Translations under genes and position numbers: made by a program
Notes under the pieces: model-generated
Told to the model about the DNA's origin: nothing
What the model saw: the letters and a program-made list of their open reading frames with translations, nothing else
The model's database searches: none
Shown here: positions 1-38,939 of the stretch, piece after piece
How positions within the stretch are numbered: the stretch's first letter is position 1
How the letters are laid out: every line of letters begins with the position of its first letter
DNA from: Chthoniobacter flavus
GTDB taxonomy: Bacteria > Verrucomicrobiota > Verrucomicrobiia > Chthoniobacterales > JACTMZ01
Assembly: GCA_945871065.1 (NCBI GenBank)
Contig: CAMBUL010000018.1
Location: 1-38,939 of the forward strand
DNA length: 38,939 bases
Direction of reading: 5' to 3'

Positions 1-504
1 CCACTGGATATCAAGCAATCCGAACTGATGCGCGCGGAGAATCCCGACCAGCGCAAGCAGGGCCACCTTCGAAGCCTCCCCGACCCGTGAAAACATCGAC
101 TCGCCGAAAAAAACACCGCTCAACTGCACGCCATAAAGCCCGCCGACCAAGTCTCCTGCCTGCCAGACCTCGACACTGTGGGCGGAACGGGCGGCAAAAA
201 GATCGGCATACACCCTCGCGATGGCGGGATCGATCCATGTCTCGGGTCGGTCCGCACAGCCCGCCACAACTTCCGAAAAGGCCAGATCCACACTCACGGT
301 GAAACCCAAACGCGGGAGCACCCGGCGGAATCCGTGCGGCAAATGGAAGCCGTCCAGAGGCAGGATGCCCCGCGGGTCCGGCGAAAACCACCGCAACCGC
401 CCATCGCCGCAACCCATCGGGAAGAACCCGTCCCGGTAAGCGCGCAGGACCGATACCGCGGTGAGGCGCTCGGGAGGAAAGGACTGGGAAACCAGATCCG
501 ACAT
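1..504 (-). CDS. aat: Leucyl/phenylalanyl-tRNA--protein transferase, 3' end cut by window
   Basis: The frame read on the minus strand from the ATG at 504 stays open to the window edge (168 codons). It carries the family's signatures: DGFFPM near residue 30, RWFSPDPRGILPLD just after, TWIDPAIARVYADLF in the middle, then GLYGVQLSGVFFGESMF and a terminal LLDIQ. Aat adds Leu or Phe to proteins with N-terminal Arg or Lys, making them substrates of the ClpS/ClpAP N-end-rule pathway in the cytoplasm. The last part of the protein lies outside the window. It diverges from cysI across a 101-bp gap. The identification comes from motif recognition. Confidence 0.9.
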   Translation of the reverse strand, partial: MSDLVSQSFPPERLTAVSVLRAYRDGFFPMGCGDGRLRWFSPDPRGILPLDGFHLPHGFRRVLPRLGFTVSVDLAFSEVVAGCADRPETWIDPAIARVYADLFAARSAHSVEVWQAGDLVGGLYGVQLSGVFFGESMFSRVGEASKVALLALVGILRAHQFGLLDIQW

Positions 505-605
505 GGCAACGTAACCTTTGCAGCAAACCATCCCGTCATGCAACCCGCTCATTCCGCTGTTGCCCCCGGGACGGCAGGACATTACTTACAGAGCTTCAAT
601 CCATC
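505..605. promoter_or_regulatory. Divergent intergenic region aat / cysI
   Basis: This 101-bp gap lies between the start codons of aat (minus) and cysI (plus), so it should hold promoters for both. I see no confident -35/-10 pair, no strong Shine-Dalgarno in front of cysI and no clear operator. Confidence 0.4.
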
Positions 606-2321
606 ATGATTTCCGACCACGCCGATCCCAAGCCGCTTTCCAAAGTCGAGGTCCTCAAAGAGGCCAGCCACTACTTGCGCGGCACCCTAGTAGCCAGCCT
701 CGAAGACCGCACGACCGGAGCGATCGCGGACGAAGACACGAATATTTCGAAATTCCACGGCATTTACCAGCAGGACCACCGCGACCAGCGCGGCGAGCGA
801 AAAAAGGCCGGCCTCGAGAAAGCTTTCATCTTCATGATCCGCATCCGCGTACCCGGCGGAGTCTGCACGCCGGAACAATGGCTCAAGATCGACGCTCTCG
901 CCGACCAATACGGCAGCCACACCCTCAAGCTCACCACCCGCCAGGCCTTCCAGTTGCATTTTATCACCAAGGACGTCCTCAAAACCACCATGCAGGGGAT
1001 CAACGGTGCGGTCATGGACTGCATCGCGGCCTGCGGCGATGTGAATCGCAACGTCATGGCCAACCCGAATCCGTGGCAGTCCGCCCTGCATGCTCCCGTG
1101 CTCGACGACGCCCGCGCGGTCAGCACCCACCTGACCCCCAGCACCAGCGCTTACCACGAAATCTGGCTCGACGGGGAAAAAGTTTCCGACGAAGCCGAAG
1201 AAGAACCGCTCTACGGGAAAACTTACCTCCCGCGCAAATTCAAGACCGGCTTTGCCGTGCCCCCGAGCAATGACATCGATGTCTACACCCAAGACCTCGG
1301 TTTCATCGCCATCGGCGAGGAGGGCAAACTGCTCGGCTACAACCTCTCGGTCGGCGGCGGTCTCGGCATGTCGCACGGCGACACCAAGACCTACCCGCGT
1401 CTGGCCAACGTCATCGGTTACCTCCCTCGGGAAAAGGTCGTGGAGGTCGCGGAAAAAGTTCTGACCGTCCAACGCGATTTCGGCGACCGCACCAACCGCA
1501 AGCACGCGCGCCTCAAATACACCATCGAGGACCGCGGTATCGACTGGTTCAAAAACGAACTGGAAAGCCGCCTTGGTTGGAAACTCGGCGAGACGCGTCC
1601 TTTTGAATTTACCAGCTCGGGCGACCGCTATGGCTGGAGCGAGGGCACGGATGGACGCTGGTATTACGGGCTCTTCATCCAGAACGGCCGCCTACGCGAC
1701 ACCGATGATCTCCCAGCCAAGACTGGACTGCGCGAAATTGCCAAGATCCACACCGGCGACTTCCGTCTCACCGCCAACCAGAATCTGGTCATCGGCGGCG
1801 TGACGGCGGAGCAAAAGCCACGCATCGAGGCGCTGCTCAAACAATACAAACTCGATGTCCCGGAGCGCATCACCGGTCTGCGGCTCAATTCGATGGCTTG
1901 CGTCGCCCTTCCTACCTGCGGCCTCGCCCTCGCGGAAAGCGAACGCTATCTGCCCCAACTGGTAAGCGAACTGGACGAAGTCATCGAGGAGTGCGGTCTG
2001 CACCACGATGCTATCCTCATCCGCATGACCGGCTGCCCGAACGGTTGCGCCCGACCTTACCTCGGGGAAATCGGTTTTGTCGGTCGCGCGCCGGGCAAAT
2101 ACAACATCTACCTCGGGGCCGCCCATGACGGCTCACGGCTGAACAAACTCTACAAGCCCTCGGTCAAAGCGGAGGACATGGTCAAAGAACTCGCACCGAT
2201 CATCCGCCGCTATGCCACGGAACGTCAGGAGGGGGAACACTTCGGCGACTTCACCATCCGCGCCGGATACGTCAAGGCCACGACCGAGGGTCGCCTCTTC
2301 CACGAGGAAATCATGGTTTGA
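606..2321 (+). CDS. cysI: Assimilatory sulfite reductase hemoprotein subunit (CysI type)
   Basis: The 571-aa protein matches the length and block order of CysI: HYLRGT near residue 22, FHGIYQQDHRD at 50-60, NRNVMANPNP in the middle, TYLPRKFKTGF, and KHARLKYTIEDRG. The siroheme/[4Fe-4S] ligands are Cys432, Cys438 (CVALPTC), Cys477 and Cys481 (TGCPNGCARPY). The enzyme reduces sulfite to sulfide with six electrons for cysteine synthesis. No cysJ flavoprotein gene lies beside it, so the electron donor may be ferredoxin or encoded elsewhere. Ferredoxin-nitrite reductases share the fold, but the KHARLKYT block favours sulfite reductase. Its stop is only 7 bp from the convergent ispH stop. Confidence 0.9.
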   Translation: MISDHADPKPLSKVEVLKEASHYLRGTLVASLEDRTTGAIADEDTNISKFHGIYQQDHRDQRGERKKAGLEKAFIFMIRIRVPGGVCTPEQWLKIDALADQYGSHTLKLTTRQAFQLHFITKDVLKTTMQGINGAVMDCIAACGDVNRNVMANPNPWQSALHAPVLDDARAVSTHLTPSTSAYHEIWLDGEKVSDEAEEEPLYGKTYLPRKFKTGFAVPPSNDIDVYTQDLGFIAIGEEGKLLGYNLSVGGGLGMSHGDTKTYPRLANVIGYLPREKVVEVAEKVLTVQRDFGDRTNRKHARLKYTIEDRGIDWFKNELESRLGWKLGETRPFEFTSSGDRYGWSEGTDGRWYYGLFIQNGRLRDTDDLPAKTGLREIAKIHTGDFRLTANQNLVIGGVTAEQKPRIEALLKQYKLDVPERITGLRLNSMACVALPTCGLALAESERYLPQLVSELDEVIEECGLHHDAILIRMTGCPNGCARPYLGEIGFVGRAPGKYNIYLGAAHDGSRLNKLYKPSVKAEDMVKELAPIIRRYATERQEGEHFGDFTIRAGYVKATTEGRLFHEEIMV

Positions 2322-2328
2322 GCTGGGC

Positions 2329-3534
2329 TCAAACCACTGCCGGACCGGCAACTTGGCGCAACTCCAGAACCCGGAGCAGGACGTCTTCGATCAAATTGCT
2401 CGGGCACGAAGCGCCGGCGGTGATGCCGAGAGAAACCGGGCCGGACGGCAACCAGTCTCCGGTTGTCGTTTCGCGGCCCGCGCCGGTATCGAAGTGACGG
2501 ATAAGTTGCGGGGACTCGAGGCAGCCGGCATTGAGGACGAAATAGGTCGGCAATTTTTCCCGGGCCATGTCGGCGAGGTGCGTGGTGTTTGAGCTGTTGT
2601 AGCCTCCAACCACGAGCATGAGATCGGGTGGTTCGGAGAGCAGGTCGAGGAGCGCATCTTGCCGCTCCTGCGTGGCACCGCAAATCGTGTCGAAAACGCG
2701 GAAGTTGTCCTCCGTCCCGTCGCGGGCCGTCACAGCGGCCCGGATCCGCCGCTGCACTTCCTCGGTTTCGGAACGCAGCATGGTGGTCTGGTTGGCCACG
2801 CCGACCTTGCGCAAATGCAGATCAGGGTCGAACCCCTCGGAGCAAGCACCACGAAACTTGTCCAGAAAAGCCGCACGGTCGCCGCCCTGGCGCAGGTAGG
2901 CGCAAAGAAAGTCCGTCTCCTCAAGGTCATAGACCACAACGAAGTGGCCACCACCCTCCGTGGATCGCGCGCGGGAGCTGGTGGCCCGCGTCTCTTCATG
3001 ATCGGACTTGCCGTGGATAATCGAAGTCACACCATCGTTGGCGTATTGCCGCACCCTCTTCCACACACTCATGACATCGCCGCAAGTGGTGTCGACAATC
3101 TGGCAACCCCGAGCCTTGATCCGCTCCTGCACCGCCACCTCGGCACCGAAAGCGGGCACAATAACCACGTCCTCGGCTGATAGCTTGTCGATATCGGCCA
3201 GTTTGCACGGCCCGGAGAGTGTGCGGATGCCCATGGCGGCGAGTTGCGCGTTGACGTCCGGATTGTGGATGATTTCGCCGACGAGAAAGATATTGCGATC
3301 GGCAAAAACTTTCCGCGCCGCGTAAGCCAGGTCGATAGCCCGCTCGACGCCGTAACAGAAGCCGAACTGCTTGGCCAGAAGCACGGTCACATCGCCGAAG
3401 GTGGCCACGCCCCCCGAGGACCGCAAACGCTCCACCATGGGGCTATGGTAGTGTGATTCGACCGCCGCCTGCACCTCCTCCATGACCTCCGGGGTACGGA
3501 GATTTACGCGCTTGGTCGGGACCGCGGTGCTCAT
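2329..3534 (-). CDS. ispH: 4-hydroxy-3-methylbut-2-enyl diphosphate reductase
   Basis: IspH performs the last step of the MEP isoprenoid pathway, converting HMBPP to IPP and DMAPP with a [4Fe-4S] cluster. The three cluster cysteines are visible: Cys60 (FGFCYGVERA), Cys151 (TTCGDVMSVW) and Cys285 (TICGATQERQ). The substrate-pocket SSNTTHL motif and a terminal ITAGASCPSNLIEDV block are also present. I chose the ATG at 3534 (MSTAVPTKRV), giving 401 aa. An ATG at 3543 is also possible, but the frame further upstream to 3798 is low-complexity read-through over the divergent gene. The length matches the long plant/cyanobacterial-type IspH rather than the roughly 315-aa enterobacterial form. Confidence 0.93.
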   Translation of the reverse strand: MSTAVPTKRVNLRTPEVMEEVQAAVESHYHSPMVERLRSSGGVATFGDVTVLLAKQFGFCYGVERAIDLAYAARKVFADRNIFLVGEIIHNPDVNAQLAAMGIRTLSGPCKLADIDKLSAEDVVIVPAFGAEVAVQERIKARGCQIVDTTCGDVMSVWKRVRQYANDGVTSIIHGKSDHEETRATSSRARSTEGGGHFVVVYDLEETDFLCAYLRQGGDRAAFLDKFRGACSEGFDPDLHLRKVGVANQTTMLRSETEEVQRRIRAAVTARDGTEDNFRVFDTICGATQERQDALLDLLSEPPDLMLVVGGYNSSNTTHLADMAREKLPTYFVLNAGCLESPQLIRHFDTGAGRETTTGDWLPSGPVSLGITAGASCPSNLIEDVLLRVLELRQVAGPAVV

Positions 3535-3636
3535 GGACAGCATGCAATCTAACGCCGGCCGGCCCGGCGTCCAACGGGAACGTTCACCCATTCTTGCATC
3601 CGCACCCCGGACGCTTATCGTCTTGCCACCACCACC

Positions 3637-4158
3637 ATGGACCGCGACAACTTTCTCTACGCTCTGGAAAACACCAGGACACATCTGGAACCCGCCAGTC
3701 TCATCGAGACATTCGGGTCGACCGCATTCGACTTCGTGCTGGTCAGCGAATTGATGGACGAAGTCAATCGTGTCCGTCTCCGGCGCGGCACCCTGCAAGC
3801 CGAGCGCCCGCGCATCATGTCACCGGGCAACTACGCCCGCATCATGCTCGAGGGCTTCGGCGAGAAGGCCCGCGAGTTCGCCGACTGGCTGGAGGAAAAC
3901 GGAGAAGATCTCAAGTTCCTCCGCTACGGCTTCCAATTCACCAAAAGCAACCTGCAGGAGGAAATTGTCAGCGGACAACTCGACAAAGTTGTGGCCGAGG
4001 CCGTGAATCGTGCCCGCGACGAGGGCGAGACGCGGCGCGCCGTGGTCGAGAGCGTGGATGACGCCTGGGAAGTCTCCCTGCTCAAACTGGCGGTCGACAC
4101 CGCACGGCGCTCCGCCGGGGGCAATATGGAGGAATGGAAGCGACGCGGACTCCTTTGA
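3637..4158 (+). CDS. Conserved-looking hypothetical protein, 173 aa
   Basis: I do not recognise this family. The protein is soluble and charged, mostly predicted helix, with no signal peptide, membrane segment or cysteine motif. Its amino-acid usage is balanced with no runs of Arg/Pro/Ala, which supports real coding in this GC-rich background. It starts 102 bp from the divergent ispH start, so the two may share a regulatory gap. The ATG at 3637 is preceded by a pyrimidine/CCA-rich stretch without a good ribosome-binding site, so the start is uncertain. Confidence 0.65.
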   Translation: MDRDNFLYALENTRTHLEPASLIETFGSTAFDFVLVSELMDEVNRVRLRRGTLQAERPRIMSPGNYARIMLEGFGEKAREFADWLEENGEDLKFLRYGFQFTKSNLQEEIVSGQLDKVVAEAVNRARDEGETRRAVVESVDDAWEVSLLKLAVDTARRSAGGNMEEWKRRGLL

Positions 4159-4226
4159 GGGGGAACAGCCAACCCCTGTCTGCTCTGATCAGAGTCAAGA
4201 GCTGCCTATCTCCCTTGACGGCCGTT

Positions 4227-5129
4227 TCAGTCTGCCCGCATATCCCCCGCCACGAACTGGCGGATCGCATCCACCTCAAGCTGGTCCTCGCCGGACAATT
4301 CCACGGTGTCCGGCAATCTGCCGTCGGCCTCCAGTTCCAGCACCTCAAACCAACCGCGCAACGGGACGGCTCCGTCCGAGCCGGACGGAGAGACGGCCAC
4401 CAGAACAACCCCGGTGCCCTCGGGCGGGGGCAGAGCAAAAGTTCCCTGCGTATCGGCCATCAAGGTCTGCAGCGGCGCAGGCAGGACACCCAATAATCCC
4501 TCAAGGGTTACCAAGCCCTCCTTTTCGGCCGACAGTCTCTTCAACTCCTCCATCGCCGCGACTTCCCCGGCTTGCTTCGCGTCGCGCTCCGCCCGGAGTT
4601 CAGCCAAGTCGGGCATGTTATATTCCTCGCCGACGGCGCAAACACGCGACGCTTCGTCATAGGCAAGCCACGCTTGGCGGTGCCGCGCCAGCGCCTCGGC
4701 CGAAAGTTCGGCCAACTCCGCGGCCCGCACCTCCGCCGCGGCGAGCAATTCCCGCCAGGAAGCCGACAAATCCTCCCTCTGGAAGACGCGAATCTCGACC
4801 GCACCGGTTTCGTCGCCGGAGAGCAACACGCGCCCGGAAATCGGGGCGGGTTCCGAATTGAGCCACCACCAACCTGCTCCGCCTGCCAATCCGGCAAAAA
4901 GCACGGCCAAGGCAACGGCACGCCACCTCCCGGCTTGAGGACGACTGCCTGGGGTCACCACAGGAGGTGCCGTAATCCCGGGCTTTGGCGGCAAGCCTGC
5001 CTCCGCCCGAGGCGCCGGAGAGGCCCCGGCCGGGACCGACGGCCTTGAATTCGAAGCCGACGGCGGGGCCATCGGCACCTTGTCGGGGACAGCCCCAGCG
5101 GGAGGTATTTTTTTCTGGATCGGTTTCAA
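4227..5129 (-). CDS. Single-pass membrane protein with proline-rich N-terminus, unknown function
   Basis: The 300-aa protein has a cytoplasmic Pro/Ala/Lys-rich tail (residues 1-66), one transmembrane helix (about 70-88, ALAVLFAGLAGGAGWWW), then an external part. The external part begins with a short beta-rich segment (ISGRVLLSGDETGAVEIRVF), continues with a long Ala/Glu-rich helical or coiled-coil region (about 120-205), and ends in another beta-rich segment. The segments either side of the coiled coil resemble carboxypeptidase-regulatory or adaptor-like domains (inference). I recognise no family. It is on the same strand as the CDGSH gene, about 120 bp downstream of it. Confidence 0.7.
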   Translation of the reverse strand: MKPIQKKIPPAGAVPDKVPMAPPSASNSRPSVPAGASPAPRAEAGLPPKPGITAPPVVTPGSRPQAGRWRAVALAVLFAGLAGGAGWWWLNSEPAPISGRVLLSGDETGAVEIRVFQREDLSASWRELLAAAEVRAAELAELSAEALARHRQAWLAYDEASRVCAVGEEYNMPDLAELRAERDAKQAGEVAAMEELKRLSAEKEGLVTLEGLLGVLPAPLQTLMADTQGTFALPPPEGTGVVLVAVSPSGSDGAVPLRGWFEVLELEADGRLPDTVELSGEDQLEVDAIRQFVAGDMRAD

Positions 5130-5250
5130 GGTCTTGGCGCCATAGCAGGCTCCTTCGATGCACGATGAACGAACTGGGCCGCCGGATCAACTCTGCGGGA
5201 GGCAGAACAACACGTCCCGCGGAAGCAGAAAATATTACCCCCTTCCGGGC

Positions 5251-5490
5251 TTAGCCCAGTTTGGCGTGCGAGCCGTCGCAAAATGGCGGCGAGGCCGTGT
5301 GCTTGCACATGCACCAAGCAACCCGCTTCTTCTCCGTGATGACCACCTTGACCGGCTTGAATCCCTTGTCCTTGTGCATCCCGTTGCAAAAAGGTTGCGT
5401 GGTCGAATACCCGCAGGAACACCACCAATAAGTTCCGGGTTCCATTTCCTCCACCAGTGGCGATTTCTGACACACGTGCGGCTCGTTCAT
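5251..5490 (-). CDS. Tandem CDGSH iron-sulfur domain protein
   Basis: This 79-aa protein has two complete CDGSH-type motifs (C-x-C-x8-C-x3-H): Cys24, Cys26, Cys35, His39 and Cys60, Cys62, Cys71, His75. Each should bind a redox-active [2Fe-2S] cluster through three Cys and one His. The first motif ends FCNGMH and the second FCDGSH. Family members act in redox sensing or electron transfer; the partner here is unknown. I chose the ATG at 5490. A GTG at 5517 would add nine residues including two cysteines and cannot be excluded. Confidence 0.85.
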   Translation of the reverse strand: MNEPHVCQKSPLVEEMEPGTYWWCSCGYSTTQPFCNGMHKDKGFKPVKVVITEKKRVAWCMCKHTASPPFCDGSHAKLG

Positions 5491-5529
5491 AGTGCAGTGA
5501 TAGCACCCCGACCCCACACGCTCAACCAG

Positions 5530-6111
5530 TCATTCCTTATCCGCTACCTTGACCAAACGCACCGCGGTGAACGGCGCCATAATGAAAGCCTGCGCGGTAT
5601 TGTCCGCTATCATGACAAGTTGCCCGCCCTCGACGCGGAAGTAGGCGCGCGGACGCGGGTGCGGCGGAGCACGCCGGTCCCAGTCGTCACCGAGGAAGGA
5701 CTCGCGCCGCCCGAAGGAGAGCACACGCAGGTGCAACAGGCCTCCGTCCTCCACCATGTAGACGCCGCTCATCAGAAGGCCGCGCGACTCATCCTGCGGT
5801 TGCCAGACAGCTTCCCATGAATTGTCGGCGGCAAAAGTGTAGATGACTTCCGGAACATCCGGGTCCTGGTAGCTTCCGGGCAGTGCGTCGGGAGAGACTG
5901 GCTCAACCTTGGTGTCCAGGAGAACCGCTGAGGGAGCCTCTTCACCATCCGTGGTCGACTCCACGATCTCCACCACCTCCACCACCTCCGCATCCCCCTG
6001 GCCCGCCTCCGCTTTAGAAGAATCCGGCATGGGCTGCCCACAGCCGGCCAAAAAGATGACGGCGGCCAGTGGCAACAAAACAAGCGAGGAGAGGAGCTTC
6101 ACGTGGATCAA
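5530..6111 (-). CDS. Putative lipoprotein, unknown function
   Basis: The 193-aa product starts with a lipoprotein signal peptide: MIHVKLL, a hydrophobic stretch and a lipobox ending LAGC at Cys24. After lipidation there is an acidic linker (VVEVVEIVESTTDGEE). A beta-rich domain follows (VIYTFAADNSWEAVWQPQ) and looks like a small lipocalin-like barrel used for measuring property/value responses (inference from strand pattern only). No family is recognised. The gene's 5' end lies next to the left attachment site of the integrated element, so its upstream region was replaced by the insertion. Confidence 0.75.
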   Translation of the reverse strand: MIHVKLLSSLVLLPLAAVIFLAGCGQPMPDSSKAEAGQGDAEVVEVVEIVESTTDGEEAPSAVLLDTKVEPVSPDALPGSYQDPDVPEVIYTFAADNSWEAVWQPQDESRGLLMSGVYMVEDGGLLHLRVLSFGRRESFLGDDWDRRAPPHPRPRAYFRVEGGQLVMIADNTAQAFIMAPFTAVRLVKVADKE

Positions 6112-6114
6112 AAA

Positions 6115-6148
6115 AAGGGAGAGCGGGTGACGAGACTCGAACTCGCGA
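6115..6148. repeat. attL: Left attachment site, 34-bp direct repeat
   Basis: This 34-bp sequence is identical to 15310-15343 and mismatches on both sides. It duplicates the last third of tRNA-Gly(GCC) (T-arm, acceptor stem and discriminator) plus 7 bp of flank. The rest of the tRNA is absent here, so this copy is only the integration scar. Confidence 0.92.
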
Positions 6149-6233
6149 TTCTATGCTTCTAAAGGGCACTCGCCCGCGAAGCCGCATGAATACTGCATTG
6201 GTGACGATTTAGACATTCCTCGACGCAATATTC

Positions 6234-6253
6234 TTGCTACGTTGCTTGCTACG
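6234..6253 (+). promoter_or_regulatory. Left arm-type integrase binding sites (two TTGCTACG)
   Basis: Two direct copies of TTGCTACG start at 6234 and 6246, a 12-bp period. The same pair with the same period is found at the other end of the element (15254 and 15266). Paired sites inside both ends are what arm-type sites of a bivalent tyrosine integrase look like. The location 86 bp from the att core and just before the int start would also let integrase regulate its own gene. Confidence 0.7.
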
Positions 6254-6268
6254 GCTACGGTGTAGGGC

Positions 6269-7471
6269 ATGGCTTCGATATACCGCCGCAAGGACAGCAA
6301 GGTCTGGTGGGCCCGGGTCAGGGCCGAGGATGGGTCGTGGAAAAGCATCAGCACCGGAGTAGAACGCAAACGGGACAAGCAAAGCAAGGCCGACGCTCTT
6401 GAATACGCCACAAGCGTAGAAAAAGCCGCCGAGGCCGCGAGTCGGCATGAACTCCATACCGCCCGCGCCACCGAGCTCATCAGCCGCCTTGTCCAGATCA
6501 GCACCGGCAAGCCACTCGAAACCTACACAATCGCCGAGTGGCTCAAGCAATACCTCACCGGCAAGAAAACCACACTCGCCGAGGGCAGCCTCTCCCGCTA
6601 CACGCGCAGCATCGAGGACTTCATCGCCCACCTCGGCGCCAAGGCGGAACGACCGCTCGACACCCTGACGGTCAAACAGGTCGAGGCCTTCCGCGACGCC
6701 GAGCTCGAAACAGGCAAGGCCGGCACGAGCGTAACGCTCGAAATCAAAGTGCTCCGGGCAGCACTCGCCACCGCCCACAAGCGCGGTCTGGTAAAGCTCA
6801 ACGCCGCCGCCGCGTGCGACTCCGCTACAAACGACGGGGAGACGCGTGAGGTTTTGACCCGGAGAGAGATCGGGGCCCTGCTTCGCGCAGCCAAAGAGCT
6901 CGGCGGCATCGAGGGCAAGGAATGGCGGGCGGCTATTCTTCTCGGTCTAACGACCGGCCAGCGCCTTCAGGACATCTTGCGTATCAAGTGGGGCGCCTTT
7001 GACTTCGAGAAAAGCGAGATCCGCGTGAAGCAGCAAAAACAACGCCGCACCGAGACGAAAAAGACCCTCACCATACCACTCGACGACGAGGCCGAGAGCG
7101 CCGTGCTCGACCTTCCGGCGGCAGATAAGGCCGGCGATGCGTGCATCATGCCCACACTCTCGAAGCTTAGCGCCGGCGGGTGCAACGGCATGAGCGCACG
7201 TTTTTCAAAGCTCATGGCAAGGGCCGGCATCGACCGCGTCGAGGTGCGAAGCAAGACCGAGGGCAGTAAGGGCCGGCGCACGTTTGCGAAAGGTTTTCAC
7301 TCGTTACGGCATACCGCCGCCAGCGCCCTCGCGAACGCCGGCGTCGAAGAGCGTGTCGCCATGAATCTCACCGGCCACAAAAACAAGACGATGCACCAGC
7401 GTTACACAAAGCCTCAGGTCAAAGCCCTGAGGGCCGCACAGGCCAAAATGCGGGACGGCTTGGAGGACTAA
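6269..7471 (+). CDS. int: Tyrosine-type site-specific integrase
   Basis: The 400-aa protein is a phage-type tyrosine recombinase. The N-terminus (1-60, MASIYRRKDSKVWWARVR) is an arm-binding/AP2-like beta domain. Residues about 85-175 form the SAM-like core-binding domain. The catalytic domain carries Arg232 (TTGQRLQD), His344 and Arg347 (HSLRH), His370 (LTGHKN) and nucleophile Tyr379 (HQRYTKP), so all key residues seen are intact. It integrates and, with an excisionase, excises the element at the 3' end of tRNA-Gly. It reads inward from attL, and a weak terminator follows its stop. Confidence 0.95.
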   Translation: MASIYRRKDSKVWWARVRAEDGSWKSISTGVERKRDKQSKADALEYATSVEKAAEAASRHELHTARATELISRLVQISTGKPLETYTIAEWLKQYLTGKKTTLAEGSLSRYTRSIEDFIAHLGAKAERPLDTLTVKQVEAFRDAELETGKAGTSVTLEIKVLRAALATAHKRGLVKLNAAAACDSATNDGETREVLTRREIGALLRAAKELGGIEGKEWRAAILLGLTTGQRLQDILRIKWGAFDFEKSEIRVKQQKQRRTETKKTLTIPLDDEAESAVLDLPAADKAGDACIMPTLSKLSAGGCNGMSARFSKLMARAGIDRVEVRSKTEGSKGRRTFAKGFHSLRHTAASALANAGVEERVAMNLTGHKNKTMHQRYTKPQVKALRAAQAKMRDGLED

Positions 7472-7494
7472 GGGCGCAGCACTATCGGCTCCGA

Positions 7495-7520
7495 CTACCG
7501 CGACTTGTGCGGTGGGCTTT
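7495..7520 (+). terminator. Probable intrinsic terminator after int
   Basis: A 7-bp stem with one U-G pair (CTACCGC / GCGGTGG, 7-nt loop) is followed by GCTTTTT, 24 bp after the int stop. The short stem makes it a moderate terminator. Confidence 0.5.
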
Positions 7521-7586
7521 TTGTCGTTCTAATGCTCACAAGATGCCCACGCCATCTCATCCCAAATCCAGCACAAATTATGGGCC

Positions 7587-9254
7587 GTGCCTAATCTTAT
7601 AGACATCACGGGTAAGCGCTTTACGCGACTCAAGGTGCTGGGGCCCTGCAAGCGAGCCAAGAGCGGCACCCTCTGGAGGTGCCAGTGCGACTGCGGAAAA
7701 GAGCGCTGGGTCAACGCACAGGCACTCAAGAAGGGCAGGACGAAGTCTTGTGGATGCCTGCACAAAGAGGTGATGGCGCAGCGCGGACTAAAGTCTATGG
7801 CCGGCAAGCGATTTGGAAAATTGCTGGTGCTGAAGAATCATCGAAAGATAAAGACGTTCGTTGAGTGGGAATGCGCCTGTGACTGCGGAGGGCGATGTTG
7901 GAAAAGAGGACAATCTCTTCGGGAAGGAGCGGCACGCTCTTGTGGGTGCGTTCCGCGCAAGCCGAGTCGGGCGCTAATAGACCTCATGGGAAAGCGCTTT
8001 GGCCGGTGGCAAGTAATTGGGCCGAGAGAGAAACGGAACGGCGTGTCCGTATGGCTCTGCCGGTGCGACTGTGGCAAAGAGGAACGGCCGAGTGGTCAAT
8101 CGCTAAGAGATGGAACATCGAAGTCGTGTGGTTGCCTCACGAGAGAGTCTACGAGTCGCAGGTTCCTCAAAGACTTGTCGGGCAAGAAAGTTGGACGGCT
8201 TTCGGTCAGTAATAAGACAAAGCGCCGCAACAAAGTCGTGTATTGGTGGTGCCGGTGCGATTGCGGGAAGGAAAAATGGATCGCCTCGCCCGCGCTTCAC
8301 TCCGGTGCGACGAAGTCGTGCGGATGCTATGCGCGCGAGGTCTGCCTTGAGGGCGCGCTCAAATCCGCGAGGCGCAGATCGCTCAAGCTCTCAAACAAAG
8401 AGCGGCAGCTTCTGCGCGCATCTGCCAAAGAAAAGAGCGACGAGGCGATAAACGCCAAGATTCTTCTCTTATCCGATCAAGGACCGCTGGGCCCGTCTTT
8501 ATCCGATGCCGCAGTTGCACAAAAACTGGGGGTCACGAAAGGCAAAGTCAGTTACGCGCGAAACAAATACGTTGCTCCAGACATCCTAAAACAACGAATG
8601 CAAGCGACGACTCATAAAGCTCGCACTGACCCCAAAGCTCGCGAAGCGCGAGTTAAGGCGAGGAAAAAATACGACAGCAAACCAGAAGCAAAAGCACGAA
8701 AAAAGGAATACGCCCGCAACCTTCCTGAGCACGTCCGCAAGAAGAAGAGTCAGCGCGCGAGAGAATATCGCAAAACCCCTGCCGGACAGGCGGCAAGGCA
8801 GCGCGAGCTTGAAAGACAACGCGCCCACCGGAGAACGCCAGAGGGCAAAGCCAAAAAACGAGAGCATCATCAGAGAGGAAAAAAGCGCGCGGGTGAGCGC
8901 TACAAGGAGAGATACGAGACGGACCCGCAATTCCGGATGGCCGTCGTTCTTCGCAAGCGCATCGTCATGGCACTGAAAGCGCGGGGCCTAAGCAAGTCAA
9001 AGAGTTTACGCGAGCTTTTGGCTTGCACCATTTCTGATCTAAAAGCACACCTCGAAAGTCAGTTTAAACCCGGCATGAGTTGGTCGAATCATGGGGCCTG
9101 GCATATCGACCACATTATGCCTTGCGCTGCATTTAATCTGACCCTCTTGGCTGAGCAGAAAGCATGCTTTCACTACTCAAACCTTCAGCCGCTCTGGGCC
9201 GAGGAAAACTTGAGGAAAAGCGCAAAGCTTGGATACGATCCGAGCGCGACTTGA
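7587..9254 (+). CDS. HNH endonuclease with four tandem Cys-rich fingers
   Basis: The 555-aa protein begins at a GTG. Residues 5-58, 70-122, 130-184 and 195-248 are four copies of one module: GKRFGxxxVL, a W-x-C-x-CDCG block, then SCGC. This module is known from phage HNH and AP2-type endonucleases as a zinc-finger-like DNA-binding unit. A helix-turn-helix follows (about 304-326, DAAVAQKLGVTKGKVSYARN), then a long Lys/Arg/Ala-rich linker (335-440). The C-terminal HNH nuclease has HIDH (506-509), ACFHYSNLQPLW and ENLRKSAK. It probably makes site-specific DNA cuts, for homing, interference with another phage, or DNA processing. It looks less GC-rich than its neighbours, suggesting separate acquisition. 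Confidence 0.85.
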   Translation: MPNLIDITGKRFTRLKVLGPCKRAKSGTLWRCQCDCGKERWVNAQALKKGRTKSCGCLHKEVMAQRGLKSMAGKRFGKLLVLKNHRKIKTFVEWECACDCGGRCWKRGQSLREGAARSCGCVPRKPSRALIDLMGKRFGRWQVIGPREKRNGVSVWLCRCDCGKEERPSGQSLRDGTSKSCGCLTRESTSRRFLKDLSGKKVGRLSVSNKTKRRNKVVYWWCRCDCGKEKWIASPALHSGATKSCGCYAREVCLEGALKSARRRSLKLSNKERQLLRASAKEKSDEAINAKILLLSDQGPLGPSLSDAAVAQKLGVTKGKVSYARNKYVAPDILKQRMQATTHKARTDPKAREARVKARKKYDSKPEAKARKKEYARNLPEHVRKKKSQRAREYRKTPAGQAARQRELERQRAHRRTPEGKAKKREHHQRGKKRAGERYKERYETDPQFRMAVVLRKRIVMALKARGLSKSKSLRELLACTISDLKAHLESQFKPGMSWSNHGAWHIDHIMPCAAFNLTLLAEQKACFHYSNLQPLWAEENLRKSAKLGYDPSAT

Positions 9255-9301
9255 TAAGGTGAGGGAGACGTTTTCGGGAAACGACGACGGCCCTTCGTTT
9301 C
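9255..9301. other. Convergent gap with inverted repeat
   Basis: GGAAACGA (9277-9284) and TCGTTTCC (9295-9302) form an 8-bp inverted repeat with a 10-nt loop between the stops of the HNH gene and the repressor. There is no T-run, so it is a poor intrinsic terminator. The same 8-mer recurs at 13329-13463. Confidence 0.55.
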
Positions 9302-10231
9302 CTACTTCCGACTCTTTTTCTTCGTCGTCGATCGCCGTCCTTGTCGCGGAGCGCTTCGTTTCCCTTTTGGCGTTTGCACCGGTTTCGGCTTTGCAAAGAG
9401 CGCCGAGCTCATATCGGCGGTGCCGGCCGTAATAAGGCGCGTGCCCGTGAAGGTCGCCGTCGTCTTTGGCGCCCAAGGGAACCTGACCTCGACGACCTCT
9501 TCATTCAAGGCGACAAGGTGAACAAAGAATCCCTCGGCGGCCGTCGCCATGCCTCGTCCGGCCAAAGGAGACCATAGCGCGCGATAGCCGGCACGAGCCT
9601 CGACCTTCGTTTCATCAGGGTGAGAGCGTGCTGTCTTTTCATCCCATACCGGCGCACCGGCGTGCTCGATACCGAGCGCCGCTTTGAGCTGGCCGAGTGT
9701 CGTCTCTTGCCAAGGGCCCATGCGCACTCGGTCTTTAAGAGCGGCATTAACGTGGCCGACGAGCTCGAAGCGTCCGACCAATCCCTCAAAGGCTCGACTT
9801 AGCAGCAAGGCAATCATGTTGAACCGGTGCGCCGAGCCAGCTCCGTAGGCGCCGAGCACAATTGCCCGCGCAAGCTCGCCCGCGCGGTCTGCCGTTGCCT
9901 CGACTACATCCTCGGCTGGTTGCGTATTTCTCCACGAATCAAAGCTCTGGCGCGTGTAAGGCCGGCCACCGAGATCGAGCGCCCGTTTGCCTTCTTCCAA
10001 GCTCTTCGAGTCTGCTCCAGTGAAAGCCATGAGCTGAAGCGCAAGCTCCGGCTGTAGCTTTTTGATGCTGCCATCAACAACCTTGTGCAAAAGGGAGAAA
10101 GAAGTGTCTGGCAACCCGATATCCTTCGCGAGTTTCCGGTAGCTATAGGAATCGCCGAGTGTCGCCATTAACTGCGCGACCGCTTCGTTCCGCGTGCGCT
10201 TTTCATTCTTTGAGGTCGCCTTTTTTGCCAT
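9302..10231 (-). CDS. Probable master repressor of the element (HTH protein)
   Basis: The 309-aa protein has a predicted helix-turn-helix at about residues 29-52 (SYRKLAKDIGLPDTSFSLLH), a helical middle and a Lys/Arg-rich tail (SAPRQGRRSTTKKKSRK). It is the only leftward gene of the element and is divergent from the AlpA/Xis-like operon across a gap with two TGTATAA dyads, which is the position of a lysogeny repressor. I see no S24/LexA-type autocleavage domain, so induction might use an antirepressor, as for Stl of SaPIs, rather than RecA (inference). The ATG at 10231 has no Shine-Dalgarno; a TATAAA box lies 7 bp upstream, which predicts a leaderless mRNA. Confidence 0.65.
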   Translation of the reverse strand: MAKKATSKNEKRTRNEAVAQLMATLGDSYSYRKLAKDIGLPDTSFSLLHKVVDGSIKKLQPELALQLMAFTGADSKSLEEGKRALDLGGRPYTRQSFDSWRNTQPAEDVVEATADRAGELARAIVLGAYGAGSAHRFNMIALLLSRAFEGLVGRFELVGHVNAALKDRVRMGPWQETTLGQLKAALGIEHAGAPVWDEKTARSHPDETKVEARAGYRALWSPLAGRGMATAAEGFFVHLVALNEEVVEVRFPWAPKTTATFTGTRLITAGTADMSSALFAKPKPVQTPKGKRSAPRQGRRSTTKKKSRK

Positions 10232-10238
10232 GTATAAT
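10210..10238 (+). promoter_or_regulatory. Rightward promoter of the element operon
   Basis: TTGAGG (10210-10215), a 17-bp spacer and a perfect TATAAT (10233-10238) form a good sigma-70-type promoter pointing toward the AlpA/Xis-like gene. The -10 lies within the first dyad operator, so repressor binding there should block it. Confidence 0.6.
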
Positions 10239-10245
10239 TTATACA
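10231..10245. promoter_or_regulatory. Operator O1: perfect dyad overlapping repressor start
   Basis: TGTATAA-T-TTATACA is a perfect 7-bp inverted repeat with a 1-bp centre. It covers the rightward -10 box and the predicted leftward -10 (TATAAA, 10238-10243), and touches the first base of the repressor start codon. Confidence 0.7.
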
Positions 10246-10280
10246 CAACTTGTCGCGGAGCGTCGAGTTCGTCTTGCTGC

Positions 10281-10297
10281 TGTATAAATGTTATACG
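10281..10297. promoter_or_regulatory. Operator O2: second dyad, 3-bp spacer
   Basis: TGTATAA-ATG-TTATACG repeats the O1 half-sites with one mismatch and a 3-bp spacer, 50 bp from O1 start to start. It lies in the leader of the rightward operon, and an in-frame ATG at 10288 is its centre. Confidence 0.65.
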
Positions 10298-10308
10298 ATG
10301 CTCATGGC

Positions 10309-10590
10309 ATGGCAAAGAAAACAAAGCCCAACACGGGCGCGGGGCACGAAGCCGCCGCGCATAACAGCAACCACCTCGACGACTGGGGCAGACTGCCCAA
10401 GCCCGGAGACCGCATCGCCGGCCTCACCCGCTCGACGATCAATCAACTCGTCCTTGGGCCCGACGCACCGGTCGAGAGCAAGCTCTTCCGCGTAACACCC
10501 GACGCGAAGCGCGGAATCCGCCTTATCAAAATGCGCGGCGATCGCAGCCTCGAAGCCTACATCGTCGGCCTTCCGGGAGGTGCCAACTAA
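10309..10590 (+). CDS. AlpA/excisionase-like DNA-binding protein
   Basis: The 93-aa protein has the winged-helix plan of MerR/AlpA-type excisionases: RLPKPGDRIAGLTRSTINQL (residues 28-47) as recognition helix region, then a basic wing ending SLEAYI (80-85). In Gram-negative PICIs AlpA-type proteins activate the island, and excisionases bend DNA for excision; either fits here. It is the first gene of the rightward operon under the twin-operator promoter. I chose the ATG at 10309 (MAKKTKPN); the ATG at 10288 lies inside O2 and is less likely. Its N-terminus (MAKK) resembles that of the divergent repressor. Confidence 0.65.
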   Translation: MAKKTKPNTGAGHEAAAHNSNHLDDWGRLPKPGDRIAGLTRSTINQLVLGPDAPVESKLFRVTPDAKRGIRLIKMRGDRSLEAYIVGLPGGAN

Positions 10591-10970
10591 TGCGCCCGAC
10601 ACGCTACGGTCTGTATGAGACCGCCACCATGAGACGCAGCCGCGCCATTCGTGATGCAGCCAACCGGCGCTTTTACGCTGGCATCGTCGCCGAACTTGCA
10701 GCCGAGGCCGAGCAAGCTGAGATGAGGGAGCAGCTTTACGAGCGTGACTTCGCTCAAGCCCTTAAGGGTCGAGAGCCGTTCCCTGAACCGTCCACGGCGC
10801 GGCAAGACTTCGAGCACGCAACAACGCAAGCGCTGGCTCGATTGCTACACGCGGTGCCGTCGCACGAATGGTGCAACGCCGCGGAATGTCTCCGGCGGGA
10901 AATCAGCCGCAAGGCCGGGCTCTGCTCCTGCTTGGAGCACTACCTCGAAGATCGGAACTTCCCATTCTGA
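10590..10970 (+). CDS. Small hypothetical protein in element operon
   Basis: The ATG overlaps the previous stop by one base (TAATG), showing translational coupling. The 126-aa product is charged and helical, with an Ala/Glu-rich middle (AELAAEAEQAEMREQLYERD), three cysteines near the end (C95, C112, C114 region) and no known domain. The balanced composition and the coupling support that it is expressed. No function can be given. Confidence 0.6.
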   Translation: MRPTRYGLYETATMRRSRAIRDAANRRFYAGIVAELAAEAEQAEMREQLYERDFAQALKGREPFPEPSTARQDFEHATTQALARLLHAVPSHEWCNAAECLRREISRKAGLCSCLEHYLEDRNFPF

Positions 10971-10981
10971 GGAAAAGAAAA

Positions 10982-11011
10982 GGGCCGAGGCGCCAACCTC
11001 GGCCCAAAAAA
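10982..11011 (-). terminator. Hairpin between operon genes, terminator-like on minus strand
   Basis: GGGCCGAGG (10982-10990) and CCTCGGCCC (10997-11005) form a perfect 9-bp stem with a 6-nt loop. Read on the minus strand it is followed by TTTTCTTTT, so it would stop antisense transcription. On the plus strand it is followed by A6 and lies 9 bp before the primase ATG, so it may instead affect primase translation or mRNA processing. Confidence 0.45.
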
Positions 11012-11019
11012 CTAACTGC

Positions 11020-12309
11020 ATGACTACTCTATCATACTCTCCATGTCAGACAAGCCCGCTTCGAGATGCGGTCGAGCGTCTGACCATTCCTGACGTCGCC
11101 ACCGCCCTCGGCCTCGGCGAGCTCGAAGCCGGCCGACGGTGCCGATCTCCATTCTACCGCGACACGCGACCAGACTTCGCCATCAGCCGCGACGGCCGGA
11201 CGTTTCACGATCACGGCAACGGTGGCGAGCATCGTGGCGGTCTCATCGACTTTGTCGTCCTCGCCCGGAGTTGCTCGCGCAGCCAAGCCGCCGACATCCT
11301 TGTCGAGTTGGCCGGCGTGCCGAATACAGGCTCGGCGCCGACGAACGGCAAAAAACTTTGCGCGAGGATGCCCTCTGCCGCGTTTTCTCCGAGCGCGAGG
11401 GACAAGGACGCCGGGCGCGCTATAGAGAAGCCCGCACCGGGCGCCGTGCTCAATGCGTGGCGTGCCGGCTGCGAGCACCTGACCGCAAACGACGGCATGA
11501 TCGACCACCTCTGCCGGTGGCGCCGGTGGCGCCCGGAATGGGTGCTCGCCCTCGCGCGTGCCGAGATCATGGGATGCCCGACATCACGCGACGGCCGGCG
11601 CCTCGTCGCCTTTGCGGTGCACTCATCCTCCGGGGCCTTCCTTGGCTACCACCAGCGACAAAAGCCCACCGAGCCCGACGCCCGTGCGAGTTGGCATTTC
11701 GTTCCAACCGGCGTGCCGAGTCTGCCCTTCTTTATCGGCAACGTCGCCACCGCCACCGGCCTCGTTATCGTCGAGGGACAATGGGACGCGATTACGTTGG
11801 CCGGCACGGCCGGCTGGCTCGATGCCGGCGAGATCGAGGTGCCGGCTGGCTTGGCCGTCGTTGGCTTACGCGGTGCCGGATCATGGCGCCACCTCGTCGA
11901 GCGCTACCCGCTCTCAGCCAAGGCCCGCGCCCTACTTATTCCCGACGACGACGATGCCGGCCTTCGATGGACTACCGGCGCCGACTGCTTCGCCACCGCC
12001 CTCAGGAAAAAAGTGCGCAGCGTCTCGGCCGTGCACGCGATCGGCGGCAAAGACATTAACGACGCGCACCGAGAGCACGCCCTGACGCGCGACGACCTCG
12101 TCTCGATGCTCGAAGGGCAGGGGATTCTGCCGGGGACCAGGACTTCACCAGCCGCACCGCCGGCCGAGCCGACGACCATGTCGAGGTTCACCGGGCGCAC
12201 GCTCATGGAATTGCACAAGCTCGGCCCGCTCGAAGCCGCGGAGCGTGAGTCGATCGGGTGGGCCGTCGAGCTCTTCGAGGGCACCATCGAACCGGAGGGC
12301 ACGCGATGA
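11020..12309 (+). CDS. TOPRIM-domain primase
   Basis: The 429-aa protein starts at the ATG at 11020; the frame upstream overlaps the previous gene in a shadow frame. Residues 25-100 resemble the CHC2 zinc-binding region of DnaG (CRSPFYRDTRPDFAIS, then GGLIDFVVLA), but the cysteine/histidine set is incomplete. The TOPRIM core has Glu252 (IVEGQWDA) and the acidic cluster Asp309-Asp312 (PDDDDAG), then GGKDINDAH. Such proteins make RNA primers for replication. Its stop overlaps the helicase start (ATGA), so the two probably act together in element replication. Confidence 0.85.
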   Translation: MTTLSYSPCQTSPLRDAVERLTIPDVATALGLGELEAGRRCRSPFYRDTRPDFAISRDGRTFHDHGNGGEHRGGLIDFVVLARSCSRSQAADILVELAGVPNTGSAPTNGKKLCARMPSAAFSPSARDKDAGRAIEKPAPGAVLNAWRAGCEHLTANDGMIDHLCRWRRWRPEWVLALARAEIMGCPTSRDGRRLVAFAVHSSSGAFLGYHQRQKPTEPDARASWHFVPTGVPSLPFFIGNVATATGLVIVEGQWDAITLAGTAGWLDAGEIEVPAGLAVVGLRGAGSWRHLVERYPLSAKARALLIPDDDDAGLRWTTGADCFATALRKKVRSVSAVHAIGGKDINDAHREHALTRDDLVSMLEGQGILPGTRTSPAAPPAEPTTMSRFTGRTLMELHKLGPLEAAERESIGWAVELFEGTIEPEGTR

Positions 12310-13316
12310 GCGAATCCGCCACCCGCTTCGAGCCGGTCGTCGTTGAACAAAGCCGGCAGGACGAACTGCTCGCCGCGTTCCGTAAATCAACACTCACCGC
12401 GCCGGAACTTCGCCGGCGTGAGATCAGGCCGCGCGAGCCGGTGCTCGGCCTATGGTGGCGCGAAGCCGACCTCGGTTTCCTCTTCGCACCGCGCGGCCGG
12501 GGAAAAACTTGGTTCTCGATGGGTGCCGCCAAGGCGATCGCCGCCGGCGAACCCTTTGGGCCATGGGAAGTGCCCAAAGCTCGACGCGTGCTCGTCGTCG
12601 ATGGCGAGATGGCTCTCGACAATACGCGCGACCGCGAGGTTCTGCTTCCGGGTGCGCCATGCGAGAACCTCGTTTTCCTACACCATCAGGCGCTACACGA
12701 TGACGGGGCCGAGAGTCTCGACCTTGCCATACCCGACGCGCAGCAAGCGCTGAGCGCCCTAATTGAAGAGCGCGAGATCGAGGTGCTCATCCTCGACAAC
12801 TTGAGCTGTCTGTTTCGCCGCGTGGCCGAGGACAAAGCCGACGCATGGGAGGCGATTCTTCCATGGCTGCTCGACCTCCGGCGGCAGAATGTCTCGGTCT
12901 GCATCGTGCACCATTCCGGGCGCAATCACCGCGACATGAGGGGCACCAGTAAGCGCGAGGATGCCGCCCTTTGGATTATGCGCCTCGACGAGCCCGTCAC
13001 CGCCGAGCCCGACGAGGGCGCCCGATTCATCGCAAAGCTGACCAAAAACAGGAACAGCACCAGCCGGGACTGTCCACCCATCGAGCTCGCGTTCCTGCCG
13101 TGCGACGGCGGCACGTTACAGGTCACGCATCAGGCGATCACCACGGCCGAGCGATTCCGCATCGCCGTCCGCGACCTCGGCCTCACCCGTGCCGGCGACA
13201 TCGCCGAGCGCCTCGAAGTAACACCCGGAACCGTGAGCAAGCTCGCCGCCAAAGCTGCCGAGGCCGGCTGGCTGCGCATCGAGGGCCGGAACTACCATTA
13301 TGCAGCCGATGAATAA
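12306..13316 (+). CDS. RepA-like replicative helicase (RecA-fold AAA ATPase)
   Basis: The 336-aa protein has Walker A APRGRGKT (61-68), Walker B VLILDN (160-165), a VHHSGRN sensor-like block (201-207) and MRGTSKREDAA (211-221), the arrangement of hexameric plasmid RepA/AAA_25 helicases. A C-terminal winged helix (about 290-330, GDIAERLEVTPGTVSKL) may bind DNA or an origin. It is coupled to the primase by a 4-base overlap. Together the genes form a self-contained initiation module as in P4-like satellites, PICIs and integrative plasmids. Confidence 0.87.
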   Translation: MSESATRFEPVVVEQSRQDELLAAFRKSTLTAPELRRREIRPREPVLGLWWREADLGFLFAPRGRGKTWFSMGAAKAIAAGEPFGPWEVPKARRVLVVDGEMALDNTRDREVLLPGAPCENLVFLHHQALHDDGAESLDLAIPDAQQALSALIEEREIEVLILDNLSCLFRRVAEDKADAWEAILPWLLDLRRQNVSVCIVHHSGRNHRDMRGTSKREDAALWIMRLDEPVTAEPDEGARFIAKLTKNRNSTSRDCPPIELAFLPCDGGTLQVTHQAITTAERFRIAVRDLGLTRAGDIAERLEVTPGTVSKLAAKAAEAGWLRIEGRNYHYAADE

Positions 13317-13716
13317 CACCTCAGCCATGGAAACGAAGGGCTGGCTTCGTTTCTTAAAAAAGCTCCTTTCGTTTCCTCTCGGTGCGTCATGGAGTGTTGA
13401 GAGCGTCTGGAATCGTCTCGTTTCCTTTCCGCGCCACCATAGGCAACGGCGCGAGGGAAACGAGGCGCCCGACATCATCGCCGGCTCGGCATCTCACTAC
13501 CGGGAGGTGGCAGACAAGCTCGACGACGACTTACAGGAGCTCGGCGCCCTATTAGAGCGCACAATCGGCGACCTCGAAGAACTCGACCTCGACATCGAGG
13601 AAGGGCGCCCTGCGCGCCTGAGCGCGGCCGAGATCGCCGTGCCGCTACGCCTCGCCCTCGACGAGATCGACGGCATCTCGCACCGGCTTCCATCTTATGA
13701 AAAAACAAAACGCTAA
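13309..13716 (+). CDS. Hypothetical protein, coiled-coil-like; 5' part doubtful
   Basis: The frame is open from ATGs at 13300, 13309 and 13327. The second half (about residue 60 on) is a convincing acidic helical domain (REVADKLDDDLQELGALLER). The first 55 codons cross a repeat cluster (TCGTTTCC/GGAAACGA at 13329-13463) and have unlike composition (WLRFLKKLLSFPLG), so they may be non-coding DNA, with translation starting later from a non-ATG codon. No family is recognised. Confidence 0.5.
   Translation: MNNTSAMETKGWLRFLKKLLSFPLGASWSVESVWNRLVSFPRHHRQRREGNEAPDIIAGSASHYREVADKLDDDLQELGALLERTIGDLEELDLDIEEGRPARLSAAEIAVPLRLALDEIDGISHRLPSYEKTKR
13329..13463. repeat. Cluster of TCGTTTCC/GGAAACGA repeats with hairpin, possible origin
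   Basis: Exact 8-mers occur at 13329 (GGAAACGA), 13369 and 13418 (TCGTTTCC) and 13456 (GGAAACGA), with a near copy at 13347. GAAACGAAG (13330-13338) and CTTCGTTTC (13345-13353) form a perfect 9-bp hairpin. The cluster lies directly after the primase-helicase pair, a usual place for an island or phage origin. Three more exact copies lie at 9277, 9295 and 9356. Confidence 0.5.
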
Positions 13717-13915
13717 CCTAACACCTGACCAGCTCGCCAAGCTCATCGAAGCCCGGAACGCTTGCTATGATGCCAGCTCAGCCCTCGCCCGCGCCGTTAT
13801 GGCAATCGGCGAGGCCGGCTGGCTGGAATCAAGCCGACGCGGTTACGGCCTTCACTGCCGCTCTGTTGAGATCGCCCTCGCGGTGGATCACTACACCGAG
13901 CCATTCCTGCCATGA
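13697..13915 (+). CDS. Small hypothetical protein, 72 aa
   Basis: A short helical protein whose start overlaps the preceding gene by 20 bp and whose TGA overlaps the next ATG (ATGA). Its coding support is this coupling and balanced composition. It contains a DASSALARAVMAIGEAGW helix and no known motif. Function unknown. Confidence 0.5.
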   Translation: MKKQNANLTPDQLAKLIEARNACYDASSALARAVMAIGEAGWLESSRRGYGLHCRSVEIALAVDHYTEPFLP

Positions 13916-14499
13916 CGACCACCGAACTCGCAGCGCAACTTGGCATCTCCCGGCAGGCCACAAGTAAGCTCATCGCAAGGGGGATGCCGCGCGACGCCGT
14001 GAGCCGCGCACAATCATGGCGCCGGCGGAACACCGGCTCAAAGGTGCCGAAAGACATCTCGCCCGACTCCGCCCTCGCCGAGCTCGAAGCCGAGGGAGAG
14101 GAACTGCCGGCCGACTCGGCCAGCCTCGAAGAACAGCTTGCCCTCGTCGCTAGGGTACGCCATGCCGCCGCCCGTCGTTACGATGAAGCGATCGCCGCCC
14201 GCGAGGACGACTCCGCGCGCCGGTGGGCTCAGGTCGTCATCAGCCTCTCGCAGCGTGGCGCCGACGCCGAACTGAAGCTCAGGCGAGCCCGCGAGATGGA
14301 GAAAAAGACCATCACCTACGAGGATGCGGTGCACGCATTTACAGGCATCCTCAAAGAGCTCCGCACCTACACCGATGCGATGCCGGCCTCGTTGGCCGGC
14401 CGAGTAAATCCTGCCGACACTGAGCACGCCTTAAAAACCTTGGTCGAGTGGCGCGACAACTTCCACCGGATGATTCACGCGGCCGGAGAGAAGGTCTGA
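13912..14499 (+). CDS. Nu1/TerS-like small terminase candidate, copy 1
   Basis: The 195-aa protein opens with a helix-turn-helix (TTELAAQLGISRQATSKLIA, residues 2-21) followed by RGMPRDAVSRAQSWRRRN. It then has a long helical middle and a C-terminal block EDAVHAFTGILKELRTYTDAMPASLAG. This is the Nu1-type layout: winged HTH, then assembly helices with a 'D-x-M/L-P' turn. Small terminases recognise viral DNA for packaging. It is paralogous to the next gene. No large terminase is encoded nearby, so it may redirect a helper phage's machinery (inference). A plain HTH regulator is the alternative. Confidence 0.55.
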   Translation: MTTTELAAQLGISRQATSKLIARGMPRDAVSRAQSWRRRNTGSKVPKDISPDSALAELEAEGEELPADSASLEEQLALVARVRHAAARRYDEAIAAREDDSARRWAQVVISLSQRGADAELKLRRAREMEKKTITYEDAVHAFTGILKELRTYTDAMPASLAGRVNPADTEHALKTLVEWRDNFHRMIHAAGEKV

Positions 14500-14592
14500 C
14501 CGCAACCGAAACCGATGACAGGTTGCCGCTCACAAAGGACGCCGGAGTCGATTGCCACCCCGATAAAAAAACACCTCAAAGATTGCTTACTC

Positions 14593-15060
14593 ATGAATCC
14601 AAACAAAAAACCTCTCAGCCTCCGGGAGCTCGGCGCCGGTCTCGGCATCTCGCACGTTGCCGCCCGCAAGCTTGTCCTCCGGGGGATGCCGCGCCATGAC
14701 ATCGAAGCCGCGACCGAGTGGCGAAAGCGCAACACGCGCACGTTTTCAACCATGCAACGGTTCCAGACACGCAGCGAACGCGGCAAGGACCGCTGGCTAC
14801 GGCCGGCCGAGGACGCGACATCGTCCTTCGATGACTGGCTTGAACGCGACGGGGAGGTCGAGAGCGTAGAGGATGCGGTGCATTTCTTCTGCTTCTACCT
14901 CGCCGGCTTCGAGCAACGCCTCGATGCCATGCCGGCCGAGATCGCCAACAATCTCAGGCCCGACGCACCTGACGAGATCGAGGCCATGCTCATCGAGTGG
15001 CGTGAGGCCCTGCGTGTCGAGATGAAGGACCGACTCACTAAGCTCGTTGGCCCCGAGTAG
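14593..15060 (+). CDS. Nu1/TerS-like small terminase candidate, copy 2
   Basis: The 155-aa protein starts at ATG 14593. It matches copy 1 in the HTH (LSLRELGAGLGISHVAARKL, then RGMPRHDIEAATEWRKRN) and in the C-terminal block (VEDAVHFFCFYLAGFEQRLD, AMPAEIANNLRPDAPDEIEA, then LIEWREAL). It lacks most of the middle helices. A 93-bp gap separates it from copy 1, unlike the overlapping genes upstream, so it may be separately translated or expressed. The two copies have diverged strongly, suggesting different DNA targets. Confidence 0.55.
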   Translation: MNPNKKPLSLRELGAGLGISHVAARKLVLRGMPRHDIEAATEWRKRNTRTFSTMQRFQTRSERGKDRWLRPAEDATSSFDDWLERDGEVESVEDAVHFFCFYLAGFEQRLDAMPAEIANNLRPDAPDEIEAMLIEWREALRVEMKDRLTKLVGPE

Positions 15061-15309
15061 GGAACCTCTGACGGCCACCAGAACGGAGGTGGCTCGCGAC
15101 GGTCGGGCCTTTTCGGCGAGCCGTAAGCTTTTCGGAAAGGTTACCGCTACCTGAGTGGCTCGCCATTGGCCTCAGGATGCCCTCAGCGCCCTCTCGAACG
15201 TCGTCCTAATGCTCTCGGTGCGGCCGGCAGACAAAACGCGACACCGGTCAATTTTGCTACGCTTCTTGCTACGTTGAAGCACCACATTCTTCATAAGTTG
15301 TTGACTATG
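15061..15309. other. Non-coding right end of the element
   Basis: No convincing gene. It holds an inverted pair GGCTCGC (15091-15097) / GCGAGCC (15116-15122), a repeated GTGGCTCGC (15089 and 15155), and the right arm-type sites. Excisionase or integrase binding is plausible. Confidence 0.5.
15254..15273 (+). promoter_or_regulatory. Right arm-type integrase binding sites (two TTGCTACG)
   Basis: TTGCTACG at 15254 and 15266 reproduces the 12-bp period and orientation of the pair at 6234/6246. It lies 37 bp inside the right att core. Confidence 0.7.
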
Positions 15310-15343
15310 AAGGGAGAGCGGGTGACGAGACTCGAACTCGCGA
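15310..15343. repeat. attR: Right attachment site, 34-bp direct repeat
   Basis: This copy is identical to 6115-6148 and forms the 3' third of the intact tRNA-Gly(GCC), so the element restores the tRNA it enters. Confidence 0.92.
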
Positions 15344-15389
15344 CATCTTCCTTGGCAAGGAAGTGCTCTACCAACTGAGCTACACCCGC
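15317..15389 (-). tRNA. tRNA-Gly(GCC)
   Basis: The 73-nt gene folds with acceptor stem GCGGGTG/CACCCGC, D arm GCTCAGTTGGTAGAGC, anticodon stem CTTCC/GGAAG with loop TTGCCAA (anticodon GCC), and T arm GTTCGAGTCTC. No CCA is encoded. Its 3' end is the integration target of the element to the left. Confidence 0.95.
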
Positions 15390-15665
15390 GGCGCGTCAAC
15401 CGACGGAAGGAGGCTGCAGGGCAGCTCCCAGATTCCGGCCAGATGATCGGTAAAAGATAAAGGTCCCACCACGTGTTGACAAGTGTTTTCCCCCCAAGGC
15501 GGCTGCGCCTCCGGCCAGAGGGAACAGGCTCCCGATGGGGGAAGGCAAAGCTCCCCCCGGACATCCTCCGATGGCCACAACCGAACCGCAGGCCCGCGCT
15601 GGCCTTGACCTGCGGTCGAAGGCAAAACCGTTCCCGGCAAACCTGCTTGGTCAATGATGATGGGA
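15390..15665. other. Non-coding stretch rich in inverted repeats
   Basis: Between tRNA-Gly and the TPR gene I see no credible gene. Short palindromes are frequent (for example AGGCG-GCTG-CGCCT at about 15497-15510, and GGGA-acaggc-TCCC at about 15521-15534). It may be a dispersed intergenic repeat of the host genome. Confidence 0.4.
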
Positions 15666-16520
15666 TTAGTCGTCGGTACGGACAGCATCGACCGGGGAAG
15701 GAGACGGAGAAGCGGCCGGGGCGCCTGCGGGTGCGAATTGGAGATAGGACGCGAAGAAGACGTCCTCGAGCATAGTCCGCATGTCCTGCGGGGAGGCGCG
15801 CCGGGTGGCCTCCTCGAGCTTGGCCCGGGCCACAGCGGGATTTTCGTCGCGGAAGTCAATGGCTGCACCGACCACATAAATACCGGCGGTGGCATCGCCG
15901 GTCTTGATGGCCTTGGTGATCTCCTTCCGACGATCATCGCTCAAGTTGCCGGCCACGTCGGCCATGGCACGCTTGTATTGGAAAAATCCATCGGTGGGAT
16001 TCGCGGCGAGATATTGATCGATAATCATGGCGGCCTCGGCCGGACGACCTTGCAGGCGGCGCAACTCGGAGAGGTTTTGCATGAGGTCGCGCTGCAGCGG
16101 GTTGAGTTGGAGTGCGCTGGTGAGCGTCTGCTCGGCATCGTCGAATTCGCTGGCCCGGATTTGCGCCGCACTGAGCAAGGCGGACATGCTGGGGTCACCG
16201 GGGTTCAATTGGAGGAATTGGCGGGCAGCCTCGGCAGCCTCGGACGGCTGGCCGGCCACCATGCGGGCGAGCGCGCGGCGGTTCCATAGCGCCGGCGTGT
16301 CGGGGGCCAGGGCTGCCACTTCGGCAAGCATGGCTTCAGCCTCGGCACCAGCGCCCGTATTCAAGGCTAGATTGGCGCGGTCGTTGAACACCATAGCTCG
16401 CAGATCGCGCACTTGGCTGTGCAGCCCGATGACCAGGAACAACAAAACAATGGAAACCGCAGCGGCAGCAATCGCCAAGCCAAGGGAGAGGCGGGAAGGA
16501 GGTGTTGCTTTTTCGTTCAT
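15666..16520 (-). CDS. Membrane-anchored TPR-repeat protein
   Basis: The 284-aa product has one N-terminal transmembrane helix (about residues 12-34, LGLAIAAAAVSIVLLFLVIG). Three or more tetratricopeptide-like repeats follow, recognised by NRRALARMVAGQPSEAAEAA, the following AQIRASEFDDAEQTLTSALQ, and SELRRLQGRPAEAAMIIDQY. The tail is Ala/Pro/Ser-rich. TPR domains bind proteins; the partner is unknown. I chose the ATG at 16520; a TTG at 16547 would add nine residues. It is the first host gene past the tRNA. Confidence 0.8.
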   Translation of the reverse strand: MNEKATPPSRLSLGLAIAAAAVSIVLLFLVIGLHSQVRDLRAMVFNDRANLALNTGAGAEAEAMLAEVAALAPDTPALWNRRALARMVAGQPSEAAEAARQFLQLNPGDPSMSALLSAAQIRASEFDDAEQTLTSALQLNPLQRDLMQNLSELRRLQGRPAEAAMIIDQYLAANPTDGFFQYKRAMADVAGNLSDDRRKEITKAIKTGDATAGIYVVGAAIDFRDENPAVARAKLEEATRRASPQDMRTMLEDVFFASYLQFAPAGAPAASPSPSPVDAVRTDD

Positions 16521-16801
16521 GGATGTCTGAAAGGAATTCTTTAGCAATGTCGGGCCAGAGCAGGACGATCAACAAGGAATTTGTCGGCCGGTTCGCCCGG
16601 ACCCGCCGGGACATCGCCGATGCGAGCAGCACCGCAAAACAAGACAACCCGCGCAGGTGCGAGCATACCGCCAAGAAAACCGGGCCGCAGCGCACTGTTG
16701 CCGCCTTTGCCTACGGCATCGTTCCACCCAAGGTTGTTCCACGCTTCGCCTCAGTGCCGTCGCCCTTTAGCCGGTACAGCATGGCCGGCCCGGCGACCGC
16801 C
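16521..16801. other. Intergenic region upstream of TPR gene
   Basis: These 281 bp lie between the TPR gene start and the end of the phosphopantetheinyl transferase gene. They should hold the TPR promoter, but I see no clear gene, promoter or strong hairpin. Confidence 0.35.
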
Positions 16802-17440
16802 TCAGGAATCATCGGCCGGAGAGATCGCGACAACCAGGGTGCAACCGGCCGGGGCTGCCAACACCTTGACCGCCAAAATCCTCTCCCCCACCCTTGCTCT
16901 GGCTGCGCCGGTCTCGACAAAACCCGGGTCGATCCGGGTTACCCCGATTCCCCGGGCCAGTCCTAAGCCGGCACACTTCATCGCAGCCTCGCGCGCCGAC
17001 CACAGCCGGAAGAAGGCGCCGGCCTGAAGTTCTGCCGGCAGACGTTGCCAAGCCTGCGCCTCGTCGGGGTGGAAGTAGCGGGACACAATCCCTTCTTGGT
17101 CGCGCATCTCGCGATGATGTTCGAGATCGATCCCGACCGCGCCATGTCGGACCACGACAGCCACATGCTCGCCGGCGTGAGAGAGGTTGAAGTCCCAACC
17201 TTCGCCATCGACCAAGCGTGGCTTGGCCGTGCCATCCTCCTCGAATTCGAGGGTTCGGGCCGGACGACCGGTGCAGGCGGACAACATCTGCCGCCGTAGA
17301 CCGCGCGAGACAACAAAGCGCGTGCGCAATGGGCCGTCGGGCAAACACGCCGCACGGTCCCTTTCCCCCGACGTAAGCCAGCCGGAAAATTCTTCCGCCT
17401 GATGGAGCACAGCCAGCTGCAGCAAATAGTCAGCCGCCAT
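16802..17440 (-). CDS. 4'-phosphopantetheinyl transferase, Sfp type
   Basis: The 212-aa protein has the Sfp/AcpT signatures: FNLSHAG (84-90), GIDLEH with Mg-binding Asp105 and Glu107, and FFRLWSAREAAMKCAGLGLA (143-162) with the catalytic WSAREAAMK. It transfers 4'-phosphopantetheine from CoA to a serine of acyl or peptidyl carrier proteins. The ATG at 17440 lies 2 bp after the epimerase stop, so the pair is an operon. Fatty-acid genes (accA, fabF) lie elsewhere in the window, but no carrier protein is adjacent. Confidence 0.88.
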   Translation of the reverse strand: MAADYLLQLAVLHQAEEFSGWLTSGERDRAACLPDGPLRTRFVVSRGLRRQMLSACTGRPARTLEFEEDGTAKPRLVDGEGWDFNLSHAGEHVAVVVRHGAVGIDLEHHREMRDQEGIVSRYFHPDEAQAWQRLPAELQAGAFFRLWSAREAAMKCAGLGLARGIGVTRIDPGFVETGAARARVGERILAVKVLAAPAGCTLVVAISPADDS

Positions 17441-17442
17441 GG

Positions 17443-18495
17443 TCAACCCCGAGAAACTTCCAACCACTCCGGATGCTCGCGCGCATGCCGGGCAATCTCC
17501 TGGCAAATTTCGTCCACCGTCTTCTCAGGACGCCAGTCCCATTCCTGGCCCGCGCAGGCTGCATCGAGCACCACCCAGGGCAGATCAAAGGGTCGGGGCG
17601 ACAAGTCGACCGCCACCTCGTGCGGCCCGAACTCCCGCCCGCACCAGTCTGACAACTGCCGCAACGACCGGGCCGAAGCCGCACCGCCGCCCACGTTGAA
17701 AATTCGGCGTCCTGCGCGCGCACCCGCATCCATTTGCTTGACCAAAAGGGCAAGCAGGTCATTCGGGTGCAGACAGTCGCGCACTTGGTGGCCGGTGCCG
17801 CCGAAGCCGATGTATTTGAGTGGCGCACGCTGCGCCCAACTGTGAATCCAATAGCTGAAAATTCCCTGGTCGGGCTTGCCGAATTGCCCCGCGCCGGCCA
17901 TCACCCCGCAGCGGTTGACCCACACGGGAAAACCGAACGCCGAGCCGTATTCCAAGGCGATTTGCTCGCTCGCCAGCTTGCTCGCGCCATAAAGCGAAAC
18001 CGGCGCGGCGGTGGAAAAACCCTCGGCGACACCACGCGGTCCGACCGCGGCCAGCGATTCGGGCAGGACGAAGGCGCCATCCTTGGAGACAACCGGCAAG
18101 GCGCACAAAGCATCGATCGAATAAACACGACTCGTGCTGAGCAGGATCATACCGGCCTTCTCGCGCTTGCAGACTTCGAGCAGGTTGACCGTGCCCCAAA
18201 GATTGTGCTCGAGCAGTTCCTTGCTCCCGGTCTTGCCGTCGACTCCGGCCAGCACGCTCGGGTTGGCCGCCGCATCGATCACCCAATCGATACCTTTGAC
18301 CCGGGCCAGATCTTCCTCCTGACGCACGTCGCCACGCCAAAACTCGATGCCCGCCGCCTCGATGCGCGGACGGTTCCGTTCGCTGCCCGGACGGCTAAAA
18401 TTATCGAACCCGCAGACCTCATAGCCGGCCGAACGGAGTCCGAGGGCCAATTCGGACCCGACAAATCCACAGACGCCGCTGACCAGTACGCGCAT
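17443..18495 (-). CDS. NAD-dependent epimerase/dehydratase (extended SDR)
   Basis: The 350-aa protein starts MRVLVSGVCGFVG, with the GxxGxxG NAD-binding turn at residues 7-13, and has the active-site YGASK (Tyr169, Lys173) preceded by a serine block STSRVYS. GHQVRDCLHPNDL near residue 250 is typical of the CDP-paratose 2-epimerase-like branch, so a nucleotide-sugar substrate is likely. I chose the ATG at 18495; the longer frame is Gly/Arg-rich read-through. It is followed after 2 bp by the phosphopantetheinyl transferase gene, an unusual pairing without obvious meaning. Confidence 0.85.
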   Translation of the reverse strand: MRVLVSGVCGFVGSELALGLRSAGYEVCGFDNFSRPGSERNRPRIEAAGIEFWRGDVRQEEDLARVKGIDWVIDAAANPSVLAGVDGKTGSKELLEHNLWGTVNLLEVCKREKAGMILLSTSRVYSIDALCALPVVSKDGAFVLPESLAAVGPRGVAEGFSTAAPVSLYGASKLASEQIALEYGSAFGFPVWVNRCGVMAGAGQFGKPDQGIFSYWIHSWAQRAPLKYIGFGGTGHQVRDCLHPNDLLALLVKQMDAGARAGRRIFNVGGGAASARSLRQLSDWCGREFGPHEVAVDLSPRPFDLPWVVLDAACAGQEWDWRPEKTVDEICQEIARHAREHPEWLEVSRG

Positions 18496-18618
18496 AAACA
18501 AGACGATAACCACCGAACCCCCCTCCCCACAAGGTAGGGCGCGGCATCCCCGACGCGCAGGAAAGATGGCGCCAGGACAAAAACCCCGCCCCGCCGGTCC
18601 CGGCAAGGCCAACCGCGG

Positions 18619-19617
18619 CTAAAGGGACGCCGCCCTCGTGCGGCGGATCCGCACCGAGACACTCTCCGTGTTGGGCAGGACGAACTTGCGGATCTCGAGC
18701 AAAACAGCGGAGACCCGTGGGAAGACCGCAAGTAGTCCCTCGGCCAGATCCTCGATCAAAGTCTCGAGGAGCCGCACCTCGCGGCGCGTGCATTCCGCAG
18801 TCAACCATTCCGCAACCACCGCATAATCGGTGGCGCGGCCGATATCATCGGCGGTTCCGCGAAAGTCGGTTTCGAGCTGCACGTCCAGCACGAGTTTCTG
18901 CGGTTGCGACCTTTCCTCCTCGCCCACGCCGATACAGGTTGGCACCTCGAGCCCGTGGATACGGATGCAATCGGGGCCGCCGCGGAGCAAATCCCGCGGA
19001 TCCTGCAACAGCCGGCGCAAGGCATCGAGCGACGAGACGACCACATCGGGTTTGGACGGCGTGAGCTTTTCCAGCGAGTCGTAACCGGTGAGCACGGCGA
19101 TGCTCATCACGCCGCCGTGGCGCGCCGTTTCGACATCGTGGATCATGTCGCCGACAAAGGCGGTTTCACTGCGCGCGAGCCCGTGCTTATCGAGGATTTC
19201 TCCGATCTTGGCCCGCTTGTCCATCACACCGGCATAGGGATGTTCGAAATAATGACGCAGACCGAGCTTGGCCGACTGCACGTCGAAATGCTCCTGCTTC
19301 ATTGAGCTGAGAAGGAAAAGACGGCGTCCGCTCGCGCGGCAGAAATCGAGGAATTCGTAGAGCCCGGGCAGGGGCGAAACTTCGTCCTGGATCTCGACAA
19401 ATTGACGGTGAAAGAGCGCGTCAAGCTCGGGCAAGGGAACATCAGGCAGGAATTCCTCGTAGAAATCGGTGAAGGGCAACCGGAAATGCTTCCTGAATTC
19501 GTCGCGGGTCAGTGCCGGCTTACCGAATTGCCCGAGCACGTAATTCGTCGCGCCGATGACCGGAGGGAGATCATCGACCAGCGTGCCGGACCAATCGAGG
19601 AGGAGATTGCGCAACAT
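18619..19617 (-). CDS. HAD phosphatase fused to dihydroneopterin aldolase
   Basis: Residues 1-212 form a HAD hydrolase: DWSGTLVDD (nucleophile Asp8, with Ser10 where most phosphatases have Asp), FLLSSMKQ, KRAKIGEIL and FVGDMIHDVETA. Residues about 217-332 form FolB: IHGLEVPTCIGVGEEERSQP, TDYAVVAEWL, and LEIRKFVLPNTESVSVRIRR. FolB converts dihydroneopterin to hydroxymethyldihydropterin in folate synthesis. The HAD half could supply the dephosphorylation of dihydroneopterin phosphate before it (inference from fusion). It starts 2 bp after the dciA-like stop. Confidence 0.88.
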   Translation of the reverse strand: MLRNLLLDWSGTLVDDLPPVIGATNYVLGQFGKPALTRDEFRKHFRLPFTDFYEEFLPDVPLPELDALFHRQFVEIQDEVSPLPGLYEFLDFCRASGRRLFLLSSMKQEHFDVQSAKLGLRHYFEHPYAGVMDKRAKIGEILDKHGLARSETAFVGDMIHDVETARHGGVMSIAVLTGYDSLEKLTPSKPDVVVSSLDALRRLLQDPRDLLRGGPDCIRIHGLEVPTCIGVGEEERSQPQKLVLDVQLETDFRGTADDIGRATDYAVVAEWLTAECTRREVRLLETLIEDLAEGLLAVFPRVSAVLLEIRKFVLPNTESVSVRIRRTRAASL

Positions 19618-19619
19618 GA

Positions 19620-19973
19620 TCAGCCGAAAAATTTGACCGAGCGGATGGTTTCCGGACCGAATTCGGCGGCCAGTTTGGATTCGATGTCGGCTTTCCAGAC
19701 GCGCTCGAGTTCAAAGCGCACGCTCGATTGGTGCACCCGCACATAAAGGATGCCGCCGCGGATGCGGTCGGGTTCGGATTGACCAGCAATGAAAGGCCCG
19801 ACCAGCCCGGCCCACGCGCGCCGGACGGCGTGCTCGTCGAGCGACTGGCCTAACCCGAGCTTGGGGAGGAGTCCGCGCAGGGCGTCGGCAAAGATGGAAG
19901 TGCGCTCATCCGGATCGCGCGGCTCACGGTAACGCCGCCACTCGGCCGTTACGGTGTCGGCCCAGCGGCTCAT
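19620..19973 (-). CDS. DUF721/DciA-like protein
   Basis: The 117-aa product from ATG 19973 (MSRWADTVTAEWRRY) has the DUF721 core: VRRAWAGLVGPFIAGQSEP, GGILYVRVHQSSVRFELE and a terminal IRSVKFF. DciA proteins load or support the replicative helicase DnaB in bacteria without DnaC/DnaI. It is upstream of and nearly touching the HAD-FolB gene. The frame upstream of 19973 is read-through. Confidence is moderate because DUF721 is short and weakly conserved. Confidence 0.72.
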   Translation of the reverse strand: MSRWADTVTAEWRRYREPRDPDERTSIFADALRGLLPKLGLGQSLDEHAVRRAWAGLVGPFIAGQSEPDRIRGGILYVRVHQSSVRFELERVWKADIESKLAAEFGPETIRSVKFFG

Positions 19974-20023
19974 GTCAGTTGAAGATCGGAAGCGGAGAAA
20001 AAGTATTCCGCCCGACCGCAGCA

Positions 20024-20257
20024 CTAGGAGCCGTTGTCCCCGATCGCTTCGACCGGACAGCCTTCCATCGCCTCTTTGCACTGCGCCTCTTCTTCAGGCG
20101 TGCCGGGCTGCTTGTAAACGTAGGAATATCCGCCGTCATCGCTGCGGGTGAAATTGGCCGGGGCCGTCTCGCGGCACAAATCGCAGTCGATGCACTGGTC
20201 GTCGACGTAGAACTTACCGGGGACATTTTCAGAGTATTTGTTTTCGAGATCAGCCAT
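20024..20257 (-). CDS. Ferredoxin, single [4Fe-4S]
   Basis: The 77-aa acidic protein has Cys22, Cys25, Cys28 (CIDCDLC) and Cys67 (GCPVEAIG), the ligands of one [4Fe-4S] cluster. Cys60 is an extra cysteine. It should carry low-potential electrons; sulfite reductase (cysI) and IspH in this window are possible clients, but no genetic linkage shows this. It diverges from chrA across 34 bp. Confidence 0.9.
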   Translation of the reverse strand: MADLENKYSENVPGKFYVDDQCIDCDLCRETAPANFTRSDDGGYSYVYKQPGTPEEEAQCKEAMEGCPVEAIGDNGS

Positions 20258-20291
20258 GGCTTAATTAACTTCGAACCAGGAAGATAAAAAG

Positions 20292-21539
20292 ATGCAGGAT
20301 CATTGCCAAGTAAAAGCGGTCCCGGACTGGATGGAAGCACGACGGTTCTTCGCCCGATTGGGCTGGATCAGCTTCGGCGGCCCGGCTGGGCAAATTGCCA
20401 TCCTGCGCGAAGAGTTGGTCGAGCGCCGGCGCTGGATGACCCCGCACGAGTTTTCCGCCGGTTTGAACTTCAGCATGGTCTTGCCCGGACCCGAGGCCCA
20501 TCAGCTGGTCATTTACGCGGGTTGGAAACTGCACGGGCTGCGCGGGGCCATCACGGCCGGCGTGCTCTTTGCCCTTCCAGCCGTGCTGCTGCTCTGGGCG
20601 GCAGCGGGGCTTTACGCGATTTTCGGGCAACTCGATGGGGTGGAGACCCTTTTCGGCGCCGTGCGACCGGCTGTGCTGGCCATCATCCTCGCGGCCTTGG
20701 TCCGAATGGCGCGGCATCATCTCGCCGGCCCCCGCGCTTGGCTCCTCGCCGCGGCGGCCTTTGCCGCAATCTATTTTTTTCAAGTCCCCTTCCCTTGGAT
20801 CGTCCTCGCGGCCGTCGGGCTCGGGGCGGCGAAACACCTCACGGCCCCACCCGCCCCGACCGCCACTCCGGCGACCCCACGTCCGCCCATACCGTGGCGC
20901 ACGCTCGGCCTCGGACTCCTCGTCTGGTTCACGCCGGTTGTGCTGGCCGGCTTGGTTTTCGGATGGGACAGTCTCCTTGTTTCGCTCGGATTTTTCTTCA
21001 GCAAGGTCGCGGTGGTCACCTTCGGAGGCGCCTATGCCGTGCTGCCGTATGTGGCCGACCACGCGGTCAACCAGGCCGGATGGCTTTCGGCGGATGCGAT
21101 GAAGGATGGCCTCGCCTTGGCCGAGTCCTTGCCCGGGCCGTTGGTCAAAGTGCTGCAATTCGCCGGCTTTTTCGCCGGATGGAACAACCCGGCGCCGCTT
21201 GGACCTTGGACCATGGCCACGCTCGGTGCCTTCCTCACCTCATGGGTCACCTTTGTGCCCAGCTTTCTCTTCATCCTCGCCGGCGCGCCCTTTGTCGAGC
21301 TACTGGCGGAGAACCCGCGAGCGCGGATGATCCTCGATACGATCACAGCCGCGGTGATCGGGGTGATCGCCAGTCTGGCTGTATGGTTTGCCGCCGACGT
21401 TTTCGGCCCGGATCAACCGTCCGTGCTTCACGCTGCCATCGCGGGCGTCAGCCTTTGGCTACTGGTCGGCCGGCGTTGGTCCGTCCCCGCGGTGGTGGGC
21501 CTCGCCGGGGCGGTCGGGCTGCTGCGCGCGGTTTGGTAG
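20292..21539 (+). CDS. chrA: Chromate transporter, two-domain ChrA
   Basis: The 415-aa membrane protein has two homologous CHR halves joined by a Pro-rich linker (about 180-200). The N half has FGGPAGQIAILREELVER and LNFSMVLPGPEAHQL; the C half has FGGAYAVLPYVADHAV and ALAESLPGPLVKVLQFAG. About ten to twelve hydrophobic segments are visible. Family members export chromate, and sometimes sulfate analogues. A good Shine-Dalgarno (AGGAAG) lies about 9 bp before the ATG at 20292. Confidence 0.92.
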   Translation: MQDHCQVKAVPDWMEARRFFARLGWISFGGPAGQIAILREELVERRRWMTPHEFSAGLNFSMVLPGPEAHQLVIYAGWKLHGLRGAITAGVLFALPAVLLLWAAAGLYAIFGQLDGVETLFGAVRPAVLAIILAALVRMARHHLAGPRAWLLAAAAFAAIYFFQVPFPWIVLAAVGLGAAKHLTAPPAPTATPATPRPPIPWRTLGLGLLVWFTPVVLAGLVFGWDSLLVSLGFFFSKVAVVTFGGAYAVLPYVADHAVNQAGWLSADAMKDGLALAESLPGPLVKVLQFAGFFAGWNNPAPLGPWTMATLGAFLTSWVTFVPSFLFILAGAPFVELLAENPRARMILDTITAAVIGVIASLAVWFAADVFGPDQPSVLHAAIAGVSLWLLVGRRWSVPAVVGLAGAVGLLRAVW

Positions 21540-21577
21540 CGGCAACGACAACATCACTCCAATTTCCGGCTCGTGTT

Positions 21578-23533
21578 TCAGCCTTCTTTCTCGGCTCCGT
21601 CGAGCTCCGGAATCGTCTCCCCGCTCTCCTCGACACGTCCCCCCAGGTGCTTGGCGAGGAAGCGTTCGACCGCGCGATAGAAATAGAGGCGGTTTTCCTC
21701 GTTGGCGAAACCGTGGCCTTCGTTGTCCTTTACAATGTAGGGCACGTCGATGCCGCGGGTCTGCAGCGCTTCGACGATCTGGTCGCTCTCGGCTTTCTTC
21801 ACCCGCGGATCGTTCGCCCCCTGGGCAATGAGCAAAGGGGAAGAAATTTTGTCCGCCGAAAAAAGCGGTGATGCCGCGGTGAGCAAATCTTTCTCGGTCT
21901 CCGGGTTGCCGATCATTTCGTACTGCATCTGGCGATAAGGCTCCCAATACGGAGGGACACTGGACAGCAGGGTGAAGATATTCGACGGGCCGACGAAGCT
22001 GATCCCCGCCGCATAGACCTCCGGGGTGAAGGCCATGCCGGCCAGCGCGGCATAACCGCCATAGCTGCCGCCGTAAATGGCGATCCGCTGGGGATCGGCG
22101 ATGCCGCGGTCGACCAGCCACTTAACCGAGTCGGTCAGGTCGTCCTGCATCGCCTTGCCCCATTGCTTGAAACTTTTCTCCCAAAACTCGCGCCCGTAAC
22201 CGGTCGAGCCGCGGAAGTTGACCTGCAGCACGGCATAGCCGCGGTTGGCCAGGAATTGCGCCTCCCCGTCGAATCCCCACGCGTCACGCGCCCACGGCCC
22301 ACCATGCACAAGCAATACGGCCGGCAAGTTCTTCGCTTCGACCCCGGGAGGCAGGGTGAGATACGCGGGCAACTCGAGCCCGTCACGCGCTGGAATGCGC
22401 ACCGGCTCCATCGGAGCGAGCTTCTCCTCGTCGAGCCAAGGCGACACCTCGGCCAGCTTGCGGAGCTCATCCGTAGTACTGTCATAGTAGTAAAACGCCC
22501 CGCGCGAACGGTCGCTGTGAGTTCGGACGATGAATTTGTCCTCCTCACGATTGGCCGAGCTGAGCACGACCTCCTCGCCGGGGAGCTTTTCCTCCAGCTT
22601 GGCCTGGAGGTCGCGGCGCCAGTTGTCGAAAAAATGGTATTCCTGCTTGTCGCGGGTAAAAGCCGCGGCGGTGAGCACCTTGCGCTTGTCCGAACCAACC
22701 AGACTGCCGACATCGACCTCGGGATGTTCGAAGATGACCTCCTGCTCCTTCCCCGTGGCGGGATCGAGGCGCACGATGGCCGCCTTGTCGCGGCCGATAT
22801 TGGACGAGGCATAGAGATCCTTGTTGTCGTAGGTGAAGAAGAGCGGATCGGCGCTTTCGCGGAAGTTGGTGCTAATCACCTTCTTGAATGGCTCGTCCGG
22901 CGTGGCGCGGGTGAGCAACTCGGTATTGACGCCGTCGGTCTGCACCGCGGCACGCACTTGGCCGTCGTGGTCCGTGATCCAAGAAGAAACACTGCCGGGA
23001 TTCTCCGCGACCAATTTCATCTCCCCGTCGCGGGTGTTGAGCCGGAAGACATCAAAGACACGCGCGTCGCGTTTGTTCATGCTGATCAGGAGATGGTCCT
23101 CATCATCACGCAAGTCATCGACCACGCCGACCCGCACCCCGGGAAAGGGCGTGAGGTCGCGGCGGTTGCCGCCGTCGGCGTTGACCGCGTAGAGATGGAA
23201 ATTCTCGTCTCCGCCGTCGTCCTGCAGGTAGACGATCTGGTCCTTCGCCGCCCAAAAGTAGCCGGCAATGTCGCGCTTGGTCGCATCGGTCAGGCGCTGC
23301 GGGTCGCCGCCACCCACCGCCTGGACGAAAACATTGAGGCGGTTTTCCCACGGCGCCATCCACGAAATGTAGTCGCCGCCAGGACTGACCTGATAGGACG
23401 CACCCTCCGGATTGCGGAAAAAATCGCGCAGGGGAATGATGGGCGGCGGTTCCACGGTTTTGGGCGGACTGATTTCCATGGCGGACGCAAAGGTGGGTAG
23501 GACGAGCAAAAGGGAGAAGAGTGGACGGAACAT
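21578..23533 (-). CDS. Secreted S9-family peptidase (prolyl oligopeptidase fold)
   Basis: The 651-aa protein has a signal peptide (MFRPLFSLLLVLPTFASA), a beta-propeller-like N part with repeated blocks (YQVSPGGDYISWMAPWENRL), and a C-terminal alpha/beta hydrolase. The catalytic triad is Ser490 (GGSYGGYAAL), Asp575 (GANDPRVK) and His607 (NEGHGF). Such dipeptidyl/acylaminoacyl peptidases trim peptides in the periplasm. It stands alone, convergent with chrA, with tRNA-Gly(CCC) upstream. Confidence 0.93.
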   Translation of the reverse strand: MFRPLFSLLLVLPTFASAMEISPPKTVEPPPIIPLRDFFRNPEGASYQVSPGGDYISWMAPWENRLNVFVQAVGGGDPQRLTDATKRDIAGYFWAAKDQIVYLQDDGGDENFHLYAVNADGGNRRDLTPFPGVRVGVVDDLRDDEDHLLISMNKRDARVFDVFRLNTRDGEMKLVAENPGSVSSWITDHDGQVRAAVQTDGVNTELLTRATPDEPFKKVISTNFRESADPLFFTYDNKDLYASSNIGRDKAAIVRLDPATGKEQEVIFEHPEVDVGSLVGSDKRKVLTAAAFTRDKQEYHFFDNWRRDLQAKLEEKLPGEEVVLSSANREEDKFIVRTHSDRSRGAFYYYDSTTDELRKLAEVSPWLDEEKLAPMEPVRIPARDGLELPAYLTLPPGVEAKNLPAVLLVHGGPWARDAWGFDGEAQFLANRGYAVLQVNFRGSTGYGREFWEKSFKQWGKAMQDDLTDSVKWLVDRGIADPQRIAIYGGSYGGYAALAGMAFTPEVYAAGISFVGPSNIFTLLSSVPPYWEPYRQMQYEMIGNPETEKDLLTAASPLFSADKISSPLLIAQGANDPRVKKAESDQIVEALQTRGIDVPYIVKDNEGHGFANEENRLYFYRAVERFLAKHLGGRVEESGETIPELDGAEKEG

Positions 23534-23580
23534 GGTGATAATGGGACCGCCTCATAGAGGCGGACGTTCAAGAAAAGTGG

Positions 23581-23651
23581 AGCGGGTGAAGGGAATCGAA
23601 CCCTCGTATGCAGCTTGGGAAGCTGCCGTTCTACCATTGAACTACACCCGC
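23581..23651 (-). tRNA. tRNA-Gly(CCC)
   Basis: The 71-nt gene folds with acceptor GCGGGTG/CACCCGC, anticodon stem GCAGC/GCTGC with loop TTCCCAA (anticodon CCC), and T arm GGGTTCGATTCCC. No CCA is encoded. It is a different Gly isoacceptor from that at 15317. Confidence 0.95.
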
Positions 23652-24057
23652 GAAAGAGCTAACTATCATCCCCCGTGGCGCGGCCGCGGCAAGGGGAAAA
23701 TACGAGGCTGCCATTTGTGCGAGGAGGCAACCTTCTTGCCAAGGCATCCAGATCATGAGGGCCTTTGTGGCGATGCGCAAATTTACCCTCCAGCCCCGCC
23801 ATGCTTTTCTCTGGCGATGGCTTTACCGTAGCGAAGCAAGGGATGGGCCGTTTTTTTTTGCCGAGATCTGCAATCTGTTTCGCGCAATGGCCAAGCTGCC
23901 CAATCCCACGAATTTTTTGCCGAATTCACTAGAATAGTTCTGGATGCAACGCGGTATTTCTGCCTTAAGTTACGGCAGAGCATGTTCTCGGAAAAATAGA
24001 TCGAAAGTCACAACGCCTGCGACGCCAGACGAACTGTTTCCACCAATTATTAACTCC
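23652..24057. other. Non-coding stretch after tRNA-Gly(CCC)
   Basis: About 400 bp with no convincing gene. It contains the first copy of a 24-bp repeat (23678-23701). The right half is AT-richer than the host genes and should contain the promoter of the AOC-like gene. Confidence 0.45.
23678..23701 (+). repeat. 24-bp direct repeat, copy 1
   Basis: It matches 24918-24941 at 23 of 24 positions (ends CGCGGCAAGGGGAAAAT). The two copies flank the AOC-like gene. Confidence 0.7.
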
Positions 24058-24558
24058 ATGATGATCACCCGTTCCCTAAAATATCTCCTCACCGCAACTC
24101 TGCTCACCACAACATGCGCTTTCTCCAGCACAGCATTGGCCGAAGATCTGACCCTATACTCCAATGTTGTAAAACCTGTCGACGTCCCGAATACAGCCGA
24201 GGATTTCGGCGTGGGCCATCGCCGGATTCGCGAGAGTAAAATCCGGCTCTCCGAAAAGGGGAAGGTGGTTGGCAAAAGCTACTCGATCTCTAACGTGGTG
24301 AAGGCAAACGCCAAGGCCGGCACCCGGACAGGTGCCGTGCTTGGAGTGGTGCAACTTCCCAAGGGCACTTTTTGGACTGAGGCCACGGCAGAGGTCATGA
24401 ACCTCAAGGCTGCGCCTGGGGCAGGTTACAAATATAGCGGCCTTATCCTCGGCGGAACCGGCGCTTACGAAGGAGTGACTGGCACCTTCGATTTTGAATA
24501 CAGCAAGGACGGCAAATTTACCACGAGGGTTTGCCACTTCGTGCGGGCCGAAAAATAG
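24058..24558 (+). CDS. Secreted allene-oxide-cyclase/dirigent-like barrel protein
   Basis: The 166-aa product from ATG 24058 has a signal peptide (KYLLTATLLTTTCAFSSTALA, cleavage after about residue 28) and a beta-barrel domain. The C-terminal GGTGAYEGVTGTFDFEY is the glycine-rich strand-turn-strand motif seen in allene oxide cyclase and dirigent barrels. In plants these control stereochemistry of oxylipin or lignan formation; bacterial members have unknown roles. The gene is less GC-rich than its neighbours and flanked by a direct repeat, hinting at acquisition. Confidence 0.68.
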   Translation: MMITRSLKYLLTATLLTTTCAFSSTALAEDLTLYSNVVKPVDVPNTAEDFGVGHRRIRESKIRLSEKGKVVGKSYSISNVVKANAKAGTRTGAVLGVVQLPKGTFWTEATAEVMNLKAAPGAGYKYSGLILGGTGAYEGVTGTFDFEYSKDGKFTTRVCHFVRAEK

Positions 24559-24588
24559 ACCTCAAATTATCAACATATCAAAAACTGT

Positions 24589-24612
24589 GCTCTGACCCAG
24601 AGTGAGCTTTTT
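24589..24612 (+). terminator. Weak terminator candidate after AOC-like gene
   Basis: GCTC (24589-24592) pairs with GAGC (24604-24607) and T5 follows. An alternative CTCTG/CAGAG stem overlaps. The stem is short. Confidence 0.3.
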
Positions 24613-24917
24613 CCCATTGTCGCCTTTCTGGCTAAAGACCCATCACTTCTGCAATTCCAAACAAATATCTATCGACTCCGTTTTGATACCATTAACCTAA
24701 CGCGCCATCTTGGCGAAGCCCCTGCTTTTCCTCACAATCGATCAACTTATCTGAGGCGCTGCATGGAATCTGTCGCCAAGATTTGAAGCCTTGCTCACTT
24801 CAGCCTGAAAACGGATTTTTAAACAGGATGGTAGGATTAAAAGGACTCACAGGAATTCCTCTGAACACGCAATCTTCGCGGCTTCGCCCGCCCAGCGGAC
24901 CGCTGACCAACCCTCGT

Positions 24918-24941
24918 GCGCGGTCGCGGCAAGGGGAAAAT
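24918..24941 (+). repeat. 24-bp direct repeat, copy 2
   Basis: Second copy of the repeat at 23678-23701, one mismatch. It abuts the stop codon of the gene at 24942. Confidence 0.7.
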
Positions 24942-25181
24942 TCAGGTTTCACCTTCCCAGCTTAGGGGCTCCTCCGGCAGATTGCGCAGGAATGCGGAGT
25001 CGCGCAGCATGATCCATTCGCGGTCGCTATCGCCGTTGGTTCGACGGATTTCGTCGGTATCGAAGACGCGCTTGCTTTCTCGCCACTCGGCCAGAGTCCA
25101 TGCGCTGACCGGACCGAACTCGGTGCCGTCGGGTCGTCGCACCTCGTAGCGGGCCTGGAGAAAATCGGACGTCGCATTCAT
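24942..25181 (-). CDS. Small protein, possible GYF_2-like domain
   Basis: The 79-aa product from ATG 25181 contains YEVRRPDGTEFGPVSAWTLA and a later EWIMLRDSAFL, the rough pattern of GYF_2 domains (aromatic-x-G-P-V, then a helix). The match is weak. No signal peptide or membrane segment. A GTG at 25205 could extend it by eight residues. Function unknown. Confidence 0.55.
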   Translation of the reverse strand: MNATSDFLQARYEVRRPDGTEFGPVSAWTLAEWRESKRVFDTDEIRRTNGDSDREWIMLRDSAFLRNLPEEPLSWEGET

Positions 25182-25229
25182 CCCCACCGAAATGCTCCCG
25201 GGCACGGGTTTTGTAAAGCCCGGATGGTA

Positions 25230-25985
25230 CTACCAAACGAGATCAATTGGTGGCACGACAATCGAGGCGTTGGCACCGGTCAAGGTTCCCTCGGACTCTT
25301 CCACCGTTTCGACCAAGCCGTTGACGAAGCCGACGGTGGTCGTGCCGACCGGCACCTTCAAGTAGACGGTCGAGGCGTCGTAGCCGTAGCCGCTGCGCAC
25401 CACCACCCTCTCGAGTTTCGCGCGCGGATCGGGCCGGGAACCGGTGAGAGACTGCACGTAGGACGGCGAGTAAACCGTCTGCGGGATCAGTTTGTATTTC
25501 ACGTATTCGTAGGTTTGCGTGGACCCCTCGAGCCCGGTCTTGCTCGAACGCTTCTGCGGCTTGCCCAGACTGCGCGTTACCTCCTCGAGCGTCATGCCCA
25601 CCGCCACTTCCTTGCGGGCAATGAGGTCTTCCACTTCCCGCCGCCGTTGCTCGGCGCGGACCGCAATTTCCAGATAGTTCTCGGGCAAACCCGCCACGTA
25701 GAGCGGCTCGATCCAGGCCGCCACGCCGCCTTGCTGGGCATTGCCACGCACACGCAACAGACCATCCGGGGAAATGGCGTCGAGTTGCACAGCCTGCGGA
25801 AAACGCAGGGTGCCGGCAAAGCGCTTCATCGTGGCCTCGAAGAAACAAGGGGCCGGGCCGGTCAGCTGGTAGCGCGGCAGACGCTCGTGGAAGTCGGATA
25901 GGTAAATGACCCCGGGCTCGCGGACAATCGGCCCGGCCGTGGCCGCCGCTATTCCCGCGAGAAAGAAAGCCATAACTGTCCTCAT
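25230..25985 (-). CDS. Secreted hypothetical protein with BamE-like turn
   Basis: The 251-aa product from ATG 25985 has a signal peptide (MRTVMAFFLAGIAAATAG). The middle contains VAVGMTLEEVTRSLGKPQK, similar to the G-M-T-xx-EV-xx-LG-P turn of SmpA/BamE folds, then strands with repeated tyrosines. The C-terminus is threonine- and valine-rich. No certain family. The frame upstream of 25985 overlaps the divergent thioredoxin gene and is read-through. Confidence 0.7.
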   Translation of the reverse strand: MRTVMAFFLAGIAAATAGPIVREPGVIYLSDFHERLPRYQLTGPAPCFFEATMKRFAGTLRFPQAVQLDAISPDGLLRVRGNAQQGGVAAWIEPLYVAGLPENYLEIAVRAEQRRREVEDLIARKEVAVGMTLEEVTRSLGKPQKRSSKTGLEGSTQTYEYVKYKLIPQTVYSPSYVQSLTGSRPDPRAKLERVVVRSGYGYDASTVYLKVPVGTTTVGFVNGLVETVEESEGTLTGANASIVVPPIDLVW

Positions 25986-26087
25986 GGCCGCACTATCGTC
26001 GCACCGAAGGAAAAAACAACGGCCAAGGCGCCATCGCGGCCACGATGGAGTTGCCAAAGTCGCGGCGCGGGTCCATTTTCCTGAGGA

Positions 26088-26570
26088 ATGAAGACCCGTC
26101 TCCTTTCCCTCCTTGTGGCCGCCCTGGCCGTCACCACCACCGCCCGCGCCGGATTTTTCGACAGCATCAAAGGCGACCTGACCGGACCCGCCGTGGAAAG
26201 CGCACCGAAATACACCGCGCTTTATTTCTCGGCCCATTGGTGCCCGCCCTGCCGCATGTTCACGCCAAAGCTCGTCGAGTGGTACAACAACTTCAAACCC
26301 AAGCACCCGGACTTCGAGCTGGTTTTTGTCAGCTCGGACCGCGACCAAGCGGCCATGGAGGAATACATCAAGGGTGACAACATGCCTTGGCCCGCGGTGA
26401 AGTTCGACCAGGCGCAGAGCGAGACATTCCGGAAATTCGGTTCCAGCGGCATCCCCTACCTCGTGCTCATCGACAACGAAGGCAACGCCGTGACGGCCCA
26501 ACCGGACAACGAGTGGCAATCGCCGCAGGAAGTCCTCTCCAAGATCGAAGAGATCGTCGGCGGAAACTGA
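26088..26570 (+). CDS. Secreted thioredoxin-like protein (nucleoredoxin type)
   Basis: The 160-aa protein has a signal peptide (MKTRLLSLLVAALAVTTTARA) and a thioredoxin fold with active site WCPPC (Cys52, Cys55) and cis-proline segment SSGIPYLVLID. The spacing (HWCPPCRMFTPKLVEWYNNF, then VFVSSDRDQ) matches nucleoredoxin/tryparedoxin-like proteins. It is probably a periplasmic disulfide reductase. It ends next to the convergent gatA stop. Confidence 0.9.
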   Translation: MKTRLLSLLVAALAVTTTARAGFFDSIKGDLTGPAVESAPKYTALYFSAHWCPPCRMFTPKLVEWYNNFKPKHPDFELVFVSSDRDQAAMEEYIKGDNMPWPAVKFDQAQSETFRKFGSSGIPYLVLIDNEGNAVTAQPDNEWQSPQEVLSKIEEIVGGN

Positions 26571-27998
26571 TCAGGCCGTGCGGGCTGTCTCGTAAGCACG
26601 GGCAATGCGCAGCAGGCGGGCCTCTTCAAAGGCCGGAGCCATGATTTGCAGGCCGACCGGCAACTTCTTGCCGTCCACCTCGGCGTCACCGCAGGGAAGG
26701 CTTATCCCGCAAATGCCGGCCAGATTCGCCGCGATGGTGAAGATGTCGGCGAGATACATCTGGAGCGGGTCGGCCATGCGCTCGCCGATCTTGAAGGCAG
26801 GCACCGGCGAAGTCGGAGAGAGGAGGCCGTCGACTTTTCGGAAGGCTTCTTCGAAGTCGCGGCGGATCAGGGTACGGACTTTCTGCGCGCGGAGGTAAAA
26901 GGCGTCGTAGTAGCCGCTGCTCAGCACATAGGTGCCGAGAATGATCCGGCGTTTCACTTCCTTGCCGAAGCCCTCGCCGCGGGTGCGTCCGTAATGGTCG
27001 GCCAGGTCGCGCGGTGCGGAGGCGCGTTGGCCGTAACGCACGCCGTCGAAGCGAGCCAGATTGGCCGAAGCTTCCGCCGTGGCAATGATGTAGTAGTCGG
27101 CCACCGCGTATTTGGTATGCGGCAGCGAGACCTCGACAATTTCCGCGCCCAAGCTGCGGTAGACCTCGACAGCCGCCCGCACGCGTGCCTCGACCTGGGG
27201 GTCCATCCCCTCGACGAAGTATTCCTTGGGCACGCCAAGCTTCAGGCCCTTGACTCCGTCGTTGAGCGGGGCCGAGTAATCCGGGACCGGCAGGTCGAGC
27301 GAGGTAGAATCCAGCGGATCGTGGCCGGCAATGGCCTGCAGCACGAGGGCCGCATCCTCCACCGTGTGGGTGAAAGGTCCGATCTGGTCAAGCGAGGAGG
27401 CAAAAGCAACCAGACCGTAGCGTGAGACGCGTCCGTAGCTCGGCTTCAAGCCGACACAGCCGCAGAGGGCCGCCGGTTGACGGATCGAACCGCCGGTATC
27501 CGAGCCGAGCGAGGCCATCGCTTCATCCGCCGCAACCACTGCGGCGGAACCTCCGCTCGAGCCGCCCGGGATACGCTCCGGATCGCGCGGATTGCGCGTG
27601 ATGCGGAGCGAGGAATTCTCGGTGGATGATCCCATGGCGAATTCGTCCATGTTGGTGCGTCCGAACGGAATGGCCCCCGCGGCGCGCAGCTTGGTGATGA
27701 CCGTGGCATCATAGGGCGCGACGTAGCCTTGGAGAATTTGCGACGCGCAAGTGCAGGATTCACCCTCGACACTGATCACATCTTTGATCGCCACTGGAAT
27801 CCCGCCGAGCGGCAGAGTGACGTCGGTCTTTTCAGCCAGGGCACGGGCACGCTCGTAATCGCGGGAAAGGTAACCGCCGACGGCCGGATCGGTCCGTTCG
27901 ATCGCGGCCTGGACTGCGTCGACCAGTTGCACGGGGGACAATTCGCCGGCTTGGATCAAGCGGCGGGCCTTGGTGATGGTCAGTCCTTCGAGATTCAT
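26571..27998 (-). CDS. gatA: Asp/Glu-tRNA amidotransferase subunit A
   Basis: The 475-aa protein is an amidase-signature enzyme. The catalytic Ser-cisSer-Lys triad is Lys72 (VAIKDV), Ser147 (GGSSGGS) and Ser171 (DTGGSIRQP), spaced as in known GatA. GatCAB converts Glu-tRNA(Gln) and Asp-tRNA(Asn) to the amide forms. The ATG at 27998 shares its A with the gatC TGA (TGATG), indicating coupling. gatB is not in the window. Confidence 0.96.
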   Translation of the reverse strand: MNLEGLTITKARRLIQAGELSPVQLVDAVQAAIERTDPAVGGYLSRDYERARALAEKTDVTLPLGGIPVAIKDVISVEGESCTCASQILQGYVAPYDATVITKLRAAGAIPFGRTNMDEFAMGSSTENSSLRITRNPRDPERIPGGSSGGSAAVVAADEAMASLGSDTGGSIRQPAALCGCVGLKPSYGRVSRYGLVAFASSLDQIGPFTHTVEDAALVLQAIAGHDPLDSTSLDLPVPDYSAPLNDGVKGLKLGVPKEYFVEGMDPQVEARVRAAVEVYRSLGAEIVEVSLPHTKYAVADYYIIATAEASANLARFDGVRYGQRASAPRDLADHYGRTRGEGFGKEVKRRIILGTYVLSSGYYDAFYLRAQKVRTLIRRDFEEAFRKVDGLLSPTSPVPAFKIGERMADPLQMYLADIFTIAANLAGICGISLPCGDAEVDGKKLPVGLQIMAPAFEEARLLRIARAYETARTA

Positions 27999-28288
27999 CA
28001 CCCCTCCACCACCTTGGGCACGAGAAAAAGCCCGTTGCCGGAATGCGGGGCATTGGCCGTGGCCTGCTCCTGGGTGAAACCATTGCGCGGCACATCGGCC
28101 CGGAAAACATTGTAGACGGCCGAGGCATGGGCCGTCGGCTCAATCCCCTCGACGTTCACTTCATCGAGTTGTTCGATGTAGGAGAGAACGTGGTCGAGTT
28201 GCGGTTGCAATTCGGCGATTTCTTCTTCGGTCAATCGCAGGCGGACCAGATTGGCGATATAGCGGACGTCGAGGTGCGGAGCGCTCAT
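27998..28288 (-). CDS. gatC: Asp/Glu-tRNA amidotransferase subunit C
   Basis: The 96-aa product from ATG 28288 has the GatC pattern: VRYIANLVRLRLTEEEIAEL at the N-terminus, LDEVNVEGIEPTAHA, and VFRADVPRNGF. GatC is the short linker subunit wrapping GatA and GatB. The upstream open frame is rejected as read-through. Confidence 0.95.
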   Translation of the reverse strand: MSAPHLDVRYIANLVRLRLTEEEIAELQPQLDHVLSYIEQLDEVNVEGIEPTAHASAVYNVFRADVPRNGFTQEQATANAPHSGNGLFLVPKVVEG

Positions 28289-28412
28289 GGGGCAAGCCCT
28301 TGTGGTTAGCGCGACCGAATGGCGATGTCGAAACGTTTCCGTGCGTGAAGATAGGAAGAGCAGTCCGCTTGTTCGTCCGCTTCGCTCCGAGGCAGGATGG
28401 CCGTCCGTTCTT

Positions 28413-29393
28413 TCATCCCCCGATCCGCAGCAACACCTTGCCCCCGCCCTCCTCCGCACGAGTCACGGCCGCCGCAACCTCCGCGAGCGGGAATTCCGCA
28501 ACGACCCGCGGCGCGAAACATCCGGAGGCCGCGAGTCGGAAAATTTGGTCGAAAAGGGAGCTAACTTGGTCCGGCGGTGCGGCGCGCAGCCAGCGGGTGA
28601 GCCAAAACCCGCGGAAAACCAGATCGCGGAAAATGAGGAAGCTATTGGGAATTTTCAGCGCCTCCTTGCTCATCGCGCCATAGGTGACCAGCGTGCCACC
28701 AGAGGCAAGCAGGCCAGCCAGCCGCGTGGCGGACTCCCCGCCAATCGCATTCAAAGCGAGCCGCGGAACGGCCCCGCCGAGCACGTCCTTCGCGGCTGCC
28801 CCCATGTCTTCGTCATCGACCACCACCGCATCGGCGCCAAGGGCCCGGAGTTCCTCGGCCGCAGCGGCCCGCCGGACCACATTGAGTGTTTTCCAACCAC
28901 GTTGGTGCGCGATTTCGATCACGGCCCGTCCTACCGCCGAGGTGGCCGCATTCTGCAGCACCCAATCACCGGGCCGGAGTGCGGCAAATTGGTGCAAAAG
29001 AAGCCAAGCAGTCGGCGGGTTGACCCGCAGCACGGCCGCATGGTCCGCCGCCAGTCCATCCGGCACCGCCACCACACGGTCCAGCGGCCAGTTGCCCGAC
29101 TGCCGCCAGGCTTGGCCATCAACGAGCACCTTGCGGCCGACCCATGCCCCGTCCACGCCCGCACCCAAGTCTACCACCCGCCCGCAACCCTCGCTGCCCG
29201 GCACGTCGGGCAAATCCCTCGACTCGCCATACTTGCCCTCGATCATATTGAGATCCGCCGGGTTGATCGGCGCACAGAACATACGAACAGTGACCTCATG
29301 CTTCCGAGGCGGCGCTACGGTGACTTGATCAACCTTGAGCACTTCGCCCGGCCTTCCGCACCGATGGTAACGGGCAGCATGGGTGGAAGTCAT
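28413..29393 (-). CDS. MECR/ETR1-like 2-enoyl thioester reductase (MDR family)
   Basis: The 326-aa protein is a zinc-free medium-chain dehydrogenase. APINPADLNMIEGKYG (about residues 41-56) with its tyrosine, PGSEGCGRVVDLGAG, and VLQNAATSAVGRAVIEIA match mitochondrial trans-2-enoyl-CoA/ACP reductase rather than general quinone reductases. It would reduce enoyl thioesters with NADPH in fatty-acid synthesis. It is divergent from accA across 127 bp, which supports a lipid role. Confidence 0.8.
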   Translation of the reverse strand: MTSTHAARYHRCGRPGEVLKVDQVTVAPPRKHEVTVRMFCAPINPADLNMIEGKYGESRDLPDVPGSEGCGRVVDLGAGVDGAWVGRKVLVDGQAWRQSGNWPLDRVVAVPDGLAADHAAVLRVNPPTAWLLLHQFAALRPGDWVLQNAATSAVGRAVIEIAHQRGWKTLNVVRRAAAAEELRALGADAVVVDDEDMGAAAKDVLGGAVPRLALNAIGGESATRLAGLLASGGTLVTYGAMSKEALKIPNSFLIFRDLVFRGFWLTRWLRAAPPDQVSSLFDQIFRLAASGCFAPRVVAEFPLAEVAAAVTRAEEGGGKVLLRIGG

Positions 29394-29520
29394 GTCCTGA
29401 GCTTAGCGACTTAGCGAGTAGATGGAATCCCACATCGCCCGGAACCGGAGACTGGGAGATCAGTCGGTGGGCCGTTTTTTGTGCTGCCACGCCGCGGCGA
29501 TCCGGCCAGAATACCTGCTG
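29394..29520. promoter_or_regulatory. Divergent region between enoyl reductase and accA
   Basis: A 127-bp gap shared by two divergent lipid genes, likely holding both promoters. No clear core boxes or dyad seen. Confidence 0.4.
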
Positions 29521-30480
29521 ATGAAAGTCCAACCGCTGGATTTCGAAAAACCTATCGCCGAGCTGGAGGAACAGTTGCAGAAGCTGCGCGACAAAGCCAA
29601 CGGGTCGGATCTAGGGGTCGACTCGGAGGTCGGCAAGATCGAGAAAAAGATCGGTGCCCTGAAAAGGGAAATCTACGAGAACCTTACCGCCTGGCAGCGG
29701 GTGCAGATCGCCCGCCATACGGCACGACCATTTGCCCTTGATTACCTTGGGCTCTGCTTTGAAGACTTCACCGAGCTGCACGGCGACCGCCTCTTCGGTG
29801 ACGATGCGTCGATGCCCTGCGGGTTGGCCAAAATCGACGGACGTCCCGTTGCGGTGGTGACGAACCAGAAGGGGCGCAACACGAAGGAAAATATTCTTCG
29901 AAATTTCGGTAGTGCCCACCCCGAGGGCTACCGCAAAGCGTTGCGCGTCATGCGGCTCGCGGCCAAGTTCGGCCTTCCCATCGTCGCCCTGATCGATACA
30001 CCCGGCGCCTTCCCCGGCATCGGTGCGGAGGAAAGGCACATCGCGGAATCCATCGCGGTCAACCTGCGGGAAATGATGCTGCTGGAGACACCCATTGTTG
30101 CTGTGGTTATCGGGGAGGGCGGCTCCGGCGGCGCTCTCGGCATCGGTGTCGCCGACCGCGTGCTCATCATGGAAAACGCCTACTATTCGGTGATCAGTCC
30201 CGAAGGCTGCGCCGCCATACTTTGGAAACACCGGAGCCATGCCCCAGAAGCCGCCGAGGCCCTGAAGCTGACCGCTCCCCACCTGATGGAACTCGGACTG
30301 GTCGACGGAGTGGTGCCCGAGCCGCTGGGTGGAGCCCACCACGACCACCAAGGCGCGGCGGCAATGCTCAAAAAAGCGATCTTGGAAAACCTCGGCACGT
30401 TGGACAAAGAGTCACCGGCCCACCTTCTGGCCGCGCGCTACGACAAATTCCGCGCGATGGGTGTTTTCAGCGAAGGGTGA
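29521..30480 (+). CDS. accA: Acetyl-CoA carboxylase carboxyltransferase subunit alpha
   Basis: The 319-aa length is that of typical AccA. The N-terminus LDFEKPIAELEEQLQKL, the middle GRNTKENILRNFG, and GAFPGIGAEERHIAESIA, then GEGGSGGALGIGVADRV, are hallmark blocks. It transfers the carboxyl from biotin to acetyl-CoA to make malonyl-CoA with AccD, BccP and AccC. The ATG at 29521 gives the standard length; the upstream frame is leader sequence. Confidence 0.96.
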   Translation: MKVQPLDFEKPIAELEEQLQKLRDKANGSDLGVDSEVGKIEKKIGALKREIYENLTAWQRVQIARHTARPFALDYLGLCFEDFTELHGDRLFGDDASMPCGLAKIDGRPVAVVTNQKGRNTKENILRNFGSAHPEGYRKALRVMRLAAKFGLPIVALIDTPGAFPGIGAEERHIAESIAVNLREMMLLETPIVAVVIGEGGSGGALGIGVADRVLIMENAYYSVISPEGCAAILWKHRSHAPEAAEALKLTAPHLMELGLVDGVVPEPLGGAHHDHQGAAAMLKKAILENLGTLDKESPAHLLAARYDKFRAMGVFSEG

Positions 30481-30556
30481 GACGCTCGCTCCGCGCCATG
30501 GAAGGCGCGCGAGCAAACCTGATGCAGCAGAGGAAATAAAGGCCGAGCGCGGCCGC

Positions 30557-31600
30557 TCAGGGCGCCATGAGGCTACCGGGTCCGAGGGCCTGCAATTCAT
30601 TGCTGCGGTCGAGCGGATGCTCGGCAGGTGTCAGTTGCAGGTCGAGGACCTCTTCCCCTCGGGCGATGCGGACAGCCACCGGTGAGCCGGCGGTCAGGAA
30701 GAAAGAGGCGTCGAGAGCATCCTCCGGGTCGTGGATAGCGATGTCACCCACTTGAAGGACGACGTCGCCTGAACGGAACTGGCTGGAGGCCGGACCGCTT
30801 GGGTCGACTCTGTCGATCATCAGGTGCGAGCCCTGCACGGCCATCGGCATTTCGTGCACGGTCACACCGGCCCATCCATGACGCACGGCACCAAATCGCA
30901 CCACGTCTTGACGCACTTTCTCCGCGGCGCGGATGGGAAGGACAAAGCACCCGGCGCCGGACTCGAGCCCGCTGACCAGCACGCCGACCACTTGGCCGTC
31001 AAGGTTGAGCACGGGGCTCCCGCCCTGACCGCGCTGCACCGGAATATTCGCCCGGATATGCGTGGTGGTAAAAAATTTTCCCTGCGACTTCCGGTCAAGA
31101 CCGCCCGCAATGCCGAAGCTCGGCGAGACGTCGTGGTCGAAGGGAAAGCCAACCACCACGAGGGGCGAGGAGGCTTTCACCTCTCTGCTCTCGCCCTTCT
31201 CGAGAAAAGGCGTCGCCCCGGCTCCATCGACTTTGATCAGGGCGATGCCGCTCCGCGGATCTTTGGCCAGCAGCTTGGCCGGCCAACGTTGGTCTCCGTG
31301 CGTGACCGAAACACTCAGCCCGTCGCCAACCACCGAAGCCAGCGTGTAAATGGTGCCGGTCGCATCGGCAAAGAAACCAGTGCCGGAAATTTTGCCGAGT
31401 TCGTCATCCGACTCGACCCGCACGACGGAAGGAACAGCCGATTTGAAGACCTTACTTACGGTGGCTTCGATGGCATCTGCCATGGTGGAGACATCCACCT
31501 CGAGAAGCTGCGGTGGCCCCGCCGGACCAGCCGCGGCCGGGCCGGCCAGCGCCGCTCCCGCCAGCACGGCGCACAGACTAAAAGCTGTAGGGCGACTCAT
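30557..31600 (-). CDS. HtrA-like PDZ protein lacking the catalytic triad
   Basis: The 347-aa product has a signal peptide (to about residue 25), a trypsin-like HtrA domain and a C-terminal PDZ domain (about 245-330, GPASSQFRSGDVVLQVGDIA). Aligned by motif, the active His position is Ser89 (YTLASVV for TNNHVV), the Asp position is Gly118 (SGIALIKV for TDLALLKV), and the Ser position is Gly193 (GQGGSPV for GNSGGAL). It should be a pseudoprotease, possibly a binding or sensor protein. It overlaps the anti-sigma candidate by 23 bp, at the end of the sigma operon. Confidence 0.82.
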   Translation of the reverse strand: MSRPTAFSLCAVLAGAALAGPAAAGPAGPPQLLEVDVSTMADAIEATVSKVFKSAVPSVVRVESDDELGKISGTGFFADATGTIYTLASVVGDGLSVSVTHGDQRWPAKLLAKDPRSGIALIKVDGAGATPFLEKGESREVKASSPLVVVGFPFDHDVSPSFGIAGGLDRKSQGKFFTTTHIRANIPVQRGQGGSPVLNLDGQVVGVLVSGLESGAGCFVLPIRAAEKVRQDVVRFGAVRHGWAGVTVHEMPMAVQGSHLMIDRVDPSGPASSQFRSGDVVLQVGDIAIHDPEDALDASFFLTAGSPVAVRIARGEEVLDLQLTPAEHPLDRSNELQALGPGSLMAP

Positions 31601-32000
31601 AACTCACCGGCCGGGCCTCAAGCACATAGTGCGGGGGAAATTCAGAACGCGAGGAGACAGGGAAACGGATATCGCCGCTGCCGGGCGGCAGGACGTTGAC
31701 CGTAGGGCGGGGATCATTGAGCGCCAGACCGGGACCGGTCGACGCGGTGTCTTTCTGGGTGACGAGAATGAAAGTGGACAGCACGACAGCCGCAGCGGCC
31801 ACCCCGGCATAAGCCAGATTCGGCACACGGAACTCGGGGAAGCCACCGACCAGACGTTCCCAGAGAAGATTCCATGTGGGCTGGCGGAGAAGTTCGGAGC
31901 GCTGACGCTCGTTGAATTCGTCGAGGAAGCGCTCAAAGTAATCGGACGTCGGTTTTTCGTATCGCTTGAAGCGAAGGAGTTTATGGATGTCCGTGTTCAT
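31578..32000 (-). CDS. Single-pass membrane protein, probable anti-sigma factor
   Basis: The 140-aa protein has a charged helical cytoplasmic part (1-62, with FERFLDEFNERQRSELL), one transmembrane helix (about 63-82, LAYAGVAAAAVVLSTFILV) and a Pro/Ser-rich external tail. It lacks the HxxxCxxC zinc motif of ZAS anti-sigma factors. The call rests on position 3 bp after an ECF sigma gene and on topology. Confidence 0.65.
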   Translation of the reverse strand: MNTDIHKLLRFKRYEKPTSDYFERFLDEFNERQRSELLRQPTWNLLWERLVGGFPEFRVPNLAYAGVAAAAVVLSTFILVTQKDTASTGPGLALNDPRPTVNVLPPGSGDIRFPVSSRSEFPPHYVLEARPVSYESPYSF

Positions 32001-32003
32001 AGG

Positions 32004-32600
32004 CTAATTGACCAAAAATTCCTGGAGGTAATTTTGCAGTTGGCGGTGCGCGTAAAAGAGACGCGAGCGCACAGTGCCCTCGGAAACCCCGAGGACTTTG
32101 CCGATTTCGGCGTGTGGCATACCTTGGATATCAAACATAGTAACTACGGCTCTGTGTTCATTCGACAGCTTCATCATAGCCTCGTTCAATCTTTGCTGAA
32201 GCTCTTTGAGATTCACTTCTCGTCTGGCGTCCGGGCCCGAAGTCATTTCAATGAAGTCCGGGTCCTGATGGATCCCGTTGTCGACGTCATCCAGGCTCAT
32301 ATTGTAGGTACGGGACCGCTTTTTCAGGAAGTTGATCGTCATGTTGGTGGCGATCGTATGGAGCCAAGTGTAGAAGCTGGATTTGCCCCGGAAACCTTTG
32401 ATCGAGCGGTAGGCCTTGGCAAAGACGTCCTGCAGCAAGTCGTTGGTATCCTCATGGTTGGACGTCATGTGATAGACCAGCCCGTAGAGGCGGGGGCTGT
32501 ATTTGCGCACCAAGTCGTCAAAAGCGCGCGGATCACCGGCCTGGGTGCGCGCTACGAGATCGACATCCTTGATCTCCTGCTCTTCGACGGTTTCGGCCAT
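32004..32600 (-). CDS. RNA polymerase ECF sigma factor, RpoE-like
   Basis: The 198-aa protein has sigma region 2 (about 24-95: FDDLVRKYSPRLYGLVYHMT, then DLLQDVFAKAYRSIKGF and FYTWLHTIATNMTINFLKKR) and region 4 (about 135-190: LSNEHRAVVTMFDIQGMPHA, EIGKVLGVSEGTVRSRL). It directs transcription of an envelope or stress regulon and likely its own operon. It leads the anti-sigma candidate and the HtrA-like gene. Confidence 0.94.
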   Translation of the reverse strand: MAETVEEQEIKDVDLVARTQAGDPRAFDDLVRKYSPRLYGLVYHMTSNHEDTNDLLQDVFAKAYRSIKGFRGKSSFYTWLHTIATNMTINFLKKRSRTYNMSLDDVDNGIHQDPDFIEMTSGPDARREVNLKELQQRLNEAMMKLSNEHRAVVTMFDIQGMPHAEIGKVLGVSEGTVRSRLFYAHRQLQNYLQEFLVN

Positions 32601-32662
32601 AAAGAACCAACCCTAACAGACGCTCCGCCGCGGGGGAAAGGAGAAGCGGCGCATCCCCCCGT

Positions 32663-33469
32663 TCATGACATCTTCGCCATGGCCTTACCGAGGAGAACAC
32701 TCAGCGCGGCTGCTGCCGAACGTCCCGTTTCCATCACTTCTTGGTGGGAGAGCGGTTGCCCGGTGACCCCAGCAGCCCAATTGGTCAGGCAAGAAAAGGC
32801 CGCCACCCTCAGACCGAGCGCGCGGGCCTGGATAGCTTCAAAGACCGTCGACATTCCCACCGCATCGGCCCCGAGCATGCGCAGCATACGCACCTCCGCC
32901 GGTGTCTCGTATTGCGGGCCGGGAACACAGGCGTAGACCCCTTCATGCAAAGCCAGGCCGGACTCGCCGGCCAGACCACGAAACAAGTCCCGCAAGCGCG
33001 CATCGTAAACTTCCGACATGTCGAAAAAATTCGGGCCGCCCGACAATGGCGAGGCAGCCGTGAGATTCAGGTGGTCGTTCAACATCATCCATCCTCCCGG
33101 GGCGAAGTGCGGATTCAAGGTGCCGGCCGCATTGGTCAGGACCAGCACCTCCGGCCCAAGCGACGCCATGAGGCGTACCTGAGCCGCCACCTCTCTCGGG
33201 GTGTGGCCCTCGTAGTAATGCACGCGGCCCTTGGCCAGGAGGATCCGCACGCCACCCAATTCGGCACCCACAAATTCCCCTTCATGCCCGGGCACCCCGG
33301 ATTCCGGCAGGCCAGGAATCTTCGCGTAGGGCACGGCAAAAAGTCGGTCGCAGGCCTCGGCGAACCCTCCGAGCCCGGAGCCCAGGACCAAAGCAACCTT
33401 CGGACGAAAAGCGGCTAGCTCGGCCGGAACAGCGGAAAATTCGTCCGGGCAGGGGATCGCGGACGACAT
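32663..33469 (-). CDS. Purine nucleoside phosphorylase (trimeric type)
   Basis: The 268-aa length and motifs LVLGSGLGGFAE (phosphate loop), GRVHYYEGHTPREV, TNAAGTLNPHFAPGG, CVPGPQYETPAEVRMLRMLG, GADAVGMSTVFE and SCLTNWAAG are those of PunA/XapA. It cleaves inosine, guanosine or related nucleosides to base and ribose-1-phosphate. It follows fabF by 11 bp, suggesting cotranscription. Confidence 0.94.
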   Translation of the reverse strand: MSSAIPCPDEFSAVPAELAAFRPKVALVLGSGLGGFAEACDRLFAVPYAKIPGLPESGVPGHEGEFVGAELGGVRILLAKGRVHYYEGHTPREVAAQVRLMASLGPEVLVLTNAAGTLNPHFAPGGWMMLNDHLNLTAASPLSGGPNFFDMSEVYDARLRDLFRGLAGESGLALHEGVYACVPGPQYETPAEVRMLRMLGADAVGMSTVFEAIQARALGLRVAAFSCLTNWAAGVTGQPLSHQEVMETGRSAAAALSVLLGKAMAKMS

Positions 33470-33480
33470 GGCGGAGACCT

Positions 33481-34728
33481 TCAGACCTCCTTGATCAGGA
33501 CCGAGGAATTGTGGCCGCCAAACCCGAACGAATTACTGATGGCAATCTTGACCTTTTTCTCCCGTGCTTTGAGCGGCACGTAGTCGAGATCGCACTCGGG
33601 GTCGGGGTGGTCGAGGTTGATCGTCGGTGGCACGATGCCCTCGCGCATGGCCATAACGCACGCGGCCATCTCCACCGCGCCGGCCGCCCCGAGCAAATGG
33701 CCGGTCATCGACTTGGTCGAGCTGACCAGCAGGCCGCCTTTGCGCGCGTGATTGCCGAAGGCACGCTTCACCGCCTTGGTCTCGCACACGTCGCCCACCG
33801 GAGTCGATGTCCCGTGGGCATTGATGTAATCGACCTCCTCCGGGTTGACCTTTGCATGCTTCATCGCCATGGCCATGCAGCGGGCCGCACCCTCACCCCC
33901 GGGCAGCGGCGCACTCATGTGGTAAGCATCGGCGGTCAGACCGTAGCCCGCCACCTCGCAATAAATTTTCGCCCCGCGCTTTTTCGCGTGTTCGTACTCC
34001 TCGAGGATGAGGATACCGGCGCCCTCGCCCATGACAAATCCGTCGCGGTCTTTGTCGAACGGGCGCGAAGCCTTCTCCGGTTCGTCATTGCGCAAACTCA
34101 TCGCGCGCATCGAAGTAAAACCTGCAATCCCCACCGGCACCACGCAGGCCTCGCTGCCGCCGGTAACCATGACATCGGCATCGCCGAACTTGATGATGCG
34201 CCAAGCCTCACCCATGCAGTGGTTCGCGGTTGCACAGGCGGTGACAATGGCCATATTCGGCCCGCGCAAACCGTGCTCCATCGAAATAACCCCGGTCGCC
34301 ATGTTGCTGATCATCATCGGGATCATGAAGGGCGAAGTACGGTCCGGACCTTTGGTTAGCATCTGCGTGACCTGCGTCTCCATGGTGGCCAAGCCGCCAA
34401 CCCCGCTGCCAACCATCACGCCAACCCGGTCGAGATCGAGGGTGGATAAATCATAGCCTCCATCCTCGATCGCCATCTTGGCCGCACCCACCGCGAATTG
34501 CGTGTAACGATCCGTGCGGCGCACATCCTTGGGGGTGGTATAAAAAGGCGTCGGATCGTAACCGCGGACTTCGCCGGCGATCTTGCAGTCGAACTTCGCG
34601 GTGTCGAACGCCGTGATCGGCCCGATCCCGCTCCGCCCGGCCTTCAGGCTCTCCCAGAATGCGGACAGGTCATTGCCTATCGGACTGATCACTCCAATTC
34701 CTGTAATGACAACACGCCGTTCGTTCAT
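33481..34728 (-). CDS. fabF: Beta-ketoacyl-ACP synthase II
   Basis: The 415-aa protein from ATG 34728 (MNERRVVITGIGVISPIGN) has the Cys-His-His triad: Cys165 (IVTACATANHC), His in NAHGTSTPVGD and His in KSMTGHLLGAAGA, plus the terminal FGFGGHNSSVLI. It elongates acyl-ACP with malonyl-ACP. The 17-codon upstream extension is rejected. No acpP is adjacent. Confidence 0.95.
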   Translation of the reverse strand: MNERRVVITGIGVISPIGNDLSAFWESLKAGRSGIGPITAFDTAKFDCKIAGEVRGYDPTPFYTTPKDVRRTDRYTQFAVGAAKMAIEDGGYDLSTLDLDRVGVMVGSGVGGLATMETQVTQMLTKGPDRTSPFMIPMMISNMATGVISMEHGLRGPNMAIVTACATANHCMGEAWRIIKFGDADVMVTGGSEACVVPVGIAGFTSMRAMSLRNDEPEKASRPFDKDRDGFVMGEGAGILILEEYEHAKKRGAKIYCEVAGYGLTADAYHMSAPLPGGEGAARCMAMAMKHAKVNPEEVDYINAHGTSTPVGDVCETKAVKRAFGNHARKGGLLVSSTKSMTGHLLGAAGAVEMAACVMAMREGIVPPTINLDHPDPECDLDYVPLKAREKKVKIAISNSFGFGGHNSSVLIKEV

Positions 34729-34792
34729 GATTGCGAAGGGTAATTGGTAAAGCAAACCGCCGAGAGTTGGCGAGGCCAAATGGCCGGGGAAG

Positions 34793-35032
34793 TTAGAGGT
34801 CGGACGGCAACGCGCGGTCGTTCAGCGCCCGGCAAACCGGGCAGCGCCACAAATCCGCACCCGGCGCCGGACGCACCCACTCGGCGCAAAGGCGGCATTG
34901 ACCCATGGCACGCCATTCGCGGCGGCGGAGACGGGAGCGCCGCCATTCACCGGCCAGCCAGAGAAGCAAAACCGCCCCGGACAGGACCACCGCATAGAGC
35001 AAGGGCAGAAAAGAAAGACCCGTGCGAATCAT
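34793..35032 (-). CDS. Small membrane protein with zinc ribbon
   Basis: The 79-aa product from ATG 35032 has one transmembrane helix (about 7-27, LSFLPLLYAVVLSGAVLLLW), a basic stretch (RRSRLRRREWR), then CRLC and CPVC pairs spaced like a rubredoxin-type zinc ribbon. Its ATG overlaps the tonB-like stop (ATGA), so it is coupled to the ExbBD-TonB genes. Role unknown. Confidence 0.68.
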   Translation of the reverse strand: MIRTGLSFLPLLYAVVLSGAVLLLWLAGEWRRSRLRRREWRAMGQCRLCAEWVRPAPGADLWRCPVCRALNDRALPSDL

Positions 35033-35748
35033 GGTTTTGCTCCGGTCTGTCCCCAAACGACGCGCAGCATACCGCGGTATCCCGCTTCGGATGGGCCGAA
35101 ACGGGAAAGCTGCACCGCGCGGATCGCCGCGGTGTCTAAGGCAGGATCGCCGCAGCTGCGCACCAGCCAGACATGACGCGCCTCGCCCGCCGCGTCGAGC
35201 ACGAGGAATAACTCGGTCGGAAGGCCGGGCGGTTGTGCTGATGCGGCCGCCTTCAGCCGCCCCAAAACATCCGGTGTCACTTCCGGCCCGCCACTCTCGA
35301 AACGCGCCGAAACCGGCGCCAACCCGGGCGGCAAACCAGTGGCTCTCGCCTCGAAACGCGGCTGCACGGCAAGCGGCGGCAGAGCCGGCACCCACATGCC
35401 GGGCCATACTTCAGGCGGCACAGGTTCGAGGACTGGCAATGCCGGCTGCAGCGCGCGCAGCGGACGTTCGACGCGCGGCACGGGTAAAATCGAATCACGA
35501 TAGCGCCCCGGTTGCAGCCATGAGGGGTCGCGCGCGGTGAGCAAAACCGAATCGGTGGCAGAGACAACCGTGACCTTACCGGGCAAGGGAGGCAGGGCTA
35601 CACCCGGCGCCGGCGGGCTGGCCCGCAGCAAATACAGGCCCGCCGCATGGAGCACGACGGACAACAGGATCATGCCCGGCAGCAGCAGGCGGATCGGATA
35701 GCTCGCCGGCCAATGGAAAACATGGAGCAGACGCTCGGCGAGAATCAT
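35029..35748 (-). CDS. TonB-like energy transducer
   Basis: The 239-aa protein has an N-terminal anchor (about 20-42, IRLLLPGMILLSVVLHAAGL), a long proline-rich stretch (about 45-170) and a C-terminal TonB-like domain with ELFLVLDAAGEARHVWLVRS and DTAAIRAVQLSRF. It follows exbD with an ATGA overlap. It should couple the proton gradient to outer-membrane transport. Confidence 0.8.
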   Translation of the reverse strand: MILAERLLHVFHWPASYPIRLLLPGMILLSVVLHAAGLYLLRASPPAPGVALPPLPGKVTVVSATDSVLLTARDPSWLQPGRYRDSILPVPRVERPLRALQPALPVLEPVPPEVWPGMWVPALPPLAVQPRFEARATGLPPGLAPVSARFESGGPEVTPDVLGRLKAAASAQPPGLPTELFLVLDAAGEARHVWLVRSCGDPALDTAAIRAVQLSRFGPSEAGYRGMLRVVWGQTGAKP

Positions 35749-36152
35749 GGCGGTGTCGGACGCGATGCAGCCAGGGCAACGTTGAATCCGCGCTCCAAGG
35801 CCAGTTCGGTCACCGCCGAGACCAAGGCGAGCGGCGCGTCCTCGTCGGCCTTGATCACCACCTGCCGCGAGGCGGTGCGCCGCGCTTCGAGGCGGCCACC
35901 CAATTCTCCGGTCTCGATGGCCCGATCCTCGAAATAAACCGCTGCACCCGGACCCCCCGTGACCGAGACAACCAAGGGATCCTGCATGGCCGGAAGAAGA
36001 AAACGCGAGGCGGGCAATTCCACCGCGATCCCCGGTTGCATCATAAACGAGGTGGAAAGAAGGACGAAAAACACGAGCAAAAGCACCACGGTCACCGTGC
36101 CGGTGAAGACCGGCACCAAACCGCGCACCCGCACCTCCGGTTCCAACCTCAT
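35745..36152 (-). CDS. ExbD/TolR-family biopolymer transporter
   Basis: The 135-aa protein has a short cytoplasmic start, one helix (about 13-35, LVPVFTGTVTVVLLLVFFVL) and a periplasmic domain with VELPASRF and VVIKADEDAPLALVSAV. The helix usually has a conserved Asp (DVxxxLLIFF) that carries protons; I see T-G-T-V-T instead and no Asp in the helix, which is unusual. It overlaps exbB and tonB starts by ATGA. Confidence 0.8.
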   Translation of the reverse strand: MRLEPEVRVRGLVPVFTGTVTVVLLLVFFVLLSTSFMMQPGIAVELPASRFLLPAMQDPLVVSVTGGPGAAVYFEDRAIETGELGGRLEARRTASRQVVIKADEDAPLALVSAVTELALERGFNVALAASRPTPP

Positions 36153-36820
36153 GCCTCGTCCGCCGGTTCGCCGTCGACAGCGAGGATCTCCGCGGCAGGC
36201 AGCGTGCGATTTTTGATCAGGTTGACCATCTCGATACCCGCACGCTCCATGTCATGGAGCAAATCTTTAACCCGTCCCGAAAGGTAGCTCGTGGCGATCA
36301 GCGCCGGAATGGCCACGGCCAGTCCAGCGGCCGCCGAGATGAGGCTTTGGTAGGCTGCACCGGAGACGTCTGCCACCGTGGCATAACCGCCCTGGGTCGA
36401 CACCAGATAGAACGCTTCGAGCAATCCGAGCACCGTGCCGAGCAACCCCAGCAAAGGAGCGGTGTAGGCCAGACCGGCGAGCAAGGGCAAATGCCGTTCC
36501 AGACGCGGCACTTCGAGTTGGCCGGCCTCTTGGACGATGTCACGCAATTCGGATCGCGGACAATCGCGGGCCAAGACCGCGCTCAAGGCCACGCGCGCCA
36601 CCGGCCCCGGCGTCGAGAGGCACTGCTTGCGCGCCTCCTCATATCGGTCGCCACGCACCAGGTTGGCCAGTCCACGTAAAAATTCCCCCACCCGGATTTG
36701 GGCGCGGTGCAGGTAGACCAGGCGCTCCAGAAACACCGCCACCCCGACCACACTGACCACGAGAATCGCCCACATGGCGGGGCCGCCCTTTTGCATGAGT
36801 TCCAACATTCCCTGCATCAT
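36149..36820 (-). CDS. MotA/TolQ/ExbB proton channel protein
   Basis: The 223-aa protein has three transmembrane segments (about 14-32, 108-130 and 150-170). The typical GLLGTVLGLLEAFY and SLISAAAGLAVAIPALIATSY blocks surround the two inner helices. It forms the channel with ExbD that energises TonB. Start is one of two consecutive ATGs (36820 or 36817). Confidence 0.9.
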   Translation of the reverse strand: MMQGMLELMQKGGPAMWAILVVSVVGVAVFLERLVYLHRAQIRVGEFLRGLANLVRGDRYEEARKQCLSTPGPVARVALSAVLARDCPRSELRDIVQEAGQLEVPRLERHLPLLAGLAYTAPLLGLLGTVLGLLEAFYLVSTQGGYATVADVSGAAYQSLISAAAGLAVAIPALIATSYLSGRVKDLLHDMERAGIEMVNLIKNRTLPAAEILAVDGEPADEA

Positions 36821-36868
36821 TCAAACGGACGCGGTCGGCGGCAATCCCGATCTGCAGTCCGGGACCGC

Positions 36869-36906
36869 AAAAAAAAGGCCGGAACCCACGATGGGCTCCG
36901 GCCTTT
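36869..36906 (-). terminator. Strong intrinsic terminator of rplU-rpmA
   Basis: On the minus strand GGCCGGA pairs with TCCGGCC, with an inner GCCC/GGGT stem, followed by eight T (complement of 36869-36876). It lies 17 bp after the rpmA stop. Confidence 0.88.
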
Positions 36907-36922
36907 CACGAGGAGGAAAGGT

Positions 36923-37174
36923 TTAATTGGCCACCATTACCACATTGATCCGGCGTCCGCCGCGGTCAAATTCCACTTTGCCGCTCTCCAGGGCGAAGAG
37001 GGTGAAATCGCGCCCCAGACCAACATTGCGGCCGGGGAGGAATTTGCGCCCGCGCTGGCGGATGAGAATGTTGCCGGCGAGCACAGCTTGACCGCCGTAC
37101 TTTTTCACGCCGAGCCGTTTGCTGACGCTGTCGCGCCCGTTTTTGACGCTGCCTTGTCCTTTTTTATGGGCCAT
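36923..37174 (-). CDS. rpmA: 50S ribosomal protein L27
   Basis: The 83-aa protein [20 protein letters not shown]...LGVKKYGGQ...GNILIRQRG is bL27. It starts directly with the mature AHKKG form, without the cleaved N-terminal extension of Firmicutes. It follows rplU by 6 bp. Confidence 0.97.
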
Positions 37175-37180
37175 ATGCGT

Positions 37181-37498
37181 TTAGAGTTGGATTTCGCCGA
37201 TTTTCACCCGGGTGTGCCTTTGGCGGTGACCCACCGTACGGTGGTAGCCTTTGCGGCGTTTGAATTTGTAAGAAACGACTTTCGGGGCCTTGCGTTCCTC
37301 TTCGATCACTTCGGCCGAGACTTTGGCGCCCTTGAGGTAAGGATCGCCGATTTTTAGGCCGGAATCGTCGGCGGCCATCAGGACTTCGTCGAAAGAGGTC
37401 GTTTTGCCGGCTTCGACGCCGAGCAGTTCGACGTCGATCACGTCGCCTGGTTGCACGCGGAACTGGCGGCCGCCGCTTTGGATGATTGCGTAGGACAT
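37181..37498 (-). CDS. rplU: 50S ribosomal protein L21
   Basis: The 105-aa protein from ATG 37498 (MSYAIIQSGGRQFRVQPGD) has KFKRRKGYHRTVGHRQRHTR near the end, diagnostic of bL21. The upstream frame to 37585 is leader and promoter DNA. The operon is rplU-rpmA with its own promoter at 37526-37554. Confidence 0.97.
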   Translation of the reverse strand: MSYAIIQSGGRQFRVQPGDVIDVELLGVEAGKTTSFDEVLMAADDSGLKIGDPYLKGAKVSAEVIEEERKAPKVVSYKFKRRKGYHRTVGHRQRHTRVKIGEIQL

Positions 37499-37525
37499 AA
37501 AGTGGATTCCGAAAGGGTCTGGAAA

Positions 37526-37554
37526 AGTACCGCCCCCATCGGCCGTTGGCAAGA
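37526..37554 (-). promoter_or_regulatory. Probable rplU promoter
   Basis: On the minus strand TTGCCA (37554-37549), a 17-bp spacer and TACTTT (37531-37526) form a sigma-70-type promoter, giving a leader of about 20 nt. Confidence 0.65.
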
Positions 37555-37577
37555 AGATTTCCGCAGAATGTCGGCGA

Positions 37578-37617
37578 CGGAACAAAAGGAGAATTCTCGC
37601 CGGAACAAAAGGAGAAT
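37578..37617 (+). repeat. Two 17-bp direct repeats upstream of rplU
   Basis: CGGAACAAAAGGAGAAT occurs exactly at 37578-37594 and 37601-37617 (23-bp period), between the transposase stop and the rplU -35 box. They may be IS end sites or upstream regulatory sites of rplU. Confidence 0.75.
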
Positions 37618-37624
37618 GGTGAAA

Positions 37625-38737
37625 TTAGAGGGTAAAAGCACCCAGAACGGGTGACCAGCGGAGAGTTGGAGGTCCGTCCAACGCCCAAAAGCGAAGGTTT
37701 GGATGGAAGACGATATGGACAAATTTTCGCAAGGTGGGGGCAATTTGGAAAGAGCGTCCGTCGAACTCAATGGTGTGGTCATTATTGACCTTCCTTGTGC
37801 AACGCAGGGAGAGGTGGAGATCAAGCAGGGAGGATGGAGGGCAAGGGCGAAGAGCCAGAAGGTTTTTGATTTGAGCCTGCTGGCAAATGAGGTCGGGGAT
37901 CTGGCCAGTCGATCGGCTGTGAGCCTGATTCAGGCGGGCAATCTCCATTTGGAGTATGGGCTCGGCCTGAAGGTAGCTGGTAACCCCGGCATGAGCGAGA
38001 AGGGTGAGGAGCCTTCCCTGAAAGGTGCCGAAGCGACGCTCGATTTTGCCTTTTGCCTGAGGGGTTGGAGCCACGAGATGGGCGATATCCAAAGCTCGTA
38101 AAGCACGCTGGAATTCGCTCCTGGGGTCACGACGGTCGCCGCTGGAGCTTGGGCCAAATAGGCTGAGCGCGTCGGTGTAGATGGCCTCAGGGATGCCGTG
38201 GAGTTCAAAGGCTTTGCGAAAGTGTTGAAAATGCGCCCAGGTGGTATCGGAGGGAACAAAGCTGCCGGCCACATTGGCCCCCGAGCAATCATCAACGGTG
38301 AGCAGCAGTGTTTGCTTGCTGGAATCGGGCCACCATTGATGAATGGAGCTATCGTGCTGCCAGAGTTCGCCGACCTTTGCCCGGCGAAAGCGTCGAAAAA
38401 TCCGAGGCTTTTTTGGTGTTGTGGGGATCAGGTGAGGCAAATGCTTTTTGACGTAAGCTTCCACCGTGGATCTGGCACGGGTGAACGCGTATAGGCGAGA
38501 CAGTTCGTCGCAAACAAGTTGATAGTTGGGGGGATTTTGAAGTGGCAAGAAGCCCTCCAAAAATTCATGAGCTTGCACGGGCCATACCCCGTAATGGTCA
38601 CCACCGCTGGGAGATGAAAGGAAGCTGATAGGGGATCGAAGCCACTGGGTTCGGAGTTTGTAGAGCCTGGAGATCGAGATGCCAAGGAGTGCGGCGGCCT
38701 CAGATGCTGGCAGCCTTTGGGAGTTGAAGTCAGCCAA
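37625..38737 (-). CDS. rve-fold DDE transposase, ISNCY/IS1202-like
   Basis: The 370-aa frame starts at a TTG. A helix-turn-helix is at about 11-32 (ASEAAALLGISISRLYKLRT). The catalytic residues Asp129 (LWQHDSS), Asp189 (YTDALSLF) and Glu233 (KGKIERRFG) are intact. LVAPTPQAKGKIERRFGTFQ is typical of this group. The same frame stays open 20 codons upstream (LLEKNQLFHRLPQEFIARTL) to a stop at 38798, with no ATG/GTG, so the true N-terminus is probably separated by a frameshift from the ATG at 38805. Confidence 0.85.
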   Translation of the reverse strand: MADFNSQRLPASEAAALLGISISRLYKLRTQWLRSPISFLSSPSGGDHYGVWPVQAHEFLEGFLPLQNPPNYQLVCDELSRLYAFTRARSTVEAYVKKHLPHLIPTTPKKPRIFRRFRRAKVGELWQHDSSIHQWWPDSSKQTLLLTVDDCSGANVAGSFVPSDTTWAHFQHFRKAFELHGIPEAIYTDALSLFGPSSSGDRRDPRSEFQRALRALDIAHLVAPTPQAKGKIERRFGTFQGRLLTLLAHAGVTSYLQAEPILQMEIARLNQAHSRSTGQIPDLICQQAQIKNLLALRPCPPSSLLDLHLSLRCTRKVNNDHTIEFDGRSFQIAPTLRKFVHIVFHPNLRFWALDGPPTLRWSPVLGAFTL

Positions 38738-38849
38738 GGTGCGAGCGATGAACTCCTGAGGAAGCCGGTGGAATAATTGGTTCTTTTCAAGAAGGGACTA
38801 TCCATTGGCCAGAGTCTTGGAGCGAGAGCCAATGCCCCCCCTCTGGCGC

Positions 38850-38920
38850 CCCGTATTCGCTCCGCCTCTACGTCGGCCTCCGCTACGCTCCGGCCTCCTG
38901 CGAGGCGGAGCGAATACGGG
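38850..38920. repeat. 19-bp perfect inverted repeat
   Basis: CCCGTATTCGCTCCGCCTC (38850-38868) and its reverse complement (38902-38920) enclose 33 bp with further GC-rich inverted segments. It could be an IS end, a dispersed palindromic repeat or a terminator; the window ends 19 bp later. Confidence 0.85.
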
Positions 38921-38939
38921 TGTCAAGCCCGATAAGACC

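Follow-up and report, generated by a model that had tools for sequence, protein, structure and literature searches.

An element of 9.2 kb, lying between perfect 34-bp direct repeats at positions 6115–15343 of the analysed stretch of Chthoniobacter flavus DNA (38,939 nucleotides, here called the window), is best read as an integrated PICI-like phage satellite of Chthoniobacterales, with a probability of roughly three in four. Its strict membership in the PICIs is not established. It has the features of a satellite in the broad sense: it is bounded by att sites, encodes its own integrase, and lacks virion, large-terminase (TerL) and lysis genes. The element combines mobility and replication genes with two phage packaging genes and has no shell genes, and is thus most likely a parasite of phages. 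The preliminary description of this DNA had proposed a phage satellite, and this reading is supported here, with induction and packaging as its presumed lifestyle.

Integration site

The target of integration is a tRNA-Gly(gcc) gene, which is intact at positions 15316–15389 on the minus strand. The left attachment site, attL (6115–6148, plus strand), is a 34-bp copy of the 3' end of this gene and an exact repeat of attR (15310–15343, plus strand), which overlaps the 3' end of the tRNA. The occupancy of the site was followed in three relatives only, all of the same genus. In two of them (G001 and G010) the tRNA-Gly locus is uninterrupted and joined exactly at the 34-bp repeat, which excludes a repeat by chance. 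In the third, the site is occupied by a different small island of 6.9 kb.

The 8-bp sequence TTGCTACG has four copies in the entire window, two at each inner end of the element. The left pair (6234–6253, plus strand) starts at 6234 and 6246, the right pair (15254–15273, plus strand) at 15254 and 15266, and the spacing is 12 bp in both. Such pairs, one at either side of the core, are what is expected of integrase arm sites, and they may serve as such. They are additional to what was noted in the preliminary description.

Gene content

The leftmost gene encodes a tyrosine integrase of 400 aa (6269–7471, plus strand), which matches PF00589 (3.3e-22) and phrog_1 (2.5e-47). It is followed by a gene for an HNH nuclease of 555 aa with a GTG start and zinc-ribbon-like repeats (7587–9254, plus strand; phrog_374, 6e-53), overlooked in the preliminary description. 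The G+C content of this gene falls to about 0.55, and no counterpart is seen in the related islands. It is probably a later arrival.

Next comes a divergent gene pair. The gene at 9302–10246 on the minus strand (314 aa; alternative start at 10324) has no family match in Pfam, PHROG or PADLOC scans; it may encode a repressor, judging from its position divergent to the next gene and from an N-terminus that looks HTH-like by eye. Its partner at 10288–10590 on the plus strand encodes an AlpA/Xis-like protein of 100 aa, which matches the AlpA-like gene of a related island, L043 (1.9e-4), and neither Pfam nor PHROG. An ORF of 126 aa (10590–10970, plus strand), recognised by its coding score and tight packing, follows.

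The protein of 429 aa encoded at 11020–12309 (plus strand) might be a primase. Its best PHROG primase match is 0.011, the Pfam TOPRIM family is not matched, and the TOPRIM-like motifs VIVEGQWDAI and LLIPDDDDAG are read by eye. A relative is present in genome G036 (3.9e-39). The neighbouring gene (12306–13316, plus strand) encodes a RepA/AAA_25-type helicase of 336 aa with a C-terminal wHTH (PF13481, 2.9e-24). Relatives of the helicase occur in Chthoniobacterales islands, and the nearest named ones are from Verrucomicrobiota, in agreement with the host group named in the preliminary description; the order is Chthoniobacterales. An IMG/VR scan using the window helicase alone finds no relatives. 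As a marker of satellites the helicase was rejected, since it is found also on IMG/VR contigs with ORFs that look phage-like by eye.

Two small ORFs on the plus strand lead to the terS genes. One, of 138 aa (13300–13716), matches phrog_57 at only 0.077. The other, of 72 aa (13697–13915), abuts terS1 and was overlooked in the preliminary description; it was scanned by PADLOC only. Pfam and PHROG scans covered the ten main proteins, and no virion, lysis, large-terminase, relaxase or conjugation gene is found among them. This upholds the gene set first described, a satellite's without virion, large-terminase or conjugation genes. PADLOC finds no defence gene among the ten proteins scanned. The profile searches suggested at that stage bear out the integrase, the AAA_25 helicase and terS1, but not the TOPRIM, AlpA or repressor assignments, for which no Pfam family is matched.

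TerS homologues and their phage relatives

The two packaging genes lie at the right end. The first, terS1 (13912–14499, plus strand), encodes a small-terminase homologue of 195 aa that matches phrog_57 (1.1e-6). The second, terS2 (14593–15060, plus strand), encodes a shorter paralogue of 155 aa with a PHROG match of 0.056. An in-frame start of terS2 at 14515 is possible. The two proteins are about 33% identical. A phage-TerS profile built from IMG/VR contigs and run against 6794 ORFs matches terS1 at 4.7e-10 and terS2 at 4.5e-7.

Of 80 phage contigs from IMG/VR that encode this TerS family (L096–L175), 75 have a GpA-type TerL directly downstream of TerS; the other five end within 0.5 kb, before any TerL. 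The same position upstream of a GpA TerL is seen in a phage or prophage contig (G080) and in a prophage (G287). The identity of TerS1 and TerS2 as putative small terminases is well supported, because their relatives in full phages sit where a true TerS should. Scans with terS1 itself find no relatives in IMG/VR, nor does tblastn in the phage collection, and an IMG/VR scan with the TerS of island L046 finds none either. Another TerS is encoded by the GpA prophages that were seen in the genus, and its relation to those of the element is limited to the HTH (hhalign probability of 74%).

The structure model of TerS1 has a mean pLDDT of 82.7. Its fold search gives no significant match in the PDB and a match to an unnamed phage protein in BFVD (3.9e-6). 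The VIA-align matches of TerS1 were discarded, since they align its middle helices with helical proteins in a generic way; that no TerS is among them carries no weight.

It could be asked whether the two proteins work like Rpp of Gram-negative PICIs, a TerS-related HTH protein that acts on lambda-type cos terminase and is thought to be derived from TerS (PMC6739421). The element would still be a satellite, and TerS1 and TerS2 would form mixed complexes with the TerS of the helper, redirecting rather than replacing it. TerS2 is short, the paralogues are in tandem, and RppC is the second of just two matches of the TerS profile to PDB sequences. Both matches are non-significant (E 0.37 for RppC), so that this reading is without significant sequence support. 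Moreover, TerS1 is full length, and TerS1, TerS2 and phage TerS have a C-terminal segment in common. In island L038, it is this segment of TerS that the phage profile matches (7e-8). Instead of Rpp, the element has two full TerS homologues in tandem, and in its related islands a cos-like motif lies next to the terS of the island itself. An Rpp-like action is rather unlikely.

Related islands and packaging site

The search of genomes suggested in the preliminary description finds related islands in four further genomes of the order: L042, L043 and L046 from the same genus and L038 from another family. They are bounded by tRNA repeats, are 7–8 kb long, and carry int, replication genes and terS without TerL; no relaxase was encountered. 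The homologues are thus not consistently found in full prophages or with relaxases, which was named at the outset as the finding that would speak against a satellite. Related islands span 5.1–9.7 kb, with one of 14.5 kb.

In L042, L046 and L038, the best cos-like motif of the island lies just upstream of terS (null p 0.0014, 0.0016 and 0.0009, respectively). The G287 prophage, which is independent of them, also has the motif upstream of its terS. In the window element, a weight matrix and an nhmmer model of the cos region of the phages give no recognisable cos site. The non-coding tail at 15061–15253 might harbour a packaging site that goes unrecognised. A weak GGGAACCTCT at its start, directly after terS2, was rejected as a cos site, being no better than chance. 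Either the packaging site of the element has diverged, or it has been lost.

A lost site would fit a satellite that is dead, or what remains of a prophage after loss of the structural genes, in either case immobile. Decay of such islands does happen, as is shown by L047 in G010, which retains only int and a terS fragment. However, the main ORFs of the element are all open, there is no damage to its att and arm sites, and repeated decay of prophages is unlikely to yield the same architecture in four independent islands. This explanation is improbable. An integrative mobilizable element or integrative plasmid, in which conjugation is used and the TerS-like genes are ordinary HTH regulators, is very improbable: such elements, too, commonly have an integrase, replication genes and a tRNA site, and the helicase has a partial match (27% coverage) on a conjugative Nitrobacter plasmid, but the Pfam and PHROG scans give no relaxase or conjugation match, the TerS family is fixed by its phage neighbourhood, and the terS genes of the relatives have the cos-like motif upstream.

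Comparison with known satellites

PICIs such as SaPIs and EcCICFT073 are defined by int at one end, divergent regulators, xis/alpA, primase and helicase, and terS at the far end (PMC6092414). The element shares this layout, with the putative repressor and the AlpA-like gene as the divergent pair, is likewise without virion or lysis genes, and has a terS homologue, as some PICIs do. PICIs also interfere with their helper phages and use att sites that prophages never occupy; in the three relatives, the tRNA-Gly site is empty twice and holds a small island once. The PICI order first claimed for it stands for the AlpA-like, primase-like, helicase and terS genes, which follow one another rightward of the putative repressor. 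It does not stand for int, which is co-directional with the replication genes and not with the repressor. The element further differs in its tRNA-Gly site, its Verrucomicrobiota host, and its size, PICIs being typically about 15 kb. Its proteins are not assignable to PICI families by the profiles used.

PICMIs of Vibrionaceae have a prototype of 6.1 kb with an int/alpA/primase core and no capsid remodelling genes, inserted at fis (PMC10803314). The small size and the core genes are shared by the element, which sits at tRNA-Gly instead of fis and has two terS homologues, whereas terminase is unmentioned in the text of PMC10803314. The cf-PICIs have their own capsid and portal genes and both terminase genes, all lacking here. 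The GpA-terminase phages (L096–L175, G080, G287) share terS homology with the element, and the cos-like motif upstream of terS with its related islands; they have large terminase, portal and capsid genes, unlike the element.

Possible life cycle and helper

As a PICI-like satellite, the element would be mobilised by its integrase and AlpA/Xis-like protein, which would recombine the 34-bp core in tRNA-Gly, aided by the paired TTGCTACG arm sites. A helper phage may relieve repression by the divergent regulator, and, judging from their families, the primase and helicase would amplify the excised circle. TerS1, TerS2 or both would bind a site on the satellite DNA and recruit the GpA-type large terminase of the helper. 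Satellite DNA would then enter helper capsids, in line with the homology and co-occurrence of these genes.

The source genome (G000) contains no large terminase by GpA search, so any helper must come from outside. A helper within G000 was considered and dropped, since the sole phrog_2 match lies in an apparent PhoH-like ATPase gene, named by eye. GpA-TerL genes are present in four of the 11 genomes of the genus. Candidate helpers are phages with a GpA terminase and the TerS family of the element, which are common in IMG/VR.

It can be speculated that the element belongs to a new Verrucomicrobiota lineage of satellites, defined by a captured phage cos-terS. Its two paralogues, one TerS-like and one Rpp-like, would act jointly on the GpA terminase of a phage group frequent in IMG/VR, and its own packaging site would have been moved or redesigned. 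This proposal is tentative.

Implications

Most of the satellites described come from Firmicutes and Proteobacteria, and some are from Actinobacteria; no description of satellites in Verrucomicrobiota was found in the open papers searched. If the present reading is true, a major, mostly uncultured phylum has PICI-like satellites of its own, and tRNA genes serve them as exchangeable sites. A candidate helper group could then be named from sequence. The cos-like motif common to the related islands and the phages would tie satellites to helpers by a specific feature that can be tested.

Integration Site and Gene Content

A perfect 34-bp direct repeat marks the two ends of the element (window 6115–15343). 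An intact tRNA-Gly(gcc) gene (15316–15389, minus strand) overlaps with the right copy at its 3′ end. In G001 and G010, both from the same genus, the two flanks of the element meet exactly at this repeat, so that the tRNA-Gly site is empty there. In G005, with flanks 94–96% identical to those of the window, the site is occupied by another 6.9-kb island (L088; G005:C98, 4423–11364) carrying an integrase, AlpA-like, primase-like and helicase-like genes, and cargo. The L088 integrase is 32% identical to that of the window, and terS was not seen in this island. With L088 present in such a close relative, the tRNA-Gly locus is an exchange site for small islands.

The 8-mer TTGCTACG is seen four times in the 38.9-kb window: either inner end of the element has one pair, with its two copies 12 bp apart. 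These pairs flank the att core, as expected of integrase arm sites. The island L043 is similarly built, with TGTTAGGCC twice at either end. The window is one entire contig of a fragmented assembly (120 contigs); as other ORFs lie on both sides of the element within it, integration is favoured.

Gene maps were drawn with a simple codon-usage gene finder. The element encodes an integrase (PF00589, 3.3e-22), an AAA_25 helicase (2.9e-24), two TerS homologues, TerS1 (13912–14499, plus strand) and the shorter TerS2 (14593–15060, plus strand), a divergent gene without known family, an AlpA-like gene, a primase-like gene and three small ORFs. The primase, AlpA and repressor assignments are weaker than the other gene calls; HTH and TOPRIM motifs were read by eye. 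A lower-G+C stretch contains an HNH nuclease (7587–9254; phrog_374, 6e-53) with repeated CxCDCG...SCGC modules. Its counterpart was not seen in the related islands, and it may be a homing gene acquired by the element at a later stage. Two more low-G+C stretches are found in the window, at 23500–25500 and 37000–38500, the latter including a 370-aa ORF, close to the contig end, whose start looks HTH-like.

Related Islands

When the helicase, primase and TerS were used as queries against 97 related genomes, tRNA-bounded islands came to light. Three belong to the same genus: L042 in G001 (8.3 kb, tRNA-Arg), L043 in G010 (7.9 kb, tRNA-Phe) and L046 in G002 (7.9 kb, tRNA-Val). More distant islands of 5–14.5 kb (L032, L038, L039 and L041) are in other families of the order, Chthoniobacterales. 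An integrase, replication genes and terS are common to L042, L043, L046 and L038, and no large terminase was seen in these four. A decayed 3.6-kb island at tRNA-Arg (L047; G010:C23, 7779–11356) retains the integrase gene and a terS fragment; the residues at its integrase start are nearly identical to those of the L042 integrase.

A 191–193-aa protein is encoded near terS in the three islands of the genus (L042:7061–7636, L046:8480–9061 and L043:8665–9240), and the L042 and L046 versions look related by eye. It is a candidate interference or capsid-related gene.

When named genomes were scanned with the helicase alignment, the best 30 matches were almost all from Verrucomicrobiota. Among these 30, an integrase often lies 2–4 kb upstream, and several have att repeats at a tRNA. 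IMG/VR contigs carrying the helicase were named as phages by eye from ORF lists, and the name PhoH was likewise given by eye.

Identity of the TerS Proteins

TerS1 matches phrog_57, a terminase small-subunit family, at 1.1e-6, and its relatives in the three islands of the genus match at 2e-5 to 1e-8. In G080, a TerS relative is encoded upstream of a large terminase of the GpA type (TerL; PF05876, 2e-59), followed by apparent head and tail genes. Scanning IMG/VR with this G080 phage TerS yielded 98 relatives, 80 of which were retained. GpA TerL is downstream of terS in 75 of the 80 contigs, touching it or at most 3.9 kb away; the remaining five stop within 0.5 kb of terS. The closed genome G287, from the same class, has a prophage in which a TerS of the element's family is directly followed by a GpA TerL that is only 31% identical to that of G080.

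A profile built from the 80 phage TerS proteins was searched against 6794 six-frame ORFs. It matches both window terS genes (4.7e-10 and 4.5e-7), L046 (5e-8) and the C-terminal segment in L038 (4e-8), with weaker matches elsewhere, among them L042 (0.002). The TerS homologues of the element belong to a phage family that is already known. One or both may act like Rpp, the redirecting protein of Gram-negative PICIs that probably derives from TerS (PMC6739421).

Putative Packaging Site

A near-palindromic motif (GGGAACCCTACC, AAGGAATCTTTTT, GGGAGTCTCCT and variants) is present upstream of phage terS with almost constant spacing. The survey took phage loci with sufficient sequence upstream of terS. 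The motif is at −90 or −91 from terS in the 31 sites with a tallied position; under a looser pattern, 56 of 58 loci have it in the equivalent stretch. In the G287 prophage, TAAGGAATCTATTAG occurs some 100 bp before terS. Around 18 IMG/VR contigs (among L096–L175) start at a homologous base about 60 bp before terS, and the near-palindrome is about 30 bp further upstream. These contigs come from several phage clades, and the shared base is probably a physical genome end. Position, shape and contig ends suggest that the near-palindromic sites are cos sites.

A weight matrix was made from 18 distinct phage sites. Its best match in L042, L046 and L038 is just upstream of terS in the correct orientation, with null p values for a 170-bp window of 0.0014, 0.0016 and 0.0009; these are descriptive rather than a blind test, since the matrix was built after the island motif had been spotted by eye. 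L043 has GGGAACCCT at the equivalent place upstream of terS, but with p = 0.17, and no motif was detected by the matrix at the window terS genes (p = 0.86 and 0.40). An nhmmer model from phage sequences only ranked the L038 site first and that of L042 second among 13 loci (E = 0.057 and 0.22).

Relationship to Known Satellites and Possible Helpers

The preliminary description had proposed a PICI gene order. Under the published definition (PMC6092414), the order from xis to terS agrees, while the integrase orientation differs, as does the typical size. The absence of structural genes also agrees: in Pfam and PHROG scans of the ten main element proteins, capsid, portal, lysis and large terminase have zero matches. 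Relaxase has none either, which bears out the earlier claim that virion, large terminase and conjugation genes are lacking. The element differs from PICMI (PMC10803314) in integration site and terS, and from cf-PICI in being without capsid genes.

The element sits at tRNA-Gly with intact att and arm-like sites and has a replication module. That it is a decayed remnant, as L047 is, is less likely. A conjugative lifestyle, for which a relaxase was sought in vain, is also less likely.

GpA TerL is present in 4 of 11 genomes of the genus, so phages of the right terminase class occur there. The TerS proteins of these phages are unlike that of the element except in the HTH; phages with homologous TerS are those of IMG/VR, G080 and G287. 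In the probable mechanism, a helper phage would induce the element, which would then replicate, and its DNA would be packaged via the GpA large terminase of the helper. The element would work like a PICI, yet it is not filed as one.
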